From Candidatus Gastranaerophilales bacterium (lineage in GTDB: Bacteria > Cyanobacteriota > Vampirovibrionia > Gastranaerophilales > Gastranaerophilaceae), in assembly GCA_944325155.1 (NCBI GenBank), contig CALUYY010000005.1:1-64000 (forward strand): 64,000 nucleotides of DNA, written 5' to 3'. The notes beneath the pieces are model-generated. The model ran no database searches. It saw only the letters and a program-made list of their open reading frames with translations, and was not told the DNA's origin. A program made the position numbers and the translations under genes. The first letter of the stretch is position 1. The number at the start of each line of letters is the position of its first letter. This document shows, piece after piece, positions 1 through 64,000 of this stretch.

Positions 1-2465
1 TTAAATGTCATATTATTATTTTTTAATACATCATCTCTTTTACCCAGTTTCAATGTTGTTTGATAAAGATACATATCCGCTTCGCCTTCAACATCGTTAT
101 TTAATATGACGGTGCCTGTGTTATCGCCTGTTATGTAGATTTTGTAATTATCTTCTGGTTTTTTTATTGTAATCATGCCATTTTCATCGGGTTCTAAGAA
201 TGCACCCGGATTTCCTTCAACAATGGCATAAGTTGAAATTGAATCAGGCTCAATGCTCATTGGTTCCGTATTAACAAATGTATATATTCCGCCGCCTTTT
301 TCACCCGATATTTTATCATCAATTTGGATTGTGCCGTTATCGGTTGCTTCCAAAATAAGGCTTGAAGCTTCGGTCATTACCATACCCGAAGTTGTGGTGT
401 CGTATGCGGAAGCGCTTGATGCTTCTGCTACGGGGACAATGATATTTGGTGCCATATGAATGGCATTTTCATCTTTAACGCCGTTTGAGATTGTATAGTT
501 GCCTGAAATTAAAGAAGTTTTTCCGTCATTTGCGGCAATTTTAACATTTCTTCTTGAATAAATGGCGCCGCCCAAAGCTTCATTTTCTTCGCTTTCTGCG
601 TAGTTACCCGTAAAATTTGAATTAACAAAGACGGTTTCCGCTTCGGGGATTATATTATTATAAAATGTTTTAATGTCTTCCGTTATGGCACCTTCTTGGG
701 AATTAGCCTGGGATACAATCCCTTCAACCATTGAATCATAATTTTGTTCAACTTGTGCAATTTCATCTTGCGTTGCACCGGTTTGCTCCATATAGGAAAT
801 AAAACTTTCTTTTGTAATATCAATACTTATTATTAAGGGTTTTTCACCGTTTTGAAGCCTGTTTTTAAGATTGTCGGATGTAATCATAGCGCCGGATGTT
901 GAATCGCCGTATATACCAAAGTGCATTTTTTCGCCGTCTGTTTTGGTAATGTTAAATTGATAGCCCATTATTGTTCTATCCTGCGCCAAATCAATCGTGC
1001 CGTTATAATATGCGCCGCCTTTTGCGCCTCTTTCGATAAATTGGGGAGTATAATAAGTATCGGACATCGGGGCGGCTTGTATTTTTTCTTTAATATAGTT
1101 ATTTATAAAGTTTGTGTTTTCAACGGTTTTAACGCTTCCTATCATTTCAAGAGAAATTGCACCTTCGTTATTTGTAAAGGTTGAATCTTCAATTTTATCA
1201 ATTGTGCCGAATTGATTGTATATTGCACCGTAGCCTTTATTGTTTTCAAAATTAACATTTGAAATTAAATTTATTTTGGGTAAATTACCGTATATTGAAC
1301 CTGCCATACCGCGTTCTTCGCCAATGGGAATAATAGCGCTTGCAATGCCTGCGCTTTCATTATTTAAAAATTCGGTATCTTTAATAAGGACAATATCTCC
1401 CGTATTATAAAGACCGATTTCGTTTCCATTAAAAGAAGAATCGGTTATGATATCAATCTCATCGGCATTAAGAATTCCTGCAATATTTTGGTTAAAAATT
1501 GAATTTTCGATTGTATCAATTTGTCCGTATTCGTTTAATATTCCGTAATTATTATTTTCAAATGTCGAATTTGAAATTTTATCAATGCCGAAATTTTCTT
1601 CGCTTGGAGAAACATTTAACATAGGGGACGCAGAATCCGATTTAAGCATAGAATCGGGCATAATCCCCGCAGAATTATAAATTCCCGTTTCATTATTTTT
1701 GAAGGTTGAATCACTTATCTCGCCTATATGATAATTGTTTGCAACACCCGTTTCATTTGTGTCAAAGTTAGAATTTGTTATTTTTGAAATTTCGCCTCTG
1801 TTGAAAACACCTTCACTAAGACCTGAAAATTTTGAATCGTTTATTGTGCCTATCTGAGCATTATTTTCAATGCCTGCTGCACCTGAAGAGCTTTCATACA
1901 GCGATATATCTTTTTCAAAGGAAGGTAATGTATCATAGATAAAAGTTGAATTATCAATATTTTGAATGTAGCCTGAATTATAAATGCCGGTTTCATTATT
2001 CATAAATGTTGAATCCGCAATTGTTGAAATTAAATTTTCATTATAAATTGCGGCATCATTATAGATAAAATCGGAATCGGTTATTGATGAAATCAATCCG
2101 TTATTTAAAAGACCCGTATAGTTATCTTGAAAATGAGACGATGTAACGGTTGAAATATCGCCGTAATTTAAAAGACCGCCGCCCGAATAATCATATGAGC
2201 CGTTCATTAAAAAAGAAGTTGATTCAATTTTATTTACCACACCTTGGTTTGTAAGAGCAAAAACTCCATAGTAGCTCGTTTCTTCCGTCGGCTCAACATT
2301 GACACCCATATAATTGTTACCCGAAATAACAAAATCGCCGTCTGAATTTTCATTTATCTGCGGAGTAAAAAAATCGGCTGCAAGTGAAGGCGCGGTTATA
2401 AATGAAAGAGCGCACAGCGCAAGCATAAAACCTTTGCGATTTTTAAAAACCTCATATAAACTCAT
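1..2465 (-). CDS. Secreted beta-helix / autotransporter-like surface protein, C-terminal part beyond the left edge
   Basis: The minus-strand frame is open from the ATG at 2465 to the left edge, so at least 821 residues are present and the gene is incomplete. An AAAGGA ribosome site lies just upstream. Residues 1-30 form a clear signal peptide (basic start, hydrophobic core, cleavage near SLAA). After it come many imperfect repeats of about 15-22 residues of the form I-x-x-I-x-[DN]-S-x-F-x-x-N-x-[TA]-G-I-x-N. Each begins a new turn of a predicted right-handed parallel beta-helix, as in pectate-lyase-like adhesins and autotransporter passengers. The part nearest the edge changes to G-T-V-I-L-N-N-D-V type strands, also typical of passengers. 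A C-terminal beta-barrel or anchor would lie outside the window. Likely exported and surface-exposed; the ligand is unknown. Coding status is strong because the repeat pattern holds over the whole frame. Confidence 0.85.
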   Translation of the reverse strand, partial: MSLYEVFKNRKGFMLALCALSFITAPSLAADFFTPQINENSDGDFVISGNNYMGVNVEPTEETSYYGVFALTNQGVVNKIESTSFLMNGSYDYSGGGLLNYGDISTVTSSHFQDNYTGLLNNGLISSITDSDFIYNDAAIYNENLISTIADSTFMNNETGIYNSGYIQNIDNSTFIYDTLPSFEKDISLYESSSGAAGIENNAQIGTINDSKFSGLSEGVFNRGEISKITNSNFDTNETGVANNYHIGEISDSTFKNNETGIYNSAGIMPDSMLKSDSASPMLNVSPSEENFGIDKISNSTFENNNYGILNEYGQIDTIENSIFNQNIAGILNADEIDIITDSSFNGNEIGLYNTGDIVLIKDTEFLNNESAGIASAIIPIGEERGMAGSIYGNLPKINLISNVNFENNKGYGAIYNQFGTIDKIEDSTFTNNEGAISLEMIGSVKTVENTNFINNYIKEKIQAAPMSDTYYTPQFIERGAKGGAYYNGTIDLAQDRTIMGYQFNITKTDGEKMHFGIYGDSTSGAMITSDNLKNRLQNGEKPLIISIDITKESFISYMEQTGATQDEIAQVEQNYDSMVEGIVSQANSQEGAITEDIKTFYNNIIPEAETVFVNSNFTGNYAESEENEALGGAIYSRRNVKIAANDGKTSLISGNYTISNGVKDENAIHMAPNIIVPVAEASSASAYDTTTSGMVMTEASSLILEATDNGTIQIDDKISGEKGGGIYTFVNTEPMSIEPDSISTYAIVEGNPGAFLEPDENGMITIKKPEDNYKIYITGDNTGTVILNNDVEGEADMYLYQTTLKLGKRDDVLKNNNMTF

Positions 2466-2660
2466 TTTTCTATTCCTTTCGAGAATATCTCTCTTTAACG
2501 CTCCATCCTTGTTTTATACACAGAAATTTGTTAAATTCACTTCGTATAATATCCGCCATGTATTACGGCAAAAACCCCGCTTATCTTTAGCTTTAGTTAA
2601 GAAATATTAAGATGATTTTTAAAAATTCAGATTTTATTTCTTTTCTTAAAGAAAAGTTTT

Positions 2661-2669
2661 TGTTAAAAT
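2661..2669 (+). promoter_or_regulatory. Extended -10 promoter of queD, leaderless geometry
   Basis: TGTTAAAAT fits an extended -10 (TGnTAAAAT). Only 6 nt separate it from the ATG at 2676, so transcription should begin at or next to the start codon. No Shine-Dalgarno is present. tsaE at 37437 has the identical box at nearly the same distance. Confidence 0.55.
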
Positions 2670-2675
2670 CCAATT

Positions 2676-3032
2676 ATGTATGAAGTTCGGATAGAAACAA
2701 ATTTTTCATCGGCGCACCACCTTTTAAATTACAAAGGTAAGTGCGAAAATATGCACGGGCATAATTGGAAAGTTGAAGTAAGCGTCAGGGGCGAAATTTT
2801 AGATAAATCAAACATTCTTGTCGATTTTAAAGTCTTGAAGAAAAAAGTGAATGAAATTATAGATTATCTTGATCATAAAGATTTAAACGAGCTTCCCGAA
2901 TTTAAGGGGGTTTCGCCAAGCTCCGAGATTATTGCAAAATATATTTTTGATGAAGTTAAAAAAGAATTTGAAAACGTTTCAAAAGTAAGCGTTTATGAAA
3001 CTCCGACTTCATGCGCCACATACAGTTTATAA
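2676..3032 (+). CDS. queD: 6-carboxytetrahydropterin synthase (QueD/PTPS family)
   Basis: A 118-residue protein of the usual length for the 6-pyruvoyltetrahydropterin synthase/QueD family. Zinc ligands are visible: SSAHH (His15) and the pair HGH at 27-29. Cys23 sits in the position of the catalytic cysteine (KCENMHGHNW), a DHKDLN segment near residue 67 carries the catalytic His, and YETPTS near the C-terminus carries the substrate-binding Glu. Family members turn dihydroneopterin triphosphate into 6-carboxytetrahydropterin, the first committed step to the queuosine precursor preQ0. No queC, queE or queF is nearby, so the pathway assignment rests on the family alone. A pterin-making paralogue is possible. 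The uppP start codon follows 10 nt after the stop, so the two genes are probably co-transcribed. Confidence 0.88.
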   Translation: MYEVRIETNFSSAHHLLNYKGKCENMHGHNWKVEVSVRGEILDKSNILVDFKVLKKKVNEIIDYLDHKDLNELPEFKGVSPSSEIIAKYIFDEVKKEFENVSKVSVYETPTSCATYSL

Positions 3033-3042
3033 GAAGGATAAA

Positions 3043-3873
3043 ATGCAAACTCTGCAAGCGGTTATAATGGGAGCTTTTCAAGGATTAACGGAATTTTTAC
3101 CCGTTTCAAGCTCGGGACATATCGTTTTATCTTCCGCTTTATATAAACTTATTACGGGTGCTAATTTTGAAATTGTAACAAATGAAGAAATATTTTTTGA
3201 TATTTTAATTCACTTGTCAACGCTTTTTGCCGTTATAATTTATTTTTTTAATGATATTAAAGAAATTTTTAAAGGTTTTTTCAAAGCGGTTAAAAGCAGA
3301 GATTATAAAAACGAAGATTTTAAATTTTTGATTTATATTTTAATATCAACAATGATAACCTGCATTTTCGGATTTTTAATTAAAGATTATGCTCACAAAT
3401 TAACGCAAAATCCCTTTATTGTAAGCCTTATGATAATGTTAACGGGTGTTGTCTTATTTTTAAGCGAAAAATTTAAAAACAAAGAAAACAAAACGGATTT
3501 TAAAACGGCGCTTTTTGTCGGGCTGGCGCAAGGTTTTGCGGTTTTTCCGGGGTTGTCGCGCTCGGGAATGACAATATCTGCCGCAATTTTTAAGGGAGTC
3601 AAAAGAATAGACGCAGCCAAATTTTCTTTTATTTTGAGCATTCCGATTATAATTTTAGCTTCTTTAATTTATCCTTTAATTACATTCGACCTTAAAGAAG
3701 TTCAAAATTTTAATATGACGGCAATTGTTTCGGGGATGATAACATCATTTGTTATCGGATATATTTGTATTAAATTTTTTATGAAATTTTTGGAAAAAAG
3801 CACGCTCAGGGGTTTTGCTTATTACTGCTGGATATTTGGCGGTATTTGCGCTTTAATCTTTTTTATAAATTAA
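3043..3873 (+). CDS. uppP: Undecaprenyl-diphosphatase (UppP/BacA)
   Basis: A 276-residue multi-spanning membrane enzyme that dephosphorylates undecaprenyl diphosphate to recycle the lipid carrier for peptidoglycan and O-antigen synthesis. The two family signatures are present: GLTEFLPVSSSGH near the N-terminus and PGLSRSGMT in the second half. About eight hydrophobic segments are visible. The ATG at 3043 is chosen because an AAGGAT ribosome site precedes it. The longer in-frame start at 2995 lies inside queD and would add a non-homologous basic tail. The 3' end overlaps the convergent phosphoesterase gene by 4 nt. Confidence 0.95.
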   Translation: MQTLQAVIMGAFQGLTEFLPVSSSGHIVLSSALYKLITGANFEIVTNEEIFFDILIHLSTLFAVIIYFFNDIKEIFKGFFKAVKSRDYKNEDFKFLIYILISTMITCIFGFLIKDYAHKLTQNPFIVSLMIMLTGVVLFLSEKFKNKENKTDFKTALFVGLAQGFAVFPGLSRSGMTISAAIFKGVKRIDAAKFSFILSIPIIILASLIYPLITFDLKEVQNFNMTAIVSGMITSFVIGYICIKFFMKFLEKSTLRGFAYYCWIFGGICALIFFIN

Positions 3874-5636
3874 GCAATCCGGCCGTAGCTTTGAATGGCG
3901 GAATTTGTTTTAAGGCTTTGGATTTTTGACATTAAAAGCGGGCTGTATAAATTATTTTGCGTCTGCAATTCAGGATTTTGCCCTTTCGTTTCGGGAATAG
4001 TTGCCGTTTTTGAGGTTTGTATAATTTTTATTCTGCCGTCATCTTTAACGGTTAATTTGTCTTTTGAGGAGTGTTTGTTTATATAGTTAATTGTGAGTTT
4101 ATCTTTGTCATAATCAAATGTTTTATCAATTGTTTTATGAGTCATTGTATCGGGGGTAAAAACGGGATATTCCGTTCCTTTTGCAACAAAGCTGTCATAG
4201 CATACATTATAGGTTTTATCGGAAGGATTATTTATGTCAATCGGGGTTATATTTCCGTTTTTATCGACAAAATTTAATTCTTTTAAATCTCCCTTGTTAT
4301 CCGCAACATAAGTTAAACCGGACACATGTAAAATCCCCGGCTCTCCGGTTTCATTTGAAAAAGTTGCGCTTAGCGATTCTTTTATTGCCTGAACAATTTC
4401 TTTTTCGGTCATCTTTTTAACAAGAAGCGTATTTTTTAAAGGGGTGGATTCTGTTATATCACGCTCTGTAAGGGTGCCTTTTTTCGGAACCTTTCTTGTG
4501 TTTGCGGCATTAATAAATGCAATATCCGCACCCGTTTCCGTTTTCATTGCATCGCACATAAAATGTGTCCAGGCGCTTGGTGTTATGCGTCTGTTTTCCG
4601 GAAGCGGGTCAATATCTTCAACGTTTCCTATAACGGGAGAAGGACCCATTGTAGCATCTTTCAGGTAATTTAATACGGGGCTTTTTTCCTGATTGGTGGG
4701 AATTAACTCATTGTTTGCAGCCGTTATATCACCGTTTTGGTCAAATTCAACATTTAAGATGCCGACATTTCTTGCATTTTCGCCTGTCTGAACAATTACA
4801 ATCGGGTCATTATCGGCATTATAAAAAAGATTTTCATTCGGCGTAATGCCGTCCACTTCCGTATGGGAATGACCTCCCACAATAATATCAACACCATGCA
4901 ACAGGGGTGCGATTTGTTTATCTTTGTCGTTACCTATGTGGGACACAAGAATAATTTTGTTAACCCCTTGTTCTTGCAGTTTTTTGGCTTCTTCATTAAC
5001 CGATTGAACAGATTGTTCGAGGGTTTCGGGGGTAATTCCTTCAAGTTTTCTTTGATCGTTGCCCGTAACTTTAACCAAATCGGGGGGCATAAGACCTATA
5101 AGGCCGTATTTATTGCCGTTTACATCCTCTATAATTGATTTTTGTATATTTTGATAAAATGCATTTCCGTTCGGCACATTCGCATTTGCGGCTAAAAATT
5201 TAGTTTTATCGGGGTAGATAAAATCATACAGTTTGCTTATAGTACTGTCAAATTCGTGGTTTCCGACGGCCGAGGCGTCTATTCCCATTCTTGATAAAAG
5301 ATTTACAATAAGTTTATTTTTCTTATCATCGCCGCCGGAAAAATTGTCGCCCGCTGAAATTTTAAGCGCGTCAACACCTTGTTCGCTGACGGTTTTATCA
5401 AATTTATCGGACGCTGCCACCATGCCTGACATATTATCAACGTTGCCATGCATGTCGTTTATATAAAAAATGCTTAATTTTGTTTTATTTTGGGGAATTG
5501 AAGCCGAAGAAGACTTTTGGGGCAATGAAATATCGGCTTTTACCCCTGATTGCATATATAAGGGCTTATATGAAGGAATTGCATTTATCATACGAAGATA
5601 AAACATGTAAAGGAAAAAAATTGCCCGCAGAAACAA
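3870..5636 (-). CDS. 5'-nucleotidase / UDP-sugar hydrolase-type metallophosphoesterase
   Basis: A protein of up to 588 residues with the two-domain layout of the 5'-nucleotidase family. The N-terminal calcineurin-like domain shows the metal motifs INDMHGN (Asp61, His63), SAGDNF (Asp97), GNHEFD (125-130), a later SHIGND and GGHSHTEVD. The C-terminal half (about 330-545) has the 5_nucleotid_C look, with NAANTRK and a substrate-binding region. Family members hydrolyse nucleotides or related phosphoesters in the periplasm. The start is uncertain: a TTG at 5636 gives the longest frame and a hydrophobic, weakly signal-like leader, while ATG codons lie at 5606 and 5591 without a convincing ribosome site. 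It follows the DtxR-like gene by 4 nt, suggesting co-transcription and perhaps metal-linked regulation. About 60 residues at the C-terminus are low-complexity and polar. Confidence 0.85.
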   Translation of the reverse strand: MFLRAIFFLYMFYLRMINAIPSYKPLYMQSGVKADISLPQKSSSASIPQNKTKLSIFYINDMHGNVDNMSGMVAASDKFDKTVSEQGVDALKISAGDNFSGGDDKKNKLIVNLLSRMGIDASAVGNHEFDSTISKLYDFIYPDKTKFLAANANVPNGNAFYQNIQKSIIEDVNGNKYGLIGLMPPDLVKVTGNDQRKLEGITPETLEQSVQSVNEEAKKLQEQGVNKIILVSHIGNDKDKQIAPLLHGVDIIVGGHSHTEVDGITPNENLFYNADNDPIVIVQTGENARNVGILNVEFDQNGDITAANNELIPTNQEKSPVLNYLKDATMGPSPVIGNVEDIDPLPENRRITPSAWTHFMCDAMKTETGADIAFINAANTRKVPKKGTLTERDITESTPLKNTLLVKKMTEKEIVQAIKESLSATFSNETGEPGILHVSGLTYVADNKGDLKELNFVDKNGNITPIDINNPSDKTYNVCYDSFVAKGTEYPVFTPDTMTHKTIDKTFDYDKDKLTINYINKHSSKDKLTVKDDGRIKIIQTSKTATIPETKGQNPELQTQNNLYSPLLMSKIQSLKTNSAIQSYGRIA

Positions 5637-5640
5637 AAAA

Positions 5641-6177
5641 TCATACGGAAATGTTACATCCCGAACAATCGGGTTTTTTGCCGTTTTCCATCATATATTC
5701 AATACATTTTGCACATTTTTCCGTCATTTCGCCATATTCAAGATATTGTTTAAATCCTTCAATCCACCTTGGGGCGCTGCACGGGCAGAAGTTAAGAAAA
5801 TCTATAAAATAATTAAATCTTTCAAGCAAAAAGTCATTTAAGTGATATTCAATCGAATCAACCGTTTCATCCATATTTTTTTTATCGACGAGTAAAAATT
5901 TTTCCAAAAAAAGAGCGGTTGTATTTTTCCTTTGTTCGATTATTCTTGCATATCTTGCGCCTTTATCAAGAAGTTTTATTCCTTTATAGGGCTTATATTC
6001 AATAAATTCTTTCTTTTGAAGAGCTTTTATGCCGTCCAGCGTGGAAGCAGCGTTAAAACCGAGAATTTCGCCGATGTCTTTCGGGGTTAATTTGTCTTTT
6101 TTGATTGATAACTTATAAATTGTATATAAATATTTTTCCAGACTTTTTGTAAGCTTTTCCATTTTATACTGCTCCAT
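5641..6177 (-). CDS. DtxR/MntR-like metal-responsive repressor with Cys-rich C-terminus
   Basis: A 178-residue protein. Residues 6-75 are a winged helix in the DtxR/MntR/IdeR style (LYTIYKLSI, LTPKDIGEILGF as helix-turn-helix, then KALQKKEFIEY). The following segment DSIEYHLNDFLLERF matches the family's metal-binding and dimerisation helix. The C-terminal part carries six cysteines in three pairs (CPC, CAKC, CSGC), more than in classic DtxR, so an extra zinc or iron-sulfur site is possible. The start is either the ATG at 6177, which lies 6 nt after a -10 box (leaderless), or the ATG at 6162, preceded by GGAG. The palindromic operator in its promoter points to autoregulation. Which metal it senses cannot be read from the sequence. 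Confidence 0.82.
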   Translation of the reverse strand: MEQYKMEKLTKSLEKYLYTIYKLSIKKDKLTPKDIGEILGFNAASTLDGIKALQKKEFIEYKPYKGIKLLDKGARYARIIEQRKNTTALFLEKFLLVDKKNMDETVDSIEYHLNDFLLERFNYFIDFLNFCPCSAPRWIEGFKQYLEYGEMTEKCAKCIEYMMENGKKPDCSGCNISV

Positions 6178-6182
6178 AATTT

Positions 6183-6212
6183 TATTATATGGTATACCAT
6201 ATAATATTTCAA
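6183..6212 (-). promoter_or_regulatory. Promoter with 24-bp perfect palindrome (probable operator) of the DtxR-like gene
   Basis: On the minus strand a -35 TTGAAA (6207-6212) and a -10 TATAAT (6184-6189) are separated by exactly 17 nt. A perfect 24-bp palindrome at 6183-6206, centred on GGTATACC, fills the spacer and the -10. A second imperfect site, TTATGGTATGACATAA at 6219-6234, lies just upstream of the -35. This is the layout expected for a repressor that blocks polymerase at its own gene. Confidence 0.7.
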
Positions 6213-6265
6213 GTATAGTTATGGTATGACATAATAATATAGAATAAGGCTTAATTTTACATCAT

Positions 6266-7633
6266 CTACTTAAAGGTATTAAAAGCTTCATCGTCCACAT
6301 TTTTCATAAATTCTTTGTGGAAAAGTTCAAACGATAATGCTTTATTTGCATCTTTATTCATTTTATCGTATCTGTATTGGGTCCATAATCTTGTAATTAA
6401 AGAAAGGGTAAAGCCCATAAACAGAAGGCTGAATGCATAAGGAACACCCGTTATGAAGGCTTTTTCTTTTGTAAGACGTTTTAATTCATCCTTTGCATTT
6501 GTATTTTTTGCTTTTGAAACGGCTTGTGCAATTTTTGGAAGATCGGCACGTTTGGGGACGTCTTTTATTTTGCCTTCCGCCGTTTTTTGAATTAAGTCGG
6601 GGAATTTGTTTTTATTTGCGAGAATTCTTTTAAATCCCGCATCAAACAGGGAGCTTCCGAATATTGTATAGAAAACAACAAGGGGAACTCTTGTCCAAAC
6701 TTCTTTATGGTCTAATTCGCCTCTGTCTTTTGCGGCTTTTGAATACCCGAAAAGCCCGCTTATTGCGGTAAGCGCCAATTGCCCTTTGCTTAAGGCAAGT
6801 TTTCCTTTATCCTCATCAAAATCAAATTTTAAATATTCACCTAAAAATTTATCGAGTCCTTCCTTCTTAATTCCTTTTTTGTGTAATTTTTCGGATATTT
6901 TTTTGCCGGGTTCAAGAATTGTTTCAGATATTTTTTGAAGGGTTTTTGAATCTTTTCCTTTTGTTGCAAGTATAATCCCGCCCGCAAGCGCAAGGGCGGA
7001 ATAAATTCCCGCTTTTAAAAGCTGCCTTTTAGAATGTTTTTCAACTTTTTGCTGTTGTTCTTTGTTTTCTTCCTGAGTATCGTTTAAGTTTGCAATATTG
7101 TTAAAATCAGCTTTTTTAAAGGCTTTTAAAGTAAATAAATTTTTTGCGAAACTCAAATTATATTCAGCAACCGGTATACAGGCGCATGCAAGCGCAATTC
7201 CCGCTTTTGTTGCAATTGATTGGTTTTTTATTGTGTCCGTAAGTGTTTTATTATTTTTAATGGTCTCAACGCTTTTCGGGATTAATTCAACAACTTTATC
7301 TTTAATTTCTTTAGGCTGAATTGTTTTAAAAATTTTATTTCTGAATAAATGTTCGCCTATAACGGGCGGGGCAAAATAAAAAATTGCCGATTCCAAAAAT
7401 TCTAAAAAGCTCATCTCGGCAAAATCCGCTTTGCTTCTTGAAAAAACGGCTTTGGGGAGCCAGTTTGTCGCCGTGTCTTGAATAAATCTTGTGCTTGATA
7501 AATTTTCCTGGGATTTTATAAACGTATCTAAAACTTTTATGCCGAAATCGGAACCTTTGAATTGGACGTTATTTCTTTTATTTTCGGCATTTGAATTATT
7601 TATGTAAAAATTATTGTTAATTGCTTCAAACAT
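6266..7633 (-). CDS. Unknown membrane protein with N-terminal VQFKG motif
   Basis: A 455-residue protein not recognised as a known family. The N-terminus is polar and Asn-rich, with no signal peptide, and contains VQFKG at residues 23-27, the motif shared with three other proteins in this window. Hydrophobic segments occur around residues 85-100, 155-180, 210-225, 285-300, 325-345 and 400-420, so it probably sits in a membrane with several helices. Between them are charged, helix-rich stretches, including a Gln/Glu/Lys run near 190-205. The start is well supported by AAGGGG 8 nt upstream. A strong promoter lies about 190 nt upstream, leaving a structured leader. The role is unknown; the style resembles the 879-residue protein at 42346 but no clear homology is visible. 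Confidence 0.75.
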   Translation of the reverse strand: MFEAINNNFYINNSNAENKRNNVQFKGSDFGIKVLDTFIKSQENLSSTRFIQDTATNWLPKAVFSRSKADFAEMSFLEFLESAIFYFAPPVIGEHLFRNKIFKTIQPKEIKDKVVELIPKSVETIKNNKTLTDTIKNQSIATKAGIALACACIPVAEYNLSFAKNLFTLKAFKKADFNNIANLNDTQEENKEQQQKVEKHSKRQLLKAGIYSALALAGGIILATKGKDSKTLQKISETILEPGKKISEKLHKKGIKKEGLDKFLGEYLKFDFDEDKGKLALSKGQLALTAISGLFGYSKAAKDRGELDHKEVWTRVPLVVFYTIFGSSLFDAGFKRILANKNKFPDLIQKTAEGKIKDVPKRADLPKIAQAVSKAKNTNAKDELKRLTKEKAFITGVPYAFSLLFMGFTLSLITRLWTQYRYDKMNKDANKALSFELFHKEFMKNVDDEAFNTFK

Positions 7634-7824
7634 TGATTTTTTCCCCTTATAAATCTTTATTCAACCGCTTTTTTATTCCAAGCGGGCTTTAAGACTTTTA
7701 ATAATCGCAAGATAAAAACTTAAAAATGAGCCCTTAAAAATTACAGGCTGCACATTATTGTATCTTGCATTATTAAAATAGATTTATAAGACGGCAATTT
7801 TAAACCTTTCCTTTTGCATGACAG

Positions 7825-7853
7825 ATATTATATAAAACAAAAATATGTGTCAA
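7825..7853 (-). promoter_or_regulatory. Consensus-like promoter upstream of the 455-aa membrane protein
   Basis: On the minus strand TTGACA (7848-7853) and TAATAT (7825-7830) are spaced by 17 nt; a TATAAT at 7827-7832 gives 15 nt. The gene start at 7633 is about 190 nt downstream. The leader contains small inverted repeats, for example CCGCTT with AAGCGG near 7655-7680. It overlaps the upstream region of the divergent 7888 gene. Confidence 0.5.
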
Positions 7854-7887
7854 TAATACAATTAAAACGTAGTATAATAATTTAACA

Positions 7888-8595
7888 ATGGAAAGATATA
7901 AAAGACATTTATCAATAGAAAATTTTGATTCCGGCAAACAGGAAAAAATCAAAAACGCAAAGGTCTTAATAGCGGGGCTCGGAGGATTGGGGAGCTTTGT
8001 TTTATATAATCTTGCTTCAATCGGAATTTTAAATTTGGGACTTGTTGAATTTGATAAGGTTGATATAACAAATTTTAACCGCCAGATTATATATAATTTT
8101 TCCGATTTGGGCAAAGAAAAAATCGCCCGTGCAAAAGAAAACATTTTAAAATTCAATCCCGATTTAAAAATTGAAACTTTTAACAAAAAGCTTGATGAAG
8201 ATAATGTTGATGAAATAATCAAAAATTATGACATTATAATAGATTGTCTTGATAATTATAAAGGAAAGTTTTTATTAAACGATTCTTGCCTTAAATTTGA
8301 TAAAACGCTTATTTTTGGCGGAGTTGAAGAATTTTCGGGGCAGATTGCGGTTATAGATAAAAAAAGCGCCTGCCTGAGATGCATTTTTCCGGATTTTGAC
8401 CTTAATAAACCCGTCAAAAAAGGAATTATAAGCCCGGTTGTATCGGAAATTGCTTCAATTCAGGCAATGGAAACATTTAAGATAATAACAAACGATAAAA
8501 ACATTTTATATAATACCTTGCTTACAATAGATTTTAAAAAAACCGAATATAAAAAGCTTTCGCTTGCAAAAAACAAATTATGTACGCTTCATTAG
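7888..8595 (+). CDS. ThiF/MoeB/HesA-family E1-like adenylyltransferase
   Basis: A 235-residue protein with the E1-like fold used to adenylate the C-terminal glycine of ubiquitin-like sulfur carriers (ThiS, MoaD). It has the nucleotide motif GLGGLGS near residue 31, the Arg/Asp-rich segment DKVDITNFNRQ, DCLDNYKGKFLLND, and a CLRC zinc half-site near 158-161. The second CxxC pair that usually completes the zinc site is reduced to a single Cys near the C-terminus (KNKLCTLH), so the zinc site may be incomplete or completed differently. cysK starts 11 nt downstream, which suggests a sulfur-transfer role linked to cysteine synthesis, but no carrier protein gene is visible here. ThiF versus MoeB cannot be decided. 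A TATAAT box at 7873-7878 sits 9 nt before the ATG with no ribosome site. Confidence 0.85.
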   Translation: MERYKRHLSIENFDSGKQEKIKNAKVLIAGLGGLGSFVLYNLASIGILNLGLVEFDKVDITNFNRQIIYNFSDLGKEKIARAKENILKFNPDLKIETFNKKLDEDNVDEIIKNYDIIIDCLDNYKGKFLLNDSCLKFDKTLIFGGVEEFSGQIAVIDKKSACLRCIFPDFDLNKPVKKGIISPVVSEIASIQAMETFKIITNDKNILYNTLLTIDFKKTEYKKLSLAKNKLCTLH

Positions 8596-8606
8596 GGAGA
8601 AAAAAT

Positions 8607-9521
8607 ATGGCTTTATACAATAACATTTTAGAAACAATTGGAAAAACGCCGCTTGTTAAAATTAACAAATTAAACGAAGGAAAAAATATTTATGCAAAAG
8701 TCGAATTTTTTAACCCCGGAGGCTCAATTAAAGACAGAGCGGCATTTGAGATGATAGATAATCTTGAAAAAAAGGGGGAAATTTCACCGGATAAAACCGT
8801 TTTAATTGAACCCACAAGCGGAAACACAGGCATTGGGCTTGCTTTAATTGCAGCAGTTAAAGGATACAGATTAATTTTAACAATGCCTGAAAATATGAGC
8901 CCAGAGAGAAGAAAGCTTCTCTCGGGATACGGCGCAGAGTTAATTTTAACGCCGAAAGAAGACGGCATGAAAGGCTCAATCGATATGGCGAATAAATTAA
9001 ATAAAGATATAAAAAATTCAATTATAATGGGGCAATTTTCAAACCCCCTGAACCCCTTGGCGCATGAAAAAACAACCGCAGTTGAAATTATGAACGATAT
9101 AAACCCCGTTGATATAATCTGTGCGGGGATAGGCACGGGCGGCACCGTAACGGGAATTGCAAGAAAAATAAAAGAAACAAATAAAAATTTATATACAGTC
9201 GGCGTTGAACCTTTATCAAGCCCCTTAATTACGAAAGGATTTTTCGGCCCGCATAAAATTCAGGGAATCGGGGCAAATTTTATTCCGGATAATTATGATA
9301 AAGATGTTGTTGATGAAGTTATTGCAATAAGCGATGAAGAAGCAATTAACACGGCAAGAGAACTTATGAAAAAAGAAGGAATTATGGCGGGAATTTCATC
9401 GGGGGCAAATATGGCGGCTGCAATTAAGCTTTCAAAAAGAAAAGAAAACGAAAATAAAAACATTATAGTAATTTTGCCCGATACGGGAGAAAGATATTTA
9501 TCAAGCGAATTATTTGACTAA
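8607..9521 (+). CDS. cysK: Cysteine synthase A (O-acetylserine sulfhydrylase)
   Basis: A 304-residue PLP enzyme that replaces the acetyl group of O-acetylserine with sulfide to make cysteine. Signatures: NPGGSIKDRAAFEMI with the PLP-binding Lys near residue 40, EPTSGNTGIGLA (the substrate loop), GTGGTVTGIARK for PLP phosphate binding, and SSGAN plus LPDTGERYLS at the end. The ATG at 8607 is chosen because AGGGAG lies 8 nt upstream; the in-frame codon at 8580 falls inside the previous gene. Its tail overlaps the convergent kinase-like gene by 4 nt. Members of this fold also include cystathionine beta-synthase, but the length and motifs fit CysK/CysM. Confidence 0.93.
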   Translation: MALYNNILETIGKTPLVKINKLNEGKNIYAKVEFFNPGGSIKDRAAFEMIDNLEKKGEISPDKTVLIEPTSGNTGIGLALIAAVKGYRLILTMPENMSPERRKLLSGYGAELILTPKEDGMKGSIDMANKLNKDIKNSIIMGQFSNPLNPLAHEKTTAVEIMNDINPVDIICAGIGTGGTVTGIARKIKETNKNLYTVGVEPLSSPLITKGFFGPHKIQGIGANFIPDNYDKDVVDEVIAISDEEAINTARELMKKEGIMAGISSGANMAAAIKLSKRKENENKNIIVILPDTGERYLSSELFD

Positions 9522-11188
9522 TTTTCTCCGGAGGCCTTTTTAAAGAGCTTTTCATATATTGAATAATTAAGCGCACAAAGGTCGTTAACATAGCCGTTTA
9601 AGAATTCTTCTTCTCTTATCATGCGCTCTTTTTCCGTTTGCGATAATTTTCCATTGCTTAAAGCTTTTTGCGCTTTAGTTCTTGCAACGGTTGACTGATA
9701 AAGAGCACTAAGAGAATAAAACAAAGATTCAAACTTTGCGCCTTCAAGATAATTTTCTTCCGCCGCCTTAAGGTTTTTCATAATTTCCTGTTTTATTTTA
9801 TGGTATTCTTTTAAATCTTTATAAAAAGGAGATTTAATCTTAGAGCTGAAAGATTGGGTTTTTCTTAATTCGGTAATTCTTGTTCCGATTGAATAATAAG
9901 TATTATCTTTTATTTCATCCTCAAACCCTAAAAATACGTCGGTATCTGATATTGTGTGCAATATATCGGGGATTTGTTTGTAGGGTTTATTTGATGTTTT
10001 TATAAAAGTCGGAAGAATGTTGTCGCCTTCATTTTGGGGAGAATCGGCAGCGTTTCTTAAAATCCATTCAAATGCGCTGTCGTTGCCGTATCTTCCTTCA
10101 AGTTCGTTTTTCATCATTGAACGCCAGAATAATGCCCAGTCCGTTTCATATTTAAGAAGTTTTTTTAACTCGGGGTCTGATGTTTCTTTTCTTAAGTTTT
10201 CCGCATAATCGCTCATTTCATTGCTTGCTTCGATTGCATAAAGATAATATACGGGTGCCGACATAATATTATATAAATCTTCCTGTTTTTCCGTATCCAT
10301 TGAAGATGTTATGAATCTGTGGGTTAATAAAAGCTGAAGTTTTCTTGCCTGAAGATTTATCATCTCATCCGAAGGGTGTTTTAAATATTTTGCCATTAAT
10401 TTGTCATATTCGGTTATTTCATATCTTACGCCTTGTTTTTCAAAAGCTTCCGCCCTTTTTTGATGATAATTTGCTTTTTCTTCAAGATAGGTTTTAAAAA
10501 GCTCTCTTGCTTTTGTTTCGTCTATTGTTGATAAATATGTTGCAAAGTTTGATTCTTCAAACATCTGCGCATTTGAAGGCGCCATAAAAAAGGGAACTTT
10601 ATAGGTTTTGGCATTTATTTTATGGTCTTCTTCCGTTTCAATTCCGAATTTTTCGCAATATTGAAAATCAAGAAGATTAACCTCGCCGTCTTCCGTAATC
10701 AAACAGTTGCACCTTGAAACATCCCCGTGGTATACCCTTGAAGAATCAAGCTTTGCAAGGCTTGATAAAATTGAAGCAAGGCTTTTTCCGTCCCACTTTG
10801 TTGTTTCGCCGTCGGGGATTTTTCCTTCCATAAAAGTCGTTAAAAGATAATATTTGCCGTCTTCCGTTTCAACGTTTCCGATTAAACTTTGCGCATGGGA
10901 AAAATCTTTGGGTATGTTCATAAGGGCGGTTGCTTCCATGGAAAAGTCGCCGTTTATTTTTTCGGCTTTTCCCTGTTTCGACCTTTTTATGACACAATTT
11001 GTGCCCCCTAAAAGATAGGCTTCCGCAAAAAGCCCCTGCCCGAGTTTTTTATCGTTTTTGCCGTTTGTTTCTTCAAACAAATCAACTTTATCTTTAATAT
11101 CTTCCGGAACGGAGCCGTTTATAACTCTTGTTACCTTGCTTGTAAAATTTATGTTGTTATAATATGTGCCAATCGGGAGTATTTTCAT
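9518..11188 (-). CDS. Protein-kinase-fold protein with N-terminal INFTS motif
   Basis: A 556-residue protein. Residues 1-20 lack a signal peptide but contain INFTS at 13-17. Residues 45-240 show a eukaryotic-like kinase core: G-loop LGQGLFAEAYL (50-59), Lys68 in NCVIKRS, Glu85 as the C-helix Glu, a catalytic loop YHGDVSRCN (Asp156, Asn161) and LLDFQ (Asp174) in the DFG position. HRD to HGD and DFG to DFQ are changes seen in RIO, Kdo and aminoglycoside kinase relatives, so the substrate need not be protein. Residues 240-556 are helical, charged, and unlike known domains. It overlaps the upstream HAD gene by 4 nt, so the two are translationally coupled. Kinase fold is fairly sure; activity and target are unknown. 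Confidence 0.78.
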   Translation of the reverse strand: MKILPIGTYYNNINFTSKVTRVINGSVPEDIKDKVDLFEETNGKNDKKLGQGLFAEAYLLGGTNCVIKRSKQGKAEKINGDFSMEATALMNIPKDFSHAQSLIGNVETEDGKYYLLTTFMEGKIPDGETTKWDGKSLASILSSLAKLDSSRVYHGDVSRCNCLITEDGEVNLLDFQYCEKFGIETEEDHKINAKTYKVPFFMAPSNAQMFEESNFATYLSTIDETKARELFKTYLEEKANYHQKRAEAFEKQGVRYEITEYDKLMAKYLKHPSDEMINLQARKLQLLLTHRFITSSMDTEKQEDLYNIMSAPVYYLYAIEASNEMSDYAENLRKETSDPELKKLLKYETDWALFWRSMMKNELEGRYGNDSAFEWILRNAADSPQNEGDNILPTFIKTSNKPYKQIPDILHTISDTDVFLGFEDEIKDNTYYSIGTRITELRKTQSFSSKIKSPFYKDLKEYHKIKQEIMKNLKAAEENYLEGAKFESLFYSLSALYQSTVARTKAQKALSNGKLSQTEKERMIREEEFLNGYVNDLCALNYSIYEKLFKKASGEN

Positions 11189-12426
11189 TGGTTGTTCCTT
11201 TTAAATTCGGGGTTTTGGCTTGAATAATCTTCTTTTGCGATTTTTATCGCTTCAAGAAGCGTGTGCGGTTTTGTTTCATCATTTTTATCAACAACAATGA
11301 AACGTTTATGTCCGTCAAAATTATAAATTTGTTCAAATTTTGAAATCGTATCATCCAAACTTGAATTGTTTCTGATGAATATAGAGCGCAGGGGCAGGTT
11401 TTGAATTTTTGTTTTGGTGCTTTCTGTTGAATAATCGGAAACATCGGTATCAAGATAATTTTCAATTGAGAGCATATTAAGATCGTTTCTTCCGTCGCCG
11501 CAAACGATTACAAGGTCATTTGAACCTTTTTGCATAATTTCATCAACCATTAATTTTGCATGGTGGAATTTATCAAGTTTTTTAACTTTGCCTCTTGTTT
11601 CGGGTTTGATTTCTATGCTTGTTCCAAGCTGCCAGTTTGAATTATCGGAAACCGAATTAACAAAAGTTTCGCCGTTATGTTCTTTTGTTTGAAAAACTAT
11701 TTTATACCCTTCTTGTTCAAGTTCGTCTTTTAGACCTTTTAATTCTTCAATATATGCGCTTCCGACCGGGGCTGTTAACCTTATAAGAGAATTGCCGTCT
11801 TGCCTTAGAGAGATATAATTTGTTTTATCTTCATCGGGAAGGGCCTGAACATCTTCCTGAAGGGTCATATCGCCCCTGTATCCGTACATGCCCTGATGAG
11901 TCGGGGGTTCTATCAGCATGGGGCAGCCGCTTAACCTTGAAATAAAGGCTTTTACCCTGTCTTTTATTTTAAAACCGTCCCAATTTATGACAAAACGCCT
12001 TAATTGTTTTTGCTTTTTCAAATTAATGTCCGATTCTTCAAACATATCTTCTCTGTCTGAAGAAAAAAAGTCCGGCTTTTTGCTTTTTATAAATTCATCG
12101 CCCCCGTTTACAACGATTAATTTATCCGGAACGGGAATTCTTAAGCCCCTGTCTTTAATTTTTTTCATATAATAATTAAATTCGGATAGGTTCCTTCCCG
12201 TTGAAATCGTAAGCTCCGTTGTTTTTTTGCCGTCATCCGTTGATGAAAGAAACCTTTGAAATTCATCAAAATAAGAATTAAAAGCGTCTTTGTCAAGAGG
12301 TTTTGAGCCATTGCAGATGACATCATGGTTAAATTCATCGGGCATAAATGTGCCGTCAAAATCGGACAAAATTTTAACTTCGCCCGCCATAAACGGCAAA
12401 TTTTGATTTATCGGAGCAATTTTCAT
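11185..12426 (-). CDS. HAD-superfamily phosphatase with N-terminal LPFMA motif
   Basis: A 413-residue protein. Residues 1-16 hold LPFMA at 10-14 and no signal peptide. HAD motif I is LSDFDGTF (Asp22, Asp24), motif II is TISTGR (73-78), a Lys-rich motif III region lies near 285-295, and motif IV is VCGDGRNDLNML near 310. The layout, with a large cap between motifs II and III, resembles Cof-type and sucrose-phosphate-phosphatase-like HADs, which act on sugar phosphates or other small phosphoesters. An AGAGAG ribosome site precedes the ATG at 12426. The kinase-fold gene begins inside its last codons, so a kinase and a phosphatase-like enzyme are made together with the same N-terminal tag. The natural substrate is unknown. 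Confidence 0.82.
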   Translation of the reverse strand: MKIAPINQNLPFMAGEVKILSDFDGTFMPDEFNHDVICNGSKPLDKDAFNSYFDEFQRFLSSTDDGKKTTELTISTGRNLSEFNYYMKKIKDRGLRIPVPDKLIVVNGGDEFIKSKKPDFFSSDREDMFEESDINLKKQKQLRRFVINWDGFKIKDRVKAFISRLSGCPMLIEPPTHQGMYGYRGDMTLQEDVQALPDEDKTNYISLRQDGNSLIRLTAPVGSAYIEELKGLKDELEQEGYKIVFQTKEHNGETFVNSVSDNSNWQLGTSIEIKPETRGKVKKLDKFHHAKLMVDEIMQKGSNDLVIVCGDGRNDLNMLSIENYLDTDVSDYSTESTKTKIQNLPLRSIFIRNNSSLDDTISKFEQIYNFDGHKRFIVVDKNDETKPHTLLEAIKIAKEDYSSQNPEFKRNNQ

Positions 12427-12487
12427 AAAATCTCTCTAAATATCGGCAAATAAATAAACCCCGTAAAAAAAATATTTTGCTTAAATT

Positions 12488-12901
12488 TTATTCGCCCATA
12501 ACTTTAACGATAACCCTTTTTCTTCTTTGTCCATCAAATTCGGCATAATAAATTTGCTGCCACGGTCCGAAATCAAGAGAACCGTTTGTAACGGGAACAA
12601 TAACTTCATGCCCGATTAAAAGGCTTTTTAAGTGGGAATCGCCGTTTGTTTCGCCCGTTTGGTGGTGGTTATAGTTTATGTTAAAAGGCGCCAATTCTTC
12701 AAGCCATTTATCAATGTCTTTAATCAAGCCCGATTCCGCATCGTTAACGTAAATTCCCGCCGTTATATGCATAGCCGAAACCAGAACCATTCCTTCTTTT
12801 ATTCCGCTTTTTTCAACGATTGCTTCAACTTCATCCGTTATATTAATATATTCTCTGTGGTTTTTTGTGTTAAACCAAAGATATTCCGTTAAAAATTTCA
12901 T
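12488..12901 (-). CDS. YjbQ/UPF0047 family protein
   Basis: A 137-residue protein of the YjbQ family, reported in some members to form thiamine phosphate as a side activity; the main role is unsettled. Family signatures include [38 protein letters not shown] with the conserved His/Asp cluster, and [13 protein letters not shown]. The length is normal. AGGGGGG lies about 10 nt before the ATG. It is 61 nt upstream of the HAD gene on the same strand and may belong to the same transcript. Confidence 0.88.
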
Positions 12902-12944
12902 TAAATTATCCCCCCTTTTTTTAAATTTTATCAGGGGGAAATTT

Positions 12945-13271
12945 TTATGACAACGCCCTTCTGTATTGAAGTTTAATTCTTCTTAATTCTTTTTTATCGT
13001 AATAAATTTCTCTTTTGAGCCTTCCGATTTGCCTTTTCTTTTCGTTGTAAGACAAATCTTTTGAGCGCTCTATTCTGTTTATTTTTCTTTCGTTTAAATA
13101 AATTGCCCTGTTCAGGCGGGTTATTTTTCTTTTGAGCCTGTATGCGCCGTTTGAATATGCAAGTTCGATATTATCCGAAGATTTTATATCAAGCGGTTTA
13201 GAATGTGCCCCGAGTGCGGATAAAGGTAAAGACAAAGACACCAAAAGCAAAATTGAAATAATTTTTTTCAA
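12945..13271 (-). CDS. Small secreted basic helical protein
   Basis: A 108-residue protein of unknown family. Residues 1-22 form a good signal peptide ending ALGA. The mature part is very basic and predicted helical, with heptad-like spacing of Leu/Ile in [20 protein letters not shown] and again in [18 protein letters not shown], so a short coiled coil in the periplasm is likely. No enzymatic motif is visible. GGAG lies upstream of the ATG. Function unknown. Confidence 0.7.
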
Positions 13272-13413
13272 AACTTTTCTCCTTCAAATTAAAGCTTATG
13301 AGGAAAAACAAAATTATTAATCCCCATACAAGATAACAACCATAATTTTTCTTTAAGGAGAAATTTTAAAAAGGCAAAATATTATTTAAACAAACAAAAA
13401 GTTCTATAAAACT

Positions 13414-13496
13414 TGGGCAGGATGGGATTTGAACCCACATGCATTTTATTGCGCCGGCTCCTGAAACCGGTGCGTCTACCGTTTCGCCACCTGCCC
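13414..13496 (-). tRNA. tRNA-Leu (anticodon CAG)
   Basis: On the minus strand the acceptor GGGCAGG pairs with CCTGCCC. The anticodon stem CCGGT/GCCGG encloses TTCAGGA, which places CAG at the anticodon (13461-13463 on the plus strand reads CTG). A long variable arm, as expected for class II tRNAs, and a normal T-arm with GGTTCAAAT follow. The CCA end is not encoded. Confidence 0.95.
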
Positions 13497-13552
13497 TTAG
13501 AGGTTTTAAATTAATAATATAATAAAATTCTTTCTATTTCAAACAAAAAAAG

Positions 13553-13590
13553 AAGGCAGAAAAAATTTTTTCCGCCTTAAAAATTTGAAA
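13553..13590 (-). terminator. Rho-independent terminator after the 113-aa gene
   Basis: The arms AAGGC and GCCTT (13553-13578), with an A/T-rich inner stem and one mismatch, are followed on the minus strand by a T-run (TTTTTTTG from about 13552 down). It ends the transcript of the 13671-14012 gene before tRNA-Leu. Confidence 0.65.
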
Positions 13591-13670
13591 CTTTTTAGTT
13601 TCTAACCAACGCACATTTTCATACTACAATTAATCGCCTTTGTTCAATTGAACTTCGGGGAATTTTGTAA

Positions 13671-14012
13671 TTATGTCGAAAGTTCATCCTTGTATTGTGC
13701 TTCAAAGTCTTCAAAGTCAATCAGCGCATCATTATACATTTTGCGCATCATTTCTTCTTTTTCTGTCCCGATACTTTGATTGTATTGAGCCTTCATAAAT
13801 TGAAGCATAACTTTCTGGCACTCGTGCGCTTTTTTTGCCTCATCGGGTTTTAATCTAATGGGGACAATGCGGGAGTCTTGAGTCTTTAATGCCTCTTTAT
13901 TAATTGATATAAATTGAACATCTTTATCTAAATCGGTAATTTTCGGGGGCGGGGAGTTTAATTGTGTAAAAATTGCGCTTAAGTCAAATGTTTCAAGATT
14001 GCTAATATTCAT
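13671..14012 (-). CDS. Small protein of unknown function
   Basis: A 113-residue acidic protein with no signal peptide and no membrane segment. The N-terminus is MNISNLETFDLSAIF and the C-terminal half is helical and rich in Glu, Lys and Met (KAHECQKVMLQFMKAQ, KEEMMRKMYNDALIDFEDF). A GGAG site sits 8 nt before the ATG and a terminator follows, so it looks like a complete single-gene unit. No family recognised. Confidence 0.65.
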   Translation of the reverse strand: MNISNLETFDLSAIFTQLNSPPPKITDLDKDVQFISINKEALKTQDSRIVPIRLKPDEAKKAHECQKVMLQFMKAQYNQSIGTEKEEMMRKMYNDALIDFEDFEAQYKDELST

Positions 14013-14158
14013 AAATATTAGCTCCTTTCTTTTACCCAGTATTATCTTTTTTTGGCTCCGCCAAATTTTTCACATGCAAAATTTAACCGAACCTTTCTAA
14101 TAAAATCGGCAGGGTTTAATAAAGACTTTAGGAAATTTTTGATTGATTTTACAATTAT

Positions 14159-15976
14159 TTACACTTCAATCAAATTTTCATTTTTATTAAACTGCATTTC
14201 ATATAAGGCTCTGTATTGTCCGTTTTCGATTTTTAAAAGCTCGTCATGATTTCCTTGTTCAACCAAATGCCCGTCATTTATAACCATAATTTTATCCGCA
14301 TTTTTAATTGTTGATAATCTGTGGGCTATAACAAAAACGGTTTTATTTTTCATTAAGTTTTCAAGCGCCTTTTGAACAATCGCCTCCGATTTATTATCCA
14401 AAGCGGACGTTGCTTCATCCAAAATTATAATCGGCGCTTTTTTAATCATTGCCCTTGCAATTGCAATTCTTTGTCTTTGCCCGCCCGATAAACTTGTGCC
14501 CATTTCGCCCAAAACCGTATCAACTCCGTTTTCAAGCGTATCGATAAATTCATCCAGATGTGCAAGATGAATAACCTCTTTAATGTCATCATCGGATGCG
14601 GAATAATTTCCCATTAAAATGTTTTCTTTAATTGTGCCCGAGAATAAAAAATTATCCTGAAAAACTTCCGATATATTCATTCTTAAAGATTCAAGCGTAA
14701 AATCTCTTATATCTTTATTATCAATTTTTATGCTTCCCGATTTTATGTCGTAAAACCTCGGCAAAAGATTTACTATTGTTGATTTTCCGCCGCCCGAATT
14801 TCCCACAAGCGCAACCGTCTGTCCTTTTTTCACCTCAAAAGATACATTTTTTATAACGGGTTCATTTTCAATATATTCAAAAACAACGTTTTCAAACGTG
14901 ATTTTGTCTTTGATGTCCGTCAGTTTTGAAGCGTTTTCTTTGTTTTTAATCTCCGGCATTAAATCAAAAAGTTCAAAAACCCTTGCCGCGGCAACAAAAA
15001 CGTTTTGAAGGTTGGTTAACGTGCGCCCCAAATCTTTAACGGGTTTATACAAAAGCAACAATGAGGTAACAAAGCTTGCAAAGCTTCCCGTTGTCATTTC
15101 GCCGTTTATGATTAAAATGTTTCCGATTGCCATAACAATTGCAATTCCGATACTTGCAATTAAATACATAATCGGCGACATCCACCCCACACGCTTGGAT
15201 AATGAAATTGCAAGGTCGAAAGATTTTCTGATTTGGTTTTCAAATTTATGAAAAAGTTTATCCTGAAGGCAATAGCCCGTCATGATTTTGTTTCCGTGAT
15301 AGGTTTCATTAAAATTGGTTGTGATTCCTCCGCCCAAAACCGCCGTTGCGTTTGAGATTTTTTTAATTTTCTTTCTTATTAACGCCAAAGGCAAAAACGC
15401 AACCGTTAAAACAATAACGCCCACAACCGCCAACTTCCAGCTTGTCCACAACAAAACGGCAATTAACCCGAGCGCTTCGACAAAGCATGTTATTAAATGT
15501 TTAAGAGAATCGACAACCGTTCTTGAAGCGGTGTCGGGGTCGGTTAAAAATCTTGTTAAAATAATGCCCGATGAATTTTCGTCAAAAAATTTCGTATCCA
15601 TGGTAATTAACTTTTTGAACAAATCAATTTTTACAAGGTTTGAAATTTTGTTGCTTATCCAATCGGTAAGATAAGAATTTAAATATCTTAAAAGCCCCTG
15701 AACAACGGCAAAGCCCACAATCAAAAATGGAATTAAATTAACGAGTATATCCCTTGTCAAATGAACGGAGCCTAAAAACATCTCGTTTCCGTTAACGACA
15801 ACATCAATATACGGCTTCAGCGCAAATGCGGTGGCACCGTCTAAAAGCCCCAGAGGAATTGCAAGAATAAAGGTTATAAAAATTCTGAACCAATAGGGTT
15901 TAATATAAGGATACAGCCTTTTCAGCAAAAATTTGTAATCGAACGCCTGTTTGGCGGTTGTTGTTTCCAATTTCAT
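14159..15976 (-). CDS. ABC exporter, fused permease and ATPase (MsbA-like)
   Basis: A 605-residue half-transporter. Residues 20-330 form a six-helix type I exporter domain and 355-590 an ATPase with Walker A GNSGGGKST, Q-loop EVFQDNFLF, signature LSGGQRQR, Walker B IIILDEATSALD and the switch His in IAHRLST. The domain order and length match MsbA lipid A flippases and related multidrug exporters. In an organism with an outer membrane a lipid A or lipid-linked substrate is plausible, but motifs alone cannot separate this from a drug exporter. The NUDIX gene lies just upstream in the same direction with a 3-nt gap, so they share a transcript. Confidence 0.9.
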   Translation of the reverse strand: MKLETTTAKQAFDYKFLLKRLYPYIKPYWFRIFITFILAIPLGLLDGATAFALKPYIDVVVNGNEMFLGSVHLTRDILVNLIPFLIVGFAVVQGLLRYLNSYLTDWISNKISNLVKIDLFKKLITMDTKFFDENSSGIILTRFLTDPDTASRTVVDSLKHLITCFVEALGLIAVLLWTSWKLAVVGVIVLTVAFLPLALIRKKIKKISNATAVLGGGITTNFNETYHGNKIMTGYCLQDKLFHKFENQIRKSFDLAISLSKRVGWMSPIMYLIASIGIAIVMAIGNILIINGEMTTGSFASFVTSLLLLYKPVKDLGRTLTNLQNVFVAAARVFELFDLMPEIKNKENASKLTDIKDKITFENVVFEYIENEPVIKNVSFEVKKGQTVALVGNSGGGKSTIVNLLPRFYDIKSGSIKIDNKDIRDFTLESLRMNISEVFQDNFLFSGTIKENILMGNYSASDDDIKEVIHLAHLDEFIDTLENGVDTVLGEMGTSLSGGQRQRIAIARAMIKKAPIIILDEATSALDNKSEAIVQKALENLMKNKTVFVIAHRLSTIKNADKIMVINDGHLVEQGNHDELLKIENGQYRALYEMQFNKNENLIEV

Positions 15977-15979
15977 AAT

Positions 15980-16534
15980 CTAATTCCCGTTAAATATAAA
16001 ATAAAGTCCGGCAAGCGCTTGAGAGCTTATTGCATAATCTTTTTTTCCGCAGTCTTTTAAAAATTCATTTATCTTTGATTTTTTTACGTAAATTCTGTCT
16101 TTTATAACCCCGTTATCGCTTACGGGCTGTTGTTTTAGTTCTTTATTTTTAATATAGCAGATTGCAACCGTTGAAGCTTCGCTTGTAAGCCCCGATGATG
16201 AGACCATTTTATCTAAAACGATTTTAATTTCATCTGCCACAAGCCCCGTTTCTTCAAGAAGTTCTTTTTTTACGGCATCGAGCGTTGTTTCATTGTTGTC
16301 TTCATCACCAACAAGCCCCGCGGGAAGCTCGACGCAAAATTCGGCAACATTTTCCGCAAAAACGGGCGGGCGCCTTGTAATTAAAAATAAAATTTCATCT
16401 TCAATTTCGCCTTTGATTAAAGGCAGAAGAACGACAACATTTTTTGCGTTCGGGCGAACCGCATAAACCCAGTCGGGTTTGTTTTCTCTTTTATACGCTT
16501 TAAGTGCGAGATATTTTGTATTATATAAAATCAA
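15980..16534 (-). CDS. NUDIX hydrolase (ADP-ribose pyrophosphatase-like)
   Basis: The NUDIX box spans about 83-105, with DAVKKELLEETGL as its core; Lys replaces the usual Arg before the first Glu. The flanking LPAGLV resembles ADP-ribose pyrophosphatases, which split nucleoside diphosphate-linked compounds. A TTG at 16534 is preferred as the start because GGAG is 7 nt upstream. The longer frame from TTG 16564 runs through a TATAAT box at about 16555-16560, which is more likely the promoter. From 16534 the protein has 184 residues. Confidence 0.82.
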   Translation of the reverse strand: MILYNTKYLALKAYKRENKPDWVYAVRPNAKNVVVLLPLIKGEIEDEILFLITRRPPVFAENVAEFCVELPAGLVGDEDNNETTLDAVKKELLEETGLVADEIKIVLDKMVSSSGLTSEASTVAICYIKNKELKQQPVSDNGVIKDRIYVKKSKINEFLKDCGKKDYAISSQALAGLYFIFNGN

Positions 16535-16693
16535 CTTTTTGCTCCGATTAAAATTATTATACAATTAAAATCCGTGAAATACCAATTGTTGAATAGTATC
16601 AAGGAGTTTACAAAAATTTACAAAAAAATTTCAATAATAATATAAAAAATAGCAAAAATATTGTTTCAGGCTATTTAAATATTACAAATAATA

Positions 16694-16702
16694 TGTTATA
16701 AT
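16694..16702 (+). promoter_or_regulatory. Extended -10 promoter of the 53-aa gene
   Basis: TGTTATAAT is a perfect extended -10. No good -35 is present at the proper distance, as is common for extended -10 promoters. It would give a leader of about 60 nt before the ATG at 16771. Confidence 0.55.
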
Positions 16703-16770
16703 TCTTGTAATGGTGTTGTTCATATTGTTACAATCTTAAGTGCTGTGTGTTAAAGGAAGGGGGCAAATTA

Positions 16771-16932
16771 ATGGTTGCTTTAGCAGAAAAACTAAAAGTC
16801 AAATCGCCTGTTAAATCCAAATTTAACGATGAGTTTCAAAATTATCTTAAACAGCAATGCTTAAAAACAACATTCAACGGCGTTGAATTGGAAGCATTCA
16901 GCTGGTACAAAAAAGTTTTAGGGCTTATGTAA
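16771..16932 (+). CDS. Small 53-aa protein of unknown function
   Basis: The start ATG at 16771 has a very strong ribosome site (GGAAGGGGG). The protein is basic at the N-terminus (VALAEKLKVKSPVKSKF) and ends in a mixed segment (GVELEAFSWYKKVLGLM) with one Cys and no signal peptide. A clear promoter lies upstream and a strong terminator lies 25 nt downstream, so this is a free-standing, probably well-expressed unit. An in-frame GTG at 16747 overlaps the ribosome site and is less likely. No family recognised. Confidence 0.7.
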   Translation: MVALAEKLKVKSPVKSKFNDEFQNYLKQQCLKTTFNGVELEAFSWYKKVLGLM

Positions 16933-16952
16933 GACAATTTAACTTTTAATTT

Positions 16953-16989
16953 TAAAAAAAAGACCGTGAAAATTTCACGGTCTTTTTTT
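16953..16989. terminator. Bidirectional rho-independent terminator
   Basis: A perfect 10-bp stem, AGACCGTGAA paired with TTCACGGTCT, is flanked by an A-run on one side and a T-run on the other. It ends the 53-aa gene on the plus strand and the nitroreductase gene on the minus strand. Confidence 0.92.
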
Positions 16990-17620
16990 ATTCGATAATT
17001 TCCATAATTTCATCAAGCGGCTTTTTATTTGATCTTTTATCGGATATATCGCTTGCGGGTTTTCCGATTGCGATAACCGATGTAATTTTATCGGTTTCAT
17101 CTAAGTTTAAAACTTTTTTAATGCCATCAACCCCCAAAACGGGCGCCACCATCCAGCATGACCCGAGGTTTTGGGCGTATGCGGATAAAAGCATGTTTTC
17201 TATGGCGCCGCCCATGCTAAGCAAAAACGAATCGGGGCGCATTTTTTTAATTTCTTCTTCGCTAAATTTTGCCATCTCCAAAACACCGTTCATAAAAGCT
17301 TTTGCTTCCGTTTCAACACAAACGATTATAACCGGTGCTTTTGTAAAAAAGGTTGAATGGGCTTTGTATCTTTCAACGTAAGCTTTTGTTTCATCATCAA
17401 GATTGGGAATTATTCTGTCATAAGTTTTTAAGATTTCATCCGCCATTTTGTTTTTAATTTCATTATTATAAATTGCAATAAATTTCCAATTCTGGGTATT
17501 CATGGCGCTGGGCGCCAAGCGGGCAGAATTTATTATTCTTTTTATTTCGTCTTTTGTGGGTATGTAAGAATCAAATTTTCTGATAGTCTTTCTGTTATCG
17601 ACGGCTTCAAATATATCCAT
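16988..17620 (-). CDS. Nitroreductase-family flavoprotein
   Basis: A 210-residue FMN-dependent oxidoreductase of the nitroreductase superfamily. The N-terminal VDNRKTIRKFDSY and SARLAPSAMNTQNWKF are the FMN-binding Arg and Ser/Asn segments, MGGAIENMLLSAYAQNLGSCWM is the dimer/FMN helix, and VIAIGKPA is the C-terminal FMN contact. Substrates range from quinones to nitro compounds and cannot be predicted. GGGAG precedes the ATG. Divergent from the VWA gene, with a 35-nt shared upstream region. Confidence 0.9.
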   Translation of the reverse strand: MDIFEAVDNRKTIRKFDSYIPTKDEIKRIINSARLAPSAMNTQNWKFIAIYNNEIKNKMADEILKTYDRIIPNLDDETKAYVERYKAHSTFFTKAPVIIVCVETEAKAFMNGVLEMAKFSEEEIKKMRPDSFLLSMGGAIENMLLSAYAQNLGSCWMVAPVLGVDGIKKVLNLDETDKITSVIAIGKPASDISDKRSNKKPLDEIMEIIE

Positions 17621-17655
17621 TTTTAAACTCCCTTAATTTATAGTAGAATAAGTTT

Positions 17656-18417
17656 ATGGTAAAAAAAATTTCTTTTTTAATAATTCTATCGGTTTTAATT
17701 GTTTTTGTAAATTGTTTGGTTGTACCTGCCGAACCCAATTTTCAATATAAGGTTTATACGCCGATGGGCTATAAAAACCAAGTAAAACCCGCCAAATACG
17801 GCAAAAATTCAAAAATTTTATTTATTGTGGATTTTTCAAATTCAATGAATGAGGAGCTTGGCGGAAAGAAAAAAATTCATATCGCAATGGATACTTTATC
17901 ATCAATTTTGCCCAAGCTTGACCCTGATATACAAACCGGATTAAGAGTTTACGGACACAGAGCGGGGTTTACGTATCTTCAAGGGTGCATGGCATCAAAA
18001 CTGACCGTTCCTCTGGGGGTAAATAATGCGCAAAATATTTTAAATTCAATTTATCAAACAAGCGCAACGGGGTGGACCCCTATTACATATTCTTTAAAAC
18101 AAGCGGTTAATGTTGATTTTGCGGGGATTGAAGGCAAAAAACACATTATTCTTTTAACGGACGGGGGCGAAAATTGCGACGAGAGCCCGTGTACTTATGC
18201 GATTGAATTAATGAAACAAAGAGATGATATAACGATTGATGTTATCGCTTTTGACCTTTATGACACGGAAGCAAACAACCAATTAAGGTGCACCGCCCTT
18301 ACAACAAGAGGGAAATTTTATTCTGCGGGAAATTCGGGCGAATTAACGGACAGTTTGTTTGACAGCCTCGGCATTGATAAAGATGTCCATGGCACAATAA
18401 AGATGAATAATAATTAA
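17656..18417 (+). CDS. Secreted von Willebrand factor A domain protein
   Basis: A 253-residue protein with an N-terminal hydrophobic export signal (residues 1-25) followed by one VWA domain (52-235). The metal-ion-dependent adhesion site is intact: DFSNSM (Asp59, Ser61, Ser63), a Thr in GWTPITYS, and LLTDGGENCD. Two or more Cys pairs (GCMAS, NCDESPC, LRCTA) suggest disulfides outside the cytoplasm. VWA domains mediate metal-dependent protein contacts. A TAGAAT box ends 6 nt before the ATG and no ribosome site is visible, so a leaderless transcript is likely. The next gene follows after 1 nt. Confidence 0.85.
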   Translation: MVKKISFLIILSVLIVFVNCLVVPAEPNFQYKVYTPMGYKNQVKPAKYGKNSKILFIVDFSNSMNEELGGKKKIHIAMDTLSSILPKLDPDIQTGLRVYGHRAGFTYLQGCMASKLTVPLGVNNAQNILNSIYQTSATGWTPITYSLKQAVNVDFAGIEGKKHIILLTDGGENCDESPCTYAIELMKQRDDITIDVIAFDLYDTEANNQLRCTALTTRGKFYSAGNSGELTDSLFDSLGIDKDVHGTIKMNNN

Positions 18418-18418
18418 A

Positions 18419-18724
18419 ATGGATAAAATAAAACCGTTTAATGAATTTATTTTTTATGCAGTTTTGCTTTTTATAATATTTCTTATTTTGTTTTTCGTTT
18501 CTTTATACAAAGATTCAAAAGAAATAAATCCGATTATTTTAAAAGAAACACCCAAAGAAACGGTGAAATTAACCGACAAAAGCGATTATTTCGTTTTTAA
18601 CGCAGGCTCCAAAAAATTCCACAAGCCATCTTGCCGCTGGGCAAAAAAGTGTACAAGGTGTATAAAAATTAAAAAAGAAGAAGCGCTTAAAAGAGGGGGG
18701 ATTCCCTGTAAAAGCTGTTTTTAA
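18419..18724 (+). CDS. Membrane-anchored protein with Cys-rich (Ada-like) metal-binding tail
   Basis: A 101-residue protein with a single membrane helix at about residues 10-30. Its C-terminal domain reads KFHKPSCRWAKKCTRC and GGIPCKSCF, resembling the small zinc-binding module (Ada metal-binding-like) found at the end of many secreted nucleases and membrane proteins. Here the module stands with only an anchor. It starts 1 nt after the VWA stop codon, so the two are co-translated and may act together at the envelope. Function unknown. Confidence 0.78.
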   Translation: MDKIKPFNEFIFYAVLLFIIFLILFFVSLYKDSKEINPIILKETPKETVKLTDKSDYFVFNAGSKKFHKPSCRWAKKCTRCIKIKKEEALKRGGIPCKSCF

Positions 18725-18726
18725 AA

Positions 18727-20043
18727 TTAATGAGCTTTTTTCCATTCTTTTATTTTATCCAGTTTTAATTTATATTTGGCTTCCAAGCCCTCATCCGTCG
18801 GGTGATAATAAGTTTTATCCTTGATTGAATCGGGCAGACACTGCATTGAAGAAAGTTTTTCTTCGGTGTTATGAGCGTAGATATAGCCTTTTGAATAATT
18901 TAATTCTTTCATTAATTTTGTGGGAGCGTTTCTTAAATGAAGGGGCACGGGTTCCGATATTTCTTTTATGGCGTCATTTTTGGCGCTTTCGTATGCAAGA
19001 TAAACGGCATTTGATTTCGGAGCCAAAGACATATAAATAACCGCCTGGTTAAGATGAACGGAACATTCGGGCATTCCCAAAAAATGGCATGCCTGATAAA
19101 CGTTAACGGCAAGATTAAGTGCGTGCGGGTCTGCAAGACCGATATCTTCGCTTGCAAATCTTATAATTCTTCTTGCAATATATAAAGGGTCTTCGCCCGC
19201 TTCAAGCATTCTTGAAAGCCAGTAACATGAAGCGTCGGGGTCTGAATTTCTCATTGATTTATGCAGGGCGGAAATTATGTTATAGTGTTCTTCGCCCGTT
19301 TTATCGTATAAAAGAGATTTTTTCGTAATGCATTGTTCAAAAGTTTCATCGGTTATAATGATTTCATTTTCGTTTTTCATCTCGCCGTTTAAAATTACCA
19401 TCTCTAAAGTTGAAAGACAGTTTCTTGCATCGCCGTTTGCAAATTTGGCAATGATTTCAAGCTTGTTGTCATCAATTCGGATTTTTTTATTTCCGAAACC
19501 TTTTTTATCTTTTATCGCTCTTTTTTGAAGCTGAACTAAATCTTCACTATCAAGAGCCTTTAAAACAAAAACCTTGCACCTTGATAAAAGAGCGCCGTTC
19601 ACTTCAAAAGAGGGGTTTTCGGTTGTTGCGCCGATTAAAATTATGCTTCCCTTTTCAACATAAGGAAGAAAAGCGTCTTGCTGGGCTTTATTAAATCTGT
19701 GGATTTCATCAATAAAAACAATTGTTCTCTCGCCCAGTTTTCTAAGATTTTCCGCTTCGCTCATAACGGCTTTAATTTCTTTTATTCCGCTCGTAACGGC
19801 CGAAAAATTAATAAATTTTGAATTTGTTTTGTTTGCAATAATACTTGCAAGAGTTGTTTTTCCGACCCCCGGAGGACCCCAGAAAATTAAAGAGGTTATT
19901 TTATCTTCTTCAATTAATTTTCTTAAAATTTTTCCTTCCGACAAAAGGTGTTTTTGCCCGAAAAATTCATCAAGATTATCGGGGCGCATTCTTGAGGCAA
20001 GAGGCTCAAGAAGATTGTTTTCAAAAAGAGATTTTTGTTCCAT
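18727..20043 (-). CDS. rarA: Replication-associated recombination protein A (RarA/MgsA), AAA+ ATPase
   Basis: A 438-residue clamp-loader-like ATPase that acts at stalled replication forks. It has the N-terminal MRPDNLDEFFGQKHLL box, Walker A GPPGVGKTT, Walker B with FIDEIHRFNKAQQDAFLP, sensor 1 ATTENPSFEVN, and the C-terminal MgsA tetramer region with the Tyr/His-rich segment KGYIYAHN. The length is typical. It ends 2 nt from the convergent VWA-operon gene. Confidence 0.93.
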   Translation of the reverse strand: MEQKSLFENNLLEPLASRMRPDNLDEFFGQKHLLSEGKILRKLIEEDKITSLIFWGPPGVGKTTLASIIANKTNSKFINFSAVTSGIKEIKAVMSEAENLRKLGERTIVFIDEIHRFNKAQQDAFLPYVEKGSIILIGATTENPSFEVNGALLSRCKVFVLKALDSEDLVQLQKRAIKDKKGFGNKKIRIDDNKLEIIAKFANGDARNCLSTLEMVILNGEMKNENEIIITDETFEQCITKKSLLYDKTGEEHYNIISALHKSMRNSDPDASCYWLSRMLEAGEDPLYIARRIIRFASEDIGLADPHALNLAVNVYQACHFLGMPECSVHLNQAVIYMSLAPKSNAVYLAYESAKNDAIKEISEPVPLHLRNAPTKLMKELNYSKGYIYAHNTEEKLSSMQCLPDSIKDKTYYHPTDEGLEAKYKLKLDKIKEWKKAH

Positions 20044-20059
20044 TTAAAAACCCTTATTT

Positions 20060-20722
20060 TTAAAAAGAAAGATGATAGCTTTTGTCGACCAATTCCATTA
20101 TAGCGCAATCGTCAAGAGTTTCGTTTAATAAAATGCTTATCCAGCTTTTTTTATTCATGTGATATGCGGGGTAAAACCCTTTTGATTTTAAAAGGGATGC
20201 TATTTCATCTTTATCAAGTTTTATGTTTAAAACTTCAATTTCGCCTTTTTTTGTTTTATCAAGTTTTGAAAAATCAACGCTTAAAATAATTCCGAACCAC
20301 TTATTTGATTTTTTGTTTCTAAAAACCCCGTGGTGAGAAACTTTTTCCCATAAAAATTCGGGATTGGCGTCATATTTTTCAATAATCAGTCTTGTTATCT
20401 TATTTGACTGGTCGAATTTGAAAAAGGTTTCATTTGTGCAGGATTTCATAACGGAATTTAAAATTTTTTCATATTCATACCTTATATCGCCGACAAATGT
20501 TCCTTTGACATCTTCTATTAAATGAAGATTGTAGATGTCTTTTGTGTTTATGTCGATTAATTTTGATTTTAGGGTTTTGTCAAAAAGAAGGATAAGTTCA
20601 AACTGATCTAAGATGTTTGTTTTGTAAATCAACTGCCCGTTTTGCTCACCAAACCCGAACTTCAGCATTTTTTCTTTATCAAATGTTTTATATTTAAAAA
20701 TTTTATCTATAAATTTATCCAT
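20060..20722 (-). CDS. MmcQ/YjbR-family protein with N-terminal extension
   Basis: A 220-residue protein whose last 110 residues match the MmcQ/YjbR fold: ANPEFLWEKVSHHGVFRNKK, KWFGIILSVDFSKL, GFYPAYHMNKKSWISILLN. Such proteins have a cyanocobalamin-like or DNA-binding-like fold; no function is established. The first 100 residues form an extra charged domain, also present in some relatives. AGGG precedes the ATG and TGCTAGAAT upstream (20747-20755) is a likely extended -10. It lies 16 nt upstream of rarA and is probably in the same operon. Confidence 0.8.
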   Translation of the reverse strand: MDKFIDKIFKYKTFDKEKMLKFGFGEQNGQLIYKTNILDQFELILLFDKTLKSKLIDINTKDIYNLHLIEDVKGTFVGDIRYEYEKILNSVMKSCTNETFFKFDQSNKITRLIIEKYDANPEFLWEKVSHHGVFRNKKSNKWFGIILSVDFSKLDKTKKGEIEVLNIKLDKDEIASLLKSKGFYPAYHMNKKSWISILLNETLDDCAIMELVDKSYHLSF

Positions 20723-20861
20723 GTTGACCCTATAAAAAGGAATTCTAGCATAAAAAAATTAATCTATATTAAACATAGTATAAGAAAGTGTTTTCTCGGT
20801 AAAAAGAAGTATGTACATTGTTTGCAGCGTTTCTTATTATTAAATTAAGATGAGGTGAAAT

Positions 20862-22448
20862 ATGGGTTTCGATTTGAAAGAATTTGAAAATAAGCTTTGG
20901 AAAACGGCAGATGACCTGCGTGCTAATTCCAGTTTGAAATATAATGAATTTTCTACTCCTGTATTAGGATTGATATTTTTGCGTTTTGCTGATTATCGTT
21001 TTCAAAAAGCAAAACCTGAAATTGAAAAGTTAAAATCAAATTCATCTCGTAGAGCCTTTGATGAGAAAAATGCCTATCAGGCAAGAGGAGTTTTGTTTGT
21101 TCCGGAAAAAGCCTCTTTTAAATATCTTTTAAATCTTCCTGAAGGTGAAAGTGCAGGCAGTGCCTTAAATGAAGCCATGTCTTTGATGGAAAATGAAAAC
21201 CCTATATTAAAAGGAGTTTTGCCTAAAAATTATTTAAGAATTCCTGATGACTTATTAGTTTCAACAATGAAAATCTTTAATGATGTTGAGTTTGACCGCA
21301 ATAATGGTGATATATTCGGTAAAGTCTATGAATTTTTCTTAGGGAAATTTGCAAGTTCGGAAGGTCAAAAGGGTGGTGAATTCTATACGCCTACCTGTCT
21401 TGTTAAACTACTTGTTGAAATTATGAAGCCATTCCACGGTAATGTTTATGACCCTGCGTGCGGCTCAGGCGGTATGTTTGTACAAACTGCAGAGTTTGCA
21501 AAAAGAGAAAATAAAGATTCTGACAAATCAGTTAACGATTTAATAACTGTTGAAGGTCAAGAAAAAACGGAAGAAACAGTGAGATGGTGTAAAATGAACC
21601 TGGCTGTCCACGGTCTTGAAGGGGATGTTAAGCAGGCAAACAGTTTCTATGAAGATGTTTTTGATTCCGTCGGGAAATATAATTTTGTGCTTGCCAATCC
21701 TCCTTTTAATGTTGACGGGGTAGATAAAGAAAGGTTAAAAGGCGATAAAAGATTTCCTTTCGGATTACCAAAAGCAGATAATGCTAACTACTTGTGGATT
21801 CAAATGTTTTATTCGGCGCTAAAAGTTCCAAAAGATGGCGAAAATTCCCGTGCCGGGTTTGTAATGCCAAATTCTGCAAGTGACGCAAGACAAACAGAAC
21901 AAACTATTAGAGAAAAGATTATAAAAGATAATGCAGTTGATGTAATGGTGTCTGTCGGTTCAAACATGTTCCACAACGTAACATTGCCTTGTACCCTTTG
22001 GTTTTTTGATAAAGGAAAGAAAAATACCGAAAGAAAAGATAAAGTACTTTTCTTAGATGTAAGAGAAATTTATACTCAAATAGATAGAGCCCATAGAGAA
22101 TTCACTGATGAACAAATAGAATTTATTACAAATATTGTCAAATTATATCGTGGCGAAAAACCTGAATACAAATGGGGCAGCAAAAAACTAACCCTTGAAC
22201 ATTTCCCTGAGGAAAAATACCAAGATGTAAAAGGGCTCTGCAAAGTTGCAACAATTGAAGATATAGAAAAACAAGGCTGGAGTTTAAATGCAGGACGTTA
22301 TGTCGGAGTAAAAGAAGTTGAAGAAGAAAATTACGTTTTTGAAGAAAAACTCCAAGAACTGAATACAGAGCTTGAAAAACTGAACACAGAATCCAAAGAC
22401 CTTGAAGAAAAGATTGCATATAACGTAAAACAGCTTTTAGGTGTTTAA
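20862..22448 (+). CDS. hsdM: Type I restriction-modification DNA methyltransferase (M subunit)
   Basis: A 528-residue N6-adenine methyltransferase subunit. The N-terminal helical domain (1-150) is followed by a catalytic domain with the SAM motif DPACGSGGMF and the catalytic NPPF in FVLANPPFN. A C-terminal coiled coil (about 490-520) contacts the S subunit. GAGGTGA lies 5 nt before the ATG. It opens the restriction block; hsdS begins at its last codons. Codon use here, with more CCT/CCA and fewer CCC, differs from the flanking genes, consistent with horizontal gain. Confidence 0.95.
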   Translation: MGFDLKEFENKLWKTADDLRANSSLKYNEFSTPVLGLIFLRFADYRFQKAKPEIEKLKSNSSRRAFDEKNAYQARGVLFVPEKASFKYLLNLPEGESAGSALNEAMSLMENENPILKGVLPKNYLRIPDDLLVSTMKIFNDVEFDRNNGDIFGKVYEFFLGKFASSEGQKGGEFYTPTCLVKLLVEIMKPFHGNVYDPACGSGGMFVQTAEFAKRENKDSDKSVNDLITVEGQEKTEETVRWCKMNLAVHGLEGDVKQANSFYEDVFDSVGKYNFVLANPPFNVDGVDKERLKGDKRFPFGLPKADNANYLWIQMFYSALKVPKDGENSRAGFVMPNSASDARQTEQTIREKIIKDNAVDVMVSVGSNMFHNVTLPCTLWFFDKGKKNTERKDKVLFLDVREIYTQIDRAHREFTDEQIEFITNIVKLYRGEKPEYKWGSKKLTLEHFPEEKYQDVKGLCKVATIEDIEKQGWSLNAGRYVGVKEVEEENYVFEEKLQELNTELEKLNTESKDLEEKIAYNVKQLLGV

Positions 22449-22449
22449 A

Positions 22450-23715
22450 ATGGTAAAAACGAAAGAAATAAGTATATCGGAAATTGGAAATATTTTTACA
22501 GGAAATACACCTCCAAGAAAAAATCCTGAATATTATGGAAATCATACTTTATTTATTAAACCAACAGACATTTCCAAAGAAACTAAATACACATATACTC
22601 CTGAAGAATGTTATTCTAAATTAGCATATGAAAAATATAAAAACTCATTAGTTCCCAAAGGGGCAACTTGCGTTGTTACAATTGGTAGTATTGGAGAAAA
22701 ACTTACAAAAGCACATAAAGAATGTTTTATTAATCAAGCAATGAATGCTGTTGTCCCAAATGAAAATTTTGACGAGGATTATGTATATTATTTATTAAAA
22801 TTTAATCTCAGGCAATTAAAAATGTTTGATTCAGGGACTGCGTCTGGCAGAGAAAATGTATCTAAATCAGCATTCTCTAATATTAGAGTTATTGCATTAA
22901 CCTCAAAAGATGAACAAATAAAGGTTGGAAAACTATTATCAAACTATGATGATTTGATAGAAAATAACAACCGGCGGATAAAGATATTAGAGGAGATGGC
23001 ACAGAAGATATATAAAGAGTGGTTTGTAGATTTCAAATTCCCCGGTCACGAAACCGCCACCTTCAAAGACTCCCCTCTAGGCAAAATCCCAAACGATTGG
23101 GAAGTTTCTAATTTAGAAAATATTTTATCGTGTATAGAATCTGGAAGTAGGCCTAAAGGTGGCATTAATTCTAATGATACAGAAATTCCTAGTGTTGGTG
23201 CCGAAAATATTATAGGCCTCGGAAAATATGATTATAATAAGGAAAAATATATTTCAAATGAATTTTATAAAAAAATGAAAAGAGGAAAAATCCAAGATTT
23301 AGATGTTCTTTTATACAAAGATGGGGCACAGTTAGGACGAAAATCTATTTTTGGTGAGAATTTCCCACATTCTAAGTGTTGTATTAATGAACACGTATTC
23401 ATTTTAAGAACGAATGAAAAATGTAGCCAATATTATCTGTATTTTACTCTTGATACCATTTCAAATACAGAGCGAATTAAACAATTAAACACTAATGCTG
23501 CACAACCAGGAATCAATCAAGAGCAAGTCAAAGGTTTAACAATTATACTTCCACAAAGAAAAATTATAGAAAAGTTTGATGATATCATTGGCCCCATTGT
23601 TTCTGAAATATTTAAACTTTGTATAAAAAATCAAACTCTAAAACAAACCCGAGACCTTCTCCTTCCCCGCCTAATTTCCGGCGAAATTGATGTTGAAAAT
23701 ATGGAGATTGCGTAA
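22450..23715 (+). CDS. hsdS: Type I restriction-modification specificity (S) subunit
   Basis: A 421-residue specificity protein with two target-recognition domains (about 5-165 and 220-375), each followed by a conserved helix: NNNRRIKILEEMAQKIYKEW in the middle and KNQTLKQTRDLLLPRLISGE at the end. The start ATG at 22450 overlaps the end of hsdM, with AGGTG 7 nt upstream. The conserved joints are C-rich (23038-23100 and 23641-23690) while the recognition domains are A/T-rich, a mosaic that suggests domain swapping. The recognised DNA site cannot be predicted. Confidence 0.93.
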   Translation: MVKTKEISISEIGNIFTGNTPPRKNPEYYGNHTLFIKPTDISKETKYTYTPEECYSKLAYEKYKNSLVPKGATCVVTIGSIGEKLTKAHKECFINQAMNAVVPNENFDEDYVYYLLKFNLRQLKMFDSGTASGRENVSKSAFSNIRVIALTSKDEQIKVGKLLSNYDDLIENNNRRIKILEEMAQKIYKEWFVDFKFPGHETATFKDSPLGKIPNDWEVSNLENILSCIESGSRPKGGINSNDTEIPSVGAENIIGLGKYDYNKEKYISNEFYKKMKRGKIQDLDVLLYKDGAQLGRKSIFGENFPHSKCCINEHVFILRTNEKCSQYYLYFTLDTISNTERIKQLNTNAAQPGINQEQVKGLTIILPQRKIIEKFDDIIGPIVSEIFKLCIKNQTLKQTRDLLLPRLISGEIDVENMEIA

Positions 23716-23726
23716 CGGAATTTACT

Positions 23727-24380
23727 ATGTTGGGCAAGCGATTAGAAGTAATATTTTTTTACATGAGAAATAAACGATATGCTGTAAGCCGATTAAAAAC
23801 ATTTATTCCGCCTTTAGATGACATGCGATTGGCTGAAATGCAAGTAGCATACGGCTTATATTTTAATTCTCTTATATCTGTAATTGACTATATAAATAAA
23901 GATTTGGCTCAAGCCAAAATAGTTAACGATCTTATAACAATTGTCGGTGGAGAAGAAAATTACGGCTACATAAGGGAGTTAAGAAACAGTATTATACATA
24001 GAGGTTTAGACGTATCCAGTGCAGGAACGGCTATTGAAAATTTAAATATTATTGTACCTTTTTCACCTTATTATGTACAAAATCAATCCGGAAATAAAAA
24101 ATATTACCCATTTACAAATAACTTATTGCAATTAGTTAAGAAAACTGAGTCAATAAATTTATTTATATTTAATATCTGTAAACAATTACAAATTACAGAA
24201 TATAAACCAATGACAAAGGAATCTTATAAATTGAGGATAATAAATGATCCATACATGCCAGATGATGTAAAAAGAATGGCATTAAAAACAACTATGAATT
24301 TTGATAAGATAAATCAAGAACTTGAACAAATTCACAATCAGAGACTAAAAACATATTTTAATACCGAGGATCTATTATAA
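23727..24380 (+). CDS. HEPN-like protein within the restriction block
   Basis: A 217-residue, mostly helical protein of no recognised family. RNSIIH at about residues 86-91 fits the Rx4-6H motif of HEPN RNases, which are frequent in abortive-infection and toxin systems, and it lies in a helix after a charged segment (GYIRELRNSIIHRG), as is typical. It starts 11 nt after hsdS on the same strand and precedes fic. A defence role as an RNA-cutting or regulatory factor is an inference from the motif and neighbours. The motif is short and could be chance. Two in-frame ATGs exist (23727, 23763). Confidence 0.6.
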   Translation: MLGKRLEVIFFYMRNKRYAVSRLKTFIPPLDDMRLAEMQVAYGLYFNSLISVIDYINKDLAQAKIVNDLITIVGGEENYGYIRELRNSIIHRGLDVSSAGTAIENLNIIVPFSPYYVQNQSGNKKYYPFTNNLLQLVKKTESINLFIFNICKQLQITEYKPMTKESYKLRIINDPYMPDDVKRMALKTTMNFDKINQELEQIHNQRLKTYFNTEDLL

Positions 24381-24392
24381 AATCCCACTGAT

Positions 24393-24420
24393 TTGACAAA
24401 CAGATAAAAATGGATATAAT
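24393..24420 (+). promoter_or_regulatory. Internal promoter before fic
   Basis: TTGACA (24393-24398) and TATAAT (24415-24420) lie 16 nt apart, a near-consensus promoter inside the restriction block. The flank TTGACAAACAG is identical to that of the promoter at 28760. The predicted start site falls next to the ATG at 24430. Confidence 0.65.
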
Positions 24421-24429
24421 TGGATAAAA

Positions 24430-24456
24430 ATGGGTATAAATGGGTATAAATGGGTA
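24430..24456 (+). repeat. 10-bp tandem iteration at the fic start
   Basis: The unit ATGGGTATAA begins at 24430 and 24440, with a partial third copy at 24450. Each copy carries an ATG. As 10 is not a multiple of 3, a change in copy number would shift the upstream ATGs relative to the fic frame while ATG 24457 stays in frame. Confidence 0.6.
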
Positions 24457-25530
24457 ATGATTAAAGAATCTGATATTAAAATTCCTAATCAAATGCTTGC
24501 AATTATATTTGAACTTGACGAGTTCAAAGGCAGTTGGAAACTTTTAGGACAAATGATGCCTGAAAGGTTAAAGACACTCAAAAAAGTAGCTACTATTGAA
24601 AGCGTCGGTTCTTCTAACCGTATTGAAGGAAATAAGCTTACAGATAAGCAGGTTGAAAAACTTTTATCAAATATAAAAAAACAGTCTTTTGCAACCAGAG
24701 ATGAACAGGAAGTTGCAGGATATGCAAGGTTAATGGATACAATTTTTGATGACTGGGAGGTTATTCCTTTATCAGAAAATTATATCAAACAGTTACATAA
24801 GATTTTGTTGCAATTTTCATCAAAGGATGAAAGGCACAAAGGCGAATATAAAAAAATCTCAAACGCTGTTGCTGCTTATGATGCAAAAGGTCAGGAACTT
24901 GGTATAGTTTTTGAAACGGCTACTCCCTTTGAAACACATTTAAAAATGGAAGAACTTGTTAATTGGACAAGAAAAAACCTTGAAGATAAATTTTTCCATC
25001 CTTTAATAGTAATCGGGATTTTTATTGTTGAGTTTTTGGCAATTCACCCGTTTGAAGACGGAAATGGCAGATTATCAAGAGCGTTGACTTGTTTATTGCT
25101 AATGAAATCCGGCTATACTTACATTACTTACTGTTCAATGGAAGCAGTTATTGAAGATAACAAAGAGGGCTATTACAGAGCATTAAGGCAAACCCAAACA
25201 ACATTGCGCAATGAAAAACCTGATTTTGAACCGTGGCTGTTATTCTTTTTGAAATCATTACAAAAACAGAAAATAAGGCTGGAATACAAATTAAATCAAA
25301 ATAATATCAGTGCAAATTTAGGGAACTCTGATTTATCAGAACTTAAATATAAAATCTTAAAATACTTTGATGAAAATGAAAGCGGAACTATTTTAAAACT
25401 TGTCGAATATACCCAATCAAACAGAAATACAATTAAAAAAGCCGTTTCAAGTTTGGTCGATAAGAAATATTTGATTTTACATTCAAAAGGACGCGGAGCC
25501 TGGTACTCAAAAGGTGATAACCATGCATAA
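24430..25530 (+). CDS. Fic-domain protein (probable AMP transferase)
   Basis: A protein of 357-366 residues. The active-site motif HPFEDGNGRLSR lies at about residues 205-216, with the catalytic His and the phosphate-binding loop. An inhibitory helix motif, SSNRIEGN (about 59-66), matches [S/T]xxxE[G/N], so activity should be self-restrained (class II, inhibitory helix at the N-terminus). The C-terminal 80 residues look like a winged helix (LKLVEYTQSNRNTIKKAVSSL). Fic enzymes transfer AMP from ATP to target proteins. The start is ambiguous: ATG 24430 stands 9 nt after the -10, ATG 24457 follows, and a 10-bp unit is iterated between them. It overlaps hsdR by 8 nt. Confidence 0.9.
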   Translation: MGINGYKWVMIKESDIKIPNQMLAIIFELDEFKGSWKLLGQMMPERLKTLKKVATIESVGSSNRIEGNKLTDKQVEKLLSNIKKQSFATRDEQEVAGYARLMDTIFDDWEVIPLSENYIKQLHKILLQFSSKDERHKGEYKKISNAVAAYDAKGQELGIVFETATPFETHLKMEELVNWTRKNLEDKFFHPLIVIGIFIVEFLAIHPFEDGNGRLSRALTCLLLMKSGYTYITYCSMEAVIEDNKEGYYRALRQTQTTLRNEKPDFEPWLLFFLKSLQKQKIRLEYKLNQNNISANLGNSDLSELKYKILKYFDENESGTILKLVEYTQSNRNTIKKAVSSLVDKKYLILHSKGRGAWYSKGDNHA

Positions 25531-28500
25531 ACTCTCAGAAGAAGCTTTTGAAAAAGATTTAATGCAAGAATGCAAAGACAAACTCGGTTTTGACCTTTTT
25601 GACGCAACTAATGAAATCGTTGGTTCTGATGATTCAACTTTTGGAAGACAAACGACAGAAGAAGTTATTCTGCCTAAAGTTTTGCGCTCGGCACTATTTA
25701 AATTAAATCCTGAACTGCCGCAAGAAGCTCTTGATAATGCCTATTATGAATTAACCCAAAATTTGTCAAACAAAACACCGGTTGCCGCAAACAAATTTAT
25801 ATACGTAATGCTGAAAAATGGTGTAAAAGTTCAATTTAAAGATAATAACGGCATAGATACAGAAGATATTGTCAGAGTTCTGGATTTTAACAAGCCCGAT
25901 AATAATGAATTTCTTTTAATCCGGCAGTTTAAAATTTCCGGCGAACATTACAATTGCAGGGCTGATTTAATTCTGTTTGTAAACGGCTTGCCGCTTGTGT
26001 TTATTGAATTAAAAGCAGCTCATAAGCATATTGAAGATGCTTTTTATAACAATATTACTCATTATAAAAAAGAAATTCCGCAGGTATTTTGGTACAATGC
26101 GTTTATTATTGTTTCAAACGGAACAGATGCAAAATTCGGTACGATAACGTCTAAATGGGAACATTTCTCCGATTGGAAGAAAATTGATGATGAAAACGAT
26201 AAGGGTATAATTTCTGCCGATACACTGATGAAGGGTATGTGCAGCAAGAAAAATCTGCTTGATATTATAGAAAACTTTACCCTGTTTCAGGACACAAAAG
26301 GCGGAACAATAAAAATTTGTGCTAAAAACCATCAATTTTTAGGGGTAAATAACGCAATTAAAAATTTTGTAACCAACAAAGACGGGAAATTAGGTGTATT
26401 CTGGCATACTCAAGGAAGCGGCAAAAGTTTTTCCATGATATTTTTTGTTCAAAAAATCCTCTGGAAAATCAAGGGTAACTGGACATTTTTAGTTGTTACA
26501 GACAGAAAAGATTTGGATGAGCAGATTTATAAGAATTTCACCTCAACAGGTGCTGTTACTGAACAAAATGTTCAGGCTGAATCAAGAGAACATTTAAAAC
26601 AATTATTAAAAGAAGATCACAGAACCATTTTTACTATGATTCAAAAGTTTGGCACCGAAGAAAAAGGCCAAAGTTTTGAAAAGATTTCTGACAGAGATGA
26701 CATTATAGTAATCACTGATGAAGCTCATCGCACACAATACGGTACGCTTGCACTGAATATGAGAGAAGCTCTGCCTGAGGCAAAATTTATAGCCTTTACC
26801 GGAACTCCTCTTATGAAAAGTGATGAAAAAACAAAGAAAGTTTTTGGTGATTACGTAAGTAAATATACATTTAAACAGTCTATTGAAGATAAAGCCACAG
26901 TTCCTCTGTATTATGAAGCAAGAATCCCAGAAATGCAGATTACAAATGATGAATTAGAAAAAGATTTGCAAAATATTATTGATTCTGCGGATTTTACTCA
27001 AGAGCAGGAAGAACAATTTGAAAAAGAATATGTAAATTTATATCAGGTGATTACAAGGGATGAAAGGCTTGATATTATTGCCAAAGATGTCGTTGAACAT
27101 TTTATGAACCGCGGTTTTATGGGAAAAGCAATGTATGTTGCAATTGATAAAGCAACTGCCGTAAAAATGTATGACAAAGTTAAGCTTGAATGGGCGAAAT
27201 ATATTAAAAAGCTTGAAAATAAACTTTTAAAAGCCAATTCTGATGAAAAAGATATCATCCAAAAAGAGATTGATTATATGAAAGAAACAGATATGGCTGT
27301 TGTTGTTTCGCCTTCTCAAAATGAAATTGAACAATTAAAACAAAAAGGCGTTGATATTACACCGCATAGAAAACGAATGAAAAATGAGGATTTAGCAACT
27401 AAGTTTAAAGATAAAGATGATAAATTGAGACTTGTTTTTGTGTGTGCAATGTGGGTTACAGGGTTTGATTGTCCTACGATTTCGACTTTGTATCTTGATA
27501 AAATTTTAAAAGAACATACTTTAATGCAAACCATTGCAAGAGCAAACAGAGTTGCGGAAGGGAAATTTAACGGGCTTATTGTTGATTATATAGGAATTTT
27601 TAAAGCTCTGCAAAAAGCTCTGGCAATTTATGGTTCTCCCGATGGTTCTGAAATATCAGATGAAGAAGACCCTGCCGAAACAAAAGCTAAATTGATTGAA
27701 CTTTTAGATAAAGAAGCTAAAAATATGAAAAAACTTCTTGAATCTAAAAATATTGATATAAATAAAATTTTTGATACAAGAGCTTTAGAATGTATAAAAA
27801 ATACGGAAGGTGCCGTAAATCGCTTATTGGAATCCGAAAAGGATAAAAATGAATTTTTAAAATGTGCACAGAATTTAAAAGTCTTATTTAAAGCTATATT
27901 ACCGGATATTGAAGCCAGAAGATATGCTAAAATTGTTTTTGTAAGCACTGTTTTATACTTAAAAATAAAAGAAGCCCTTGCAAAATTTGTTGATAAAACA
28001 GAAGTTAAAAATCTTGCCATGCAGGTTGAAGAACTGCTTAATGAATCTATTACACTTGTCTCTTATCATATTAATGAGGGAGAAAAACTGGATTTAAGTA
28101 AAATTGATTTTGAAGAATTGCAAAGAAGAATTTTAAAAGAAAAGAAACTTGCTCTGCTTGAAAAACTTAAAGCATCAATTAGTTCAAAATTATCTGATAT
28201 GATTCAACTAAACAGCATGAGAAAACATTTTCAGGAAAAATTTGAACAAATAATTGATGATTATAATAGCGGGAAATTAACAATGGAACAAATGTATGTT
28301 CAACTTGTTGCTTTAACTAAAGAATTGACACAGGAAGAGAAACGTCATCTGGATGAGAATTTATCAGAAGAAGAACTGGCTATTTTAGATATTTTAACAA
28401 AACCCGAGCCAAAACTTTCCAAAAAAGAATTTGAAACCGTTAAGGCTGCTGCTCAAAAATTAATAAAAGTTATCAAGAAAGAAAAACTGGTTCTTGATTG

Positions 28501-28675
28501 GCGCAAAAAACAATCAACCAGAGCCAAAGTTAAAGAAGCTATTGAAACAATTTGTGATGAAATATTGCCCGAAATATATAATAAAGAATTATTTCAGGAA
28601 AAATGCAATGCATTGTATGAACATTTTTATGATTATTATACCAATGCTAAAGACAATATTTATGATGTTGCATAG
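25523..28675 (+). CDS. hsdR: Type I restriction endonuclease (R subunit)
   Basis: A 1050-residue motor-nuclease subunit. The N-terminal nuclease domain shows FIELKAAHKHIEDAF, the ExK part of the PD-(D/E)xK site, near residue 160. Two helicase lobes carry Walker A TQGSGKS, the DEAH box ITDEAHRTQYG, FTGTPL and the motif VI region QTIARANRV. The C-terminal 350 residues are helical for assembly with M and S. ATG 25523 is preferred, with AAGGTG 6 nt upstream, over the GTG at 25514. It cuts unmodified DNA after ATP-driven translocation. The frame is intact. Confidence 0.95.
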   Translation: MHKLSEEAFEKDLMQECKDKLGFDLFDATNEIVGSDDSTFGRQTTEEVILPKVLRSALFKLNPELPQEALDNAYYELTQNLSNKTPVAANKFIYVMLKNGVKVQFKDNNGIDTEDIVRVLDFNKPDNNEFLLIRQFKISGEHYNCRADLILFVNGLPLVFIELKAAHKHIEDAFYNNITHYKKEIPQVFWYNAFIIVSNGTDAKFGTITSKWEHFSDWKKIDDENDKGIISADTLMKGMCSKKNLLDIIENFTLFQDTKGGTIKICAKNHQFLGVNNAIKNFVTNKDGKLGVFWHTQGSGKSFSMIFFVQKILWKIKGNWTFLVVTDRKDLDEQIYKNFTSTGAVTEQNVQAESREHLKQLLKEDHRTIFTMIQKFGTEEKGQSFEKISDRDDIIVITDEAHRTQYGTLALNMREALPEAKFIAFTGTPLMKSDEKTKKVFGDYVSKYTFKQSIEDKATVPLYYEARIPEMQITNDELEKDLQNIIDSADFTQEQEEQFEKEYVNLYQVITRDERLDIIAKDVVEHFMNRGFMGKAMYVAIDKATAVKMYDKVKLEWAKYIKKLENKLLKANSDEKDIIQKEIDYMKETDMAVVVSPSQNEIEQLKQKGVDITPHRKRMKNEDLATKFKDKDDKLRLVFVCAMWVTGFDCPTISTLYLDKILKEHTLMQTIARANRVAEGKFNGLIVDYIGIFKALQKALAIYGSPDGSEISDEEDPAETKAKLIELLDKEAKNMKKLLESKNIDINKIFDTRALECIKNTEGAVNRLLESEKDKNEFLKCAQNLKVLFKAILPDIEARRYAKIVFVSTVLYLKIKEALAKFVDKTEVKNLAMQVEELLNESITLVSYHINEGEKLDLSKIDFEELQRRILKEKKLALLEKLKASISSKLSDMIQLNSMRKHFQEKFEQIIDDYNSGKLTMEQMYVQLVALTKELTQEEKRHLDENLSEEELAILDILTKPEPKLSKKEFETVKAAAQKLIKVIKKEKLVLDWRKKQSTRAKVKEAIETICDEILPEIYNKELFQEKCNALYEHFYDYYTNAKDNIYDVA

Positions 28676-28845
28676 TAACAGACAAAAAATTTACATGCAG
28701 TTTCAGCATGTCAAAAAAGACGTCGATAACAACAGATTTTTACAGAGCATATAAAATACTTGACAAACAGTAGCTACAAAAATATTATATGGTAGCTGAC
28801 AAGCTAACATAACATGATATACTCTTAATAAAAGGAGGAAGTATA
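28676..28845 (+). promoter_or_regulatory. Promoter at 28760-28788 with inverted repeat around the -10
   Basis: TTGACA (28760-28765), a 17-nt spacer and TATTAT (28783-28788) form a strong promoter for the 28846 gene. The arms AGCTAC (28772-28777) and GTAGCT (28792-28797) form an inverted repeat around the -10, a good operator candidate; GACAAGCTAAC follows as a partial third arm. Upstream at 28691-28709 ACATGC/GCATGT can form a hairpin after hsdR, without a T-run on the plus strand. Confidence 0.65.
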
Positions 28846-29208
28846 ATGCCGAAAATCACCTTAGACCTTGAAACGCTAAAAAAAGAAAAAATGGAGCACG
28901 AGGAGGCGATTAGACGTATTGACTGTATACTAAAATATTACTTTGCAAATAGCAAAACGGAAGATTCTGTATGTGAAACACGAAAAAATAATGCGCCCGA
29001 GCAAACAAGAATGCAGCGTGCGCTTGAAATTTGCACTAACTACCTTAAAGAAGGCAATACCGTAAATACAACGAATGAGTTTTTAAAAATTATTGAACAA
29101 CATGGCGTAAAATTAAGCCGTGCGGGCTTAGGACTTGCCTTTAAGAAATTTGATTCCGGTATTTATTTTGATGCCGAAAACAGAACCTGGAAATTAAAAA
29201 ATACATAG
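28846..29208 (+). CDS. Small unknown protein at the end of the restriction block
   Basis: A 120-residue protein with no known family. The N-terminal 30 residues are a charged helix likely to self-associate (LETLKKEKMEHEEAIRRID). A variable linker follows, then residues 60-118 have a compact helix-helix-strand pattern (ALEICTNYLKEGN, TTNEFLKIIEQHGVKL, then DSGIYFDAENRTWKL) reminiscent of a winged-helix end. AAAGGAGGAAG is a very strong ribosome site. The strong promoter with an inverted repeat suggests tight control, possibly by its own product. Function unknown. Confidence 0.72.
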   Translation: MPKITLDLETLKKEKMEHEEAIRRIDCILKYYFANSKTEDSVCETRKNNAPEQTRMQRALEICTNYLKEGNTVNTTNEFLKIIEQHGVKLSRAGLGLAFKKFDSGIYFDAENRTWKLKNT

Positions 29209-29557
29209 CAGTGCTAAAATGTAAACTTGCAGACACTATCACCGCATAGACAGTATTTATCGCATAAAAAAGAAATAGTAAACCATTATAAAACGGAAAA
29301 CTATTTCTCTTTACCAAAGTAAAGCTTCAGGCTTTACCGTATACAATCCGCCGTCAGCCTTCATTTAGCAGGCGGTTAGGAAAGCAGGAATCATTTCTCC
29401 CGCTTTCCTATATTTTTACATTTATTAAAATCAAATTCAAGCTTTACATAAAGAAATGTAAAATAAATGTCAGTATTTGCTGATATTTTTATACAAATCC
29501 AACCATAATTCCATAAATAATTAAAGCCCGCTTTTATTAAAGAAACGGGCTTTAATT
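29209..29557 (+). other. Gene-free stretch with four successive hairpins (candidate structured RNA)
   Basis: No open frame fits this 349-nt stretch. Four inverted repeats follow each other on the plus strand: AGAAATAGT/ACTATTTCT (29271-29308), GTAAAGC/GCTTTAC with a 5-nt loop (29319-29337), CCGCC/GGCGG (29348-29375) and TAGGAAAGC/GCTTTCCTA (29377-29410). The last is followed by TATTTTT, like a terminator. A weaker TTTACAT/ATGTAAA hairpin follows near 29444-29461. It could be a small RNA, a structured 3' region, or the relic of a mobile element end. No known RNA family is recognised. Confidence 0.35.
29523..29555 (-). terminator. Terminator after tRNA-Gly
   Basis: TTAAAGCCCG pairs with CGGGCTTTAA around a loop of about 12 nt. 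The stem lies directly downstream of tRNA-Gly on the minus strand; short T-runs on both sides allow it to act in either direction. Confidence 0.75.
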
Positions 29558-29630
29558 AGCGGACGACGAGGCTCGAACTCGCAACAACCTGCTTGGAAGG
29601 CAGGGACTCTACCAATTGAGTTACGTCCGC
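29558..29630 (-). tRNA. tRNA-Gly (anticodon TCC)
   Basis: On the minus strand the acceptor GCGGACG pairs with CGTCCGC. The anticodon stem CCTGC/GCAGG encloses CTTCCAA, giving anticodon TCC. The D-arm has TTGGTAGAG and the T-arm GAGTTCGAGCCTC. Discriminator is T, and CCA is not encoded. Confidence 0.95.
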
Positions 29631-29757
29631 AAACGATATAAACTATTTTATTTAAAAAAGATTTTTTTTCAAGCCGAAAAAACGTTTTTTACCCTTTTTG
29701 TCAAAATTAAAATTTTAGACTATTATAATTATGGAATAAGAAATAAGTAAAAAAGAA

Positions 29758-31053
29758 TTGAAAAAGTTTTTAGCCGTACTATTTTTAATATTAACAGCAA
29801 ATGCCTGTTTTGCCATTCAGGAAGAACAAAAAATCGACCTAAAAGGTGCAATTGACGTTGCGCTTCAAACAAACCCCCAGATTAAACTCTCCAAACTTGA
29901 TATTGACATTGCAAGAAACAATATCTTTGTTGCAGACAGGCTTCAAAACCCCTCCATCCACACTTTTCAAAATATTCCGAAAGCGGGCGTCGGCAACCCG
30001 CAGCAAATCGGACTTGATTATACGATTGAAATTTTAAAAAGAGGAAAAAGAAAAGAAGCCGCAAAAACGTACTCTCTTGCCGCAATAGACAGCCAAAAAT
30101 TTCTTGAATATTCGCTTATAACGGATGTTAAAAAATCATATATAAATCTTCTTGTTAAAAAGTCGCACCTTCAAATTCTGAAAGAACAGGAGGCTTTGTG
30201 CAAAGAATTATACGAAAGAATGGAAGAAGAAGTTGAAAAAGGCAACATGCCAGAAACCGAAGCAATTCAGGCAAAAATTGTTTTAAACAGAGCAATTATG
30301 TATTCAAACATTGCCCGCTCCGAGGTGATTTCCGCACAAAATTATTTTAACTCCGTTATGAACACAAGCAACATTAACTATGACACCAAAGAAGACACTC
30401 TTCCCGTTGATTATAAAACCCTTATGACTGTAAGCCCCACGGATAATTCAATTAATTTTAACGACATTAAAAACTTTGCCCTTCTTCACAGATACGACCT
30501 TCTTGCCGCAAAAAAAGAAGTTCAGGCGGCAAAAAACAAACTTGAAGCGGTCAAAAGCCAAAGAATTCCGGATATTGAGCTGACGGGCGGTTATGCTTAC
30601 CAAACAAAAGGAATGTCGGGCGACGGACACTTTCAATCCGGCGGATACATTGGTGCAAGTCTTATAAACATTCCTCTTTTATATAACTATTCGCCCGAAA
30701 TTGAAAATGCAAGAATAGAAATAGAAAAGGCGGAATTAAGATATAAAGATATTGAAATAGACGCAATAAGAAACCTGACCGATGCGTGGGAAAAATTTGT
30801 CATTGCAAGAACAAACCTTAATTTTTACAATAACGAGCTTTTAAATAATTCGCAAGAACTTATGAGTTCTTCAAGAAAAAGCCTGCACAATAAAGAAATT
30901 GACTTAACGACGTTTTTGGTTTCAAAGAAGCTATATCTTGAATTAATTTTAGGCTATCAGGATACATTGGGCGAATATTATACGAGCTTTGCGGAACTTT
31001 TGAAAGAAATCAACGCAAACAGCCTTGATGAAATTAAAATTGAAAACATTTAA
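29758..31053 (+). CDS. TolC-family outer-membrane efflux channel protein
   Basis: A 431-residue outer-membrane factor. Residues 1-19 are a signal peptide ending CFA. Two long alpha-helical repeats of the TolC type follow (about 30-210 and 235-425), with the recurring pattern of a polar N-rich start and long heptads (LLAAKKEVQAAKNKLEAVK, RYKDIEIDAIRNLTDAW). Such proteins form trimeric channels that link to inner-membrane pumps for export of drugs, metals or proteins. No membrane-fusion or pump gene is adjacent, so the partner is elsewhere. The start appears to be a TTG at 29758 with a weak ribosome site. It overlaps the convergent regulator gene by 4 nt. Confidence 0.87.
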   Translation: MKKFLAVLFLILTANACFAIQEEQKIDLKGAIDVALQTNPQIKLSKLDIDIARNNIFVADRLQNPSIHTFQNIPKAGVGNPQQIGLDYTIEILKRGKRKEAAKTYSLAAIDSQKFLEYSLITDVKKSYINLLVKKSHLQILKEQEALCKELYERMEEEVEKGNMPETEAIQAKIVLNRAIMYSNIARSEVISAQNYFNSVMNTSNINYDTKEDTLPVDYKTLMTVSPTDNSINFNDIKNFALLHRYDLLAAKKEVQAAKNKLEAVKSQRIPDIELTGGYAYQTKGMSGDGHFQSGGYIGASLINIPLLYNYSPEIENARIEIEKAELRYKDIEIDAIRNLTDAWEKFVIARTNLNFYNNELLNNSQELMSSSRKSLHNKEIDLTTFLVSKKLYLELILGYQDTLGEYYTSFAELLKEINANSLDEIKIENI

Positions 31054-31949
31054 TTTTTGTTTGATTCAATATATTTAACAGCTTCTTCAATTGAATAAAA
31101 CGTTTTTATAACGTTATTTAAAAATACATAACCCAGGGCGTTTATAATATCTCTTGACGGTTTTACTATAACAAAATTTCCGCCCGACTGGCTTGCCGTT
31201 TTATAAACCTGGGCAAAGACGGTTGCAAATTTATCGGAGAAAATTTTAATATGCTCCATATCAAAAATTATATTCGGTTTTCCCGTTAAAACGTTTGCGT
31301 TAACTTCTTTTAAGATGTTTGCAATATATGCTTCATTATTGATTTTATGAACGGATAAAACGCAAATATCGTTATTTATATAATATTTCTGGTATTCTTC
31401 GCTTGTTGCTTTAACAACGGTGTCGGAGATAAATTTCATAACCTGCTGGTGCCAGTTAGGCTGTTTTGCGATAAATTCGTCAATTCCTTCATTATAACAC
31501 TGCTGAATAAGGTTTGAATCATCCGTTCCCGATACGACAAGAATTTTAAACTCTTTATTTTCTTCCGTTTTAATTTTATTTGCCTCTTTTATAAGTTCAA
31601 AACCGTCTTTTGCATCGGGTAAAAATAAATCCAAAATCGCATAATCAAAATGTTTTTTCTTTAATTCCGAAATTGCTTCTTCTTTCGTTCTTGCAACACA
31701 AACATCCGTGCCGATTTTTTTCAGCATGGAAGTTAATTGATAAATGGATAGTTCCATATCATCGGCAATCAAAACATGTAAATTTTCAGCCGTAAAAAAG
31801 CTCACCGGATAGCTGAAAAAGTTTAATTTGCGCTCTATTTCAATTATTGCTTTTGAAATTGTTTCGCTTGTAACATCATCGGGTTCAACTTCAATTCCCG
31901 ATATTTTTATTAAGTTGTTAAGCTGTTCGCTTGTAAGTTCAATACTCAT
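31050..31949 (-). CDS. REC-STAS fusion regulator
   Basis: A 299-residue signalling protein. After a 55-residue helical lead lies a receiver domain (57-180) with ADD (63-64), phospho-acceptor Asp107 in LDLFLPD, Ser140 in VVSGTDD and Lys162. Residues 190-299 look like a STAS domain (NIIFDMEHIKIFSDKFATVF, then YSIEEAVKYIES), the fold of anti-sigma-factor antagonists. The combination suggests that phosphorylation gates a partner switch, perhaps with an anti-sigma kinase encoded elsewhere. STAS usually has a Ser/Thr acceptor, and DMEHIKIFSDK offers Ser at the right place. A TATAAT at 31958-31963 ends 8 nt before the ATG, with no ribosome site. Confidence 0.78.
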   Translation of the reverse strand: MSIELTSEQLNNLIKISGIEVEPDDVTSETISKAIIEIERKLNFFSYPVSFFTAENLHVLIADDMELSIYQLTSMLKKIGTDVCVARTKEEAISELKKKHFDYAILDLFLPDAKDGFELIKEANKIKTEENKEFKILVVSGTDDSNLIQQCYNEGIDEFIAKQPNWHQQVMKFISDTVVKATSEEYQKYYINNDICVLSVHKINNEAYIANILKEVNANVLTGKPNIIFDMEHIKIFSDKFATVFAQVYKTASQSGGNFVIVKPSRDIINALGYVFLNNVIKTFYSIEEAVKYIESNKN

Positions 31950-32042
31950 AATTACTAATTATACATTATTTTTTAAAAAACACTACTTCTGATAAAATTT
32001 GTAATATAATAAGATGGATACGCATTTTAGTGGGGTCAATCA

Positions 32043-33545
32043 ATGCAAGACAGCTTAAATTATACCGCATTTGGCAAAAACGATATAAGAGGGCTTTTCC
32101 CTTCGGAAGTTAATTCCGAATTGTTTTTCCATACCGCAAGAGGATACGTTAAATTTGTAAGTTCAAGGCTTATTAAAGCGGGCATTGCAAGAAAACCCGA
32201 CCAGATGGTTTTTGTTGTGTGTATGGACGCCAGACTTCATTCCCCCGAATTAAAAAATGCGGTAATTGAAGGGCTTACAACCGCAGGCGCAAACGTTTTT
32301 GATATCGGTATGGCGCCTACTCCGATAGGATATTTCGGCGAATATGCAATGTTTGATGAAGAAATGCTTGAAGGCGCAAAAGTTACGGGTTCTTTAATCA
32401 TAACCGCTTCCCATAACCCGAGCGAATATAACGGCTTAAAAATGACGTTTAACAAACAATCTTTGGGCGAAGAAGACATTAAAGAATTAAAAGAAAAAAC
32501 AATGGATGTACACAATTTAAGCGTACAGGGCAAATACAGCTATTTTAAAAAAGGCTGGGTCAAAAAGCCGGATTTAATTTCAATGTATGAAGAAAAATTG
32601 TCCAATTCTTCAAGAGTTTCAAACGTAAAATTGGTAACAGACTGTGCAAATGCAACCGCAGGGCTTATTGCGCCTTCATTATACAAAAAATTGGGAGCGG
32701 AAGTTATTGAATTATACACAGACCCCGACGGCAATTTTCCGAACCATCATCCTAACCCGAGCGATGAAAAAACTTTGGATGACATTAAAAAAGCGGTTAT
32801 TGAAAATAATGCCGATTTCGGTATTGCATTCGACGGAGACTCCGACAGAATAGGCGTTATTGATAATGAAGGCAAAATGATAACTGGAGATAAACTCTTA
32901 TATATCTATGCTTACGATTTAATAAACGACCTTAAAATTCATATGGAAACACCCGTTATCGTAAGCGAAGTTAAATGTTCGCAGGTTTTATTCGACGAAA
33001 TAAACAAAATGGGCGGAAGGGCCGTTATGTGCAAAACGGGACACGGCTACATTAAAGCCAAAATGAGAGAAGAAAATGCGCTTTTAGCGGGTGAGATGAG
33101 CGGGCACATTTTCTTTAAAGACAGATACTTCGGTTTTGATGACGCCATTTATGCGGGGTGCAGATTAATTGAAATTTTTGCAAAAAACAAAGCCAAAAAT
33201 TCCGATTTTAAATTAAAAGATTTACTGAAACCGTTTGAAGCGGTTTATCTTTCAAGCGAAATAAGGCTGTCATGCCCGAATGAATTTAAAAAAGAAGTTC
33301 TTGAAGAAATTAAAGAAAAAATAAACGATGAAACGTTCGGTGAAAAAATAAAAGAAATTATAACGCTTGACGGCTTAAGAATTGTTTTTGACGACGGTTT
33401 TGCCCTCATAAGGCAATCCAACACGGAACCCGTTTTTACTTTAAGGTTTGAAGCAAAAACAAAAGAAAAATGCGAACATTATAAAGACGTTCTTGTCGGT
33501 TTATGCGAAAATACGGTAAATAAAATCAAAGGTTTAAGAGTCTGA
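32043..33545 (+). CDS. Phosphomannomutase/phosphoglucomutase
   Basis: A 500-residue alpha-D-phosphohexomutase that moves phosphate between C1 and C6 of hexoses, supplying sugar nucleotides for envelope glycans. The phosphoserine loop is TASHNPSEYNGLKM near residue 120, the metal loop is DGDSDRIGV near 263, the sugar-binding loop is GEMSGHIFF, and the phosphate-binding end is RQSNTEPVFTLR. The length and motifs fit the bifunctional ManB/AlgC group rather than GlmM. GGGG is 8 nt before the ATG and TATAAT lies at 32005-32010. Confidence 0.92.
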   Translation: MQDSLNYTAFGKNDIRGLFPSEVNSELFFHTARGYVKFVSSRLIKAGIARKPDQMVFVVCMDARLHSPELKNAVIEGLTTAGANVFDIGMAPTPIGYFGEYAMFDEEMLEGAKVTGSLIITASHNPSEYNGLKMTFNKQSLGEEDIKELKEKTMDVHNLSVQGKYSYFKKGWVKKPDLISMYEEKLSNSSRVSNVKLVTDCANATAGLIAPSLYKKLGAEVIELYTDPDGNFPNHHPNPSDEKTLDDIKKAVIENNADFGIAFDGDSDRIGVIDNEGKMITGDKLLYIYAYDLINDLKIHMETPVIVSEVKCSQVLFDEINKMGGRAVMCKTGHGYIKAKMREENALLAGEMSGHIFFKDRYFGFDDAIYAGCRLIEIFAKNKAKNSDFKLKDLLKPFEAVYLSSEIRLSCPNEFKKEVLEEIKEKINDETFGEKIKEIITLDGLRIVFDDGFALIRQSNTEPVFTLRFEAKTKEKCEHYKDVLVGLCENTVNKIKGLRV

Positions 33546-33546
33546 A

Positions 33547-33577
33547 AATAAGCCCGTGAAATTCACGGGCTTATTTT
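33547..33577. terminator. Bidirectional terminator between the phosphohexomutase and thioredoxin genes
   Basis: AATAAGCCCGTGAA pairs with TTCACGGGCTTATT, with a T-run after it on the plus strand and an A/T flank on the other. It serves the convergent genes. Confidence 0.9.
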
Positions 33578-34049
33578 ATCTTAAAAATTCCAAAAATTTT
33601 ATCTTTAAATTTTCTTTTGCGTTATATCCGAATAAATCAACGGGGTTTACAAGTTCTTTTTTATCTTTGATATTATCTATAAGATATAAAGTCGGGTATC
33701 CTTTTATATCATATTGTGCGGTGTAGACAAAGTTTGAAGGGTCTTCCGCATTGATATAAGCTATTGCAAAATTTTTCTTTATTTCCTTATCGTTTGTGAT
33801 TTCTTTAAACACGGGAACAAATTTCTGGCAATATCCGCACCAGTCTGTATAAAAAAGGGCGATAACGGGCTTATTTTTCTTAATCGCTTTTTCCATAGAC
33901 TGTCCTTTGTCATAATCTCTTGAAATTACAATCGGGCGGTTAAGATAAGCATTTACCGCATCTTTTAAAACAATAAACATTAAAAGCCCCGTGTTTATAA
34001 GGGTGATGATTAAAGTTAAAAATAATAAAGGCAATATTTTTTTCTTCAT
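33576..34049 (-). CDS. Membrane-anchored thioredoxin-like protein
   Basis: A 157-residue protein with an N-terminal membrane anchor (residues 5-30) and a thioredoxin fold (45-157). The active site is DWCGYCQ (Cys71, Cys74), and the cis-proline segment is GYPTLYLID. It probably faces the periplasm as a disulfide-bond reductase or oxidase. The CGYC pair is atypical (thioredoxin has CGPC), and is more like DsbD-gamma or thioredoxin-fold cytochrome-maturation proteins. Last gene of the operon led by tatD. Confidence 0.87.
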   Translation of the reverse strand: MKKKILPLLFLTLIITLINTGLLMFIVLKDAVNAYLNRPIVISRDYDKGQSMEKAIKKNKPVIALFYTDWCGYCQKFVPVFKEITNDKEIKKNFAIAYINAEDPSNFVYTAQYDIKGYPTLYLIDNIKDKKELVNPVDLFGYNAKENLKIKFLEFLR

Positions 34050-34052
34050 TTT

Positions 34053-35312
34053 CTATACTCCATATTTATTTAAACAGCATTTTTTATATTTTTTCCCGCT
34101 TCCGCAAGGACACGGGTCATTTCTTCCTATTGTTTTATTTTCTTTTGTTTCATTGTGCCCCAATACCTTTGAAAAGGCTTTTGAATTATATAAAACACTT
34201 ACGGAAGAAAGCCTTTGATTTTCTTTATAATCGGATTTATAAAATTCAATCACATCTTCAATTGATGAAAAATCTTTATTCATTGTTTTATTTATTATTT
34301 CAATAAAATTGTGATATTCGTTTTGTTTCTTTCTTAAAAGATTCGGGGGGATTTTATCGTTTGTTAAAATATATTTTATACAATCGTCTTTGTCTTTTAT
34401 ATCTTCATTTTTTGATAATATTTGATTAAAAGTTCCTAAAAAGGGAATAATATAAAGCCCCGTATCAAAATCCGAATAAAAGCCTATATCATAAGTTTTA
34501 TTTGAATTTGAAAAGCCTTCTTTTGCGTTTAATAAAAAGTTTTCGTTGTTAAATTCTTCAATATCAAAATATTTATACTCTTTTATTTCATCTTTTATAT
34601 CTCCAGCATCAATTTTATCAATTTCGCCCGTATGGAATTGATAAAATTTTTCCAAAAGTTCATCCGCTTTTTTGTTTGAAACAATAATTTCATCTCCCCC
34701 AAAGCATTCAACAAAAGAAGAATGAAAGCTCATTATGGATTTTTTTAATTCAAGAAATTTTTCCGTATTATTTTTAACGGCGATTTTCGGATTTCTGATA
34801 AGCGCTTTTGTTGTTTCAAGATAAGCAAAATATTCTTTATACGCACTTATGCAGTCAAAAACTTCAAGAAGATAAAAATTATTATCAATTTCAATTATTC
34901 TTGCCTTAATAAAATCATAAAGCCCTATTCCTCTTAAGTTTGTTGTTTTTACAAGAGGAATAAGCGTATAATTTTTTTCGCTTGCCGTGCAAAATGTTAC
35001 ATAGTGGTTTTTTTCGATTTTTTCTATCTTAAAAATCGATATAAAGCTTTCTTTCAATGCATTAACGGTTTTTTTATCACAGGAAGGGTTTTTTGAAACA
35101 TAATAATCCAAAACTCTTATCCCGTCATCCAATTTGCCTTCAAGAATATAGTCGATTAAAACAATGTTTAATTCCGATTCTTTTTGAATTTCTATTTTAT
35201 TTTTTATAAGATAATTTTCAAACTGATTGCCCAAAAATTCGTCTTTAACGATAAAATCAATCAGATTGTCCATGGTTTTGCTTATACATTCGGTTGTTTC
35301 AATGACAGGCAT
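34053..35312 (-). CDS. Unknown protein with C-terminal SEC-C zinc motif
   Basis: A 419-residue soluble protein of unknown function. The C-terminal SEC-C motif (RNDPCPCGSGKKYKKCC, about 393-412) is the zinc-binding tail first seen in SecA and also found alone or fused to many proteins. The rest is acidic and helical, with no transmembrane segment and no visible enzyme motif. It follows tlyA closely (1-nt gap) in the tatD operon, which otherwise encodes quality-control and RNA-modification functions. A role linked to translation or secretion is possible but not shown. Confidence 0.75.
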   Translation of the reverse strand: MPVIETTECISKTMDNLIDFIVKDEFLGNQFENYLIKNKIEIQKESELNIVLIDYILEGKLDDGIRVLDYYVSKNPSCDKKTVNALKESFISIFKIEKIEKNHYVTFCTASEKNYTLIPLVKTTNLRGIGLYDFIKARIIEIDNNFYLLEVFDCISAYKEYFAYLETTKALIRNPKIAVKNNTEKFLELKKSIMSFHSSFVECFGGDEIIVSNKKADELLEKFYQFHTGEIDKIDAGDIKDEIKEYKYFDIEEFNNENFLLNAKEGFSNSNKTYDIGFYSDFDTGLYIIPFLGTFNQILSKNEDIKDKDDCIKYILTNDKIPPNLLRKKQNEYHNFIEIINKTMNKDFSSIEDVIEFYKSDYKENQRLSSVSVLYNSKAFSKVLGHNETKENKTIGRNDPCPCGSGKKYKKCCLNKYGV

Positions 35313-35313
35313 T

Positions 35314-36093
35314 TTAATTTCCTCTTTTTATCCAAATTAAATATTCCGTATTCCCCTGTTTTAGGCCTTGTATGGGAGATTTCATAACACCTTTTACATA
35401 AAGCCCCGAACTCTCCATAAATTCTTTTATATCATTAATAATTTCTTTGTGCACATTTTCATCTTTAACAACCCCGCCTTTTTTTATGTCGCCCCTTTTT
35501 GCTTCAAACTGCGGTTTTATTAAAATGACGGCCTCAAAATCATTTCTTAAAAAATTTATAACGTTCGGAATTACTTTTTTGATTGAAATAAAAGACAAAT
35601 CCATGCTCATAAATTCGGGAAGTTCATTTTGCGGCAGCTCCTCTTTTTTATAAATATCAAAAAATGTACAATTTTTAACGTTTGTTTTTTCAATATTTAT
35701 AACTCTTTTATCTTCTCTTAATTTCCAGGCCAATTGATTATATCCGACATCCACCGCATAAACTTTTTTTGCGCCTCTTTGGAGCATTAAATCCGTAAAA
35801 CCGCCCGTGGAAGCGCCTATATCGATACAGATTTTATCTTTAAGGTCAATATTATATTCATTTAAAGCGCCTTCAAGTTTAAAAGCACCTCTTGAAACGT
35901 AAGGCATTGTTTTTACTTCAAGTTTTTCTTTTGACTCCGGCGAAAATAATTTTTCTTCATCAACAAGCTCGCCCGCTTTTTGTACAACTCTGTCCCCGAT
36001 TTTAACGTTACCCGCTAAAATCGCAGCCAGTGCGGCATTTTTTGTTTCAAAAAAGCCGTGTTCAAAAAGTATTAAATCAAGCCTTTTTTTCAT
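35314..36093 (-). CDS. tlyA: TlyA-family 2'-O-ribose rRNA methyltransferase
   Basis: A 259-residue protein with an S4 RNA-binding domain (residues 2-60, ending in GDRVVQKAGELV) and an FtsJ-like methyltransferase domain. The SAM motif is CIDIGASTGGFTDLMLQ, and acidic/basic catalytic positions lie near Asp-Val-Gly (VDVGYNQLAW), SMDLSFIS and LIKPQFEA. TlyA proteins methylate 16S and, in some bacteria, 23S rRNA; short-form types act on 16S only. It overlaps the preceding 83-aa gene by 1 nt. Confidence 0.92.
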   Translation of the reverse strand: MKKRLDLILFEHGFFETKNAALAAILAGNVKIGDRVVQKAGELVDEEKLFSPESKEKLEVKTMPYVSRGAFKLEGALNEYNIDLKDKICIDIGASTGGFTDLMLQRGAKKVYAVDVGYNQLAWKLREDKRVINIEKTNVKNCTFFDIYKKEELPQNELPEFMSMDLSFISIKKVIPNVINFLRNDFEAVILIKPQFEAKRGDIKKGGVVKDENVHKEIINDIKEFMESSGLYVKGVMKSPIQGLKQGNTEYLIWIKRGN

Positions 36094-36344
36094 TATTTTG
36101 CCAGATGTGCTTCCTCTTGAAGCGCACAGCCCGTTACTTCGCTCGTAACAAAAGTAACCTTTTTAATCGGCCCGTTTGCTTCAATTTCAAAAATTTTTGG
36201 GGCGTTCGGTGCTTTTATTATATTCTGGACATTTTCATAAACTTTTTTAGGGTCATCCAGATATAATACAACCGGCGCAATTGAGCCTTTAATAAAAACG
36301 ATGAAGGCAACTTTTGTTTTTATGTTTGTATATTGCTGTGCCAC
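36093..36344 (-). CDS. Small protein of unknown function in the tatD-tlyA operon
   Basis: An 83-residue protein of unknown family with an alternating beta pattern (KTKVAFIVFIKGSIAPVVLYL, then KIFEIEANGPIKKVTFVTSEV), so a compact beta-rich or PH-like fold is likely. It has one Cys and no export signal. Spacing to both neighbours is tight (12 nt after tatD, 1-nt overlap with tlyA) and it has a GGAG site, so it is very probably real and co-expressed. Confidence 0.75.
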   Translation of the reverse strand: MAQQYTNIKTKVAFIVFIKGSIAPVVLYLDDPKKVYENVQNIIKAPNAPKIFEIEANGPIKKVTFVTSEVTGCALQEEAHLAK

Positions 36345-36356
36345 TTTAATTTCTCC

Positions 36357-37106
36357 TTATTTTAAATTAAAAAATTCTTTAGCGTTTTTGGTTGTTTGTT
36401 TTTCAACATGGTCCGATGTCAAATCTTTTATGTTTGCAATTTCTCTCAATATAAATTTTAAATATTTCGGCGAATTTTCTTCACCCCTGAAAGGATGCGG
36501 GGTAAGATAGGGGGCGTCCGTTTCAAGAACAATATTTTCAAGAGGAACTTCTAAAACCGCCTCTTTTAATTTTTTTGAATTTTTAAATGTAACGACTCCG
36601 CCGACCCCTATAAGCCAGCCTTCTTTAATACATTGTTTGGCAAAATCAACGGAGCCCGAAAAACAATGCATTATAACTTTTTTCATCTCAAAACTTTTTA
36701 AAATTTCATATGTATCGTTGTGCGCTTCCCTGTCATGAACTAAAACCGGCAGATCAAGCGATTTTGCAAGCTCCAGTTGAATTTTAAAAATATCTTTTTG
36801 TTTTTCTTTTGTTGTTTTATCCCAATAATAATCAAGCCCGATTTCACCTATCGCAATAACTTTATTATTTTGTTTTATAAGGTTATAAATATCTTTGGGC
36901 GTATTTTTATTAAACTTTGAAACATCCTCCGGATGTACCCCCAATGCCGCATAAATTAAATCATAGCTTGTAAGCTCAATAACATTTTTAAAATTATCGG
37001 GCGAAGAAGAAGGAACAATAATATATTCAATACCCGCTTCAATCGATTCTTGAATTGAAGCGGAAGGATTATCGAGCATATCAATGTGTGAGTGAGTATC
37101 TATCAT
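36357..37106 (-). CDS. tatD: TatD-family metal-dependent deoxyribonuclease
   Basis: A 249-residue amidohydrolase-fold nuclease with all the metal-site segments: DTHSHIDM, GEIGLDYYW, VHDREA, MHCFSG and ETDAPYLTP. Family members degrade single-stranded or damaged DNA, and the length is standard. An extended -10 TGCTATCAT (37114-37122) ends 7 nt before the ATG, with no ribosome site, so the operon transcript is probably leaderless. Confidence 0.93.
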   Translation of the reverse strand: MIDTHSHIDMLDNPSASIQESIEAGIEYIIVPSSSPDNFKNVIELTSYDLIYAALGVHPEDVSKFNKNTPKDIYNLIKQNNKVIAIGEIGLDYYWDKTTKEKQKDIFKIQLELAKSLDLPVLVHDREAHNDTYEILKSFEMKKVIMHCFSGSVDFAKQCIKEGWLIGVGGVVTFKNSKKLKEAVLEVPLENIVLETDAPYLTPHPFRGEENSPKYLKFILREIANIKDLTSDHVEKQTTKNAKEFFNLK

Positions 37107-37159
37107 ACAAAAGATGATAGCAAATAATCACTTCAATAGCCAATTATTAAGCTTAAATT

Positions 37160-37336
37160 TTATTCAACATGAACAATTACGATAGGATTCATAAGCTTTC
37201 TTATCATGCTTGCGACAAAACCCGTATCTTCATCGGATTTAACATGTTCTTTTATGCCTTTTAATTCCGCAAAAATCGGATTATACTCAGAAAATTCCGG
37301 GTCAAACGCATAATTAGGGTTGTTTATTTCTTCCAT
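37160..37336 (-). CDS. Short 58-aa protein, upstream of tatD
   Basis: A 58-residue frame with GGAG 7 nt before its ATG at 37336. The product begins MEEINNPNYAFDPEF, is acidic in the first half, and ends in a basic helix and a hydrophobic strand (MIRKLMNPIVIVHVE). Codon use matches the neighbours (GAA, AAA, ATT rich). It lies between tatD (same strand, downstream) and tsaE (divergent). No family recognised. Confidence 0.6.
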   Translation of the reverse strand: MEEINNPNYAFDPEFSEYNPIFAELKGIKEHVKSDEDTGFVASMIRKLMNPIVIVHVE

Positions 37337-37420
37337 TGCCGTTCTCCGTTTGTCATCCTACAATTTTTATTTCGGCATTTTTTCATATTTATTTAGCGAA
37401 AAAAGAGTTTTGTATATTTA

Positions 37421-37429
37421 TGTTAAAAT
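37421..37429 (+). promoter_or_regulatory. Extended -10 promoter of tsaE, leaderless geometry
   Basis: TGTTAAAAT, identical to the queD box, ends 7 nt before the ATG at 37437. No ribosome site is seen. Confidence 0.55.
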
Positions 37430-37436
37430 TAATTTT

Positions 37437-37928
37437 ATGGAAGCGATTGTAAAAAATCAGGAAGAAACAAAAATTTTAGCCGAAGTTTTTGCGGATAACA
37501 TCAAAGAAAAAGGCGGTTTTATTTCGCTATTCGGCGATATAGGCGCAGGCAAAACCGCATTTTGCAGATATGCAATAAAACATCTGGGCGTAAAAGAAGA
37601 TGTTACAAGCCCGAGTTTTGTTATTTTAAATGAATATAAAGGGCTTCTTCCCGTATACCATTTTGACCTTTACAGGCTTGAAGATGCGGGGGTTGAATCC
37701 ATTAAAGACGAGCTTAGGGAATATTCAAAAGAAAACGTTTTAACATTTGTCGAATGGGCGGATTTCGGCAAAGATGAACTTCCGTTTGAAAAAATGGAAA
37801 TTAACGTTGAATACGATTACGACAACTATTCAACGGAGCGAAAATTTAAATTCAAGGGAACAAATAAATACTACGAAGATATTATTAAAAAAACGATTGA
37901 AGATTTTAAACAAAGGGTTTTAAATTGA
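37437..37928 (+). CDS. tsaE: tRNA threonylcarbamoyladenosine biosynthesis ATPase
   Basis: A 163-residue ATPase that assists the TsaB-TsaD complex in making t6A at position 37 of ANN-decoding tRNAs. Walker A is GDIGAGKT, followed by VTSPSFVILNEY and the switch/Walker B region VYHFDLYRLED, and later FVEWADFG. The ATG at 37437 is chosen because it aligns with the family start and with the promoter; the frame extends 39 codons upstream but has no ribosome site there. It overlaps tsaB by 4 nt. Confidence 0.93.
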   Translation: MEAIVKNQEETKILAEVFADNIKEKGGFISLFGDIGAGKTAFCRYAIKHLGVKEDVTSPSFVILNEYKGLLPVYHFDLYRLEDAGVESIKDELREYSKENVLTFVEWADFGKDELPFEKMEINVEYDYDNYSTERKFKFKGTNKYYEDIIKKTIEDFKQRVLN

Positions 37929-38560
37929 ACATTTTATCGATAGATACCGTGCTTGATAAAAGTTATATAGCGCTAAGCCTTAATGATAAAGATATATACA
38001 GGCAGATTAATTCCGACGAAAATAATTACCACAGTGCCTATTTAATAAAAGTTTTAAAAGAAATATTAGATGAGAATAATATTTCCATGAAAGATATCGA
38101 ATATTTAGGCACGAACACCGGTGTCGGAAGCTTTACGGGAATAAGAGTCGGGCTTACGATTGCAAAAGTTATCACAAACAGGCTCAATATAAAAGCGGTT
38201 CCTTTTAATACGGCGGAAGTTTTATCAAACGCTTTCAACAATAAAAATATTATGCTTGATGCAAGAAGGGGTTCCGTTTTTTATTCAAATGACGGAGTTA
38301 ACATTGAACTCATACAATATGAAGACGCAATTAAAATTTTAGAAAATTCAAACACCGCTTTTATTTCGGATTTAACTCTTTATAATAATGAAAAATTTAA
38401 TCCTTATAAAAACAAACTCATTGCGTTTGAAAATGAAAATAAAAATTTATCAATTATTGAATTAAATATCGTAAAAAATAAAATTAAAGAAAATTTAATA
38501 ACAGATACCTATTCTCTTAAACCTACATATATTCAAACTCCGCCCATTTATAAAAAGTAA
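37925..38560 (+). CDS. tsaB: tRNA threonylcarbamoyladenosine biosynthesis protein TsaB
   Basis: A 211-residue pseudo-peptidase of the ASKHA fold that binds TsaD. N-terminal MNILSIDTVLDKSYIAL, the helix pair with YHSAYLIKVLKEIL, and NTGVGSFTGIRVGLT are diagnostic. The start is a TTG that overlaps the tsaE stop (TTGA), so translation is coupled. The C-terminal third is divergent and Asn/Lys-rich, as expected for this less conserved part. Confidence 0.9.
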   Translation: MNILSIDTVLDKSYIALSLNDKDIYRQINSDENNYHSAYLIKVLKEILDENNISMKDIEYLGTNTGVGSFTGIRVGLTIAKVITNRLNIKAVPFNTAEVLSNAFNNKNIMLDARRGSVFYSNDGVNIELIQYEDAIKILENSNTAFISDLTLYNNEKFNPYKNKLIAFENENKNLSIIELNIVKNKIKENLITDTYSLKPTYIQTPPIYKK

Positions 38561-38561
38561 T

Positions 38562-40022
38562 TTATCTCGGGTTTAATTTGTTTACAAGATAAAGAGCGTT
38601 TGCTTCGATTGAAATTTGTTCATCGTCCAAAACAAGCCTCGGAAGCCCGTCATTTATATTAACCGCCCATCTTCCGAGAGAAACTTTTTTATTGTTTTTT
38701 GTATAAGCATAAGCTAAAACAATTATCTCATCGCTGTTTTGACTGTTAAATCCCAAAGGATTTAAGTCCCACCTTATGTGATTTAAAATAAGGTTTTGTC
38801 TGTCAAACCAGTATGCTTTTATCATTTCATTCAACAAATTCATTCTGACGCCGAAACCTATGTTTTCTTTTTCATTGTCATATGTGTCATCAACCCTGAA
38901 ATCAACGGGAATTTCATTATACCACCTTGTTTTTGTTTTGCTTGTCATCTCGCCGTATTTCCAGTTGGTTTTAATAAAACCCCTTATATCATCGGGAGTG
39001 AGCCTCGGCATATCGTTTGAACTTATATTTTTATTTATGCCGTAGTCTTTGGAATCAACATCGGATACGTTTTCTTTAAGCCAGGAATTATCAACTTCTC
39101 CTTCTTTTGAACCGAATCCGCCGATTGAATCGTTATCGTTTACGGGTTCTAAATTACCGGTGTCCGAATTTCCGTTTGAATAGGGGTTATAATAGCTATT
39201 TTCACTGTTTGTAATAATTTTATCGGGAACTTTTGATAAATTGTCCAAATCTCCGCCCAAATCGCCGTATAATGCTCCGTCGTTAAAGGTTGAGACGGGA
39301 GCATTTTGCATGGAATTTGAAAAATCAAGATTGTTCATAAAACTTTGATTGTATTCTCTGTTCTCATCCGTTAAATAATAAACCCACACAAATGTTTCAT
39401 AAAGTCCGTGTTTATTTGAACCCCTTCTTTCTTTTACGAGAATTTTTTTGCCGTCTTTTGAGAAATCAACAACGGTCAGGGTCGAAAAGAATCCTTCCCT
39501 TAAATAAGGAAGCGCCGTTGAAATTAAAGGATATCTCGTATGTTCAAAAATGCTCACATCGGCAAGTCTTTCCTTTTTGCCCAAATGTCCGTCTAAGTTA
39601 ATTAAATACAGTGAAGAAGCAATTTGTCTTGTCTGTGGGTAATAATTGGCTTCGCTGTATGCCGCATACGTTACATCGGAATTTGCAACAAAAGGAGATC
39701 TTACAGTTTTTGTTTTTAAAATGGGCGCAAGATTCAGTTCTTTTGAACCCGGGTTTATATTATAAAGTTCAAGATAAGAAGGAATTTCCGCTGTCGGAGG
39801 AATTAAATTTTCATCTTTTTTTCCTATGTCTTCCTCTCTTTTTCTTAAGTCCATTTTAACGTTTGTGCCTGATTCAAGCCACTCCTGAACGGTATGGACC
39901 ATGGGGTCGTTTTCTTTTTCTTCTTTATCATACTTCTTTTTGAATAATTCAAACCCGAAAGCGTTCAGAGAAAAAGAGAAAACAATCAAAATTAAAAAAA
40001 GCGAAAATATTGCTTTTTTCAT
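38562..40022 (-). CDS. Secreted protein of unknown function
   Basis: A 486-residue protein from the ATG at 40022, which has GAGGGG upstream; a longer frame begins at 40040. The signal peptide spans residues 1-22. The mature part has two conserved-looking blocks: 80-230 (beta-rich, with VDFSKDGKKILVKERRG resembling a TolB/WD-type strand pair) and 370-486 (WYNEIPVDFRVDD, RWDLNPLGFN, VSLGRWAVNIND). Between them is a low-complexity Asn/Ser/Asp region (about 245-330). It directly follows the two-component pair and is transcribed with it, so an envelope-sensing role is possible. Family not recognised. Confidence 0.7.
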   Translation of the reverse strand: MKKAIFSLFLILIVFSFSLNAFGFELFKKKYDKEEKENDPMVHTVQEWLESGTNVKMDLRKREEDIGKKDENLIPPTAEIPSYLELYNINPGSKELNLAPILKTKTVRSPFVANSDVTYAAYSEANYYPQTRQIASSLYLINLDGHLGKKERLADVSIFEHTRYPLISTALPYLREGFFSTLTVVDFSKDGKKILVKERRGSNKHGLYETFVWVYYLTDENREYNQSFMNNLDFSNSMQNAPVSTFNDGALYGDLGGDLDNLSKVPDKIITNSENSYYNPYSNGNSDTGNLEPVNDNDSIGGFGSKEGEVDNSWLKENVSDVDSKDYGINKNISSNDMPRLTPDDIRGFIKTNWKYGEMTSKTKTRWYNEIPVDFRVDDTYDNEKENIGFGVRMNLLNEMIKAYWFDRQNLILNHIRWDLNPLGFNSQNSDEIIVLAYAYTKNNKKVSLGRWAVNINDGLPRLVLDDEQISIEANALYLVNKLNPR

Positions 40023-40023
40023 T

Positions 40024-40692
40024 TTAAACAAGCCCCTCATCCCTTGCTTTTACGGTTGCTTTTGTTCTGTCCGTTACGTATAATTTTTGCAAAATGTTAT
40101 GTACATGGGCTTTTGTCGTAGACAGGGTTACAACGAGCTTATCCGATATTTCTTTGTTTGAAAGTCCTTCCGAAATAAGGGAGAGAACCTCAAGCTCTTT
40201 TTTTGTAAGGGAATATTTATTTATATTTTCCTGTTTTTCTTTATTTTGTACATTTTGTTTTTGAATGCCCGATAATACAAGCCTTGCAATCATAGGGTCA
40301 AGCCAGGCTGCCTTTTGGCTTACGGATTTTATCGCCGATAAAAGAGCGTCCAGATTGCACCCTTTCATAATATATCCGTCCGCACCCGCTTGCAGTGCGG
40401 CATAGACATCATCTTCAGAGTCCCTTGAAGTTAACATTAAAATTGAAGAATCAACACCGGATTCCTTAATTTTTTTGGTTGCTTCAATGCCGTCCATTTT
40501 GGGCAGCCCGATATCCATCAAAATGACATCGGCATTAAGGGTTTTTGCAAGTTTTATTGCTTCAAGCCCGTCTTCCGCCTGCCCTATAAGTTCAAGCCCG
40601 TCGGTATTTTGAATAAAAATTGCCGTGCCCATTCTCGCCATTATGTGGTCTTCAACAAGAAGAACTTTTATATTTTCTTTTTGATTTGTCAT
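40024..40692 (-). CDS. NarL/FixJ-type response regulator
   Basis: A 222-residue DNA-binding response regulator. The receiver domain has VEDH, phosphoacceptor Asp in LMDIGLPKMDG, LTSRDSEDD and the Lys in MKGC. The C-terminal LuxR-type helix-turn-helix reads LTKKELEVLSLISEGLSNKE and continues with VTLSTTKAHVHNILQKL. It is co-transcribed with the histidine kinase (4-nt overlap) and should be its partner. Confidence 0.93.
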   Translation of the reverse strand: MTNQKENIKVLLVEDHIMARMGTAIFIQNTDGLELIGQAEDGLEAIKLAKTLNADVILMDIGLPKMDGIEATKKIKESGVDSSILMLTSRDSEDDVYAALQAGADGYIMKGCNLDALLSAIKSVSQKAAWLDPMIARLVLSGIQKQNVQNKEKQENINKYSLTKKELEVLSLISEGLSNKEISDKLVVTLSTTKAHVHNILQKLYVTDRTKATVKARDEGLV

Positions 40693-42206
40693 ATTAAAGC
40701 TTTTTCCTTTTTAATTACGTTTTTTAAGGTAAAAGTGAAAGTTGCGCCCTTGTTGATTTCACCTTCGGCTTTAATTTCGCCGTTATGGGCTTCAATTATC
40801 TGTCTTGATAAATAAAGCCCGAGCCCCGTTGAAGGCAGGCGTTTTTTGTTTGTGCCTCTTGAGAATTTTTTAAACAATCCTTCAATATCTTCTTTTGATA
40901 AACCTTCGCCGAAATCTTTTATTGAAACTTTAAGGTTATAATCATCTTTTTCAATTTTAATTATAATTTTTCCATGTTCAAAACTGTGTTTGATTGCGTT
41001 TCCCAAAATATTAAAAATTACTCTTTTAATTTCGCTTTTGTCGGCATTAATTATGATATCAAAAGGAAAATCGCATTCAACGTCAAGGTTTGATTTTTTC
41101 AAAAGCGGGTTTAATTCTTCAATTGATTCTTTTATAAGTTCATTAATTGAAAATTCGGTTTTAACAAGATGCATTTTACCGGATTCGTACCTGTATACCT
41201 CAAGCAAAACATTAACAAGCCCGAGCATATCTTCGGTGCTTCTTTTCATTGTCGAGAATAAATCTTTTAATTCGCCGTTTAATTCGCCGAGCGTTCCTTT
41301 AAGTGCAAAATCAAGCGCATTAAGGGAAGCTAAAACGGGCGTCCTTAAGTCATGGGTCAGTGTTGCGATGAAATCGTCTTTTAATCTTTCATTTTCTTTT
41401 TGAGCGGTAACATCCCTGATTAAAACAATTGTTTTTTCTTCATCATTTATTTTAATTTTGCTCAACGAAAGCTCAATCGGGCTTGTTGAATTTTTTTTGT
41501 AGTCAACAACGCTGAAATCTCTTAAATAAAGAGTTTCTCCGACATTTAAATATGTTTTTGAGCAGGACTCGTTTATTAAAAGTTCAAAAAAGTTTTTGCC
41601 TTCAAGCTCGCCGTTATCTGCTTTTAAGATATCATACGCCGCATTATTTGCCTGTTCGATTATATTATTTGAACTTAAGACAACAAGCCCTTCGGATAGG
41701 TTTTTAATTATTGTTTGAAGCTTGTTGTTTGCGTTTTTTAATTCTTCGGTTCTTTTTTCAACGATATTTTCAAGATTTCTGTTTAAAATTTCAAGTTCTT
41801 CGATTTTATTTTTTAATTGAACTTTCAAATTTGTACGCTCTATTGCGTTTTTAATGTTTAAAATAATATCGTCATTGGTCCATGGCTTTTCTATGTATTT
41901 AAAAATTCCGACTTCATTAATTGCTTTAATTGCATTTTCTTTATCCGCATAACCCGTTAAAAGAATTTGTGTTGCATCCGGATTCAATTCTTTTGCTTTA
42001 ATTAAAAATTCAATGCCGTTTAATTCTGGCATGATAAAATCGGATACGATTACGGTACAACTGTTGGTTTCAAGCCATTCAAGAGCGCTTTTGGGGTCGT
42101 TAAAGGCGTATACGTTTGAATACCCCTCCAGTTTAAGAAGGGTTTTCAGGGTTTTTGTAACCATTATTTCATCGTCAACAACCAGTATTTTGGCAAATAT
42201 ATCCAT
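40689..42206 (-). CDS. REC-PAS sensor histidine kinase
   Basis: A 505-residue soluble kinase. Residues 1-125 are a receiver domain (VVDDEIMV, VSDFIMPELNG, EKPW), followed by a coiled coil (130-165), a PAS domain (165-255), a HisKA domain with TLTHDLRTPVLAS and an ATPase domain with NAIKHS, DFGEGLS and STGLGLYLSRQII. No membrane helix is present. A TATCAT box (42213-42218) ends 6 nt before the ATG, with no ribosome site, so a leaderless transcript is likely. Confidence 0.92.
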   Translation of the reverse strand: MDIFAKILVVDDEIMVTKTLKTLLKLEGYSNVYAFNDPKSALEWLETNSCTVIVSDFIMPELNGIEFLIKAKELNPDATQILLTGYADKENAIKAINEVGIFKYIEKPWTNDDIILNIKNAIERTNLKVQLKNKIEELEILNRNLENIVEKRTEELKNANNKLQTIIKNLSEGLVVLSSNNIIEQANNAAYDILKADNGELEGKNFFELLINESCSKTYLNVGETLYLRDFSVVDYKKNSTSPIELSLSKIKINDEEKTIVLIRDVTAQKENERLKDDFIATLTHDLRTPVLASLNALDFALKGTLGELNGELKDLFSTMKRSTEDMLGLVNVLLEVYRYESGKMHLVKTEFSINELIKESIEELNPLLKKSNLDVECDFPFDIIINADKSEIKRVIFNILGNAIKHSFEHGKIIIKIEKDDYNLKVSIKDFGEGLSKEDIEGLFKKFSRGTNKKRLPSTGLGLYLSRQIIEAHNGEIKAEGEINKGATFTFTLKNVIKKEKALI

Positions 42207-42345
42207 ATTAATATGATAAATTATTTTTTTTTATTAACAAATATTTTACAAAAATACAAGTTTTATTATATTTAGGCAATTTTGAATCTTAAGGTGTTTT
42301 ACATGGGGTGTGAATTTGTGATTTCAGTTATCCTCAAAAACAGTA

Positions 42346-44985
42346 ATGCAGACATACTTTAGTATCCTAAGCAGCCAAAACAGCCGCAAAAGCGTGCCTT
42401 TTGGTAAATACGGCGCTTTAAATTCCGAAGCTTTAAGCGCACACAGACGGCTTGTAAATGCAAATAACAATATCGCATTTACCGGTATAGAATCTGCTGC
42501 AAACAAAGCCGTGCAGGGCGCAAAAGATAATGCCGCACAAACCATAAAAAACGGCGCCCGATTTGTCTTGCATAAAATCGTAAAATTCGTTAAAGAAAAT
42601 ATAACTGAAGGAGTTGATACAAAATATGACTTTGAAGATGTCATTATGGAGCAGCTCAAAAAGAATTTCGGGGTAACTTTTGATGATTGTTATGATCAAA
42701 TTCAAACTTATAACGACTTAATAAGCAGGGTTAAAAGCGGTCCTGTTGTTGATAAATTGCATTCTGTTTTTAAAACGGTAAGAGGTAAAAAAGAGAAGTT
42801 TATTATCCGCAAAAACGAAGACGGTTCAATTACATTTCACAAAGACCCGTTCTTAAAAAAAACGCTTTTAAATATTAAAGAATTTACCTGGGGGGGCATT
42901 CTTGACATTGCCGTCTGGGCAAAAAAACGCTATGACAAATTCTGCGCTAAAACAGGGTTCGGGGGGGATACGGTTGCAAAGTCGCCGACATCAAAAATAG
43001 GGCAATTTTTTAAAGATCTTCTTGATAAAAGAGAAGCCGAAAAATCTGCCGAAGATGCTTTTTACAGAATGGCAGGCGTTTTTGAACAGGCGTCAAAAGG
43101 TGTGGATGAAATTGTTTCAAATCAGGCAAAACAAGGCGACATTATAACAAAAGAACTTGCCGGACAAAAAATAGCGGACAACATAAGGGGGCTTGCCGAA
43201 GGTTCTATCAGGGAAGCAAGCAAAAAAGTGGGTAACTACAACACTAAATCGGAACGTGCCTGGAACAGGCTGGGAACGGGTTTTGTGAGCGCACTTTTCA
43301 GTGCAACCGACTTTTACAATATGTCGATGCTTCAAAAAAATGACTCGAAGGAAGCAAATAAATCAAGCAAGAAGCGTTTCCTGCAGGATATGAGAAGGCA
43401 AGGGCTTACCGCAGGCATAACTTATGTACTTTTGGGCGCATTCCAAAATAAAGTTAACTCATCAGTTACTTATGCGGTTTTATCACTGGGCGGCGTTACC
43501 TTAATATCTGAAATTTTATCAAGGTTAATGGGAGGAATTTCCCTGAAACCCTTAACGCCCGAAGAAGCAAGAAAAATTGCCGAAAAACAGGAAAAACAAG
43601 CTAAAAATAAAACCGATAAAAATGAAAATCCGGCGGAAATTAAAAATAATGTACAATTGCTAAAGCCGACGGCTGATAAAGGTTCAAACGATGATGTCTT
43701 TAAGATATTTACAAATAATATAAATATTCAAAATGCAAATAATCAAACACCCCTCACATCTTCGCCAAAGGCATACGACAGTGAGGTATTCGGTATATTT
43801 GAAAATAAACTTAACGAAAAAAATAACAAACAAATAACCTTTAGTGCAAGTGCGGATAACAAAACGCAAGAAACAAAAAAACCCGAAAAGAAAACAAGCT
43901 GGAAAGAAAGAATTATAAAAGGCGTTCTTATTGCAATAGGGGCATCGCTCGGCATAGGATTTTTAAGATCAAGAAATATATTAAATCTGGATACTACAAT
44001 TAAATCACTTTCACAAAAATATCACGATACGGTTGAAAAACTGACAAGAAGAAGACTTATTTTACCGAAAGATGATGTTGACGGGTTCCTTGAATATCTT
44101 AAAAAAGAAGGTTTCAGCGAACAGTACGATGTCCTTAAAGGAGCCTTGAACAGAGTTAAGGACTCAGCCGTTTTGAACGGTGAATCAAATATAGTGAAAA
44201 AATTTATCCCCAAAAAAGAAATTAATCCTAACGGCAGATATTACGATTTAGGCTATGTTGAAAGCAAGGGTAAAAAAGCGGCATTGAATGTTTTAACTTT
44301 CCCGATTGATACAATATCCGGGTTAACGGGCAAAATCAACAATATTATCCGTTCAATGTTCGGTTCAAAAAGTATGTCAAAACACCCGAAAAAAGGCTTA
44401 GACCCTAAAACGGGCGCATTATTTATCGAAAAATATGCAAATAAATACAGAGATGCAATTTGTGCAAACGAATATAAAGACTTTAGAGATGAACTTGCGA
44501 TTGCATTTACAAGACACTTCTCCGAAGCAAATTCGCAGCATAAAAATACCTCGATTGCGATGTTGTCAAGACTGTTAATCACCTTCATTTCAGGCTACTT
44601 CTTTGTTAACGATTACAGAAACCAGGTGTTAATCGATTCAAAAGGTCAGGATGTCGAAAGAGCAAAAGCAACAACAAGAGAAAGAATAGGACATAAAGTA
44701 GCAAACTTCTTCTTAAATTCAATGTTTATGCAACTGTTCAATACAACGTTTGAACCGATATACTTAAATTCCGTTTTCGGTGCGACAATAGTTGCAATGG
44801 CAACCGAATATACGAATGAATCGGCAGTAAGGGCTTCAATCTGCACGCCTACAACAAAAATGACAAGGGATGAACTTATTGAATACGAACAAAAACGCTT
44901 AAATGACCAAGGCATTAAAGGTGATTATTACAGGGCGTTTATGAAATTAACCGGTAAAAAACCCTTGAGCGAAAAAGTAAAATAA
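42346..44985 (+). CDS. Large unknown membrane-associated protein with IAFTG motif
   Basis: An 879-residue protein of no recognised family. There is no signal peptide; the polar N-terminus contains VPFG at 17-20 and IAFTG at 43-47, matching the motif of three other window proteins, and QITFSAS occurs again in the linker near 500. Amphipathic helices dominate. Hydrophobic segments near 345-360, 375-390, 530-545 and 750-770 could span a membrane. A Lys/Glu/Asn-rich linker (400-520) separates two lobes. No usable ribosome site is seen before the ATG. It sits beside the export-gate operon in convergent orientation. Function unknown. Confidence 0.72.
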   Translation: MQTYFSILSSQNSRKSVPFGKYGALNSEALSAHRRLVNANNNIAFTGIESAANKAVQGAKDNAAQTIKNGARFVLHKIVKFVKENITEGVDTKYDFEDVIMEQLKKNFGVTFDDCYDQIQTYNDLISRVKSGPVVDKLHSVFKTVRGKKEKFIIRKNEDGSITFHKDPFLKKTLLNIKEFTWGGILDIAVWAKKRYDKFCAKTGFGGDTVAKSPTSKIGQFFKDLLDKREAEKSAEDAFYRMAGVFEQASKGVDEIVSNQAKQGDIITKELAGQKIADNIRGLAEGSIREASKKVGNYNTKSERAWNRLGTGFVSALFSATDFYNMSMLQKNDSKEANKSSKKRFLQDMRRQGLTAGITYVLLGAFQNKVNSSVTYAVLSLGGVTLISEILSRLMGGISLKPLTPEEARKIAEKQEKQAKNKTDKNENPAEIKNNVQLLKPTADKGSNDDVFKIFTNNINIQNANNQTPLTSSPKAYDSEVFGIFENKLNEKNNKQITFSASADNKTQETKKPEKKTSWKERIIKGVLIAIGASLGIGFLRSRNILNLDTTIKSLSQKYHDTVEKLTRRRLILPKDDVDGFLEYLKKEGFSEQYDVLKGALNRVKDSAVLNGESNIVKKFIPKKEINPNGRYYDLGYVESKGKKAALNVLTFPIDTISGLTGKINNIIRSMFGSKSMSKHPKKGLDPKTGALFIEKYANKYRDAICANEYKDFRDELAIAFTRHFSEANSQHKNTSIAMLSRLLITFISGYFFVNDYRNQVLIDSKGQDVERAKATTRERIGHKVANFFLNSMFMQLFNTTFEPIYLNSVFGATIVAMATEYTNESAVRASICTPTTKMTRDELIEYEQKRLNDQGIKGDYYRAFMKLTGKKPLSEKVK

Positions 44986-44986
44986 A

Positions 44987-45772
44987 TTAAAAAACGTTTG
45001 AAAAAGAGGTAAAATAGTCAGCTATTACATTTACAAGCATAGGCAGAACCCATATTAAAATTAATGCGCCCATAACGGGTTTAAAAAGAAAGCTCATTTG
45101 AAAAACATTAACCTGCGGCGCCGTTTTTGAGATAACACCCAAAATAATGTCCTGCCCCAGTGTTGCAAGCAAAATGGGAGCCGCTATCTGCATGCCGACT
45201 ATAAAAGTATTTGATGTAATCAATACAAGATAATCCATATTTATAATTTGATCCAAAGGAAGGTGTGTCATATAAACGGGATAAATTTCAAAACTTCTTA
45301 TAAATGCATCGATAATCCAATAAACACCCCCTATTGCCATAAAAATAATTACGGCCAAAATCGTGAAAAAATTACCCATTAGAGAATTCTGGGTACCCGA
45401 TGTGGGGTCTAAAATCATGGCGGATGAAACGCCTATCTGGCTGTTTATAATGTCGCCCGCCGATGTTATTGCGGCAAGTATACAGTTTACAATGTAGCCT
45501 ATAATAAAACCGAAGGTAAAATTTAATACAAGACACAAAAGAATTGATGTATCCGGGGGAATAGGCGCGGGTTTTAATACAATAGTTAAAATAATTGTTA
45601 TGATAAGCGCAAAAGACAGCCTTACCATAATAGGGTTTTCACTTCTGTTTAAGGGCGGCGCAAACTGCATAACGCCGATTAGTCTGGCAAAAATCATCAT
45701 ACCCGTTCCCAATGCCAGATTAAGCTCCGGAAACAGTTTTGCAAATTCCATTGTAAAAAGGTTTGCTTCCAT
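44987..45772 (-). CDS. fliR: Flagellar/type III export-gate protein FliR
   Basis: A 261-residue integral membrane protein with about six to eight hydrophobic segments. NSQIGVSSAMILDPTSGTQ is the conserved FliR/SctT cytoplasmic loop, and the N-terminal FARLIGVMQFAPPLNR is also diagnostic. With FliP and FliQ it forms the helical core of the export gate. Last gene of the operon. Confidence 0.92.
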   Translation of the reverse strand: MEANLFTMEFAKLFPELNLALGTGMMIFARLIGVMQFAPPLNRSENPIMVRLSFALIITIILTIVLKPAPIPPDTSILLCLVLNFTFGFIIGYIVNCILAAITSAGDIINSQIGVSSAMILDPTSGTQNSLMGNFFTILAVIIFMAIGGVYWIIDAFIRSFEIYPVYMTHLPLDQIINMDYLVLITSNTFIVGMQIAAPILLATLGQDIILGVISKTAPQVNVFQMSFLFKPVMGALILIWVLPMLVNVIADYFTSFSNVF

Positions 45773-45775
45773 TTT

Positions 45776-46204
45776 CTATCCCCTGTACGGTAAAAGCCTG
45801 CACAATCCAAGACTTATTTCGTTATCATTCGGATAAACGGGATTAACGGATAAAACAAGATTTACTATTTCTTTCGATGTTTTATAAAGTCTTATATATG
45901 TATAGGTTTCATGTTTTGTTTTTAAAATGACGCTTTTCATATCCGAGATTTCATTAAGTTCGTTTTTTATGTCATACATTTTTATGTTTTCCGAATCTCC
46001 CCAAATAACGCCTATAATATCACTGTCGCAGGTTATTATATAATCGGATCTTGATTTTATGTTTATTTTGTAGTCGGTTGTTTTTTGAAAATAGTTTTTA
46101 TAATTTTCAATATCAAACTGCACCGCAGGCGCTAAGACCTCTTTTGCCAAAGAAGCGGTTTGAAAAATTAAAACCGTTAAAATTAAAGTTAAAATTTTAT
46201 TCAA
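45776..46204 (-). CDS. Unknown secreted protein between fliQ and fliR
   Basis: A 142-residue protein with an N-terminal signal peptide (residues 1-20, ending SLA). The mature domain is a mix of beta strands (YKINIKSRSDYIITCDSDII, SVILKTKHETYTYIRLYK) with two Cys. No flagellar family matches. The gap to both fli neighbours is only 3 nt, so it is co-expressed with the gate. Confidence 0.7.
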   Translation of the reverse strand: MNKILTLILTVLIFQTASLAKEVLAPAVQFDIENYKNYFQKTTDYKINIKSRSDYIITCDSDIIGVIWGDSENIKMYDIKNELNEISDMKSVILKTKHETYTYIRLYKTSKEIVNLVLSVNPVYPNDNEISLGLCRLLPYRG

Positions 46205-46207
46205 TTG

Positions 46208-46699
46208 TTACCTTCCAAGGATTTTATTTGTTTCAATCAGGTTGGGACGCGGATTGGCGCCTTGATAGGCGGGTGTGTATTTTGATTTTTCCTGCCTGTC
46301 TACCCATGGAATTTTTCCGGGGTTTTGCATAATATCTTTTACTTTATTTGAAGAAGGATTAATCGCATCTTTCATCTCGGACGCAAACGGTCTTGAATGG
46401 TAGTAATAATCGGCCGGAAGGACATACGTTTCCATTTTTGGTATTATGTTGAATGCCATATAAGCACCTTCTTTTATGTATTCGGTCAGAACTTTTATGT
46501 AAAAAACGCCTAAAATAATAATCGTTAAAAATACACCGACAATCTTTGGCGCAGCAGCAATTGTCTGCTCCTGAACCTGGGTTACGGCCTGCAAAATACC
46601 GACAACAAGCCCGACCGCCGCTGCCACAAGAACGCAGGGCATAGATATTAAAAGCATTGCCATAAAGCCTTTTGCCACATATTCTACCAAATATTCCAT
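46208..46699 (-). CDS. fliQ: FliQ with unusual C-terminal extension
   Basis: The first 90 residues are a standard FliQ/SctS: two membrane helices flanking GILQAVTQVQEQTIAAAPK. The family is normally about 90 residues; this protein continues for some 75 more, polar and Pro-rich, probably cytoplasmic or periplasmic, without a recognised fold. The start shares one nt with the fliP stop. Confidence 0.9.
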   Translation of the reverse strand: MEYLVEYVAKGFMAMLLISMPCVLVAAAVGLVVGILQAVTQVQEQTIAAAPKIVGVFLTIIILGVFYIKVLTEYIKEGAYMAFNIIPKMETYVLPADYYYHSRPFASEMKDAINPSSNKVKDIMQNPGKIPWVDRQEKSKYTPAYQGANPRPNLIETNKILGR

Positions 46700-47340
46700 C
46701 AGTTAAAACTCTCCACTAAGCCTTTAACAATTAAACTCCATCCGTCAACGGCAACGAAAATCAGCAGCTTAAACGGTAAAGACACAATTGTCGGCGATAA
46801 CATAAACATACCTAAAGCAAGCAAAATGTTGGCAACGACCAAATCCAACACCGTAAAAGGAACATAAATTATAAAACCGATTTCAAACGCCGTTCTTAAC
46901 TCGCTTAAAATATATGCGGGCGCAACTTCCCACAATGTTAAATCTTCCGGAGTTTCAGGCATTTTTGTTCTTGTTTTTTCTATAAAAAAGACCAAATCTT
47001 CCTGACGTGTTTGTTTCAGCATAAACTCTTTCAAAGGTTCGGACCCTTTTTGAATTGCCATTACGATGTTGCCGTTTTCTTTGTAGGGAACGCTTCCCGC
47101 TTCATACATTCTTTGAAAGACGGGGCTCATTGTATAAAACGTCATTATTATACAAAGTCCGATTAAAACCATAGCAGGCGGAACCGAGTTTGTTCCCATT
47201 GCGGTTTTAAGCATTGAAAATACTATCGCAAATCTTAAAAATGAAGTCATGCACATAAAAACAAACGGCAGAAATGAAAACAGCGTCATTACAAACAGAA
47301 GTTGCAAGACCGGATTTAAATCCTGTAAAATTACATCCAT
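46699..47340 (-). CDS. fliP: Flagellar/type III export-gate protein FliP
   Basis: A 213-residue membrane protein with the family segments FLPFVFMCMTSFLRFAIVFS, GTNSVPPAMVLIGLCIIMTF, YILSELRTAFEIGFIIYVPF and MFMLSPTIVSLPFKLLIFV. Many FliP proteins begin with a cleaved signal peptide; here the first helix starts at once. Start and stop each share one nt with fliO and fliQ. Confidence 0.95.
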   Translation of the reverse strand: MDVILQDLNPVLQLLFVMTLFSFLPFVFMCMTSFLRFAIVFSMLKTAMGTNSVPPAMVLIGLCIIMTFYTMSPVFQRMYEAGSVPYKENGNIVMAIQKGSEPLKEFMLKQTRQEDLVFFIEKTRTKMPETPEDLTLWEVAPAYILSELRTAFEIGFIIYVPFTVLDLVVANILLALGMFMLSPTIVSLPFKLLIFVAVDGWSLIVKGLVESFN

Positions 47341-47768
47341 TAATAATTTCCCCTTTTTGTTTGGTTTTTATCCGAAAGCTCTTTTAAAAGGCTTTTTATT
47401 ACATATTTTTTGTTTTTTGGTTCTTTATTCAAATAAGGATTATTTGAATCTTCAAATTCTTCGTCAAATTTTTCGCTTAAATATCTTTCAATTTGGCGCT
47501 CATTGTTTTTGTGTTTAAAATCTTCGTTTACTTTTGATATAAAACTGATTTTATCTGTTGATGAGGCTATTAAAAATTGTTCATCCCGGCATTTTATAAG
47601 ATACAGTGTTTTTCTTTCGGGCAGTCTTAATACATCGATTACTTTCATTGTTGAATTTTTTCTTACCGGAGCCTGTATCATAAATTTTTTATATATGACA
47701 TATCCGATGACAAGAAGCCCTGTCATTGCAAGTGTATAAACCGTAAAATTTACAAGATACTCTATCAT
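47340..47768 (-). CDS. fliO: FliO-like export-gate assembly protein
   Basis: A 142-residue protein with one N-terminal membrane helix and a cytoplasmic beta domain (MKVIDVLRLPERKTLYLIKC, LIASSTDKISFISKV) of the FliO type, which helps FliP assemble. The C-terminus is charged. Position between the fliN/M-like gene and fliP supports it. Confidence 0.82.
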   Translation of the reverse strand: MIEYLVNFTVYTLAMTGLLVIGYVIYKKFMIQAPVRKNSTMKVIDVLRLPERKTLYLIKCRDEQFLIASSTDKISFISKVNEDFKHKNNERQIERYLSEKFDEEFEDSNNPYLNKEPKNKKYVIKSLLKELSDKNQTKRGNY

Positions 47769-47777
47769 AATACCCTT

Positions 47778-49124
47778 TTATTCTTCAAAGTTTGAGTAGT
47801 CAAAATCTTCTTTATTTCCCTTGTTTTCACTCTGCGCCTGAGGAGCCGCCTGATTATGCGGCTTGTTTGGCGCACCCTGAGGTCTCGGTGCGGGAGCGGG
47901 CCTTGGCGCCGGTCTTTGTGCACCCTGAGGTCTCGGTGCCGGAGCGGGGCGGTTTGGTGCAGAGGGTCTTTGAGGGATGGGCTTTTGCGGAGGTGTTTGC
48001 GGATTCTGCTGTGCAGATGAAGAAGGATTGTGTGCGGGCGGTTCCGGAGCTTTTGTCTGCTCTTGCGCCGTTTCTTTTTCTTCTTTTTTCTTTGCGTAAA
48101 CTTCCGTTATTTTAACCCCGTATTTATCATTTATAATAACGAGTTCTCCTTTTGCAACGGTTTTATTTTCGACAAGCAGAGAAATTTCGTTATTCATAAT
48201 AGGACCTAAATCTATAACAAGTCCTTTTGAAATTTGCTTAAGTTCGCCTAAAGTCATTTTTACTCTTTTAAATTCGGCGGATACTTCAATTTGAATGTCA
48301 TCCCACATACTTTTATTATCGAGCATATAATCTCCCTTTTCATTTTCAAATTCCGTTTCATCACCTTCTTCGTCTTTGGATGTGTCTATCATTAAAGACG
48401 GCTCCGGGTTTACTTTAAATTCATGCGTAATTGTCGGGGTTTTCAGTGTCATTTTTTTTATATCGCTTGTTTCAAGAACAAGAATATCTTCAATATCAAG
48501 GTTTTTTAAATCGTCAAGAGATATTTTTGATAAACCCGCTATTATATCGACATAAGCAAAATTGTTTATAAAATCTTCAAATTCAAAATTATTCTCCAGA
48601 GTAACAGGTTTCGGTTCAAGCCTGTTTAGAGGAATTGTTATTGCAAATTTACCCGCATTTATGTCTTTATTTTTGATTAAAAATACAAAATTTAAACTCG
48701 TTTTTATAAGCGGGTCGATTTTATCCGTTTCGGTTTCTTTTATAATTAAATCGTCAATATTTTTTACGATAAATTCAAAAAAGTTATTTAATATTGTTCT
48801 TTCAAGCTCTGTTAATTTTTCAAGGTCAAAAACAGGATAATTGGAGCCGAAAGTATCATGAAAAATTATTCTTATAAAATCGGAAGAAATTCTTAAAGTT
48901 ATGTGCTGTTTGTTTTTAATCGGAATTTGACAGGTATAGAAAAGCTCCCCTTTTAAAACGGGGTCTTCTTTGATTGATTCATAATCGTTAATTTCATTCA
49001 TCATCACATTAAAGTTAATTTCCCAATATGAAGATAAGGCCTTGATTATTCTTGATGCAATTTCAGAATCAAACCAGTTAAATGTAATATTAAGATTTTC
49101 TTTATCCGATTTTATGTTTTGCAT
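47778..49124 (-). CDS. FliN/FliM-type C-ring protein with Pro-rich tail
   Basis: A 448-residue protein. Residues 1-190 form an unassigned domain; a short acidic region follows; residues 270-345 are a SpoA domain (MTLGELKQISKGLVIDLG, VAKGELVIINDKYGVKI), the fold that builds the flagellar or type III sorting ring. The tail (about 355-440) is Pro/Ala/Gln/Arg-rich and contains a 16-residue repeat (RPAPAPRPQGA). Classic FliN is near 130 residues, so this is an enlarged form. First gene of the operon. Confidence 0.85.
   Translation of the reverse strand: MQNIKSDKENLNITFNWFDSEIASRIIKALSSYWEINFNVMMNEINDYESIKEDPVLKGELFYTCQIPIKNKQHITLRISSDFIRIIFHDTFGSNYPVFDLEKLTELERTILNNFFEFIVKNIDDLIIKETETDKIDPLIKTSLNFVFLIKNKDINAGKFAITIPLNRLEPKPVTLENNFEFEDFINNFAYVDIIAGLSKISLDDLKNLDIEDILVLETSDIKKMTLKTPTITHEFKVNPEPSLMIDTSKDEEGDETEFENEKGDYMLDNKSMWDDIQIEVSAEFKRVKMTLGELKQISKGLVIDLGPIMNNEISLLVENKTVAKGELVIINDKYGVKITEVYAKKKEEKETAQEQTKAPEPPAHNPSSSAQQNPQTPPQKPIPQRPSAPNRPAPAPRPQGAQRPAPRPAPAPRPQGAPNKPHNQAAPQAQSENKGNKEDFDYSNFEE
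47873..47948. repeat. GC-rich direct repeat in the FliN/M tail
   Basis: A 28-bp block occurs at 47873-47900 and 47921-47948 with one mismatch. The period is 48 bp, which is 16 codons. It encodes the RPAPAPRPQGA repeat and is far richer in G and C than the rest of the window. Confidence 0.85.
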
Positions 49125-49165
49125 ATCCTGTTTTAAGCCAAAAAGGTATATATCCCCGTTTGTTT

Positions 49166-49194
49166 ATTATAAAGTCTAAAATCAATTCGGGCAA
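49166..49194 (-). promoter_or_regulatory. Promoter of the export-gate operon
   Basis: TTGCCC (49189-49194) and TATAAT (49166-49171), with 17 nt between them, lie on the minus strand 42 nt before the fliN/M-like ATG. The sequence suits the housekeeping sigma factor; no sigma-28 pattern is seen. Confidence 0.6.
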
Positions 49195-49280
49195 AATTAT
49201 TAAGGGTTATGAATTTTTGAACATTTTTATCTATTAATATTATTTAATAAAAAATCAGTTTTTAAAAAAGGATTTTTTCT

Positions 49281-49309
49281 TAGACAGTTAAATAAAGTTT
49301 ATGTATAAT
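49281..49309 (+). promoter_or_regulatory. Promoter of the MFS transporter gene
   Basis: TAGACA (49281-49286), a 17-nt spacer and TATAAT (49304-49309) precede the AAGGAG ribosome site and ATG at 49333. Confidence 0.7.
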
Positions 49310-49332
49310 AACTTTATGCTAAGGAGATTGTA

Positions 49333-50691
49333 ATGCAAGAGGAAATTAAAAAGTTTTCAACCGTACAGCTGTTAAACTTTTGTCTGGGATTTTTCGGCCT
49401 GCAGTTTGCATGGCAGATGAGAATAATTTTATCCGGACCCGTAACCGAATCTTTAGGCGCAAGCCCTTTTTTATTCGGTCTTATATGGCTCGCAGGCCCC
49501 GTAACGGGGATTGTGGTCCAGCCCATAATAGGGGCGTTGTCTGATCATACTTATACTCCGATAGGAAGAAGGGTTCCTTATTTAATAGGCGGGGCAGCGC
49601 TTGCCGCCATAGGACTTTTTATTCTTCCCAACAGCGGAAACATTGCGCTTAATTTTGGCGAACAGGCGCCTTCATGGCTCGGGCTTTTAATTGCCGCCGT
49701 TATGATCTGGATAATAGATGCCTGTGTCAATGCGGCTCAGGGACCCTACAGAGCTTTAATTCCCGATAATATGCCGAAAGAACAGCACCCTGTTGCAAAT
49801 TCTTATCTTTCTTTTGCAATAGGGCTTGGCTCCGTTATTGCGGCAGGAACGGCTCCTTTTTTGAATTGGGCGTTTAATTATCAAATGTCTGTTAAGGCGC
49901 AGTTTTATATGGCAGGACTGGCATTTTTGCTTGCAATGCTTTGGACATGTATCACGATAAGAGAAAGAAAAATTTCAAGAAAACTTGAAGTTGTTGATGT
50001 TGAAGAAAAAACACCTTCATTTTTGGATAACGTTAAAGAATTTTTTAAGATATCGCCCGAGGTAAGCAAAATCTGTCTTTTACAGTTTTTTGCCTGGATA
50101 GGGCTTATGAGCATGATGATATTTTTTACACAATATTCGGTGCATACAATCTTTAATGTTCCCGATTTGGCAAATGTTCCCGACTATGTTAAAACAACGT
50201 ACGAAGCGGCAAATATAAACGGGCAGAATTTTTCATCCGTATGCTTTGCAATTTTTAACCTTATTTGCTTTTTTGTGGCTCTTCCTATCGGAAAAATTGC
50301 TGAAAAATACGGAAATAAAATCATACACAGCTTATCTCTCGTAAGCATGGCAATTGCATATTTTATTATGGCATCTTCAACAGACAAAGGGCTTGTTATG
50401 TTTGCCATGGGGCTTGCGGGTATCGGCTGGTCAAGCACGCTGGCGCTCCCTTTTGCAATGCTTTCAAAATATATTAAACCCGGCACCGAAGGGTCTATTA
50501 TGGGTGTATTTAATATTTTTATTGCAGCTCCGCAAGTTCTTGTTTGTACATTGCTTGCAAAATTTATAGATTCCGCAAAAATAAGCCTTGATAACGGATT
50601 GACAAATAACCACTGGGAATATGCTTTTACGGTGGGCGCCGTTATGCTCTTGTTGTCGGCTTTGACCACTTGTTTTGTAAAAGAAAAATAA
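49333..50691 (+). CDS. MFS sugar transporter (SLC45/sucrose-type)
   Basis: A 452-residue transporter with 12 predicted membrane helices. The N-terminal FGLQFAWQMRIILSGPVTES and GPVTGIVVQPIIGALSDHTY with GRRVPYLIGG follow the SLC45/sucrose-maltose transporter group, in which sugar enters with protons. Sugar uptake suits a fermentative life style, but the sugar is not fixed. Single-gene unit with its own promoter and terminator. Confidence 0.88.
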   Translation: MQEEIKKFSTVQLLNFCLGFFGLQFAWQMRIILSGPVTESLGASPFLFGLIWLAGPVTGIVVQPIIGALSDHTYTPIGRRVPYLIGGAALAAIGLFILPNSGNIALNFGEQAPSWLGLLIAAVMIWIIDACVNAAQGPYRALIPDNMPKEQHPVANSYLSFAIGLGSVIAAGTAPFLNWAFNYQMSVKAQFYMAGLAFLLAMLWTCITIRERKISRKLEVVDVEEKTPSFLDNVKEFFKISPEVSKICLLQFFAWIGLMSMMIFFTQYSVHTIFNVPDLANVPDYVKTTYEAANINGQNFSSVCFAIFNLICFFVALPIGKIAEKYGNKIIHSLSLVSMAIAYFIMASSTDKGLVMFAMGLAGIGWSSTLALPFAMLSKYIKPGTEGSIMGVFNIFIAAPQVLVCTLLAKFIDSAKISLDNGLTNNHWEYAFTVGAVMLLLSALTTCFVKEK

Positions 50692-50711
50692 AATAAAAAT
50701 AAAAGAATTAA

Positions 50712-50748
50712 AAAAGCCCTTAAAAATAATTTTTAAGGGCTTTTAATT
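50712..50748. terminator. Bidirectional terminator
   Basis: A 15-bp stem, AAAAGCCCTTAAAAA with TTTTTAAGGGCTTTT, and a loop TAA. It ends the MFS gene and the convergent coiled-coil gene. Confidence 0.92.
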
Positions 50749-50759
50749 TTACCTCTTTT

Positions 50760-53700
50760 TTACTCGTCAATGCAAGATGAAATTATATGGTCTATTTTTG
50801 CCTGAATTAAATCCATCTTGTCTTCAATATTATCCATACGGCTCATTATATTTTCCTGTTTTTTGGTTGTGTCATAGAATAAATCAATAAATTCTTTAAT
50901 ATCAAATGTGTCCGTTTGTTTTTGGGACAACGTTTCAATTTTATTAATTAAATCTTCAATTTTGGTTTCCTGCGTTCTGTATTTTTTATAAATGCTCATA
51001 ACAGCTTCTTCAAGCTTTTGCGGCATTGCCTGATTTTTTTCGGATTGAATCAGCCTGGTTTTTAAATCTTCCATTTTTATTTTTTCGGATTTTTCAATCT
51101 TGGCTGCCAAAACGTCAATTTTTGCGGTTGTATTTTTAAGCCAGGAGTCAAAGCGCATAATATCGGCGCCTATAACTCTTGAAATTTTAGCGTTTTCAAG
51201 ATTAATGTTTTTTAATTCCACAAGCCTTGAGGCAAACTCTTTAAAGTTGCTTAATTTATTATATTTTTCAAGACTTAATCTGATTTTTGCAATGTCCGAT
51301 TCAACGTCTGAGAGAGTGTATGCTTCTTTGCCGTTATCGTCATCATTTTCATTTTTTACAAAAACGGATTCAATCTTTTGAATTTTTTCCCTGAAATCTT
51401 TTGTAATATCTTTTATTGTGGAATCAGCTCTCAGTTTGAGTTCATCTTTGATGATTTCATTGTTTCTCATGACAATGTCGTAAACTTTATCATCAATCAT
51501 TTTTTGAACATCAAGCATTTTTGATTCAAAATCCGATTTTAATTGTTCAATTGCAAAATCAACTTTTTCATTTAAACTTTTTTTGTATTCTTCGTTGTTA
51601 GTATTCAATATTTCGGCAGTTTTGGAATCTATTTTTGAAATTGAATCATCCATTAAAATTTCCATTGCAGAAATTTTATTTTGGATTTTTTGCTCTATCA
51701 TTGTGCCGAAACCGACAAAAGAATCCGCATCCTGTTCGTTTTTGGCAATTTGATTATCTATTGTGGATTTAACATCCGAAATTTCTTCTTTTAATTGTTC
51801 AAGAATATTATTCAGGTTTGAATTTAATTCCTGCTTAATTTCATCCAGTTTGTTTTTGTCCGAATTAATTGTTTGGGATAAATTGTTCGTAATTTCATCT
51901 ATCTTATTTTGAATGTTTGTTTTTATGTCGTCAATTTTTGAAATTGTATTGTCATTTGTGGTTGATAGAGAATTTTTAAACTCTTCTATTTTTGATTGGA
52001 CCGTTTCTTTAATTTCATCGGTTTTTAAATTTGTGTTTTCGTTTATGTTTGCAAGAAGAGCTGAAATTTCATCAACTTTATTTTTTATTGAATCGTTTAT
52101 ATTGTCTATTTTGCCGTATGCTTCGTCAAAATTTGATGAAAGGATATTTTTGATTTCACCGGATTGAGCCTGAACAAAATCATTAATGCCGTCAATTTTA
52201 TCATTTGTATAATTAAGATTGGATGAAAAATCATTTAAAAATTCATTTGTTTTAATTTGGATAGAATCTTTGATTTCATCCATTCTTGATTTTGCAAGGT
52301 TGGCATCGGATAAAATTGAGGCAACGGCATTTGAAATTTCGTTCAATTTTGAATCAACCGTATTATTTAATTCATCAAGCCTTGTTTTGTTTTCATCGTT
52401 ATTTGCGGACAATGATGAAATTTCATTTGAAATATCATTTATTTTATTTTGAATTAAATCATTAATTTCGTTTAATCTGCCGTTTGATGAATCGTTATTT
52501 TCCAATAATACGGAAATTTCATTTGAAATATCATCAATTTTATTTTGAATTAAACCGTTAATTTCATATAGTTTATTTTTATTATCGTCAAAATCAACAT
52601 TAATTGAATCAATTAAATCATCAATTTTATTTTTGATAACGTTTGTTATATCGTCTGTTACATCTTTTGTTAAACTTGTGTTTTCAAGAGATGTTTTTGT
52701 TATTTCATCTATTTTTGTCTGAATTAAATATATTGACTCATCAATTTTATTTTCGATTATTTCCCTGTTTGTTTTAGAGTTATCTAAAAGATTGTTTATT
52801 TTTACATCAATTGATTCATTGATATCATTCGTTATTTTATTTGCTTCAGACTCCGCCTTTGACATTATAAGTCCGGCTGAAGAATCAAGTTTGTTTTGAA
52901 TATCCGCTTTTATTAAATCGAGCTGCTCTTTTGCAAAAGACGTATCGGCGGCATTTGATATATATTCTTCAATTTTTGAAATTATTTCTTTTGAATTTGT
53001 TTCAATATTATTTATTATTGAACTTAATTTTTCATTTGAATTTTGTTCAATTGCTTCTTTTAAATTTGACGCACTTTCGTTTATATATAAATTAACAATA
53101 TCGTCAATTTTTCCCTGAAGTTCCGTTAATTTATCATTGTTTGAAGAAGAAACGGAATCAATTATCGAATTTTTTATTTCTTCAAACTTATCGTTTGAGG
53201 GGATATCATTTATAAGCATTGAAGAAATTGATTTTTGGGATTCTTCAAGATTGGTTTTAATGCTGTTATCTATAATGTCGACAACCGCAGGATTTATATT
53301 ATTTGATGCGGCAAGAAGCTTTGCTTCGGTTGACGAGATAAAATTTTCAATTGTTTCTTTTTCGTTTGTTAATTTTTCCGTTATTTTCTCTTCCAATAAA
53401 GCAAGGTTTTGCAGAATTTCGGAATTGTTTTCTTTCTGGGAATTTGCAAAGTCCTGAAAACCGTTTTGAATTTTTTGTTTTGTTTCTTCAAAATCGTTTG
53501 ATAAATTTTCCGATAAATCCGCCAGATTTTCTTTAACCGACGAAATCATCTCTCCGTTTTCAAGGTTTGATTTAATTAAAATCGTATTATTTAAAATTTC
53601 GTTTAAATTGTCTGTCAGGGTCTTAATAAGATTTATTCTTGCTTCGGAATTATCTCTTGCGGAGATTATCTGCGCAAATTTATTTATTAGCTCTTTTTTT

Positions 53701-56700
53701 GTAATCTCGGATTTTTCATCCAGTGAATTTGAAAATTCTTCAATTTCCTGTTTTATAAGGTTCCCTGTTTCAATTTGCGATTCATTCAAAGAAGCTTTAA
53801 TTATTCCGCTCAAAAGAGAGTATTGGGAGTTATTTGTCTGTTCGATTACTTCCGTTATCGAGTTTTTAACTTCTTTTTTAATATTATCAAGGTTTTCGAT
53901 TAAATGAGTCTGAAGTTTTTCATCGTCCGATTGAGATGTTTCTTCAATTAAAGCTTCAAGTGCGGAAACTTTTTCCGTTAATCTTGTTTCAAATTCATCA
54001 AAAACGGAAATAAACGATTGCTGAATCGCCTCTTGTTTTGAAGAATCCTGAATTGAAAATTTAAGAGAAGAAATTGTTGAACTTACGTTATTGTAAAATT
54101 CGCTTATTGTATCTTTAATTGATTTAATATTTTCAAGATTATTTGATTTAATATCTTGCTTTAAAAGTTCAATTGATTCATCAAATTTATTTGATGAAAT
54201 TGTTCTTGTAATTTCGCCTATGAGCTCAATTTGTTCTTTGATTTCATTAAGCTTTTCATTGTCCAGAGCTTCAAATTTGGCGTCAAGAGAATTAACCGAT
54301 TCGCCTATAAAATTGATTCTTTCTTTTATTTCATCATTTAAAAATTCGTCTTTTGAAGCTTCTATTTTGCCGTTTATTAAATTTATATTTTCATTGATTG
54401 TATTTATTAAGTTTTCAATGTTTGAATTTTTTTCTGCAATTACATCATAGAGTTTAGTTGAATTTGAATTTATATTATCCTGCAAAATATTTGAAAGATG
54501 TTCAAGTTCCGAATTTAATTCCGTTACGGATTCCGATATTTTATCGCTTGCAAAGTGAATATTTTCATTAACATTATTTAAAATTGCTTCGGGATTTATT
54601 ATATTATCTTGTGTTTGATAAAATTTATCCGAGATATGGTTTATACCTTCATTTATTTTGTTTAAAGATTCTTTAATTTCCGCTTTAACTTCATTTATTG
54701 ATTGGAGCGTATTTATATCATAGCCGTCAAGATTATCTTTTAAAGCATTAAACATGCTCTCAACGTTTGAAGTTAAATCTCTGAAAGAATTTTCAAGATT
54801 TGAACCCGAAAGCTCAATTGCATCTTTTATCAAATTGATTGAATTATCTATATTTGAATTATCAACCGGAATTGAAACGTTATTTACCAGTTCGTTTAAC
54901 TTGGAATTAATTTCATCTAAAATATTTTTTAATTCGTCATTTTTTGAAGATTCAAAAGCTAAATCGTAAATTGATTTAAGCGCTTCTTTGATGTCGTTTT
55001 TAAAATTTTCGTCTTCGTTTATTTTATCCTGATTAATTCTGAAATTTTCTTCAATTCTGTTTTTGATGTCGGATAAAACAAAATCAAGGTTTTTAACCGT
55101 AACAAGTTCTTCTTCGATATTATCCATAAGGTTCATTTTTTCTTTAATTGAAGAAATGTCGTATGATAAATTTGAAGATTGGAAATATTCTTTTATTTCG
55201 GAAATTTTTTCATCCAGCGGTTTAAAATCAAGTTTTTGATTGAAAACTTCAAGAGCATTATATACGTTATCAAGGTTTGACGATTCATTTATCATATCAA
55301 GCTTTGATAAAATTTCATCGGATTTTTCTTTTGATAAAACGATATCAAGTTTATTATTTATTGCATTAACCGCTTCATCTTTGTTTAAAAGGGCAAGCTC
55401 CCGTTTTATCGGTTCAAAATCAAGCGATTGTTTAATTTGGTCAACCTGCATAATTAAAGAATCAATATCAAAACCGTTTTTGAGGTTTTCTATATTGTGT
55501 GCAAGCTGCATTATATTATCGTTATTATTTAAAGAAGATAATTCGTTAACGAGGTTTGAAAGCTCGCCTTTAATTGAGTTTACGATTGTTATTGCGTTTT
55601 CGTTTGAAGATTTTTGAATGTCCGATTTAATTTCATTTGTTTTGGAATTTATCCCCTCGACAACAATGCTGTTTAGCTTTTGAAGTTCGCCTTGCATATT
55701 GTTTACGGTTTCATTTATATCAATTGCGGAATTTACCATCGAGTTTGAAATTTTATCAAACTGAACATCCATTGAAGCGATAACATCGTTTAATTGTGTA
55801 TTAATTGCGCTGTATACACCGTCTTTAAATTCGGCAATCGAGGTATAGAGCCTTATTATATCTTCATTTACTTCGGAATTTGAACCGAGTTTTAAACTTT
55901 CAATTTTATTTATTATGTTATTTAACTGTCCCTGAAAAACGTTTCTGATATCCGAATTTTCGGATTCTTCAAATTTACGTTTAAATTCGTTTAAGAAATC
56001 GCCTAAAGCGCCTATTCTGTCTAAAATAATTTCAAGGTCCGCTTTTGTTGCGTTATCAATGATGAATTTATTTAACTGGTTCATCATGGTTTGAATTTGT
56101 TCAAACCTGTCAACATTTTGCACGGCGGATGATTGTTTGATTAAATTTTTAATTTCTTCCTGTTTGTCGTTTACGGCATTCATTGCGGAAACAAGAACAT
56201 TTTGGTTTCCTTCAACCGATTCGATATAATATCTTATTCTCTGAAGCTCTTCTCTCGGGGTTGAAGATTCGACTTTTCTTAAAAATTCTTCAAAGTTATT
56301 ATTTAAAACTTCGACAATTCCGTCATAAGATTTTGAAATTGAAACGATTTCATCGCTTAATTTTGAAATTTGCCCCGATGAAGAAAGATTTTTAAAAGAA
56401 TCAAAAGATTTTAACAATCCTTCCGTTTGAAGCTCCTGACTGTTCATTTTGGAATGAAGGGCTTCAATGTCGTTTAAAATTCTTGTGATTTCACCTTCCA
56501 ATTTGGGGTTTTGAACATTTTTTTCAACGGAAGCTATGAATTCTTCAAAAATATCGAGGCGTTTTTGAATGTCTGAATGTTTTTTATTTAAAAGGTCAAT
56601 TAAAGATTCGGACATTGAATTTGTTAATTTATCAATGTTTTCTTCCGTTGTATCTTCAACTTTTTGGACAAGACCGTTTAAAATATTATTCATATCGGCT

Positions 56701-56786
56701 GCACTTATATAAGGCTTATCCTCAAGATTTTTTATAACATCCGTAAGCTTTTCAACTCTCGCTTCTAAATTTTCATTCATGCTCAT
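50760..56786 (-). CDS. Giant coiled-coil protein (2008 aa)
   Basis: A 2008-residue intact frame, almost wholly alpha-helical, with continuous heptad-like spacing and rich in Asn, Ser, Glu, Lys, Ile and Leu. There are essentially no prolines in long stretches, no signal peptide, no clear membrane helix and no enzymatic motif. Residues about 1406-1675 hold nine imperfect repeats of 29-32 residues. The first 40 residues (LEARVEKLTDVIKNLEDKP) and the last 130 (a basic coiled coil ending DKMDLIQAKIDHII) appear more conserved. A cytoskeletal, polar-scaffold or cell-surface-organising role would fit, but none is shown. ATG at 56786 or 56780. Confidence 0.82.
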   Translation of the reverse strand: MSMNENLEARVEKLTDVIKNLEDKPYISAADMNNILNGLVQKVEDTTEENIDKLTNSMSESLIDLLNKKHSDIQKRLDIFEEFIASVEKNVQNPKLEGEITRILNDIEALHSKMNSQELQTEGLLKSFDSFKNLSSSGQISKLSDEIVSISKSYDGIVEVLNNNFEEFLRKVESSTPREELQRIRYYIESVEGNQNVLVSAMNAVNDKQEEIKNLIKQSSAVQNVDRFEQIQTMMNQLNKFIIDNATKADLEIILDRIGALGDFLNEFKRKFEESENSDIRNVFQGQLNNIINKIESLKLGSNSEVNEDIIRLYTSIAEFKDGVYSAINTQLNDVIASMDVQFDKISNSMVNSAIDINETVNNMQGELQKLNSIVVEGINSKTNEIKSDIQKSSNENAITIVNSIKGELSNLVNELSSLNNNDNIMQLAHNIENLKNGFDIDSLIMQVDQIKQSLDFEPIKRELALLNKDEAVNAINNKLDIVLSKEKSDEILSKLDMINESSNLDNVYNALEVFNQKLDFKPLDEKISEIKEYFQSSNLSYDISSIKEKMNLMDNIEEELVTVKNLDFVLSDIKNRIEENFRINQDKINEDENFKNDIKEALKSIYDLAFESSKNDELKNILDEINSKLNELVNNVSIPVDNSNIDNSINLIKDAIELSGSNLENSFRDLTSNVESMFNALKDNLDGYDINTLQSINEVKAEIKESLNKINEGINHISDKFYQTQDNIINPEAILNNVNENIHFASDKISESVTELNSELEHLSNILQDNINSNSTKLYDVIAEKNSNIENLINTINENINLINGKIEASKDEFLNDEIKERINFIGESVNSLDAKFEALDNEKLNEIKEQIELIGEITRTISSNKFDESIELLKQDIKSNNLENIKSIKDTISEFYNNVSSTISSLKFSIQDSSKQEAIQQSFISVFDEFETRLTEKVSALEALIEETSQSDDEKLQTHLIENLDNIKKEVKNSITEVIEQTNNSQYSLLSGIIKASLNESQIETGNLIKQEIEEFSNSLDEKSEITKKELINKFAQIISARDNSEARINLIKTLTDNLNEILNNTILIKSNLENGEMISSVKENLADLSENLSNDFEETKQKIQNGFQDFANSQKENNSEILQNLALLEEKITEKLTNEKETIENFISSTEAKLLAASNNINPAVVDIIDNSIKTNLEESQKSISSMLINDIPSNDKFEEIKNSIIDSVSSSNNDKLTELQGKIDDIVNLYINESASNLKEAIEQNSNEKLSSIINNIETNSKEIISKIEEYISNAADTSFAKEQLDLIKADIQNKLDSSAGLIMSKAESEANKITNDINESIDVKINNLLDNSKTNREIIENKIDESIYLIQTKIDEITKTSLENTSLTKDVTDDITNVIKNKIDDLIDSINVDFDDNKNKLYEINGLIQNKIDDISNEISVLLENNDSSNGRLNEINDLIQNKINDISNEISSLSANNDENKTRLDELNNTVDSKLNEISNAVASILSDANLAKSRMDEIKDSIQIKTNEFLNDFSSNLNYTNDKIDGINDFVQAQSGEIKNILSSNFDEAYGKIDNINDSIKNKVDEISALLANINENTNLKTDEIKETVQSKIEEFKNSLSTTNDNTISKIDDIKTNIQNKIDEITNNLSQTINSDKNKLDEIKQELNSNLNNILEQLKEEISDVKSTIDNQIAKNEQDADSFVGFGTMIEQKIQNKISAMEILMDDSISKIDSKTAEILNTNNEEYKKSLNEKVDFAIEQLKSDFESKMLDVQKMIDDKVYDIVMRNNEIIKDELKLRADSTIKDITKDFREKIQKIESVFVKNENDDDNGKEAYTLSDVESDIAKIRLSLEKYNKLSNFKEFASRLVELKNINLENAKISRVIGADIMRFDSWLKNTTAKIDVLAAKIEKSEKIKMEDLKTRLIQSEKNQAMPQKLEEAVMSIYKKYRTQETKIEDLINKIETLSQKQTDTFDIKEFIDLFYDTTKKQENIMSRMDNIEDKMDLIQAKIDHIISSCIDE
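51762..52571 (-). repeat. Nine imperfect 29-32-aa repeats in the coiled-coil gene
   Basis: Units start with [LIMT]-[YDN]-[EDG]-[IL]-[NK] and carry I-Q-N-K-I-[DN]-[ED]-I-[ST]-N in the middle: for example LYEINGLIQNKIDDISNEIS, LNEINDLIQNKINDISNEIS, IDNINDSIKNKVDEISALL and IDDIKTNIQNKIDEITNNL. Early units are 32 residues and later ones 29. Confidence 0.8.
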
Positions 56787-56859
56787 AACGACTTAAACCC
56801 TATTTTATTCCCCATATTTATTTTTTATTGTACTTTAAAAACGCCGTTTTGACGATTTT

Positions 56860-57444
56860 TTATGTAGTTTTTTTACAAGAATTGACAAGCTCTTTTACCA
56901 TTTTTAAATCTTTAAGCATTAAATCCCTCGGGGAGCCTTCGGCATTTGAATGCTGTCTTAAAAGATATGAGGGGTGAAAAATCGGAACAAGTTTTATATT
57001 TTTATCTTCATCATAATTAAAAACCTGTCCTCTTGCTTTTGAAATTGTCAATTTTTTATCAAAAATAAAACTCTCCATGGCGGTAGCGCCGCAAAGAATT
57101 ATAACCTTCGGTTTTACCATATTGATTTGTTTTTTTAAATTATCCCCGCAGGCTATTTTTTCTTCTTTTGTCGGTTTTCTGTTTCCTGGCGGACGGCATT
57201 TAACCGTATTTGCAATATAGAGGTCATTTTCTCTTTTTATTCCCGCTTTAGCCAAAAACTCGTTTAAAAGTTTCCCGGCACGCCCCACAAAAGGAATGCC
57301 CGTTTTATCTTCATCGGCACCCGGAGCTTCTCCTATGAGCATAATATCGGCATTAATTGAACCGTCCGAAATCACGACATTATTTCTTGTTAAATGAAGC
57401 GGGCATTTTGTGCAGTTTTTTAATTGTTCTTTTAAATTATCCAT
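56860..57444 (-). CDS. Uracil-DNA glycosylase family 4 (iron-sulfur type)
   Basis: A 194-residue base-excision enzyme that removes uracil from DNA. Four cysteines suit the [4Fe-4S] cluster (Cys11, Cys14, and a later pair in VKCRPPGNRKP and IACGDNL). Motif A is GEAPGADED and the C-terminal motif is IFHPSYLLR. Its start shares one nt with the prs stop. Confidence 0.92.
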   Translation of the reverse strand: MDNLKEQLKNCTKCPLHLTRNNVVISDGSINADIMLIGEAPGADEDKTGIPFVGRAGKLLNEFLAKAGIKRENDLYIANTVKCRPPGNRKPTKEEKIACGDNLKKQINMVKPKVIILCGATAMESFIFDKKLTISKARGQVFNYDEDKNIKLVPIFHPSYLLRQHSNAEGSPRDLMLKDLKMVKELVNSCKKTT

Positions 57445-58463
57445 TAATAATTTTTATATTCCTTTTCAAAACCAAAAAGCGAGCTTACCGATTGATCGTC
57501 ATGGATTCTTGAAATTGCTTCGCCAAGCAATGGCGCAACCGATAATTGCGTAATTTTTTCAGGGATATATTCGGATGAACTTAAAGGAATAGTATTTGTT
57601 ACTATAACTTCTTTAATCGGAGCGTCATTTAACCTTTGAAGAGCGGGGCCCGAAAAGACGGGGTGAACCGCGCAAACGTAAACTTCTTTTGCGCCTTCTT
57701 TGATTAAAAGTTTGCTGGCTTCGCAGATTGTGCCTGCCGTATCTATCATATCGTCAAACATAACGCAGATTTTACCCTTAACATCACCTATAACATGGTC
57801 TGCAACCGCAACGTTGTGCTGGGTTCTTCTTTTATCGATAATTGCAAGAGGGCATGACAATTGTTTTGCAAAAGCTCTTGTTCTCTGAACGCCGCCCGTG
57901 TCGGGAGAAACCGCAACAAGTTCATTGTGGTTTAAGTTTAATTTTTTAATATAGTCTACGATAATATTTGTTGCATAAATATGGTCAACAAGAATATTAA
58001 AGAAGCCCTGAATTTGCCCCGTGTGCAAATCCATTGCAAGAACCCTGTTTGCGCCGGCGGTTGTTAAAAGGTCCGCTACAAGTTTAGCGGTAATGGCTTC
58101 ACGGCCCGAGGTTTTTCTGTCCTGTCTTGCATAGCCGTAATAAGGAATGACTGCGGTTATTGTTTTTGCCGAAGCTCTTTTAAAGGCGTCAATTATAATT
58201 AAAAGTTCCACCAAATTTTCGTTAACGGGGTTGCATAAAGGCTGAACGACAAAAACATCGTCGCCTCTTATTGAATCTTGAATTTGAACGTAAATTTCGC
58301 CGTCGGAGAAGTTTTTGACAATCATCGGACCTACGCTTGTACCTAAATATTTTGCTATTTCTTCAGCTAAAACCGTATTGGCGCGGCCTGAGAAAAGTTT
58401 TATATCATGGGTGGGCAGAACGTTTTGTTGTCTTTCTAAAACAGTTTCCACACAATCTTTCAT
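57444..58463 (-). CDS. prs: Ribose-phosphate diphosphokinase
   Basis: A 339-residue PRPP synthase that makes 5-phosphoribosyl diphosphate for nucleotide, His and Trp synthesis. It has the flexible catalytic loop with GYARQDRKTSGREAITAKL, VLAMDLHTGQIQGFF, SPDTGGVQRTRAFAKQL and the PRPP loop VMFDDMIDTAGTI. GGAGAAG precedes the ATG. About 20 residues longer than the usual protein at the N-terminus. Confidence 0.96.
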   Translation of the reverse strand: MKDCVETVLERQQNVLPTHDIKLFSGRANTVLAEEIAKYLGTSVGPMIVKNFSDGEIYVQIQDSIRGDDVFVVQPLCNPVNENLVELLIIIDAFKRASAKTITAVIPYYGYARQDRKTSGREAITAKLVADLLTTAGANRVLAMDLHTGQIQGFFNILVDHIYATNIIVDYIKKLNLNHNELVAVSPDTGGVQRTRAFAKQLSCPLAIIDKRRTQHNVAVADHVIGDVKGKICVMFDDMIDTAGTICEASKLLIKEGAKEVYVCAVHPVFSGPALQRLNDAPIKEVIVTNTIPLSSSEYIPEKITQLSVAPLLGEAISRIHDDQSVSSLFGFEKEYKNY

Positions 58464-58476
58464 TTTCTTCTCCTTT

Positions 58477-59754
58477 TTATTTTATGTAATTCTTAATTTC
58501 CTTTTTGGGGCTTCTTGTAACCGCAAGCGCATTATGTTCAACATCGGTTGTTATAACCGAGCCTGCGCCTATAAAAGATTTTTCGCCCAAATTGACGGGC
58601 GCAACCAAAACAACGTTTGAACCGATTGAGGCGTTGTTTTCAATTGTCGTTTTTGATTTTGTTTTTGTTCTTGAGTCATAATTTGCGGTTATCGTTCCTG
58701 CGCCTATGTTCACGTTTTCGCCGACAAAAGCATCGCCTACATAGCTTAAGTGACAGATATTTGTATGTGATTTAACTTCGGCTTTTTTCAATTCGACAAA
58801 ATTTCCGATTTTTACATAATCTTCAATAACGCAATCGCCTCTTAAATGAGAAAAAGGCCCGATTTTACAATTTTTGCCGATTTTATTTTTGCCCTCGATT
58901 ACGACGGAAGGCAAAATGACCGTATCAGCGCCGATTGAAGTTTCGGGGGATATATATGTGGTATCGGGGTCAACTATGGTAACGCCCGAATTCATAAGTT
59001 CGTCAAGCTTTCTCATTCTCATTATTTTGGTTACTTCGGCAAGTTGTTTTTTTGAATTTATGCCGAATGTTTCTTCTTTTGATTGTAAAACGTACGGACA
59101 AACTTTTTTTGAACGGTCTATACCCCATTTTATTAAATCCGTTAAGTAATATTCATTTTGACTGTTGTTGTTTTTAAGTTCAAAAACCCCTTGTTGAACG
59201 GTTTTCCAGTTAAAACAATAGACGCCCGAATTTATTTCTTTTATCTTTTTTGTTTCAACACAGGCGTCTTTTTCTTCAACAATTGCTTTAATTTTATCGT
59301 TTTCATCTCTTACGATTCTTCCGTATCCGAAGGGATTATCAAATAATGCAGACATAACGGTTATGTCTGCATTATTTTCATTATGATATTTTACGAAATT
59401 AATCAGGGTTTCGGGCGTAATTAAAGGTATATCACCGTTTAAAACAAGAATGTTGCCCGTATAGTCTTTTAATTTTTCGGATGCGATTTTTAGGGCATGC
59501 CCCGTCCCCAATTGTTCTTTTTGCAAAACACAAAAAGCCTCGTTTGAATAATTTTTTGTAACGTAATTTTCGACTAAATCTGCTCTGTGGCCGATTACCA
59601 CAATATTTTCTTTTGAACCGGATGAAATTGCACAATCCAATATACGTCCTAAAATGGGCTTGGAAAATATTTCATGGAGAACTTTGGGGATATCCGATTT
59701 CATTCTGGTACCCTTGCCCGCAGCAAGGATAACGGTTTTTAAATCTTTTGTCAT
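58477..59754 (-). CDS. glmU: Bifunctional UDP-GlcNAc pyrophosphorylase / glucosamine-1-phosphate acetyltransferase
   Basis: A 425-residue enzyme. The N-terminal half is a nucleotidyltransferase with VILAAGKGTRMKSD and GTGHALK, and the C-terminal half is a left-handed beta-helix acetyltransferase ending HLSYVGDAFVGENVNIGAG, then NYDSRTKTKS. It makes UDP-GlcNAc for peptidoglycan and lipopolysaccharide. It is about 30 residues shorter than typical GlmU, mainly at the C-terminal tail. Confidence 0.94.
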   Translation of the reverse strand: MTKDLKTVILAAGKGTRMKSDIPKVLHEIFSKPILGRILDCAISSGSKENIVVIGHRADLVENYVTKNYSNEAFCVLQKEQLGTGHALKIASEKLKDYTGNILVLNGDIPLITPETLINFVKYHNENNADITVMSALFDNPFGYGRIVRDENDKIKAIVEEKDACVETKKIKEINSGVYCFNWKTVQQGVFELKNNNSQNEYYLTDLIKWGIDRSKKVCPYVLQSKEETFGINSKKQLAEVTKIMRMRKLDELMNSGVTIVDPDTTYISPETSIGADTVILPSVVIEGKNKIGKNCKIGPFSHLRGDCVIEDYVKIGNFVELKKAEVKSHTNICHLSYVGDAFVGENVNIGAGTITANYDSRTKTKSKTTIENNASIGSNVVLVAPVNLGEKSFIGAGSVITTDVEHNALAVTRSPKKEIKNYIK

Positions 59755-59816
59755 TTGCGCCCTTTAACCTTTATTAATGGATTTTCCCATGAAAAATACC
59801 ATATTAAAAGTTAAGA

Positions 59817-60761
59817 TTACAAATTATTAAGCTTATTCAGAGCCCCTTTTAATAAAAGATTATCGGGGTATATTTTAACTCCTTCATCTAAAACCTTTCT
59901 TGAGGCGGCATAGTTTTTTCTGTCATATAAAAGTTCGCTTAATTCAAGAAATTCTTCGGGAGTTTTGGGGTCAAGAGAAGTTATTTTATTTATTAACCGT
60001 TCATATTCTTCTTTATTGTTAAGGCTTTTATGGGTGAGCGCAAGATTGTTTAAATATATAAGGCTGTTCGGGTTTATATTATATGCTTTATTAAAATATA
60101 AAAGTGCATTTTCAAAATTTCTTCTTTTATAGTTTGCAAGCCCTAAATAGTTATAGCATTCTGAATTCAGATTTTCATCTTCTCCTATTGCATATTCAAG
60201 AGCGTTAACGGATTTTAAGAAATCGTTTTTATAAAGATAAATTTTCCCCAGCTCAAGATAATATAAATTTTCATCGGGTCTTAATTCAACGGCATTTAAA
60301 ATATATTTAAGCGCTTCGTCAAAATTGTTGTTCATGATGCAGATTTTTGCATAGTAGTATAAAATATCGGAGCTTTCTTTAAGTTCCGGTTTAATTTCCA
60401 TTATTTTATAAAAATATTCTTTGGCGTTTTTCGGGTCATTATCTTTAACGGACATTATCATAAGTGCGATATAGCCCTCATAACATTTCGGGTCATATTG
60501 AACGGCATCTTTAAGCGCTTGTTTTGCTTCCGCATATTTATCGAGTTTTAATAATGTTTCATATTTTAAAAGGGACAACGAAGCGTCTTTTATACCTTCT
60601 TTTTCAATTTCGTCAATTTCTCTGAATGCTTTTTTATACTCTTCTATTTTATAAAATCTGTATGCGGCTTTATATTTAGAATCAATTGATTCATCTTCAA
60701 AAGAAAAAGAGGGATTATTAAAAAAACAAAATATTAACAATAAAAGAAATATTTTTTTCAT
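59817..60761 (-). CDS. Secreted tetratricopeptide-repeat protein
   Basis: A 314-residue protein with a signal peptide (residues 1-20, ending SFS) and about seven TPR units covering the rest, such as AKQALKDAVQYDPKCYEGY, ALKYILNAVELRPDENLYYL, ALLYFNKAYNINPNSLIYL. TPRs are protein-binding scaffolds; here they would act in the periplasm. It starts 0-1 nt after tmk, on the same strand, so they are co-transcribed. Confidence 0.85.
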   Translation of the reverse strand: MKKIFLLLLIFCFFNNPSFSFEDESIDSKYKAAYRFYKIEEYKKAFREIDEIEKEGIKDASLSLLKYETLLKLDKYAEAKQALKDAVQYDPKCYEGYIALMIMSVKDNDPKNAKEYFYKIMEIKPELKESSDILYYYAKICIMNNNFDEALKYILNAVELRPDENLYYLELGKIYLYKNDFLKSVNALEYAIGEDENLNSECYNYLGLANYKRRNFENALLYFNKAYNINPNSLIYLNNLALTHKSLNNKEEYERLINKITSLDPKTPEEFLELSELLYDRKNYAASRKVLDEGVKIYPDNLLLKGALNKLNNL

Positions 60762-61385
60762 TTAATTAATATATCCTTTTATTAATTCGACACATTGTTT
60801 ATGAATGTTTTCTATCGTGTCATCCGATGAGATAACTTTTATTCTTTCGGGGTTTGATTTTGCAAGTTCAAGATACCCTTTTCTTAATGCTTTATGAAAT
60901 TCAAGCCCTTCTTTTTCAAGGCGGTCTTTTTCGCCTTTAAGCCTTGATTGGGCAAGGTTTGAATCAATATCAAAAACAATTGTTAAATCGGGTTTCAGAT
61001 TTTTTGTAACAAGATTATTAAGTTCGATTATTTTTTCTATATCCTGTCCTCTTGCATAGCCTTGATATGCAACGGTTGAATCAATGTATCTGTCGCATAA
61101 AACTATTTTTCCTTCAGCCAAAAGAGGTTTAATCGTAAATTCCGTATGCTGGGCTCTGTCTGCAAGATATAAGAATAATTCCGCAATATTTGAAACGGGT
61201 TTTTCATAATGAAGAAGAATTTTCCTTAATTCAAACCCCAGATCGCATCCGCCCGGTTCTCTCGTTAAAACATTATCAATATTGTTTAAATCCAGATATT
61301 TTTTAATAAGTTCAATCTGGGTTGTCTTTCCGCAGCCGTCCGCTCCTTCAAAAGTAATAAAAATGCCTTTTTTCATCATCCTCAT
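60762..61385 (-). CDS. tmk: Thymidylate kinase
   Basis: A 207-residue enzyme that phosphorylates dTMP. Walker A is FEGADGCGKTT, followed by TREPGGCDLG, DRYIDSTVAYQGYARG and the LID region SRLKGEKDRLEKEGLEFH. Several start codons cluster (ATG at 61385, 61379, 61376), with AAGGTGG upstream of the first and TGATATAAT as an extended -10 near 61400-61410. Confidence 0.95.
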   Translation of the reverse strand: MRMMKKGIFITFEGADGCGKTTQIELIKKYLDLNNIDNVLTREPGGCDLGFELRKILLHYEKPVSNIAELFLYLADRAQHTEFTIKPLLAEGKIVLCDRYIDSTVAYQGYARGQDIEKIIELNNLVTKNLKPDLTIVFDIDSNLAQSRLKGEKDRLEKEGLEFHKALRKGYLELAKSNPERIKVISSDDTIENIHKQCVELIKGYIN

Positions 61386-61540
61386 CCACCTTAATCATAA
61401 TTATATCAAAATATTTTTTCTTATTTCAATTTTTGTAAAAATAAAATTACAAATAAGGCTTTTTTAAAAAATTTAATCTATAATGATATCAACAAATTAA
61501 TTTGATTAATGTTTTTATTAGATTTAAGAGGAAGTTTCAA

Positions 61541-62206
61541 GTGGAAACAACAACAAAAACAAATTACCCCGATGAAATTATCAGCGCAGGACAGCTTTTA
61601 AGAATACTGGATTCCGATGCAAGAGAAATTTCCGCTCTTTGTCAAAGAGCCTGCTTAAGACCTAAAAAAGACGGCTTTGGAAACATATATTTTTCAAAAA
61701 GCGACGTTGATGTTTTAAGAAAAGTTAAAGAACTTTACGAGCATACAAAAAGACTTCAGGAAGAAAAAAGAAACTCTTCTTCCAATTTGGGTCAAATGAG
61801 AGAAAATAAACTCAAAAAAATTAAAGATGAATTAAAACCGAAGTTTGAAAAGATGGAAGAAAAAGAACAAAATGTTATATCTGAAGCAGGCTACTTAAAA
61901 AGTCTGCCCGCTAAATCCGAAACAATGAAAGTTGACCAATTATCCACGGGTTCTTTTTTAAGAAAACTGGATTCCATGGAAACAAACGTTATATCAAGAA
62001 TTACGGATGTATTATCGGAAAAACTCGACGGACTTGATGAAGTTATCGTTGAACTTATAAAAGCAAAAACGGAAAATGAAACCCTGAGACAAAAAGTTAA
62101 CGAACTTAACAAGGAAAACTTCACGTTAAAAAGTGAAAATGCAAGCTATAAGCCCGTTGGTTTAGGTTTTTACGTTAAAAAATCAACGGATGATTTCACG
62201 TTTTAG
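61541..62206 (+). CDS. HTH and coiled-coil protein coupled to the histidine kinase
   Basis: A 221-residue protein from the GTG at 61541, which has AGAGGAAG upstream; the longer frame from 61502 has none. Residues 10-60 resemble a MerR/AlpA-like helix-turn-helix (AGQLLRILDSDAREISALC, KKDGFGNIYFSKSDVDVLRK). The rest is charged coiled coil, especially 70-110 and 165-200, so it is likely an oligomeric DNA-binding or adaptor protein. Its TAG runs straight into the ATG of the histidine kinase, so the two are coupled. Confidence 0.75.
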   Translation: METTTKTNYPDEIISAGQLLRILDSDAREISALCQRACLRPKKDGFGNIYFSKSDVDVLRKVKELYEHTKRLQEEKRNSSSNLGQMRENKLKKIKDELKPKFEKMEEKEQNVISEAGYLKSLPAKSETMKVDQLSTGSFLRKLDSMETNVISRITDVLSEKLDGLDEVIVELIKAKTENETLRQKVNELNKENFTLKSENASYKPVGLGFYVKKSTDDFTF

Positions 62207-63919
62207 ATGAGCAGTCTTTTAAGAAGTTTTTATCACAATCTTAAAGAACCGATTATAATATGCGACCTTATTGAAGGTACGTTTTATCAAAATAAGGCGT
62301 GCAAGGATGTTTTCGGGGTTTTGCCTCAGGAAAAAGGGCTTCACGCCTTAAAAAAAATCGGGTATAAGTTTTATTTTGATTTTTGTAATTTAGACAGCGA
62401 TAATCTTGTCAATTCGCCTTTTGAAGAGGCGATAAATTCAAAGTGGGTTTATACTTCATACGGAATTTATCAAAAAAACGAGAGGGAATTTTTATATTTT
62501 ACGATTAAAGCTTTTTCACTAAAAAAATACCGCATAATTTATTTTTATGATTATACAAAAGAATTGGAGTGCGAAAAGATTTTTGAAGAAAACGAAAAGT
62601 TAAAGCTTCAAAATCAGGAATTTGCAAATACAAATTCAAAGGCGCAAAATCAGGCGGTTAAGATGGCTCTTTTAAACAGAATTTCAACAAGTTTATCAAA
62701 AACGCTTGATTTAAATACTTTAATAAACGGCGCCCTTAAGGAATTGAGCATAATTTTCGGCGCAAACAGACTTTATTTTGCAAAAAGAAAAGATAAAAAC
62801 GATTTTATTGTTGAATATGTTTATCCGCAAAATATTAATTCCGAAGATAAAAATTTATTTTACGGAGATAAAACTTTAGATGTTTTATTTAAAAATGAGC
62901 CTTATATAGTAACAACAATAAAAGAGCATGATAAATCAAAAAAACCGTCTAAAATCCAGAATACAAGAATAATAATTCCCCTGTTCAGACAGGAAGAATT
63001 ATACGGAATTATTATAATTTTTACATCCAAAAAAAATGTTTCGGATTTGGAAAAAGAATTATTGGTAAGCATTTCAATGCAGATTTCAAATGCAATTATA
63101 AGCGCTTCATTGTTTAGAGAGGTAAACAGAAAAAAAGAAGAATTGCAAAAAGCGCTTGATGAATTAAAAGAAACGCAGTTGCAGTTGATTAATTCGGAAA
63201 AAATGGCGTCTTTGGGGCAATTGATTGCATCGGTGGCACATGAGATAAATACGCCTTTAGCTTCAATCAGTGCGAATAATGAAATTTTAAAGAAATTATT
63301 TTTAAATATTCAAAAAGAAATTGATTCCGAAATTTTTGATATGTTTAAAGACATTAACGAAATTGATTTTGAAGCGATAAAAAGAATAAATAATCTTGTT
63401 CAATCGCTAAAAAGGTTTGTAAGACTGGATGAGACAATACAACAAAAAGCAAACATTAATAAAGAGCTTGATTTAACGCTTGAAATTTTAAGACACAAAA
63501 CCAAAAAAGGAATTGAAATTATAAAAAATTATACGGACGATATTGAGATTGAATGTTATCCGAACATGTTAAATCAGGTATTTTTGAATATTTTAATGAA
63601 TGCAATTCAATCGATTGAAAAAGAAAAAGAGCAAAACGATAAAGATTATACGGGAAAAATTACGATTTCAACAAATGCGGATAAGAATAATTTTTATATA
63701 AAAATCGAAGATAACGGATTCGGGATAAACGAAAACAACAAGAAAAAAATCTTTCAGGCGGGCTTTACGACAAAAAAAGTCGGTGAAGGCACGGGGCTTG
63801 GGCTTGCGATTTGTAAAAAAATCATAGAAAAGCACAAGGGTAAAATAACTTTTGATTCAAAGGTTAATAAAACGGGCAAAAAAACTTATTTTGAAATTAT
63901 GATTCCGATTTTAACCTGA
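62207..63919 (+). CDS. PAS-GAF sensor histidine kinase
   Basis: A 570-residue soluble kinase: an N-terminal PAS-like region (1-115), a coiled coil (120-150), a GAF domain (about 155-305), a helix with the HisKA box SVAHEINTPLASI (His near 345) and an ATPase domain with NILMNAIQSI, DNGFGINENN and GEGTGLGLAICKKIIEKH. No membrane helix. The preceding HTH gene may be its output, as no receiver-domain gene lies beside it. Confidence 0.92.
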   Translation: MSSLLRSFYHNLKEPIIICDLIEGTFYQNKACKDVFGVLPQEKGLHALKKIGYKFYFDFCNLDSDNLVNSPFEEAINSKWVYTSYGIYQKNEREFLYFTIKAFSLKKYRIIYFYDYTKELECEKIFEENEKLKLQNQEFANTNSKAQNQAVKMALLNRISTSLSKTLDLNTLINGALKELSIIFGANRLYFAKRKDKNDFIVEYVYPQNINSEDKNLFYGDKTLDVLFKNEPYIVTTIKEHDKSKKPSKIQNTRIIIPLFRQEELYGIIIIFTSKKNVSDLEKELLVSISMQISNAIISASLFREVNRKKEELQKALDELKETQLQLINSEKMASLGQLIASVAHEINTPLASISANNEILKKLFLNIQKEIDSEIFDMFKDINEIDFEAIKRINNLVQSLKRFVRLDETIQQKANINKELDLTLEILRHKTKKGIEIIKNYTDDIEIECYPNMLNQVFLNILMNAIQSIEKEKEQNDKDYTGKITISTNADKNNFYIKIEDNGFGINENNKKKIFQAGFTTKKVGEGTGLGLAICKKIIEKHKGKITFDSKVNKTGKKTYFEIMIPILT

Positions 63920-63962
63920 ATTAAAATACTCTAAATAAGTGGTGGCACAAAAAATATTATTG

Positions 63963-63971
63963 TGGTAGAAT
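63963..63971 (+). promoter_or_regulatory. Extended -10 near the right edge
   Basis: TGGTAGAAT fits TGnTAnnAT. It probably starts a transcript that leaves the window to the right; the gene it serves is not visible. No other feature is seen between 63920 and 64000. Confidence 0.35.
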
Positions 63972-64000
63972 TAGTTTGGAATGTGGGTGTAGGTAGCAAA

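What the first reader, a model, noticed from the sequence alone, without database searches (positions are those of the whole stretch)
9518..12426. Translationally coupled kinase-fold and HAD-phosphatase genes, both tagged with the same N-terminal motif
The HAD gene (Asp22/Asp24, TISTGR, GDGRND) and the kinase-fold gene (G-loop, Lys68, HGD at 154-156, Asp174) overlap by 4 nt. Both lack signal peptides, and both carry a short polar N-terminus with hydrophobic-x-F-x-[SA] (LPFMA, INFTS). The kinase has HGD and DFQ in place of HRD and DFG plus a 300-residue helical tail of no known family. A matched phospho-adding and phospho-removing pair with a common tag could be a two-part effector or intracellular modification system. 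The function is inference; the motifs and overlap are read directly.
Basis: partly seen in the sequence, partly recalled or inferred. Interest (0 to 1): 0.72.

Follow-up and report, generated by a model that had tools for sequence, protein, structure and literature searches.

The report
Address-tagged kinase–phosphatase pair in gut bacterium
Two overlapping genes of an uncultured gut bacterium encode a protein-kinase-like enzyme and a sugar-phosphatase-like enzyme that stay side by side through evolution, and both carry a short N-terminal 'address label' that we find on many other unrelated proteins of the same bacteria, which points to an undescribed protein-sorting or export signal.

Summary
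In a Candidatus Gastranaerophilales genome (family Gastranaerophilaceae), a HAD gene (11185-12426, -) and a kinase-fold gene (9518-11188, -) overlap by ATGA. AlphaFold models are confident (pLDDT 91 and 88). The HAD is a phosphosugar-type HAD-IIB phosphatase (best: sucrose-phosphatase 1s2o, Z 17.0). The kinase is a protein-kinase-superfamily member (profile to PDB kinases 5e-12). All catalytic residues are invariant in 24-25 homologues. I tabulated 23 loci where the two genes are neighbours, some divergent, some with further tagged genes between them. The shared N-terminal motif is real, but it is not the pair's private tag. It is bipartite, M-x-[IV]-x-x-[IV]...[IVLP]-x-F-x-[GSA], and the only disordered part of both models. 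A profile trained only on pair homologues of other genomes finds 14 of 384 sampled genes in this genome, against 0.0 expected from internal methionines, and almost none in other families. Tagged proteins include second copies of housekeeping enzymes (PRPP synthetase, two 4-alpha-glucanotransferases) whose ordinary copies lack it. So it is probably a family-specific sorting or export address. A flagellin-independent flagellar-type export gate is present in 144/146 family genomes, but other gate-bearing families lack the tag, so that link is unproven.

The parts
11185..12426 (-). HAD-IIB phosphosugar-type phosphatase, 413 aa, N-terminal tag MKIAPINQNLPFMAG
   Evidence: Pfam S6PP 22.1 bits (cut-off 20.3); TIGR01484 HAD-IIB 3.1e-5, below its cut-off; model pLDDT 91.4; sucrose-phosphatase 1s2o Z 17.0; invariant D22, D24, K286, G310, D311, N314, D315 in 24 homologues
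9518..11188 (-). Protein-kinase-fold protein with helical C-terminal region, 556 aa, N-terminal tag MKILPIGTYYNNINFTSKV
   Evidence: PF07714 27.5 bits (cut-off 23.1), PF00069 30.2 bits (just under 31.7); model pLDDT 87.7; protein kinases Z about 12 over residues 19-247; invariant G52, K68, E85, D156, N161, D174 in 25 homologues
11185..11188 (-). ATGA overlap of HAD stop and kinase start (translational coupling)
   Evidence: sequence; 4-nt overlap also in G130, 0-nt gap in G088, G039 and L032
12382..12426 (-). Tag of the HAD protein (residues 1-15), disordered in the model
   Evidence: pLDDT under 50 for residues 1-12 only; conserved in homologues
11132..11188 (-). Tag of the kinase protein (residues 1-19), disordered in the model
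   Evidence: pLDDT under 50 for residues 1-14 only; conserved in homologues
6266..7633 (-). Likely tagged protein of unknown family with two membrane-like segments (tag half NVQFKGS)
   Evidence: sequence; no Pfam family; hydrophobic segments
42346..44985 (+). Likely tagged 879-aa protein of unknown family beside the export-gate genes (SVPFGK ... NIAFTGI)
   Evidence: sequence; hydrophobic segments
44987..49124 (-). Flagellar-type export gate cluster: FliR, unknown 142 aa, FliQ, FliP, FliO, FliN-like; possible export route (hypothesis)
   Evidence: Pfam FliR 4.9e-51, FliQ 1.4e-20, FliP 1.3e-67, FliN 2.4e-18, FliO 7.1e-9; no flagellin in this genome

Best explanation
A conserved two-gene module of Gastranaerophilaceae: an active kinase of the protein-kinase superfamily and an active phosphosugar-type HAD-IIB phosphatase, made together from overlapping genes. 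Both are delivered to the same place by a short, flexible, bipartite N-terminal address (M-x-[IV]-x-x-[IV] ... [IVLP]-x-F-x-[GSA]) that this family puts on many otherwise unrelated proteins, often on second copies of housekeeping enzymes. At that place the pair most likely works as a phosphorylation/dephosphorylation switch or as two steps of one phospho-metabolite pathway. Shown: gene pair, folds (predicted), catalytic residues, co-conservation, genome-wide tag. Inferred: that the tag is a sorting or export address, and that the two enzymes act in one pathway. Unknown: the destination and the substrates; protein export by the family's flagellin-independent flagellar-type gate is the leading concrete candidate, at about 0.3.
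For: Adjacency in 23 tabulated loci, in both orders and also divergent, so not just inherited synteny; profile searches find the kinase beside nearly all HAD loci. A second, divergent kinase+HAD pair in the same genome, both tagged. In one flagellated genome (G111) two tagged pentapeptide-repeat proteins lie between them, one overlapping the kinase gene. Tag conserved on both, disordered in both models. Independent profile: 14/384 genes against 0.0 expected in this genome, at most 2 in each of 12 genomes of other families. Controlled comparison: the tagged PRPP synthetase paralogue in G000, G049 and G032 (G012 keeps only MKI) has an N-terminal extension with the tag, while the 24 housekeeping PRPP synthetases read from related genomes do not; of three 4-alpha-glucanotransferases the canonical one is untagged and the two divergent ones are tagged.
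Against: No experiment; organism uncultured. The tag is short and degenerate, so single assignments are uncertain; a motif search without prior knowledge gave only marginal enrichment (FG.K 1.9e-5 among 2134 patterns). Tag density is lower in the four other family genomes sampled. The pair is present in only about a fifth of family genomes (29 and 30 of 146), so it is accessory. A few HAD loci lack the kinase neighbour (G021, G119). The two enzymes' nearest relatives act on different substrate classes.
Confidence: 0.6

Rival explanations
1. The tagged proteins, pair included, are exported (perhaps injected into another cell) by the flagellin-independent flagellar-type type III gate of these bacteria; kinase and HAD are effectors.
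For: FliP in 144 of 146 family genomes but flagellin in 58. [quoted passage not shown] This genome has FlhA, FliE, FliF, FliG, FliO/P/Q/R, FliN and an FlgE/F/G-like protein and no flagellin. Tagged proteins lack Sec signals; some have C-terminal membrane segments. Tagged glucan enzymes recall Chlamydia, where glycogen-pathway enzymes are type III substrates (PMC9251005, PMC3722199, titles and abstracts only).
Against: Families f3, f6 and f8 have the gate and almost no tag. The Salmonella rod/hook two-part signal needs about 24 residues between its halves (PMC8983047); here the spacer can be under 10. Tagged ATP-dependent enzymes (helicase, PRPP synthetase) would need a recipient cytosol. Previous authors read the gene set as an incomplete flagellum (PMC4040986).
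Confidence: 0.3
2. The tag docks proteins on an internal scaffold, granule or membrane of the bacterium itself (for example a glycogen-associated body), and the pair regulates or belongs to sugar-phosphate metabolism there.
For: Tagged set includes a GH13 enzyme, two GH77 enzymes, a sugar nucleotidyltransferase-like protein, and this HAD whose best structural match is sucrose-phosphatase; several need ATP; some proteins bear repeated copies of the F-x-G motif, as for multivalent docking.
Against: No bacterial microcompartment shell protein in the genome; other tagged proteins (CheR-like methyltransferases, SKI2-like helicase, transglutaminase-like protein) do not fit a glucan body.
Confidence: 0.3
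3. The tag is only a shared N-terminal style (translation-initiation or stability effect, or common ancestry of gene starts) without a sorting role.
For: Short; residues with AT-rich codons (K, I, N) dominate; the tag lies at the extreme N-terminus.
Against: The F-x-[GSA] half lies at variable distance and is kept at 20-30% overall identity in two unrelated folds; 0.0 expected by internal methionines in the same genome; housekeeping paralogues lack it.
Confidence: 0.12
4. The kinase and the HAD are linked only by operon history and destination, with no common substrate; for example a regulatory protein kinase next to a metabolic sugar phosphatase.
For: Nearest relatives act on proteins and on phosphosugars respectively; each gene occurs alone in some genomes.
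Against: Adjacency kept through inversion to divergent arrangement and in a paralogous pair.
Confidence: 0.35

Closest known systems
Bacterial eukaryotic-like protein kinases (PF00069/PF07714; PknB, Rio2 and others)
   Same: Fold over residues 19-247, Z 12-13; K68, E85, D156, N161, D174 invariant; profile matches PDB protein kinases at 5e-12
   Different: HGD/DFQ wording, about 300-residue helical C-terminal region, N-terminal tag; PF00069 score just under its cut-off
HAD-IIB phosphosugar phosphatases (sucrose-phosphatase SPP, MpgP, trehalose-6-phosphate phosphatase)
   Same: All HAD motifs; best match SPP 1s2o Z 17.0 over 236 residues; Pfam S6PP over its cut-off
   Different: 413 aa instead of about 244, extra sequence between the core motifs (enlarged cap), below the NCBIfam HAD-IIB and SPP cut-offs, no PDB relative found by profile
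Two-part export signal of flagellar rod/hook subunits (N-terminal hydrophobic residues plus gate recognition motif, PMC8983047)
   Same: Small hydrophobic residues at positions 3-6 followed by a Phe-containing motif downstream
   Different: Salmonella needs about 24 residues between the halves; here the spacer can be under 10; motif is F-x-[GSA]; no proof of export
Chlamydial type III-secreted glycogen-pathway enzymes (PMC9251005, PMC3722199)
   Same: Enzymes of glucan/sugar-phosphate metabolism without Sec signal in bacteria with a type III-type export gate
   Different: Here only an analogy; no secretion data, and the machinery is flagellar-type (has FliO)

Membership tests
Protein kinase superfamily (Pfam Pkinase clan) | Family profile match over curated cut-off | tested here: met
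   PF07714 27.5 bits over 23.1; PF00069 30.2 bits, just under 31.7
Protein kinase superfamily (Pfam Pkinase clan) | Invariant catalytic residues: glycine loop, Lys, Glu of helix C, HxD Asp, Asn, DFG Asp | tested here: met
   G52, K68, E85, D156, N161, D174 invariant in 25 homologues
Protein kinase superfamily (Pfam Pkinase clan) | Bilobal kinase fold | tested here: met
   Model pLDDT 87.7; PKMYT1 Z 12.7 (211 aligned, 4.2 A), Rio2 Z 12.5 (189, 4.4 A), PknB Z 12.1 (193, 4.3 A)
Protein kinase superfamily (Pfam Pkinase clan) | Phosphotransfer to protein | not testable with these tools
   needs an in vitro kinase assay; a small-molecule substrate is not excluded
HAD superfamily, class IIB phosphosugar phosphatase | Motifs DxDxT, T/S, K, GDxxxD | tested here: met
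   D22, D24, T26, G77-R78 region, K286, G310-D311, N314-D315 invariant
HAD superfamily, class IIB phosphosugar phosphatase | Family profile over cut-off | tested here: inconclusive
   Pfam S6PP 22.1 over 20.3, but NCBIfam HAD-IIB 24.1 under 41.8 and SPP equivalog far under
HAD superfamily, class IIB phosphosugar phosphatase | IIB-type fold | tested here: met
   SPP 1s2o Z 17.0 (236 aligned, 3.7 A), next 13.9; the rows are phosphosugar HAD enzymes
Type III secretion effectors | Genome encodes a type III export gate | tested here: met
   FliP/Q/R/O, FlhA, FliF, FliE, FliG, FliN; no flagellin (FliE/F/G named by eye)
Type III secretion effectors | The tag follows the presence of the gate across families | tested here: not met
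   gate-bearing families f3, f6, f8 have almost no tag in 100-kb samples
Type III secretion effectors | N-terminus directs secretion | not testable with these tools
   needs a reporter secretion assay
Flagellar rod/hook-type export substrate | About 24 residues between N-terminal hydrophobic signal and gate recognition motif (PMC8983047) | tested here: not met
   tag spacer can be under 10 residues
Bacterial microcompartment cargo | BMC shell proteins in the genome | tested here: not met
   PF00936: none in this genome; controls E. coli and Synechococcus found

The most novel reading that the evidence does not exclude
Gastranaerophilaceae use a previously undescribed bipartite, non-Sec N-terminal address (M-x-[IV]-x-x-[IV] ... 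[IVLP]-x-F-x-[GSA]) to send dozens of proteins, including second copies of housekeeping enzymes and this kinase/phosphatase pair, to one destination, possibly out of the cell through a dedicated flagellin-independent flagellar-type export apparatus that nearly every member of the family has kept even without flagella.
Probability: 0.4. Interest if true: 0.85.

Novelty: new variant of a known kind. Interest (0 to 1): 0.62.

Why it matters
The gene pair itself is a new combination of two known enzyme kinds. The wider point matters more: a family of uncultured, fermentative gut relatives of Cyanobacteria appears to label a set of proteins with a common N-terminal motif, and nearly every member keeps a flagellar-type export gate even where flagellin is absent (144 of 146 genomes against 58). 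If the label is an address, it gives a ready list of proteins sent to one place and turns 'what do these gut bacteria do to their surroundings, or inside themselves' into a question with named candidates and a one-residue test (the conserved Phe).

Tried and rejected
Tag as a private mark of the pair: rejected, it is on many other proteins. Bacterial microcompartment cargo: rejected, no BMC shell protein. Tag as the general type III signal of the class: not supported, gate-bearing families f3, f6, f8 lack it. Fit to the Salmonella rod/hook double signal: spacing too short (PMC8983047). A first loose regular expression for the F-x-[GSA] half alone was barely enriched (60/384 against 50/383 in the next window), so only the two-part form was used. 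A self-trained score inflated its own counts; it was replaced by a profile trained on homologues outside this genome. Unguided motif enumeration was underpowered. The genome-contig search by peptide patterns found only two close relatives. Literature: no paper found on a secretion tag or type III secretion in Gastranaerophilales; earlier papers treat the genes as complete or incomplete flagella (PMC4040986, PMC3787301). Helical tail of the kinase: no family in Pfam; its own fold was not searched separately, so 'no known fold' is not claimed.
Full report
What is there. The window belongs to a 1.88-Mb, 23-contig genome of Candidatus Gastranaerophilales (its nearest named relatives in the genome collection carry that name). 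On the minus strand a 413-codon HAD gene (11185-12426) is followed by a 556-codon kinase-fold gene (9518-11188); they overlap by ATGA, with AAAAGGA upstream of the second start.

What the proteins are. The kinase scores over the cut-off of PF07714 and just under that of PF00069; a profile of its homologues matches PDB protein kinases at 5e-12. The AlphaFold model has mean pLDDT 87.7, and residues 19-247 superpose on protein kinases at Z 12-13. The C-terminal 300 residues are helical and poorly conserved. The HAD model has mean pLDDT 91.4; sucrose-phosphatase 1s2o is clearly the best structural match (Z 17.0, next 13.9), and the list is made of phosphosugar HAD enzymes. Its catalytic residues are invariant in 24 homologues. 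Both are therefore probably active enzymes; the substrates are not known.

The pair is conserved. Kinase homologues occur in 29 and HAD homologues in 30 of 146 sampled family genomes. With profiles, nearly every HAD locus read has the kinase next to it. In 23 tabulated loci the order is HAD then kinase on one strand in most, kinase then HAD in two, and divergent in seven, and the gap is mostly under 225 bases. This genome holds a second, divergent kinase+HAD pair (contig C1, about 82.7-86.1 kb). In G111 two tagged pentapeptide-repeat genes lie between HAD and kinase, and the last overlaps the kinase gene; G029 and G090 have similar gaps there. Adjacency kept through inversion points to a functional link. 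Exceptions exist: G021 has the two genes on different contigs and G119 has no kinase neighbour. Outside the family the HAD was found once in 47 genomes of other families in the class (G180).

The tag. In the homologues the N-terminus reads M-x-[IV]-x-x-[IV], a polar spacer, then [IVLP]-x-F-x-[GSA]. Half A is present in 13/16 kinases and 19/23 HADs, half B in 15/16 and 22/23, despite low overall identity. It is the only segment with pLDDT under 50 in each model. To test whether it is special to the pair I trained a position-specific score on pair homologues outside this genome and scored 384 ORFs of a 464-kb sample. At score >=10, 14 genes pass (including the pair and the second pair) and 0.0 are expected from internal methionines of the same proteins; in twelve genomes of other families at most two pass in each. 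The four other family genomes sampled have fewer (0-2 per 100 kb). So the tag is genome-wide here and family-wide on the pair, but its density varies.

What carries it. Pfam names a PRPP synthetase, two CheR-like methyltransferases, a SKI2-like helicase, two 4-alpha-glucanotransferases, a GH13 enzyme, a sugar-nucleotidyltransferase and the second kinase and HAD; others have no family. Several are second copies of housekeeping enzymes. The ordinary PRPP synthetase of this genome lies in this same window (57444-58463) and has no tag. In related genomes 24 ordinary PRPP synthetases lack the tag, while the separate second copy in G000, G049 and G032 has it (G012 keeps only the MKI start). The canonical 4-alpha-glucanotransferase has none; its two divergent paralogues do. 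This is the pattern of an added address.

Where to. A type III-type export gate is nearly universal in the family: FliP in 144 of 146 genomes, flagellin in only 58. Comparing the two tables, flagellated genomes almost always have a second, longer FliP, so the short one belongs to a separate apparatus. This genome has FliO/P/Q/R and FliN in the window, and FlhA with genes that read as FliE, FliF and FliG on contig C3. Earlier papers describe such gene sets as incomplete flagella (PMC4040986). Export through this apparatus is attractive but has a direct counter-test: families f3, f6 and f8 of the same class have the gate and essentially no tag, and the spacing rule of the Salmonella rod/hook signals is not met (PMC8983047). 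An internal scaffold or membrane is the other main option; a microcompartment is excluded by the lack of shell proteins.

Verdict. The motifs, overlap, folds and co-conservation stand. The enzymes are new members of known kinds; the tag may be a new kind of protein address. I put 0.6 on 'conserved enzyme module delivered by a family-specific address', about 0.3 on export by the flagellar-type gate as the route, and 0.4 on the address being a new sorting signal in the strong sense.

Noticed in passing
window 44987-49124; G000 contig C3 63.8-70.6 kb (L188): Flagellar-type export apparatus (FliO/P/Q/R/N, FlhA, FliE/F/G) in a genome without flagellin; the short FliP is in 144/146 family genomes, a second longer FliP goes with flagellin.
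   Followed up: partly
G000 contig C8, 24368-25390 (L187/L189): A second, partial FlhA-profile match (profile 321-656, 1.8e-46) in an ORF of about 480 aa, function unknown.
   Followed up: no
window 3870-5636: 5'-nucleotidase-like protein (Metallophos + 5_nucleotid_C), normally secreted, whose probable start MINAIPSYKPLYMQSG looks tag-like rather than like a signal peptide; start codon uncertain.
   Followed up: no
window 50760-56786: 2008-aa protein built almost entirely of coiled-coil-like repeats (Pfam apolipoprotein-like, below cut-off).
   Followed up: no
window 20862-28675: Type I restriction-modification operon (by eye M, S and R subunits) with a Fic-like gene (24430-25530) and a small gene (23727-24380) between S and R.
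   Followed up: no
G000:C1 (L086) 14150-16751: Tandem tagged CheR-like methyltransferase paralogues.
   Followed up: partly
L065 4878-8108 (G111): Two tagged pentapeptide-repeat proteins inserted in the HAD-kinase operon.
   Followed up: partly
L155 1722-3140 (G164, another family of the class): 472-aa protein with a tag-like start MPITPISFSS...SRVNFNKN and no Pfam family; possibly the tag exists outside the family.
   Followed up: no
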